Positions 1 through 22,196 of a stretch of 22,196 bases of DNA are shown here, in pieces. The position numbers and the translations under genes are program-made. The notes beneath the pieces were generated by a model, which saw only the letters and a program-made list of their open reading frames with translations, did not search any database and was not told the origin of the DNA. Numbering within the stretch: the stretch's first letter is position 1; each line of letters opens with the position of its first letter. The DNA lies in the NCBI GenBank assembly GCA_002811675.1, contig PDIM01010369.1, positions 55,395 to 77,590 on the forward strand, in the 5' to 3' direction. This DNA comes from Ichthyosporea sp. XGB-2017a. Its lineage: Eukaryota > Opisthokonta > Ichthyosporea.

Positions 1-157
1 CGTTTTTGCGATTTTGTTTTGTTTTGTTTTTTGTTTTGTTTGTGATTTTTGAATTTTGCTTTTGTTTTTGTTTTTTAAATTAAATCAATTGATTTTTGAT
101 TTTTTTGTAAACGGCAGAAAGAAAAAGAAAAGGAAACAAAGGATAGAAGGAGGAGGG
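1..157 (+). promoter_or_regulatory. T-rich 5' leader/promoter of the NUP160 gene
   Basis: The stretch is dominated by T runs with a (TTTTG)n pentamer around 12-45, then switches to a purine-rich segment (about 116-157) directly before the ATG at 158. The reading frame is open upstream of 158, but it begins at a TTG and encodes low-complexity Phe/Lys-rich residues, so I treat it as untranslated. No TATA box is evident. T-rich leaders also precede SUCLA2, UPP and, on the minus strand, EDC3 and SOD2. Confidence 0.5.
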
Positions 158-3100
158 ATGGTGTCGTCTTCAGCGTTTGGGATTCCTCCTGCTTGCAAAG
201 AAGTCTGCCTTCAGGTATTAGACATTGAAAACTGGAGAGAAGTAGACATTAACTGTGACTCGATTACCAACAACAATAGAAATAATAATAATAATCCCGT
301 GTCCAGTCGAGGAGGAGGAGCACAGTATCACACATCCAGCATAGATAATGACATCTCCGGGGGCGGATACTCTTTCCAGCACTGCCCAACACGGGTGTTG
401 CTGCATCGGTGTGTGGGGAATACACTGGAGCTGGTGGAGTTGAGTACAGAGGTGGCTCTGGTGGAAAATGCAGTTCGATTTCGGTTCCCAGCGCGGCTTT
501 TGCCTTATTCTGGGGGTCAGTTGCGTGTGTATGAGAATGTGAGTAGCGGGGTGCCTTATGTGTGTGTGCTGGTGGCCACTGCGGTGAGTCTGCATCGATT
601 ATTGTTCCCTCATCCATTGACTTTTGAGAGGAGCAATAGTAATAATAATAATAGTTTGAATAGGGATCAGTCTAGGCAGTCTATTTTTTGTGAAAACACT
701 TTTGATTTGGCCGAGTTGCAATTGTCGTGTCATAATCATAAGATGATCACTTCTTCTGCTGCTGCTGCTGAGGGGAATAGAAGGGAAGGAGGAGGAGTGG
801 GAAGTGGTGGCGGTGATGGGGGCTCGGGGGGATTAATTCCAAATACTAATTGTCCTATTGATGATAACACGGCTGTGTTGGGGTGCCGTGACGGGAGTCT
901 TTTGATGCTTTCCCTGCCGCCTTTACAGCAGATTCATAATGATATTGTGAGTAGTTCAATGGATGAGAATGAATATGCGACTGATATGGAACTGGCTGAA
1001 GTGCGGTTATCAGTTGCTTCGATTATGAAACGATTATGGACGGGGCTGATCCCTTCTTTTGCGAGTGGGATTGTGAATAAGGATAATGGTGAGTCTGGGG
1101 TTCTGAATGTTAGTGTTCTGCCTGGTGATGAAGTGCTTGGGGGGATGTTGGTTTCAGTTGGTCGATCTGGTGATGCTCAGGGGAATCTCAATGGCTCTAC
1201 TTCCTACGCAGGGATCCTGGAATTTGAAATTGATTGTGATACTTACGTATTTTGTATCTCTGCCGATCACAAATTACGGGCATGGAATCTGACAACAAGG
1301 GAGTGTTGTATGGAGATTGATATTACACAGTACCGTGCAGACTTTGAGGAGCGGTATGGTGATAATAACGGTAACGGAAGTAAAAAGAGCAGCAGTTCTG
1401 GTAGTGCGGCAGTCACGATGGTGGACCATCGCGTGACAGTTCACGTGGAAAAGGATGACCCTTTGCGTTTTGCAGTGGTTGTTTACTTTTCGTGCGATGA
1501 TCGAAAAGAATTTTTGGTGTTTTCCGGCCGTCGTGCGCGCACAGAAGAGGACCAAGAAAATATGGCAGCCGCTATTAGTGAGCAAGGCCCATTTGCGCAT
1601 CACGGCAATGTCCCGCCGCCAAATTGGAAATTGAGTGATAAAAAGCAGCAATTCGAGCTTCATTTTCTGGGTGGGAAACAGTGCATGGACAACTATTTGA
1701 TTGATTTTTCTGTGAGTGATTCATGCCTGTGGGGTGTGTGGGCCAAAGTGGAAGGGTATGGTAAAACAATATGCTCGTACTGCCCATTGTATAGTGATGT
1801 TGGTACAGGATCCGGGATTGTGAATCAGTGGAAGCCTGTCTTTCCTGGCCAGGATGAGGATATTGATATGGTCTTTTCATTGAACGAAGACAGGGATGAT
1901 TTGCTGACGAAAGATGACGAATGGATGTTAGCCAGTCGTGACCCCCAAGAAATTGTTTTGGAGAGAATATTTCTGCCTGGGCGTTTTGCCAGTCGTGTAA
2001 TCTGCAATGCGCTTGCCTGCTATCGCAATGATTCGGTGCCAACTATGTTCTACAATCCAAAAGTATCTTTAGCTGATTTGCAAGCTGAAGTGATCGCGGC
2101 TGTGCAGTATGAGATTTATGAGGGTGCATCGGGCCAGGAAATTGATCCCGATGAATATAGAACACTTGTTATTGATGAATGGAAGAGGTTTTATGAGTGT
2201 GTATACAGATGCTATGACTTGGAGCAAGGTCACTTTTCAACATCAGGGTCGTATATTCGAAATGTGCATGGAAACTATGACGATATAAATGGTATTTGTG
2301 GGATATTTATGGATGAGAACTCTTGTTTGCCAGTTGTGGTTAAGCGAAGTGGCGTTTCTTTCTTCAGGCCGTGTGAGGAATTGGAATACCTATACCTTTC
2401 ATCCGCTGTAAAGAGTAAGAATAATAGCTCCCGCAGTAAATTTGTTAGCGCTCGTGCAGTTTCGCAATCCAAGTTAATTAGTAATGCATGTAAAAAGGAC
2501 AAGGGGGGCTCAGCAGTTGCTGGCCTTATGTCCATCAGCTCCTCCCTTGGCAGGGACATTGTTCTTTTCTTGGATTTAATTCAATATGTGGCTGATGCGA
2601 GTGGGCCACAGGAGCTGCGCAAGTTTGAAAATGATTTGTTTCACTCTGTGAGAGGCTTTCCAGCAGCAAAAAATGTTTGCGTGTCGCTTTTGGAGCCTCC
2701 AGCTGAGCCAAACTCGGTTGAAGATATGGCTGCGAATGCATCAACCCGTTCTTCGTTTGCTTTAGAATTTACAAGGCAGTACAAGCTCATTCGTGACCCG
2801 CTAAGGGTGCTGGAGGTGCTCCTACAAGCACTGGATTACCGTACCTATGCCAGTGAATCCCAAGCAAGAAATTCGGCTTCGAATGGGGGAAATAACGTAG
2901 CCTTTAGTCAAACTGTCTGCGACCTTTTATCTATGACATTTCGTCAAGTAAATGCTGTGCGCTCTCATATTTGTCGTGACATGCTGCTGGCAATATACTT
3001 GGTCATCCACTTTGGGCTTCACAGTAACGGTGATGGAGAAAATGGGGAAGAAAACATGTTCAGCTATATTGTACCGACTTTGGAGAAGTATGCGAAAGCA

Positions 3101-5452
3101 TATTTTGCTGTCAAATGGCTTTCAAGACAGCGTACGGGTGAAAATGCGCTTGCAAAAAGTGGTAGCTTACCATCACTTGCTTTCCTGCAAGGATCAATGT
3201 CATCCCTAGACATTTCAAGCAAATCCGAGAACATAAGTTCTTCATCTGAAGTGGAGGAAGATAAAACAATGAATGAAGCTTTTCTTATTGACCAATTGCC
3301 AGCTGTGGTCGCTGAATGTCATCGGCTATTTGGCCGTCGAGACGTTGGCTTGTTTGAGCAATGCTACCCCCTTTCCATTGCCATCGGTAGCTTAATGCTG
3401 AGTATGAACCATACTGCTCAAGATGAAAGTAGTATGAAGTTGAGTGAGTTCATGTTTCGTAAGGGGCAGATTGTGCAGTTGGAGCAATACATTCGGCTTT
3501 TGAATATTAAAAGTGCGGGGCTGCAATATCTTTCTGCTTTGACGTATATGAGCATCGGAGAATTTTACAAGGCCAAAGATCTTTTTCTTGTTGCAACTGC
3601 TGGTGTGCACAACAAAGAGAGATTCTTGCTTTCCCTTGTTGCGAAGGATGAAGAAAACGCTCCTAATCTTGAAAGCGAATGTAGTTCAAGTAATTTGATT
3701 TCGTATTACATGCATATTATGCGGATTTTTGAACAGCATGGCGCAGAAGAGCTATTGGTGTTTTTCGCTGAAGCTGCTTTAGTGAGCACAAATCTTCCAG
3801 AATATAAGGAAAATTTTCAAAATGTAGTTGATGACCGCGTGGCCATTTTATGGTCTAACGTCTTCAAACACACCTTGGACATGGGCCACTATGATAAAGC
3901 ATATTCTGCTATTGTGACCAATCCTGACTCCCAACGGCGCAAAGATTGTCTTAATCGGTTTGTGGTTGTTATGTGTGAGCGCAAACAACTTGAAACTCTG
4001 TGTCAACTCCCATATATTGGTATGCAACAAGAAGTGGAAAAAGCAATTTTGTGGAAGGCAAGAACTACTGATGTCGAAATGATGATTGCTGAAGATTCTG
4101 TAGTAAATTACTACAACTTTTTGTACTCTTTCCATGTGCATCGTGGCAACTACCGAAAAGCAAGCACTGTAATGTTTGAGTTTGGCCAGCGCCTTTCTTT
4201 GGAAAGTCGTTGTCATTTGATAAGCTTACAGGCTCAGGCAAAGTGTTACTTGGCATCCATCAATACGCTGAGTTTAGTATCAGTCGAAAATGCTTGGGTA
4301 ATGATTCCTTGTGTATCCCTCAAACAACGGAAAGAGGATGTTTTAGAGAACCCTGGCATGTCCCCAAAGCGAAAGTATGATGATGACAACGAGGATGGGG
4401 GCGGCTCAAACATGATGGGGGTATCATTTGGGCAGGGAATTGGCGGTACCTCGTTAACTCAATCACCGAAATCCAATTTCAAAATTTACACAGTTGAAGA
4501 CATTCGTAATTTGTATCATTTGGCTCTTGCAGAACTGCGACTTGTGCAAAAGGAAAAGCTCCCAGCGGTAAATCAGTCTTCCTTGACAGCTAATGAAGTT
4601 TTGTCTCTCTTGGTGCAGAGTGGTCTGTATGAGAGTGCGTTTTCTATTTGCTCCAAATTTAAAATTGATTGTGATGGAGTGTTTGAGGCCATTACTTCAA
4701 AATGTTGCCAATTGTCGCAAATTGAAGTATATCCGGGTAGCGAAGATGACGTACTGATGGCCGATTTGGACTTGGAATGGATCAGAGAGGCGGTCAAAGA
4801 AAATGAAACAAACATCACCACAGCCAATGGGGGGCACGAATCAGCGGACCATGATGCAGAAGCATTTATTTCGTACAGCTTATATTCGAAATTCTGCTCG
4901 GGTATGTCTTTTAGCGAGGCCAAAAATATTTCTTGGAAAGTTCTGTATATGTATTTGCGTAAATTCGATAGCAGAAATGTAAATTATAAATACCACAAAG
5001 TTGTTGTTGGTAAAATGCTGTCATGCAATCCTGAACTACGTATCCCCGTGTTCATTGTGCGCTCGTTTGCTAAAGTCAATCCAGGGGAGCTTTTGCGTTT
5101 ATACGCTCGCCATGGACTGTTTCAAGAAGGGGCAGAATTCCTTTTGGCGATGCTTAATGCTGTTGAAGGGAATGTAATCGAAGGCCATGGGAAGGCTGAA
5201 GATTTTGGGTTCTTTAATACACTTCGGCCAACCGATGCCTCTGTACTGCTTCCTTATTCGGCTATTAATGAGTACTTGAGCTACCTCCGTCCATACCTAC
5301 GGGAAAATAGACACGAAAACCGTATGAGCGACTCCGGGGAAGAAGAAGATGCGATGAGCGTACTAGAAAGCACGGAAACTCGCATCAATGAGTACTTTGA
5401 GCGGGTAAAGAGTACTTCTGAAGCAATGAAAGTGCTTCAATCAGCGTCCTGA
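158..5452 (+). CDS. NUP160: NUP160-like nucleoporin (Nup120/160, Y-complex)
   Basis: This encodes a 1764-aa protein like animal NUP160, a scaffold subunit of the Y (Nup107-160) complex at the nuclear pore, needed for pore assembly and mRNA export. The N-terminal third (about 1-500) should form the beta-propeller; it includes RLWTGLIPSF near 295 and HKLRAWNL near 371, which match the propeller part of the family. The rest is an alpha-helical stack, with a strongly conserved block at about 1317 (NYYNFLYSFHVHRGNYRKAS) and another near 1641 (NPGELLRLYARHGLF). Human NUP160 has about 1436 residues; the extra length comes from Asn-, Ser- and Gly-rich insertions, for example the Gly-rich run near 200-225. 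No intron interrupts the 5.3 kb. The start is the first in-frame ATG; upstream codons are low complexity. Family assignment rests on recalled human sequence similarity. Confidence 0.9.
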   Translation: MVSSSAFGIPPACKEVCLQVLDIENWREVDINCDSITNNNRNNNNNPVSSRGGGAQYHTSSIDNDISGGGYSFQHCPTRVLLHRCVGNTLELVELSTEVALVENAVRFRFPARLLPYSGGQLRVYENVSSGVPYVCVLVATAVSLHRLLFPHPLTFERSNSNNNNSLNRDQSRQSIFCENTFDLAELQLSCHNHKMITSSAAAAEGNRREGGGVGSGGGDGGSGGLIPNTNCPIDDNTAVLGCRDGSLLMLSLPPLQQIHNDIVSSSMDENEYATDMELAEVRLSVASIMKRLWTGLIPSFASGIVNKDNGESGVLNVSVLPGDEVLGGMLVSVGRSGDAQGNLNGSTSYAGILEFEIDCDTYVFCISADHKLRAWNLTTRECCMEIDITQYRADFEERYGDNNGNGSKKSSSSGSAAVTMVDHRVTVHVEKDDPLRFAVVVYFSCDDRKEFLVFSGRRARTEEDQENMAAAISEQGPFAHHGNVPPPNWKLSDKKQQFELHFLGGKQCMDNYLIDFSVSDSCLWGVWAKVEGYGKTICSYCPLYSDVGTGSGIVNQWKPVFPGQDEDIDMVFSLNEDRDDLLTKDDEWMLASRDPQEIVLERIFLPGRFASRVICNALACYRNDSVPTMFYNPKVSLADLQAEVIAAVQYEIYEGASGQEIDPDEYRTLVIDEWKRFYECVYRCYDLEQGHFSTSGSYIRNVHGNYDDINGICGIFMDENSCLPVVVKRSGVSFFRPCEELEYLYLSSAVKSKNNSSRSKFVSARAVSQSKLISNACKKDKGGSAVAGLMSISSSLGRDIVLFLDLIQYVADASGPQELRKFENDLFHSVRGFPAAKNVCVSLLEPPAEPNSVEDMAANASTRSSFALEFTRQYKLIRDPLRVLEVLLQALDYRTYASESQARNSASNGGNNVAFSQTVCDLLSMTFRQVNAVRSHICRDMLLAIYLVIHFGLHSNGDGENGEENMFSYIVPTLEKYAKAYFAVKWLSRQRTGENALAKSGSLPSLAFLQGSMSSLDISSKSENISSSSEVEEDKTMNEAFLIDQLPAVVAECHRLFGRRDVGLFEQCYPLSIAIGSLMLSMNHTAQDESSMKLSEFMFRKGQIVQLEQYIRLLNIKSAGLQYLSALTYMSIGEFYKAKDLFLVATAGVHNKERFLLSLVAKDEENAPNLESECSSSNLISYYMHIMRIFEQHGAEELLVFFAEAALVSTNLPEYKENFQNVVDDRVAILWSNVFKHTLDMGHYDKAYSAIVTNPDSQRRKDCLNRFVVVMCERKQLETLCQLPYIGMQQEVEKAILWKARTTDVEMMIAEDSVVNYYNFLYSFHVHRGNYRKASTVMFEFGQRLSLESRCHLISLQAQAKCYLASINTLSLVSVENAWVMIPCVSLKQRKEDVLENPGMSPKRKYDDDNEDGGGSNMMGVSFGQGIGGTSLTQSPKSNFKIYTVEDIRNLYHLALAELRLVQKEKLPAVNQSSLTANEVLSLLVQSGLYESAFSICSKFKIDCDGVFEAITSKCCQLSQIEVYPGSEDDVLMADLDLEWIREAVKENETNITTANGGHESADHDAEAFISYSLYSKFCSGMSFSEAKNISWKVLYMYLRKFDSRNVNYKYHKVVVGKMLSCNPELRIPVFIVRSFAKVNPGELLRLYARHGLFQEGAEFLLAMLNAVEGNVIEGHGKAEDFGFFNTLRPTDASVLLPYSAINEYLSYLRPYLRENRHENRMSDSGEEEDAMSVLESTETRINEYFERVKSTSEAMKVLQSAS

Positions 5453-5747
5453 AGAGTCACTTTTCCATTTCAATTGTGAATTTGATGGCTTTTTGGTTTT
5501 GTTGCATTCAAATTCCACTTTTGAAAAAGTTCATTCTTTCGTTGAAATAGAAAAATAAAAAAAAAAAGTAAAAACCTAAAAAACCTGGAAAGAAGTAAAA
5601 AAACTAAAAACCCTTTTTTTTGAAAGAAAAAAAATATGTCAAGGGCTTTTATTATTTAATTACTAATTACAACAAAAATCGAAAAAAAGAAGTTTTTGTT
5701 TCGTTAAGATTTGTTAATTTCGTGATTGAGGGGAGGGGGGAACTCAA
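5453..5747 (+). promoter_or_regulatory. NUP160 3' flank and SBP2 promoter/5' leader
   Basis: The NUP160 stop is followed by a T-rich stretch and an AATAAA poly(A) signal at 5554-5559, about 100 nt downstream. The remainder is A-rich on the coding strand, then G-rich (gggagggggg near 5731-5740) just before the SBP2 ATG. The SBP2 leader is A-rich rather than T-rich, unlike most other promoters here. No TATA box is evident. Confidence 0.45.
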
Positions 5748-6854
5748 ATGTCTGCAGGCTGGAATAAGATTGCGGGAAAGAATATTCCTTCGGGTGAAGG
5801 GGAAATCAAGAAAGGGTGTAGGAGGGGGTTTGAACCGGATGCGTCACAGAAAGGAAACAAAGGGGGGGAAGATGGGCGAAGGGGAGAGAAGCAGTTGAGA
5901 GGTGTTGTTGATGGAGGTGAAAAAGATGAAAGTTGTGAGTCTGATTTGTTTATTATGGTGACTAATAAGAGTGCTCGACGAAAACAACAGCACTCACACT
6001 TAAATGACAACAAAGGTAACAGTAATCAAAGTCAAAATCATTCACGGCCTCCTTCTTCTCAACACAATGGAAGTAACAAATTAGGGAATCATTCGAACGA
6101 TCAAAAACAGTGGCAAAAGCAGCATCAATCTCAGAGACGAAATGGATCACAAAAACAAGATCAAAAACGTCAAAAAGGGGAGGATTCTCGGCAAGCGGGT
6201 GGGCAAAAGGCGGGAGCGCATGCTGTTTTCAATGAGGGTCACAGACTCGCAGCTTGGCCTTCATTGTTGGAGGAGGAGAAGAAGGGAAAGGAATCAAACA
6301 ACTCATCGAAACTGACCGAAGGCATTGGGCAGCCTGCTCGAGATCAGAACCAGAAACAAGCCCAGGGAAGGAAGCAATCGGCGACGAAGAAGAAGCAAAA
6401 TAGTGAAAAGGGAAATCAGATTGAAGTGAGTCTGGGAGATTTTCTTCATTTCCCACCTTCAGCTTCAGAGCAGCAGCAGCCTAAGCGAAAGCAAAAACAA
6501 ACGCAAAAGGGACCGAACGTTACTGCCACTGGTGGCAATGGTGGAAGAGGCCTTGGTAGTGGTGGTGTGAATGGCACTGCTGGGACATTGGCAGGCGCTG
6601 ATAGTTCTGGTTCCGGAAGAGGGAGAAGTGTGAGGGGGAGTGGAAGACCTGATAAGAAGGTGAAAAATGTAAATATTCTTGATTCAAGTGCGCCTGTAAC
6701 GCGCCATGGGAAGGAGAGGGAGACGCCAAAGGTGAAAAAGCCAACTCAATTGAAAAAGATCATTCTCCGGGAAAAGGAGGAAAGGCGACTGAAGCGCAGG
6801 GAGGAGGAGCGAGGGGATGGGGAAGTGGGTGAGGAAAACGGAGAGGAGGAAGAG

Positions 6855-6901
<47 letters not shown>

Positions 6902-7586
6902 AGAAGAAAAGGAAGAAGAAGAAGAAAAGGAAATGGGCAAAGAAGATGAAGGAATGGGAGAAGAACAAACACAGAAGCTAAAAGAGGACGAGGAAGAAGA
7001 AGCCATCGAGGAGGATAGTGCTGAGGTAAAAGAATTGTGCAAGCAACTGAAAGCAAGTGACTTATCATCTGTGCATAGTGTTCGGTTTCGGGAATATTGC
7101 AACCAATTAATCACCAAAGAATTCAATGATCGTGTGGCCAGACTCATAAAGACCCTGTGGGGCTTTCATGTGAGAAAACTAAAAATTGACCCTGTTGCAG
7201 CAGCGCGGCGTCGTCGAATGATATTTGGGCTGCGGGAGGTATTAAAAGGAGTGAAGAAAACTGCAGGGTCCGTCACCACTGTGGGCTCCCAGAGCTCGAG
7301 AATCCGCTGTGTAATTCTCAGTCCAGATGTTCAAAAGAGTGAAAGTGAGGGTGGACTGGATTCCCATGTTCAGGGCATCTTAACGTACTGTAAGGAAGCG
7401 GATATCCCCGTGGTGTATGCTTTGAGCAAGCGAAAGATCGGAAGACTGATTAAAAAGCCTGTCTTGCTTAGTGGTTTAGCTATTCTCAATTACAGCGGGG
7501 CGGAGGAGATATACAAGGATATGCTGAGACAAATGCTGAAACTAAGAGCTGACTACAACGACAAGATATCATCTTTGCCTGTTTGA
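5748..7586 (+). CDS. SECISBP2: SECIS-binding protein 2 (SBP2)-like selenocysteine incorporation factor
   Basis: This encodes 612 aa (543 if the in-frame ATG at 5955 is used). SBP2 binds the SECIS hairpin in selenoprotein mRNAs and recruits the selenocysteine elongation factor so that UGA is read as Sec. Residues about 438-612 match the SBP2 RNA-binding region: HSVRFREYCNQL, a RRRMIFGLREVLK block with the L7Ae signature G494-L-R-E-V-x-K500, RCVILSPD, GGLD, IPVVYAL and NYSGAEE. Residues 309-348 match the Sec-incorporation domain (NILDSSAPV..GKERE..KKPTQLKKIILRE). LGDF, upstream of that, resembles another SBP2 motif. The N-terminal half is basic, Gln/Asn/Lys-rich and probably disordered; a long Glu tract separates the two conserved domains. 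An insertion of about 13 residues (505-517) sits in the L7Ae fold. The paired SID and L7Ae motifs argue against a generic L7Ae or ribosomal protein. The first 69 residues are low complexity, so the start is uncertain. Confidence 0.88.
6840..6933 (+). repeat. GAA/GAG purine-only tract encoding poly-Glu in SBP2
   Basis: There are 94 consecutive purines, mostly GAA with some GAG and GGAA, with no pyrimidine on the plus strand. They encode the Glu run between the SID-like motif and the L7Ae domain. GAA/GAG mixing shows an imperfect microsatellite, likely to vary in length between strains and capable of triplex (H-DNA) formation. Confidence 0.85.
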
Positions 7587-7707
7587 AAATTGGGCCTATT
7601 TCAATTCATTGAAACGTGTTGTCCAATTGCAATATTGTAGCCGTTAAATTTAACACTATTATTATCAATGATGATGACACTTTTTATGTTTGGTGACTTT
7701 TTTTATA

Positions 7708-7734
7708 CCCAACCCAACCCAACCCAACCCCCCC
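7708..7734 (-). repeat. (AACCC)n tract, G-quadruplex-prone on the minus strand
   Basis: There are five C runs of three or more separated by AA (7708-7710, 7713-7715, 7718-7720, 7723-7725, 7728-7734), with four perfect AACCC units at 7711-7730. The minus strand therefore reads as five G runs with 2-nt TT loops, which fits the canonical G3+N1-7 quadruplex rule. It lies about 125 bp past the SBP2 stop. Confidence 0.8.
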
Positions 7735-7837
7735 ACTAATTTCATTGATAAAGTACATGATTTTGAAATTTACCTTACAGCTCTGTAACAAGCTTTTGTT
7801 CATGCAGAGCAATGCAGATGCCTTGAGACATGGGGCT

Positions 7838-7847
7838 CCTTATAAGG
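7838..7847. promoter_or_regulatory. CArG-like 10-bp palindrome
   Basis: CCTTATAAGG is a perfect palindrome and fits the MADS-box (SRF/Mcm1) consensus CC(A/T)6GG. It sits 225 bp upstream of the secreted-protein ATG. Binding is inferred from the consensus only. Confidence 0.4.
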
Positions 7848-7961
7848 CTCTTTGTGTTGCATTTTTGTGGCATAGCTATGTACATTAGAAGGAGGATGAG
7901 TATAGTCTGCTCCAATTAAGTATTTTTGTCTCTTACTATTTTTAAAGTTCTTGGCGCCGGA

Positions 7962-7969
7962 CTATAAAT
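7962..7969 (+). promoter_or_regulatory. TATA box of the secreted-protein gene
   Basis: CTATAAAT lies 109 bp before the ATG at 8072, just after a local GC-rich patch (ggcgccgg). A start site about 30 bp downstream would give a leader of roughly 75-80 nt. This is the clearest TATA element in the window; the housekeeping genes instead have T- or A-rich promoters. Confidence 0.5.
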
Positions 7970-8071
7970 TAGGAACTTGATGGAAGCTGATCATTAGTAG
8001 CTAACAACAAATACCACACAATTACGTTTATTAGATTTAAAACGAATCAACTAGTCAAAGCTTCTGTAAAC

Positions 8072-8428
8072 ATGAAGTTTTTTAATAATACCGCTGTGAT
8101 GATGATGATACTCATACTTGCATGTATCATGATTCTCTCATCCGGAACAAAAGCAGCCCCAGCCACCTCCACGAAGGTGATCCAGTCTTCCTCCTTGATG
8201 CCATGCTACCCATGCGGAGGACTGTGCAAGAACTGCTTCAGTGAGGAAGAGTACACAGCCCTGTCTACACAGGAAAAATCCCTTGCTTACCAATCCGCTG
8301 TCAGTCAATTAGCCTTTGGCAATAACACCTCCACCCATTCCGCTCAGTTGGAGAAAGCAGCCCAGGAACAGAAAGAACTTGGCTGCTGCCTTTGCGACGG
8401 CCACCATTCGTGTTTTCAGTGCTGTTAA
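8072..8428 (+). CDS. Small secreted cysteine-rich protein, unknown family
   Basis: This encodes 118 aa and I do not recognise the family. Residues 1-28 look like a signal peptide: Lys2, a hydrophobic core of Met/Ile/Leu at 10-22, and a likely cut after T-K-A28. The mature part (about 90 aa) has ten cysteines, enough for five disulfides, in two clusters: C-x2-C-x3-C-x2-C near the N-terminus (PCYPCGGLCKNC) and CC-x-C-x5-C-x2-CC at the extreme C-terminus. The middle is Ser/Gln/Ala-rich, probably helical, with overlapping N-glycosylation sequons at NNTS. The paired Cx2C spacings could alternatively bind metal. It could be an effector-like, antimicrobial, adhesion or structural peptide; nothing decides between these. 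It has its own TATA-type promoter and an AATAAA signal at 8515-8520, so expression is likely. There is no intron. Confidence 0.75.
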   Translation: MKFFNNTAVMMMILILACIMILSSGTKAAPATSTKVIQSSSLMPCYPCGGLCKNCFSEEEYTALSTQEKSLAYQSAVSQLAFGNNTSTHSAQLEKAAQEQKELGCCLCDGHHSCFQCC

Positions 8429-8856
8429 CACTGAAACTTCGTAGATTTAAGACTTAAAAAGTAGTGTTGACTTTTTTTCTTTCGCTTGTAATAATACATT
8501 AATTCCCTTCAGGGAATAAAAAATCAGATTTAAAATGATGTCATGTCAGCTGATTTTATTTTTTATTTTTTGTTTTAGTTTTTGTGGTTCGCAAATTACA
8601 AATTGATTTTCTTTTTTTGTTTTTTTTCTTTTATTTGTTTTTTTTTTTTTTTTATTCTTCAATGTTTTGACTTGATTTGTTTTTTTTTTTGGTTTTTGAT
8701 TTGATTGGAAGCACATTTAAAGAGAAGAAAAGAAAGAGAAGATTATAATCTGATTTCTTTTTGTGATTATTTTTCTTTTCTGATCTTGTAAATTAGTTTT
8801 TTTTTTGTGATTGTGTTATTGTTAATTTTTTTCCCTCCTTTTTTTAAATCTAAATC
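8429..8856 (+). promoter_or_regulatory. Spacer: 3' flank of the secreted-protein gene and SUCLA2 promoter
   Basis: AATAAA at 8515-8520 lies 87 nt after the stop of the secreted-protein gene. An 8-bp inverted repeat follows (aaaatcag 8520-8527 and ctgatttt 8550-8557, 22-nt loop). From about 8560 to 8856 the strand is very T-rich, with runs up to about 17 T and TTTTG/TTTTTG units, interrupted by a purine patch (8720-8741) and the palindrome at 8740-8751. No gene is seen. Confidence 0.5.
8740..8751. promoter_or_regulatory. 12-bp perfect palindrome, copy 1 (SUCLA2 promoter)
   Basis: AGATTATAATCT equals its own reverse complement and contains the GATTA/TAATC homeodomain-type core on both strands. 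It is 106 bp upstream of the SUCLA2 start codon. The same 13-mer (with a following G) recurs at 8941-8953 in the intron. Function is inferred only. Confidence 0.4.
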
Positions 8857-10662
8857 ATGTCTTCTTCGCGTCTTTTGACCGCAACGTCTGGCCTCTTGAG
8901 AGGAAGCGGTAATACTCTGTTTAATAGTCATAAAAGGGTAAGATTATAATCTGCTTTTGTGTGTGTGTGTGCTTTATTTTTCTTTGTCTTTGTTTATTGT
9001 GATCTGTGTGGGTGTTGTTGAGAAAGGGATTCATCAAGATTCAAAGAGAAGGAGATGAATTGCGAGCGATGGGAAGCTTCTTTTGGTGATTTGGTGTTTG
9101 GTTGTTGATGAAGGGAGAGGGATTATTAGCGGATGTGTAGAGGAGGAAAGGCGACTATGTGTGTGTAGTTTTTGAAAGGGTTTGGGAGAAAGGAAACGAC
9201 GATTTCAACTCTTTTTTGTTTTTTTTTTCTTTGGTTAAGTAAGAATATGCTTTGCTAATCTGATTACCTTTTCTTTGTTTTTATTTTTTGTTCTCATGTT
9301 GTCTATGATGTTGTTTGGGAATCATGTTGGGTTGCCTTTTCTTTTTGTTTTATATATTTCTTCTTAAAATCGTTAAATCAAACAATACAGGCCATGCCTG
9401 TTGTGAATGCTATGCAGGTCCGTAACCTGTCCGTCCACGAGTATTTGAGTATGGATCTTTTGAAGAAATACAACATTGATACTCCCCGCGGGCGTGTAGC
9501 AAAGACTGTGAAAGAGGCAGAAGAAGTTGCCAATGAACTCAACACTGAGGATTTGGTTATTAAAGCACAGGTTCTTGCTGGAGGTCGTGGTAAGGGAACA
9601 TTCGGTAATGGTTTGAAAGGAGGTGTGCGAACAGTTTTTTCACCTGCCGAAGCCGCCATGTATGCTGAGCAGATGTTGGGCCAAAAGTTGGTGACTAAGC
9701 AGACTGGTGCAGGAGGAAGAATCTGTAACGCTGTATACATTGTAGAGAGGTTGTATGCACGAAGAGAATACTACTTTGCTATTCTTATGGATAGAGCGAC
9801 ACAGGGCCCATGCCTTGTGGCGAGTAGTCAAGGAGGGGTTGATATTGAATCCGTTGCTGCTTCCAACCCTGAAGCTATCATTACATCTCCTGTTGATATG
9901 AAGACTGGTTTGCAGATGGCCCAGGCCAAGGAAGTCGCCGAGAAGATGGGATTCACTCCTGGATGCGTTGATGATGCCGCCAAGAACATGATCAACTTGT
10001 ACAACCTTTTTATGGAGAAGGACTGCACTCTTGTGGAAATCAACCCCATGGCCGAGGATGCCCATGGAAAGGTCATTTGCATGGATGCCAAGATCAACTT
10101 TGACGACAACGCCGAGTTTCGTCAGAAGGACGCTTTTGCGCTTCGCGACATCACCCAGGAGGATGAGAGAGAAGTTGCGGCCTCCAAATTTAACTTGAAC
10201 TACATCGGATTGGACGGAAGCATTGGATGCTTGGTCAACGGAGCTGGTTTGGCTATGGCCACTATGGATATCATCAAGTTGCATGGTGGTGAGCCCGCTA
10301 ACTTTTTGGATGTCGGTGGTGGAGCCACTGCTGCCCAAGTTGCCGAGGCGTTTAAAATCATCAGCTCAGACAACAAGGTATCTGCTATTTTGGTCAACAT
10401 TTTCGGAGGTATTATGCGATGTGATGTTATTGCTCAGGGTATCATTGCCGCTGCAAGTCAGTTGGACTTGAGAATTCCCCTTGTTGTGAGATTGCAGGGA
10501 ACCGAAGTTGAGGCCGCTAAAAAGCTCATCGAAGACAGTGGAATGCGCATTATCTCTGAAGACGATTTGGATGCTGCTGCCAAGAAGGCATCTCAGATGG
10601 CTGAGATTGTTAAAATGGCCAGGGAAGCAGCCATCGATGTGAAATTCGAACTTCCTTTGTAA
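8857..10662 (+). CDS. SUCLA2: Succinyl-CoA ligase [ADP-forming] beta subunit, mitochondrial; join(8857..8937,9391..10662)
   Basis: This encodes 450 aa. The enzyme joins succinyl-CoA hydrolysis to ATP formation in the TCA cycle, as a heterodimer with the alpha subunit in the mitochondrial matrix. Exon 1 encodes a typical presequence ([18 protein letters not shown]...), rich in Arg/Ser/Leu without acidic residues. Exon 2 begins [18 protein letters not shown], the conserved mature start. Clear motifs are [14 protein letters not shown] of the ATP-grasp domain, [26 protein letters not shown] and [17 protein letters not shown] of the CoA-ligase domain. [17 protein letters not shown] resembles the ADP-forming SUCLA2 form rather than the GDP-forming SUCLG2. 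The join is phase 0 with AG/GTAAGA and ACAG/GCC borders. An ATG stands one codon after the acceptor (9394), so a transcript starting in the intron could give a form without the presequence. Confidence 0.96.
8938..9390 (+). other. Intron 1 of SUCLA2 (453 nt)
   Basis: The donor is GTAAGA at 8938 and the acceptor ends ACAG at 9390; the intron is phase 0 after codon 27. It is much longer than the only other intron in the window (78 nt). It carries a second copy of the 12-bp palindrome three bases after its start (8941-8952), a (GT)n run near 8957-8970, a G-rich middle (about 9010-9190) and a TAATC-N-GATTA dyad at 9256-9266. No ORF continues through it. Confidence 0.9.
8941..8952. promoter_or_regulatory. 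12-bp perfect palindrome, copy 2 (SUCLA2 intron 1)
   Basis: AGATTATAATCT is identical to the promoter copy at 8740-8751, exactly 201 bp further on. It begins inside the donor site (GTA-AGA), so a bound protein or RNA pairing could touch splicing. Inference only. Confidence 0.4.
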
Positions 10663-10966
10663 GAAAAGAAGAGGACAAAAAGAAAAAAAACAAGCAAAAA
10701 AGCAATTCACAAAAAAGATAAGAAACGAAGAAAAAAATCCCTTTAAAAAGTGTGTTTTTTTATAATTTCCGTATAAATAATTTTCCGAATCCGTATATGA
10801 CAGAAAGCAAAGATAAAAAAAAAAAAAAAAAAAAAAATTTTGTGAAAGAAAAAGAGTTTTGCTTTAGTTTTGACTCAAGGAATAAGTTAAAAGAAAGGGC
10901 TCGAATTGAGCACATCCACAAGCTAAGGAAGGGGAGGAGGAAACCAGAGGATACCCCCGGCGTTTT
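10663..10966. terminator. Convergent 3' spacer between SUCLA2 and EDC3
   Basis: This 304-bp tail-to-tail gap holds A-rich sequence after the SUCLA2 stop and an uninterrupted run of about 23 A ending in TTTT (10816-10842). No canonical AATAAA is obvious for either gene; ATAAATAA-like sequence lies near 10783. A B-box-like gggctcgaattgagc near 10897 has no matching A box. No gene is seen. Confidence 0.4.
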
Positions 10967-12751
10967 TCACTGGTGCACAACATGAAGGGCGGCAGTAAAC
11001 TTGTCACCAAAGAAGGGGAAATATGATTCACCGCACACTCGCTTGCACACTTTAGCTGGTATACCCATGTCTAACACTATGAGCTGGCCCTGTCCAGCAT
11101 TCGAGTCGGCATTGTAATCTTGAGGAAGGCCCAAGCCAACTGTGCATTTACTTTCAACGCTTGAAGTTCCACTAAATGATGGGAAATCTATTGAGAGTTT
11201 CGGAGCAATGTCATTATTTGCCCAATCTATGAGTTGCGATACATCTACATCCGCGTTTGCGGTATCTACAAACCCTCGTTCGGAAGTGCCGAGTGCATCT
11301 ATAATCAGATCTACTGGTGCATCAATGCGTGTACGAGGCAGCTCTTCGACCTTGCAACTTGATACCAAGGTACCATCCGTACACAAAAATAGTTTCGTCA
11401 GGGCTAAGCTTCTTTCAGATAAGCTGGAGGATGCCGTTGTGTTAAATAAAATGACTTTTGTGTTATGACTTGCAAAGTGACGAGCCGCGACCATACCAAT
11501 ATTACCCATAAAACTGTCCGAGCATAATACCACAATCACCGGGAGCTGATGAAGATTCTTGGCATTAATTCTTCGAGAGCCACCCAAGAGATGAAGGCCC
11601 AGTTCGCACACACTACGACCTCCATTCTCAGCCATAATCTCTTTAGTAATCTGTATTTTCTCACAAATTGTAAACAGATTCGCTCGTTGCTTGCTTGACA
11701 GATACGGCACGACCACATCGTTATCCGTTTTAAGAACAGGTTTCGAACTAGAATTGGATGGCGATGGGGAAACGGCACCGGGCACAAGCAAAACAGGCTT
11801 TGGCCCATCGTGTTCTTCAGAGTCGAGCACATTCTCATAATATTCAAAATTCTGTGGTTTCTTATTGATATGGACCAACCTCTCCTCTGGTCGAGTTTTT
11901 TCATTCTCTTGAATTTCCGCAAACACCTGTGCTTTATCGAATCTTTTCAAGTTACCCTCAAAGTCAAAATCATCAAGAACACTTTCAGATAATGTATGCC
12001 CAAATGCATCCTGATCCCGTTGTGATTTGTACTTTTCCTTCTTCCCGTTCCTTTGTTGCTGCCTACTAACATTCAAATTGGGGCTTTGTACAGTGTAATT
12101 ATGCGGCTCCACAGTGCGACATTGGTACAATCCAAAATCAATGTCTTCATCATCGACAAATTGATTCCCACCATTGTTACCGTTATTGTTTTTCCCGCCA
12201 CGACCACCACGATCTTTATCTTTCCGCCTGGACGAGCGCGAGGATCTTTCAGGGGCCTGCGGAGATCCCATCATAAGCCCATCTGGAGCAGGAAGAGGTG
12301 GGGGAGGGGGATTAGTCATATTGGACGAAGATAAAATGGCGTGATTGTTCTGCAAAACATGCGGAGGGTGCTGCATTTTCGGGACGGGAGAGGAGAAGTG
12401 AGGCGCGGGTGGGGGTGGGGGATTATTATTACTTAAATTACTATTACCCGTATTTCCTTTCAAGCGGGAAGCATAATTCATCTGTGCCGAGTTCACTCTG
12501 TCCGGTTGAGGCATTGCACCTGCACTAGCAGAACCTGGACGAGACACCAACTGCAGATCCAGAATATCCACCCCTTTGACTGATAACTCTGCAGCAAAGA
12601 CACTTTTCGGGCCCGGGGAGAGGGGATCCAGGATGGGTTCTGCAAGGACAATGCTCTGTGTGCTCGTGTCCACCCGTGAAACCACTCCCTGGTAGCACGT
12701 GCCTGACTTGAGCTTGACAAGGATAGTGCAGTTGATGAACGCGTCCGTCAT
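10967..12751 (-). CDS. EDC3: EDC3, enhancer of mRNA-decapping protein 3
   Basis: This encodes 594 aa with the full EDC3 domain order. EDC3 activates the DCP2/DCP1 decapping enzyme and scaffolds P-bodies in the cytoplasm. Residues 1-70 form the divergent LSm domain (FINCTILVKLKSGTCYQGVV). An FDF motif follows at about 260-280 (DDFDFEGNLKRFDKAQVF), the binding site for the DHH1/DDX6 helicase. The C-terminal YjeF_N Rossmann-like dimerisation domain runs from about 350 to 594 (RSVCELGLHLLGGS, then PVIVVLCSDSFMGNIGMVAARH, and near the end GIPAKVC...FFGDKFTAALH). The linkers are Asn/Ser/basic; two poly-Pro stretches lie at about 107-117 and 146-156. No intron. The start is the ATG that opens the LSm domain. 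The gene is followed head-on by SUCLA2. Confidence 0.93.
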   Translation of the reverse strand: MTDAFINCTILVKLKSGTCYQGVVSRVDTSTQSIVLAEPILDPLSPGPKSVFAAELSVKGVDILDLQLVSRPGSASAGAMPQPDRVNSAQMNYASRLKGNTGNSNLSNNNPPPPPAPHFSSPVPKMQHPPHVLQNNHAILSSSNMTNPPPPPLPAPDGLMMGSPQAPERSSRSSRRKDKDRGGRGGKNNNGNNGGNQFVDDEDIDFGLYQCRTVEPHNYTVQSPNLNVSRQQQRNGKKEKYKSQRDQDAFGHTLSESVLDDFDFEGNLKRFDKAQVFAEIQENEKTRPEERLVHINKKPQNFEYYENVLDSEEHDGPKPVLLVPGAVSPSPSNSSSKPVLKTDNDVVVPYLSSKQRANLFTICEKIQITKEIMAENGGRSVCELGLHLLGGSRRINAKNLHQLPVIVVLCSDSFMGNIGMVAARHFASHNTKVILFNTTASSSLSERSLALTKLFLCTDGTLVSSCKVEELPRTRIDAPVDLIIDALGTSERGFVDTANADVDVSQLIDWANNDIAPKLSIDFPSFSGTSSVESKCTVGLGLPQDYNADSNAGQGQLIVLDMGIPAKVCKRVCGESYFPFFGDKFTAALHVVHQ

Positions 12752-13119
12752 TGTGATTAACTAATTTTCTCTTAAAAAAAAACAAAAGAAAAAAAAAAAA
12801 CCGTGGTGTTTGTACGTTACTTATTACCAATACAAAACAAGCACAAGATTTGTCACTTTGGGTCAATCAAAATACAATAAACAAACAAAAATCCAAATCC
12901 AAAATATCAAAACCACTTTTGATTGTTAAAACATATCAAAAAAACAAAAAAAAAGAACAGCGAAACAAAAAACAAAAATAAAAGCTAAAAACAGCACAAC
13001 GTCAGTTTTTTGTTTTTTTTTCATGAAAAATGGGTTTTCGTTTTTTGTTTTTTTTCTTTGTTCACTTTTCCACTTTGCTTTATTCTTTGTTTCCTTCTTT
13101 CCCTCCCTCTGTTCTCTCT
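12752..13119 (-). promoter_or_regulatory. Spacer: EDC3 promoter and PDSS2 3' flank
   Basis: Read on the minus strand, the sequence upstream of the EDC3 ATG is T-rich with repeated TTTTG/TTTGTTT units (12752-13010). The PDSS2 end has a pyrimidine-rich stretch on the plus strand and a minus-strand AATAAA at 13079-13084, 36 nt past the PDSS2 stop. A weak CCAAT-like sequence is near 12827. No gene is seen. Confidence 0.45.
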
Positions 13120-14721
13120 CTACACCGCTACAGACGCAGATGAGGAGGATGAGGGCCCAGTCAGTCTCCCCGGTAGTGCTTTCGCCATCGCCACCAGTGC
13201 AGATTTAGCTTCACTCTCGGGGAAGATTTCCAGACACAAAATAGCCTCCTCGCAATATCCCTCCACAAGCTCCTTTGTCTTTCGCATCCCGTACTCACTA
13301 TTGGGGGCGAGTACGTCACGCTCCAGCCGCTCCAGGTCCGCCACTCCCTCCTGCACGGCCTCCACAGAGGTGCCTTGCCCCAGAGCAAAGATGGTGGGCA
13401 CATTGATGGCGGTTTTGCTTCTCTCCCCTACATGGGCGACAAGTCCATGATTAGCATGCACCGCATCCTCCACAATCTGATACGCCATCCCCATTGCCCG
13501 TCCAAACCGCCCAGACACCTCTACAACAGCGGGATCAATGCTCCCGCTGGATAGGCTCGCCACCGAGGCGCAGCTGTTCCCAAGAAGACTTCCTGTTTTC
13601 AGTTGCACCATCCGCAGATAGCTCTCAAGGGAATAATCATCTGAATTTAGTCTCATCGACTCCCCCTCCACCACATCAGCCACCGCACTGGACATCATTT
13701 CCACCACTTTGGTGTTTTTCAGGCATGCCAGAGCCACACACGCCTTGGCGAGAAGAAAATCACCGCCCAACACTGCGACTTTGTTTCCAAACAAAATATC
13801 AGGCGATGTTGTGGTCGGGGAATCAGCCATATGGCCCTTTTCTACAACTCTTCGCACCTTTTCGTCATCGATCTGGCCAACAATGGGCGATACATTGACC
13901 ACATCATCGTGAATCAAACTCGCCGAGTGAATCATTTCTGCAATCTCAGACAGCGCCAGTTGGGAAGGGGCAATATCGGTGGAGGAAACACTTCCAGCAA
14001 ACTGCAAATTAGAATCTGTTGTCGCTTCTGTCTCCTTATTTCGGTTATTACCAACATCACCATTGTTGCTTCTGAGATTATTGCTGGCGTTGATTGGACT
14101 GATGGCACGGGCCATGATAAGCACCACAAGTCCACGAAAATGCCATCCATGATTGTGGCTGATATAATCCGACATTGTATCCAAAATGGGGTGGCCCGAG
14201 TTCATCAACTTCTTTGCGTACTTTGCCAGAGAGGAAAACTCCTCCCCCATCAATTGCTTGATCGATAAGAGATTCGTAGAATATCCAGCGACACTTTCCG
14301 CGTTGGAAATGGCCGCCGTCCAAGCCCGCTCGCCCTTGAGATCAAACAGCTCGCTACTGTTCATGCAGTCCAGCCGCGTGAATCCCTCCCTGTCACTTTT
14401 CTTGGCATTAGAGCCGCCCCCAAGCAAAGGATCCTTCCGCATCTTCATCATCATAAAGACTGGGACGCGGGTTTTGATTTTTTCCCATGATTGGGACAGG
14501 AGGGAGTTGATGAATGAAAAAGTCCCGTATGGTCTGGTGAAGAGGGAAGAAGAAAAAGAAGAAGTGGAAGAAGAAGAGGAGGAGGAGATAAGAAGAGAGA
14601 GGGATTTGCAGTTATTTCGAGGCTGAGTGTTATTACAATAAACTAAAGAAGAGGAGCGGCAGAAGAGCGATTCAGGGATGCGAGAAGTACTTTGCCAAAG
14701 TCGTTGTTGTAGGTGCTTCAT
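13120..14721 (-). CDS. PDSS2: PDSS2-type subunit of polyprenyl diphosphate synthase (ubiquinone side chain)
   Basis: This encodes 533 aa. PDSS2/Dlp1 pairs with the catalytic PDSS1 subunit in mitochondria to make the long isoprenoid tail of ubiquinone. The first ~75 residues are Arg/Ser-rich, presequence-like. AESVAGYSTNLLSIKQL, HPILDTM, FRGLVVLIMARA and FGNKVAVLGGDFLLAKACVAL follow the PDSS2 pattern rather than PDSS1. Catalytic motifs are eroded: the first Asp-rich motif reads HDDVVN (271-276, last Asp replaced by Asn) and the second reads YQIVEDAVH (414-422, only one Asp left). K375-T376 of the KTG motif is kept, and HDD is kept where human PDSS2 has lost it. It is longer than human PDSS2 (about 400 aa) because of the leader and Ser/Asn-rich insertions. 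No intron. Transcription diverges from the homeodomain gene. Confidence 0.87.
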   Translation of the reverse strand: MKHLQQRLWQSTSRIPESLFCRSSSLVYCNNTQPRNNCKSLSLLISSSSSSSTSSFSSSLFTRPYGTFSFINSLLSQSWEKIKTRVPVFMMMKMRKDPLLGGGSNAKKSDREGFTRLDCMNSSELFDLKGERAWTAAISNAESVAGYSTNLLSIKQLMGEEFSSLAKYAKKLMNSGHPILDTMSDYISHNHGWHFRGLVVLIMARAISPINASNNLRSNNGDVGNNRNKETEATTDSNLQFAGSVSSTDIAPSQLALSEIAEMIHSASLIHDDVVNVSPIVGQIDDEKVRRVVEKGHMADSPTTTSPDILFGNKVAVLGGDFLLAKACVALACLKNTKVVEMMSSAVADVVEGESMRLNSDDYSLESYLRMVQLKTGSLLGNSCASVASLSSGSIDPAVVEVSGRFGRAMGMAYQIVEDAVHANHGLVAHVGERSKTAINVPTIFALGQGTSVEAVQEGVADLERLERDVLAPNSEYGMRKTKELVEGYCEEAILCLEIFPESEAKSALVAMAKALPGRLTGPSSSSSASVAV

Positions 14722-15179
14722 GGTAGGTAACTCTTTTATCTTTTTTTTAAGAGGGATGTTTTATGCTATTGTATTGGGTAAATTATTGGTAGATTACAAG
14801 GCTGTTAATAGATTTAAGGGTGGATTAGGAAGTCAATGTGAAGGAAATCCAAAAATCCTTAATCCCTTCCCGCCCCCACAAAAAACAAAACAACAACAAA
14901 AAAAGAAAAAAGAAATCAGGAGTTTTTTTTTTTTAAAAAAAAAAAAAAAACGTTAAAGAAGGAAATAGTTATAATAAGAGTTATAAATGGTAAACGAGGC
15001 GAACATGTCGTGATCAGACAAGGAAATACGCCTTTGAAGAAACACAAAACGTTACGTCAAACTGAAACAGACACCGAACAGAAAGAGGTGCATAAAGAGA
15101 AGCATTATTGTTAAAGTCAAAATCAAACAGGAAAAAAGGCTAGGATTGGGATGAAAGTTATTACTTGTGGCCGTAAACC
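14722..15179. promoter_or_regulatory. Divergent promoter between PDSS2 and the homeodomain gene
   Basis: A 458-bp head-to-head gap. It contains an A/C-rich patch, an uninterrupted T12A16 block at 14923-14950, and a half-CRE-like TTACGTCA near 15050-15057. The final ~180 bp before the homeodomain ATG is A-rich and lacks a TATA box. The homeodomain start has a strong context (accATGg). No gene is supported here. Confidence 0.45.
14923..14950. repeat. T12A16 homopolymer dyad
   Basis: Twelve T followed directly by sixteen A gives a 24-bp perfect palindrome of T12A12. Such rigid tracts exclude nucleosomes in general; here it lies midway in a divergent promoter. Confidence 0.8.
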
Positions 15180-18100
15180 ATGGACAATCAGCCTCGATCA
15201 CCCTTTGTAGCTAATCCTCATGGCAACACAGGCAGCTACTCGTACCAGCACCACAACAATAACAGTCACAGTAGCAATGGCAGCGTGAACATGATTGGTA
15301 ATAATAATAATAGAAACAGTAGCTACAACAGTCATCCCCAGTATAGTCAACAATCGTCTTCTTTATCTGATAGTCCTGTTGGTATGTCTAGCGGCCATCA
15401 TAATCTCCCGTCCACTATTCCTCCTCACGCCTCGTCGAGTCAGCGCCACTTTATGCAACAAGATCCGCACTTACAAAGGCGTCCTTATAACAGCAATAGC
15501 AATAGCCGCCCGAGCAGTTATTCAACTAGTGTTCATCCCCCTCTCGGACACATTGGCATGAATCTCGCTTCCAGTAGTGGCGGCGGGGAGGGAAGTACTC
15601 ATCTATATAGTCACAGTAATGTGTTTATGAATACGAAAAGTAATGGCAATCCAGCATCTTTTACAAAGGACTTTGTGTATTCTGCCCCGGGTATGATTAT
15701 ATCCTCGGGTGATAGTAGTTCTCTCCCAGTTGCCCCTTCTTCCTCTTCTCCCTTGCTTTCTTCTGGCGGTTCAGCGAATCCTATTCTACCTTCTTCTTCC
15801 ACACCTCCCACCCGCACCTCTTTTCCCCACTCGCACAGTAATTACAGTGGTAATATTGATAAACCTCTCGACAATATTGACTCACAGAAATTGTACTCTC
15901 GCTCAGATCCGTCCCAACACGAGGCGCGACAGCAATTTGCGAGCTTCAGTGGCGCGTGTAGTGGCAGTAGTAGTTCTGGTCATCATGGTACAGGTGCTGT
16001 GATGACGAGACAGACGGGAACTGCGAGTACATCTGGTTACTATAATGATGGCAGTGCGTCTGGGTATACCAGTACTCTTAGTGGTGTTGGTCGTAGGATG
16101 AGTGATAGTCCTTCAGGTGTCAATTCACTGGCTTCAAGATCGGGATCACTGGCTTCAAGATCGGGATCACTGGGTTCTGTTCAACCTGGGGATTGTTGGA
16201 TGGATCAATCGTACAGTGCTACAACGTGTGCATACAATCCAGTCACAATATCAACAGCCAACGCATCATCTTGCCCCCCTGCGGAATACGGCTACGGGAA
16301 TAGTGCCAGTGGTGGACTTAATAAGGCTAATAGTAGTGCTAGCGGGGCTGGAGCTTATGGAAATACGCATGGGATTGGTAATTATAACTTAAATAGTGGA
16401 GGGCAACCGCAGCAGCACTTGATTCGCGATGCAGGATTGATACAAGGGAACGAAATTAGCTATTCCACCAAACAAAACAAGCATTATACCCCCGCTTCAG
16501 TTTCTCAGTCTACAGTTCCTGCTGCTGATACTGCTACTTCTATTGCTGCTCCAACGCCTGCGACAGATCCCTCCAAGTGTAAATATAGCAAGAATAATAT
16601 AAGTAGCAATTCTGGAAGCAGTAGCAAAGGCAATAATGTAGCGGTATATGCACAGTCTGAGAAAGTTGGTGAGAAACAAGACTTGGGAAGGGAAGAAGTC
16701 ACGAAAAAAGCAGACTCAGATTATAGTAGAGTGATCAAAAAGAAACGCTCAAAGCAGTTGGTAAAAGTTGGGAAAGTGAGTTCTTCCAGTGCTCGGAGTG
16801 GAAACAGCAAGAAAAAAACGAACAAAGGCGAAAGTGAAAAAGAAAAGGATAAAGTAAAAGACAAAATCGAAAAGGAAGGAGCTCAGTCTGCTACAGGTAG
16901 TGTAAATATTAGTGCTACTTCTAAGGGGAAAGGGAAAGAAGTGCCTCGTCCTCCCACTCCTCCGGGTGTCAGTCACTTGCGACAAGGGAATGATTTGTCA
17001 AATAGCCTTAGTGGTGTGGTGGATTGTGCTGTCACTCACAAGAACATGGATGGTGCTGCCGAGGCTGCTGGTGACGGAAATGCTGAAGACAAAGTGGACG
17101 GTAGCGAAAAAAGCACGGAAAAGAAAAGTACAGAGAAAGTTGGGAAGAAGCGTGAAAGGAAAAGTGGAAAGAAAAATGAAAAGAAATTAAAAACGGGTGA
17201 CGAAGTCGGATATAAAAAAAAAGATTACCTTGAGCTGCTAAAGATGAGAGGGAAATCTAAGCCGAAATCATATCCAGGTAGACCAACTCCCAAGTCTCCG
17301 CCAGTGGAGCAAGAAGAGTTGGATGACACCGTAGCTTCAAAGACATCTATAGAAGTAGGACCGGAAAAGGACGCAGGGGCGGAAGAAACCCCTAGTCCAG
17401 AAAAAGAAGAATCATCGGAGAACATCGAGGCAAAATTGAAAGAATCGGGGAAGTGTGTAGAACGCCAGAACACTAAAGCGCGCCCTGTTACCAAGCTCTC
17501 GAGTGAAATGCAGGATTGGTTAGACAAATGGTTGCAAACCCGTCTGGACTTGCCATATCTCACTGTCGAAGAAGAGGATCTCTTAACTGGAATTATGGGA
17601 CTTTCAAGAACAAAAGTTATTGCACAGATTGGTAAAGCAAAGGGGAGAATAAGCACAGCATTGACTTTGCGAGTGTATGATGCCTTGCGTCAGAAACGTT
17701 CAATTATTAATAAGAAGAAGAATTTTCAAAATTGGTCTCTAGCATATGACAATGTAGATACAAAAGAAAGGCCCAAAAGCTCAAAGAAAAAAAGTGTTCG
17801 ATTTGTTGAGGGTGATTTGTGGCAAGGGCCGGAAGAAAGTGAAGTGAATAGCAGTATTTACAATAGTATGGAAAGTGTTGGGACTGATGATGAAGATCCC
17901 GAAGATTCGGGCCCGGTCGCAAAGAAGCGAAAAGATAATCCCAGTGATGATGATGTCCAGTCGGGTGAAGAACATGTAGATGATGAAAGGGAAGAGGAGG
18001 ATGAGAGGGAAGGGGAGGATGAGCGGGAAGGGAAGGTAGAAGGTGAAAAGGAAAAAGGAAAGGGACCAAGACGCCAACACTTAACGCTGAATTTAGTAAA

Positions 18101-18329
18101 GGATATGAAGGCATGGCTTCGGGAAAACATTAATTGCCCAATTCCGCAGAGGTCCGTAAAGGAGCGTTTTGCGAAGAAATACTCTGTAGAGCTGAAGCAG
18201 GTTCATTCCTGGTTCAACAACGTTCGATATAACAGGTTCTCTTCTAAGAAAGTAAACGGAAAGACTGTGTATCAACTGCAGCCGCGTCAGGAAGCATGGT
18301 TAGGTGTCCATGGTGGTAAGGACAAGTAG
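15180..18329 (+). CDS. Large transcription factor with two TALE-like homeodomains (first degenerate)
   Basis: This encodes 1049 aa. Residues 1-500 are Ser/Asn/Gly/His-rich and probably disordered; 500-760 are Lys/Glu-rich with NLS-like basic runs (KKKRSK, GKKRERKSGKK). A C-terminal homeodomain spans about 967-1030, with recognition helix KQVHSWFNNVRYNR: W1011, F1012, N1014 and R1016 occupy homeodomain positions 48, 49, 51 and 53. A second unit at 773-835 has the same length from its PYLT motif to the end of helix 3 (GLSRTKVIAQIGKAKGRI), but W48, F49 and N51 are replaced by Q, I and K. PIP and PYL sit where TALE proteins have PYP. An acidic linker with EREGEDEREG repeats separates the two. The product should be nuclear and DNA-binding. 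I cannot assign an orthologue. No intron. Confidence 0.8.
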   Translation: MDNQPRSPFVANPHGNTGSYSYQHHNNNSHSSNGSVNMIGNNNNRNSSYNSHPQYSQQSSSLSDSPVGMSSGHHNLPSTIPPHASSSQRHFMQQDPHLQRRPYNSNSNSRPSSYSTSVHPPLGHIGMNLASSSGGGEGSTHLYSHSNVFMNTKSNGNPASFTKDFVYSAPGMIISSGDSSSLPVAPSSSSPLLSSGGSANPILPSSSTPPTRTSFPHSHSNYSGNIDKPLDNIDSQKLYSRSDPSQHEARQQFASFSGACSGSSSSGHHGTGAVMTRQTGTASTSGYYNDGSASGYTSTLSGVGRRMSDSPSGVNSLASRSGSLASRSGSLGSVQPGDCWMDQSYSATTCAYNPVTISTANASSCPPAEYGYGNSASGGLNKANSSASGAGAYGNTHGIGNYNLNSGGQPQQHLIRDAGLIQGNEISYSTKQNKHYTPASVSQSTVPAADTATSIAAPTPATDPSKCKYSKNNISSNSGSSSKGNNVAVYAQSEKVGEKQDLGREEVTKKADSDYSRVIKKKRSKQLVKVGKVSSSSARSGNSKKKTNKGESEKEKDKVKDKIEKEGAQSATGSVNISATSKGKGKEVPRPPTPPGVSHLRQGNDLSNSLSGVVDCAVTHKNMDGAAEAAGDGNAEDKVDGSEKSTEKKSTEKVGKKRERKSGKKNEKKLKTGDEVGYKKKDYLELLKMRGKSKPKSYPGRPTPKSPPVEQEELDDTVASKTSIEVGPEKDAGAEETPSPEKEESSENIEAKLKESGKCVERQNTKARPVTKLSSEMQDWLDKWLQTRLDLPYLTVEEEDLLTGIMGLSRTKVIAQIGKAKGRISTALTLRVYDALRQKRSIINKKKNFQNWSLAYDNVDTKERPKSSKKKSVRFVEGDLWQGPEESEVNSSIYNSMESVGTDDEDPEDSGPVAKKRKDNPSDDDVQSGEEHVDDEREEEDEREGEDEREGKVEGEKEKGKGPRRQHLTLNLVKDMKAWLRENINCPIPQRSVKERFAKKYSVELKQVHSWFNNVRYNRFSSKKVNGKTVYQLQPRQEAWLGVHGGKDK
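16128..16169 (+). repeat. Tandem 21-bp direct repeat in the homeodomain gene
   Basis: Two adjacent identical 21-bp units (16128-16148 and 16149-16169, starting ctggcttcaag) encode two in-frame copies of LASRSGS, followed by a decayed third (LGS). This is a recent slippage duplication in the disordered region. Confidence 0.85.
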
Positions 18330-18459
18330 AGTATCTCAGCCCTCAGGGTAGCAGATGGACAAAATGTATATAATAGATTTATTTATTACTGGGATTATTG
18401 ACTACCACATAATAAATTCTTTGAAAGAAAGCAAAGTAGATTGTAAGCAAGAGTTTTGA

Positions 18460-18508
18460 ACTACACTACACTACACTAGTACTGTACGTAAGGTACAGAA
18501 CTACACTA
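18460..18508. repeat. Pentamer repeat flanking a small hairpin
   Basis: The sequence aactacacta occurs at 18459 and again at 18499. Between them lie further ACTAC units and a perfect inverted repeat, CTGTAC (18482-18487) with GTACAG (18493-18498) around a 5-nt loop. Confidence 0.6.
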
Positions 18509-18513
18509 TATAT

Positions 18514-18521
18514 TGACGTCA
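18514..18521. promoter_or_regulatory. Perfect CRE palindrome
   Basis: TGACGTCA is the full CREB/ATF (bZIP) consensus. It lies 358 bp upstream of the uridine phosphorylase ATG and 185 bp downstream of the homeodomain gene stop. It is a likely promoter element of the phosphorylase gene; inference from the consensus. Confidence 0.45.
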
Positions 18522-18878
18522 GCTTTATGGAGAGCATCAGACAAAGCACATGCAAAAAGTAACCCTTCCAACTTTGGGGCATAAACCAAACGGAACCCTA
18601 ATTTAACGACCTTTTGTTTTTGTTCCTTTGGAATGTGTTGTTTTGAGTTTTTGTGAAACTCTGGTCACAATTTTTATTGTTAATTGTTGTTGGCCTTTTT
18701 TTACCTTTTTGTTTCTGATTCTTGTTATTGTGATTTAAAGCTTTAAAAGGGGATTTCTTGTGTTTGTTATTTGGTTGGTTAAATTTGTTTTTGTTTTTTT
18801 GTTGTTTGTGTGCCAAATATTTGTTGCAGTGTTTTTGTTTCAAAGAAAAAGTTGTTCTGTTGGAAGAAATCATTCATT

Positions 18879-21005
18879 ATGCCTTATAGAAAAAGAAAAT
18901 CAAGGGAATCAGATTCAGGGAAGCCTGTTGAGAAAGAATCTGGTAAGCAAAACAAACTTCTTGATCCCAAATCAGCGGCCAATATTTCCCCACAGAAGAA
19001 GAAAAAGACACTCGAGCCTTCACCTGCTGCTGCAGCTGATGAAAAAATGGCTCAACATGGTCACCATCAAACGCGTAAGCATAATCACCATCGAGGAAGA
19101 GGAGGGGGGGGATTTAATTCTGTCTCCTTGTACCGTACCAGTTCAATAGATCCAGATACGGGGATTCCCATTAAAGCCACCGATATGAGCTTCCTCAAGC
19201 AGCCTCAGCACCATCTCATCACCCCTGCTGAAGCGCAGCAAAATGCCAAGCGCGGGATTTCCATGTCTGGGGAGAATCTCCACCCAATGAATGTCGCCGC
19301 AGCTTTGCAAAAGAAAGATGGTGCAGGTAACAGGAACAATAACAGTGTTAGTCCGGGATTATCTGCTGATGCGTTGCGAAAACTAGAGACTTCAGGGTCT
19401 GGGCGTGGTGGAGGCAGTGGCGCGGCTGCTCATCATGGTTCAAATGGTGCTTCTGCTGGCGGTGGAGGAGAGGTTGCCTCGGATTTAAAAGTAAAATTGG
19501 CAGATCAGTGGCTTGAGGAGGCAGAGGCGGAAACTTTTACACCCTCAAGAACCCTTGATAATATGGATAATAACACCATTAGCACTAATACCAAGCAGAG
19601 ACTTGATTCTAATGGGTCAACCGCATCGGTCTCTAACCATAATAACATGTCTCCGCCCCCAGTACCAGTGCCTGCCCAAGCCAGTAGTAAGCGGCGTGGA
19701 TCCGCTGGAAAAGCACTCACCTTGACGAACAGCCGGCTTGGGAAGATACATGAAGAGAAGGATGGTCAGGAACAGCAGAATAAGAAGAAAGAAAAGCAGG
19801 GAGTGGCAGGGGATAATGGCACTAATACAAGCGAGATTGGGGACTCTGATGTAGCGCTGTTTGATACTTCGGTCGTGGCCAAAGGAGAAGATGATGCTGC
19901 GAACATGTTTGGGATATATAATTGCCATTATGACTCGTCGAGCAAGCGGGAGTTTCCTGCGCAGGATATTTTGTATCATATAGGTCTGGACAAGTCGATG
20001 GACCTGCATAATATGTTTGGGGATGTGGAGTATGTGATAATGGGTGGTTCATGCAATCGAATGCAGCGATTTGCGTATTTGGCGGCAAAAGAATTGGAGA
20101 TTCCAATCCCGGTTGGGTGCTCGTTCAGCGATATTTGCACAACAGACAGATATTCCATGTACAAAGTAGGGCCCGTGCTTTCCGTATCGCATGGAATGGG
20201 GATTCCCTCCATTTCTATTCTTCTTCATGAAGTTGCCAAGCTATTGTATCACGCTCGGTGTAGAAAGGATGTGCTGTGGTTCCGTACAGGCAGTTCGGGT
20301 GGGATTGGGTGTGAACCGGGAACGGTCGTCCTCACAACAGAAGCCGTGAATGGGGCTTTTGATCCGTTTCATGAGGTTCTCATATTGGGAAAGAAAATTA
20401 AACGTCCCACTCAGTTGGACAGGGACCTTGCAGAGGACATCCTGAACACCCACGTTGGGGGTGAGGTATCTTCCGTAGTTAGTTTCTATCCGGGCGGCCA
20501 TGGAACATCACGAAGAGGATCAAATACGCCTTCGGTTGCATCCAATGCGTTTCACCGCCCTTCCGCCGTGTCTGAACAATCTGGTCGACCCCGTTTGGCC
20601 AGCGTGGGGTCTCTATCTGCACCCCTTCTTGGCCCTAGTGGAGCTAATGGGAATAGTGATGGAAATTATCCTGTGGTATTGGGACGAACAATGTGCGCGA
20701 ATGATTTCTACGAGGGGCAGGGCAGACTGGATGGAGCGCTTTGTGATTATACAAAGGAGGAGAAGATGCAGTACCTGGAGAGGGCAAAGGAATGCGGAGT
20801 GCTAAACATTGAAATGGAGTCTTTGGTGTTTGCGTCCTTTTGTAACCGCTCCAAAGTGCGCGGGGCAGTTTTGTGTGTCACACTGCTGAATCGACTGAAC
20901 GGGGACCAGGTGGAATCCACTTCTGAACAATTGAAAGAGTACACTGAAAGACCTCAGAAACTGACATTGAAATATATTAAAAAGCTAATGAGGAGTACAA
21001 AGTGA
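18879..21005 (+). CDS. UPP1: Uridine phosphorylase (UPP1-like) with a long N-terminal extension
   Basis: This encodes 708 aa. Uridine phosphorylase splits uridine with phosphate into uracil and ribose-1-phosphate in pyrimidine salvage. The catalytic part is residues 363-708 and follows the animal UPP pattern: GGSCNRM (phosphate-site Arg394), DRYSMYKVGPVLSVSHGMG, R469-T470-G-SSGGIG, EGQGRLDG with uracil-binding Q614 and R616, and IEMES (M646, E647) for ribose. Human UPP1 has about 310 residues; here about 360 residues are added in front (basic start PYRKRKSR, then His/Gly/Ser/Asn-rich, probably disordered), and about 70 Ser/Pro/Gly-rich residues are inserted at roughly 525-598, just before the uracil-site motif. 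The start is the first ATG; the same frame upstream has only a GTG. Active-site residues appear intact, so activity is likely. Confidence 0.92.
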   Translation: MPYRKRKSRESDSGKPVEKESGKQNKLLDPKSAANISPQKKKKTLEPSPAAAADEKMAQHGHHQTRKHNHHRGRGGGGFNSVSLYRTSSIDPDTGIPIKATDMSFLKQPQHHLITPAEAQQNAKRGISMSGENLHPMNVAAALQKKDGAGNRNNNSVSPGLSADALRKLETSGSGRGGGSGAAAHHGSNGASAGGGGEVASDLKVKLADQWLEEAEAETFTPSRTLDNMDNNTISTNTKQRLDSNGSTASVSNHNNMSPPPVPVPAQASSKRRGSAGKALTLTNSRLGKIHEEKDGQEQQNKKKEKQGVAGDNGTNTSEIGDSDVALFDTSVVAKGEDDAANMFGIYNCHYDSSSKREFPAQDILYHIGLDKSMDLHNMFGDVEYVIMGGSCNRMQRFAYLAAKELEIPIPVGCSFSDICTTDRYSMYKVGPVLSVSHGMGIPSISILLHEVAKLLYHARCRKDVLWFRTGSSGGIGCEPGTVVLTTEAVNGAFDPFHEVLILGKKIKRPTQLDRDLAEDILNTHVGGEVSSVVSFYPGGHGTSRRGSNTPSVASNAFHRPSAVSEQSGRPRLASVGSLSAPLLGPSGANGNSDGNYPVVLGRTMCANDFYEGQGRLDGALCDYTKEEKMQYLERAKECGVLNIEMESLVFASFCNRSKVRGAVLCVTLLNRLNGDQVESTSEQLKEYTERPQKLTLKYIKKLMRSTK

Positions 21006-21310
21006 AACGTTAACGACAAAAAGAAAAATGTATGGTTTGTATGAGGAGAAGTAGCAATAAAAGTGCACAGAAAAGTCAACTTTATGATTTGTCTTCGTCA
21101 TTTCTTTTTTTATTCTGTCTTAACCAAAGCGCAAAAACAACAACGCTTTAAAAAAAAAAAAAACGAAAAGGAGGACGATAACAAAAACAAAGGAGGCGGG
21201 GATTAAAAGAAGACACAAAGTCGCTCCTTTTCTCTTACTTTACAATATATAAACACAAACAGAGAGAGACAAACACACGTGTGCCACCCCTGCTCAATGG
21301 CGTAATACTT
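21006..21310. terminator. Convergent 3' region of UPP and SOD2
   Basis: In this 305-bp tail-to-tail gap the UPP poly(A) signal AATAAA is at 21056-21061, 51 nt past its stop. A minus-strand AATAAA (TTTATT on plus) at 21109-21114 is the best candidate for SOD2, about 197 nt past its stop. An A13 run is near 21152-21164. No gene is seen. Confidence 0.5.
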
Positions 21311-22108
21311 TTACTTACAGGCCGCATAACGAGCAGCAACATCCTTCCAGTTGACCACCTGCCAGATGGCCTTGAGATAATCCGGCCTGACGTTCTTATA
21401 ATCCAAATAATAAGCATGTTCCCATACATCCACACCCAGGAGAGGCACAAGACCAGTGGTCGCCTCCAAGGGGTCCTGATTAGGCATGGCAATGATCCTC
21501 AAAGTCTTATAGACCTTATCATAACACAACCAGCCCCATCCACTGCCTTGCACCGCCGCAGTCTGTGCATTGAAATTGGTGATAAAGGCATCCAGGGAAC
21601 CAAAAGTCGCCTCAATGTCCTTGAGAAGTTGTCCCTCGGGTGGGGTGTAGTCCTTAACCGGGCAGAGATTCTGCCAAAAGATGGAGTGATTGATATGTCC
21701 ACCCCCGTTAAAGCGCAGAGCGGGCTGTAACGCAATCACTTTTTGTTGATCATTGTTGTGCACCGCCTCGCTGAGTTGATCCATCGCAATATTAAAGTTG
21801 TTCACATACGTTTGGTGATGTTTAGAGTGATGCAGAGTCATAATCTCGCTACTAATCACCTAACAAAAAAAAAAAAACATAAATCAATACACAAATCAAT
21901 AAACATCAGCGCCAAACTGGTTTTGTTTGTTACTTACAGGCTCCAAGGCATTGTAATCATACGGAAGATCAGGCAAAGTGTGTTTTAATCTCCTCCCGGC
22001 GGCTAATCCGAGTCCTGCAGACGCGGATTGTGTCAGGGAACGAGTTGCAGACGAAAGAGAAGCAACACTACGAGATTTCAAAATGCTTGACAACATGATT
22101 TTGTACAT
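21311..22108 (-). CDS. SOD2: Mitochondrial Mn superoxide dismutase; complement(join(21311..21859,21938..22108))
   Basis: This encodes 239 aa. The enzyme converts superoxide to hydrogen peroxide and oxygen in the mitochondrial matrix. Residues 1-41 form an Arg/Ser/Ala-rich presequence; the mature enzyme starts near [16 protein letters not shown]. Metal ligands are H67 (LHHSKHH), H115 (HINHSIFW), D201 and H205 (DVWEHAYY). GGGHINHS together with Q185 in PNQDPL is the Mn-type signature. The exons join in phase 0 (CCT/GTG). V58, the first exon-2 residue, replaces the His usual in the family at LEPHI. Two in-frame ATGs at 22108 and 22096 could both start translation; the first adds only MYKI. Upstream of 22108 the frame opens without an ATG. 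Its 3' end faces UPP. Confidence 0.96.
21860..21937 (-). other. Intron of SOD2 (78 nt)
   Basis: On the minus strand the donor is GTAAGT (21937-21932) and the acceptor follows a T-rich tract, ending GTTAG at 21860. It is phase 0 after codon 57. CTGAT- or TTGAT-like branch candidates lie inside. Joining the exons restores LEPVISSEIM across the expected conserved region. Confidence 0.93.
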
Positions 22109-22196
22109 TTGTTTCTTTTTTTTAAACGGGATTGGATTTTCCTTTTTTTGAAATTCAAAATCACAACAATTACGAAACAAAAAGAGAGAGGAATCA
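22109..22196 (-). promoter_or_regulatory. SOD2 5' leader, cut by the window end
   Basis: On the minus strand this is T-rich (TTTTTGTTTCG) with a run of seven A and another of seven A. No TATA box is visible in the 88 bp available. Any upstream promoter lies outside the window. Confidence 0.35.

What the first reader, a model, noticed from the sequence alone, without database searches (positions are those of the whole stretch)
5748..7586. A full SBP2 selenocysteine factor in a compact, fungus-like gene landscape
Seen: both the Sec-incorporation motif (NILDSS..KKPTQLKKIIL) and the SBP2 form of the L7Ae domain (GLREVLK, GGLD, NYSGAEE). Known: SBP2 has no established role outside Sec insertion and is lost in lineages without selenoproteins; most fungi have lost Sec, with survival reported only in a few early-branching groups. 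Inferred: this genome still makes selenoproteins. If it is a fungus, it adds to a short list and its gene models for UGA-containing proteins are probably truncated.
Basis: partly seen in the sequence, partly recalled or inferred. Interest (0 to 1): 0.8.

Follow-up and report, generated by a model that had tools for sequence, protein, structure and literature searches.

The report
Selenocysteine factor SBP2 in ichthyosporean
The window carries a real gene for SBP2, the protein that lets cells read the stop codon UGA as the selenium amino acid selenocysteine, and it most likely comes from a single-celled relative of animals rather than a fungus, so it is a useful but ordinary new record of selenium use.

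Summary

The genome (25.06 Mb, 291 contigs) also has SEPSECS and a SEPHS2-type gene with UGA at the active-site codon (LKG-UGA-GCKVPQ). A form-2 SECIS-like hairpin lies 277 nt past that gene's stop: 9 of 1000 shuffles score as high, as does 1 distinct site in 492 kb of other strand scanned. Sec use is well supported, not proved.

The source is not a fungus. Its EF2 is 88% identical to EukProt 'Sdes' (read as Sphaerothecum destruens) and sister to it at 100/99, i.e. probably a dermocystid ichthyosporean.

Against: EEFSEC, PSTK and tRNA-Sec were not found, Rfam's SECIS model misses the hairpin, and the one GPX is a Cys form. The misses weigh little: the same search tool found 4 of 14 expected proteasome genes. 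Verdict: new member of a known kind, modest interest.

The parts
5748..7586 (+). SBP2 gene, single open reading frame of 612 aa
6675..6767 (+). Sec incorporation domain motif, ILDSSAP to KKPTQLKKIIL (aa 310-340); 26 of 42 identities to human SBP2 over the surrounding block
6789..7058 (+). Glu-rich linker (aa 348-437, 47 of 90 Glu), not conserved
7086..7100 (+). FREYC, counterpart of the FRDY motif (human 629-632) before the RNA-binding domain
7200..7508 (+). L7Ae RNA-binding domain (aa 485-587) with GLREVLK, GGLD and NYSGAEE

Best explanation
The gene is a SECIS-binding protein (SBP2) of a unicellular holozoan, most likely a dermocystid ichthyosporean, that still uses Sec. Its L7Ae domain binds the kink-turn core of SECIS hairpins in the 3'UTRs of selenoprotein mRNAs, and its SID links that hairpin to eEFSec and Sec-tRNA at the ribosome, so that chosen UGA codons are read as Sec. 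One client is visible: the SEPHS2-type selenophosphate synthetase, itself UGA-coded, which would feed Sec synthesis together with SEPSECS. Shown by sequence or model: SBP2 identity, the in-frame UGA in conserved coding context, a SECIS-like hairpin after it, SEPSECS, the placement by EF2. Inferred: RNA binding, recoding, and the presence of eEFSec, PSTK and tRNA-Sec, which were not found.
For: SBP2. SEPHS with UGA opposite the SEPHS1 Thr, E 9.4e-119. SECIS-like hairpin 277 nt after the SEPHS stop: 9 of 1000 shuffles of the first 1000 nt reach its score, 1 distinct site at that score in 491,998 strand-bases of other loci and window, some overlapping, fold z -2.21. SEPSECS: six matches to PF05889 on one contig, best 135 bits. 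Holozoan source.
Against: EEFSEC not found: PF21208 gives 0 candidates, human EEFSEC hits only four other translation GTPases. PSTK: one weak match (20.5 bits), a different kinase. tRNA-Sec: none over the cut-off, and no good cloverleaf among the pattern hits checked. Rfam SECIS_1 misses the hairpin, the hairpin with flanks folds at z -1.25 only, and its lower helix is weak. The only GPX is a Cys form. Human Arg731 is Lys here.
Confidence: 0.85

Rival explanations
1. Sec decoding has been lost or is being lost: SBP2, SEPSECS and a UGA-bearing SEPHS are left in a genome without EEFSEC, PSTK and tRNA-Sec, and the SEPHS UGA is read through without Sec, as proposed for hymenopteran SPS1-UGA.
For: EEFSEC, PSTK and tRNA-Sec not found; GPX is a Cys form.
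Against: The same tool found only 4 of 14 expected proteasome genes and 2 of at least 5 expected universal L7Ae proteins. SPS1-UGA genes lack SECIS and carry GGG-UG[C/U] after the UGA (PMC4561486 section 10); this gene has GGTTGC and a SECIS-like hairpin. The SBP2 SID and RNA-binding domain are well kept.
Confidence: 0.08
2. The protein has the SBP2 form but another job, as a general kink-turn or ribosome-binding L7Ae protein.
For: N-terminal half unlike the SBP2s aligned; Arg731 of human SBP2 (a SECIS contact as recalled) is Lys.
Against: The SID, for which I recall no use outside Sec insertion, keeps 26 of 42 identities; the best structural match is SBP2 itself by a wide margin; a UGA-coded SEPHS with a SECIS-like hairpin is in the genome.
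Confidence: 0.04
3. The source is an early-branching fungus.
For: Compact genes, and nine Sec-using fungi are known (PMC10386755, passage).
Against: EF2 sister to a dermocystid entry at 100/99; EF1A outside a 9-row fungal clade at 100/99, but as a long branch. No fungal protein among the 120 SBP2 hits shown.
Confidence: 0.03

Closest known systems
Vertebrate SBP2 / SBP2-like (SECISBP2, SECISBP2L)
   Same: SID motif and L7Ae-type RNA-binding domain in the same order; 33-38% identity over the aligned C-terminal part for the 29 proteins aligned; same fold by model.
   Different: Much shorter or different N-terminus, a Glu-rich linker, a short insert after GLREVLK, Lys in place of human Arg731.
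SEPHS2-type (Sec) selenophosphate synthetase, SPS2
   Same: UGA at the active-site codon in LKG-UGA-GCKVPQ and a SECIS-like hairpin in the 3'UTR. SPS2 tracks Sec use in the eukaryotes surveyed in PMC4561486 (section 5).
   Different: SECIS-like only by my scan; not recognised by Rfam SECIS_1.
Putative tRNA-Sec of Capsaspora owczarzaki (PMC6188563, passages)
   Same: Evidence of Sec in a unicellular holozoan.
   Different: There the tRNA was found; in the passages seen, no protein factor is named and two choanoflagellates lacked the tRNA. Here protein parts were found and the tRNA was not.
Hymenopteran SPS1-UGA (PMC4561486, section 10)
   Same: In-frame UGA at the same SPS codon.
   Different: No SECIS and a conserved GGG-UG[C/U] there; SECIS-like hairpin and GGTTGC here.

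Membership tests
SBP2 (SECIS-binding protein 2) | Sec incorporation domain upstream of the RNA-binding domain | tested here: met
   DSSAP..KKPTQLKKIIL, 26 of 42 identities to human SBP2; invariant columns with 29 SBP2 proteins
SBP2 (SECIS-binding protein 2) | L7Ae RNA-binding domain of the SBP2 type | tested here: met
SBP2 (SECIS-binding protein 2) | SECIS-contact residues Gly676, Glu679, Arg731 (numbering and role recalled) | tested here: inconclusive
   Gly and Glu kept in GLREVLK; Arg731 is Lys
SBP2 (SECIS-binding protein 2) | Binds SECIS and supports Sec insertion | not testable with these tools
   needs binding and read-through assays
Sec-decoding eukaryote | UGA-coded selenoprotein gene | tested here: met
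   SEPHS with UGA at the active-site codon; one gene only
[quoted passage not shown]
   form-2-like hairpin, 9 of 1000 shuffles, 1 other distinct site in 491,998 strand-bases; Rfam SECIS_1 negative
Sec-decoding eukaryote | SEPSECS | tested here: met
   PF05889, six matches on one contig, all over the cut-off
Sec-decoding eukaryote | EEFSEC | tested here: inconclusive
   not found, but recovery of universal genes is low
Sec-decoding eukaryote | PSTK | tested here: inconclusive
   one weak match, another kinase; recovery low
Sec-decoding eukaryote | tRNA-Sec | tested here: inconclusive
   none over the cut-off (53 of 1013 candidates scored); patterns negative, 20 of 84 hits unchecked
Ichthyosporea, Dermocystida | groups with a known dermocystid | tested here: met
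   EF2 88% to, and 100/99 with, EukProt 'Sdes'; that 'Sdes' is Sphaerothecum destruens is inferred from the label
Fungi | groups with fungi | tested here: not met
   EF1A outside a 100/99 clade of 9 fungal rows; caution: long branch, and no fungal EF2 was in the EF2 tree

The most novel reading that the evidence does not exclude
The genome is caught part-way through loss of Sec decoding: SBP2, SEPSECS and a UGA-coded SEPHS2 with its SECIS remain, while EEFSEC, PSTK and tRNA-Sec are truly gone, so SBP2 and the UGA must now work in some other way.
Probability: 0.06. Interest if true: 0.75.

Novelty: new member of a known kind. Interest (0 to 1): 0.35.

Why it matters
It puts parts of the Sec machinery and a UGA-coded client in Ichthyosporea. 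I saw no report of that in the held library (search listings only: 15 of 3,443 papers listed, 1 paper, listing only, 12 of 146 listed). With the putative tRNA-Sec of Capsaspora (PMC6188563), it helps trace Sec down the line that led to animals. Practically, gene models of this genome that end at an internal UGA, SEPHS first, would be cut short.

Tried and rejected
Rfam SECIS_1 over the genome: nothing at E<=1; on the SEPHS 3'UTR: not among the matches at E<=10. Rfam on the window: 0 matches. Rfam tRNA-Sec: 7 matches, none over the cut-off; ARAGORN on 6 of the 7 loci tRNA-Ser and 1 tRNA-Leu at the match. tRNA-Sec patterns: 12 hits against 14 in the reversed control, 84 against 74. All 12 and 64 of the 84 were tested for stems; the other 20 were not fetched, most because their anticodon-to-T-arm distance was too long. 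One weak candidate came out (score 14, no GG in the D-loop stretch) against 18 for a human tRNA-Sec control, and I reject it. A hit on contig C291 stood near a tRNA-Lys, and ARAGORN called no tRNA-Sec there. The PSTK match L067 is an AAA_18/AAA_33 kinase. The Mariotti 2019 paper on fungi is not held; I saw only a review's passage on it.

Full report
What is there. The ORF at 5748-7586 (+) encodes 612 aa without interruption. Pfam gives one domain, L7Ae, at aa 485-587. The PDB search gives SECIS binding protein 2 as its only hit at E<=0.001, E 4.7e-40, over aa 307-605, so the match covers the Sec incorporation domain as well as the RNA-binding domain. Counted without gaps, identity to human SBP2 is 26 of 42 in the SID block, 30 of 62 just before and into the RNA-binding domain, and 30 of 89 in its later part. 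In an alignment with 29 of the 266 protein hits, many SID lysines and most of GLREVLK are invariant. Gly676 and Glu679 of human SBP2 are kept and Arg731 is Lys; that these contact SECIS is recalled.

Genome-wide checks. The window lies on contig C207 of an unnamed assembly of 25,058,552 bases in 291 contigs. SEPSECS is present in six pieces on C23. A SEPHS gene on C25 reads LKFTQLKG-UGA-GCKVPQ in one frame. With Cys put in for the UGA and one intron skipped, it matches selenide, water dikinase 1 at E 9.4e-119, the UGA lying opposite Thr. The intron has GTAAGT and CAG ends.

SECIS. My scanner found one good candidate in the 1,266 nt held after the SEPHS stop, 277 nt downstream: AUGA, nine pairs around one U-U mismatch, an unpaired CAAA on the 5' side, a CUUC/GAAG mini-stem, then GGAG. 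That is a form-2 layout (forms as in PMC2746813, passages). Nine of 1000 dinucleotide shuffles of the first 1000 nt score as high. The same score occurs at 1 distinct site in 491,998 strand-bases of the other loci and the window, some of which overlap. Fold z is -2.21 alone and -1.25 with flanks. Rfam SECIS_1 does not see it, so I call it SECIS-like. The SPS1-UGA genes of Hymenoptera, read through without Sec, lack SECIS and carry GGG-UG[C/U] after the UGA (PMC4561486 section 10); this gene has GGTTGC.

What was not found. EEFSEC; by inspection of their ORFs the four hits are mitochondrial EF-Tu, eIF2-gamma, EF1A and EF2. PSTK. tRNA-Sec. To judge these misses I ran PF00227: nine matches fall at four places (C23, C41, C161, C268), against 14 proteasome subunits expected in a eukaryote (the number is recalled). 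PF01248 gave three matches, SBP2 and two others, against at least five universal members besides SBP2 (recalled). So the assembly or the first-look filter loses more than half of these universal genes, and three misses are weak evidence of absence. I cannot tell which of the two is to blame; 1.3% of the locus and window bases counted read N. The human EEFSEC query did pick up distant paralogues, so an intact EEFSEC in long exons would probably have shown.

Other selenoprotein families. The one GPX found is a Cys form. A SELENOU-like ORF seen by chance is also a Cys form (the family is recalled). No other family was searched, so SEPHS is the single UGA gene known here.

Source. EF2 from C20 is 88% identical to a EukProt entry labelled 'Sdes' and at most 81% to the other 119 hits shown. 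The tree of 20 chosen rows joins the two at 100/99. I read 'Sdes' as Sphaerothecum destruens, a dermocystid ichthyosporean (inference). EF1A (18 chosen rows) lies outside a 9-row fungal clade at 100/99, but as a long branch whose place the tool calls unsure.

Known context. SPS2 (Sec or Cys form) goes with selenoproteins throughout the eukaryotes surveyed in PMC4561486, and fungi had neither in that survey (sections 5 and 10 read). Nine fungi using Sec, seven of them Harpellales, are mentioned in PMC10386755 (passage). Capsaspora has a putative tRNA-Sec (PMC6188563, passages). Chromosphaera perkinsii groups with S. destruens in Dermocystida (PMC5560861, passages). I saw no report of Sec in Ichthyosporea (listings).

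Verdict. Observation confirmed; Sec use well supported but not proved; not a fungus; ordinary in kind and useful as a record.

Noticed in passing
L064 (G000:C176): EF1A is an unusually long branch (1.19) with a Lys/Asp-rich C-terminal tail.
   Followed up: partly
L005 (G000:C196), 1222-2960: Seven tRNA-Ser genes in tandem (anticodons aga and tga), mostly 279 bases apart.
   Followed up: no
L063 (G000:C12), 112 onward: ORF that looks like the SELENOU/PRXL2 family (recalled) in its Cys form, RRFGCALCR.
   Followed up: no
L019 (G000:C193): The single GPX found has Cys at the active site, KCGFTKQ.
   Followed up: partly
G000:C291 (68,996 bases): Several tRNA genes close together (Thr, Val, Ala, Ser, Tyr, Met, Lys); perhaps the mitochondrial contig, not checked for genes.
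   Followed up: no
window 8072-8428 (+): 118-aa Cys-rich ORF with a signal-peptide-like start and no Pfam match.
   Followed up: no
window, flanking genes: Neighbours by Pfam: Nup160-type nucleoporin (158-5452 +), CoA-ligase with ATP-grasp (9394-10662 +), FDF/YjeF_N protein (10967-12751 -), polyprenyl synthetase (13120-14721 -), KN homeobox (15180-18329 +), PNP/UDP phosphorylase (18810-21005 +), Fe/Mn superoxide dismutase (21311-21859 -).
   Followed up: no
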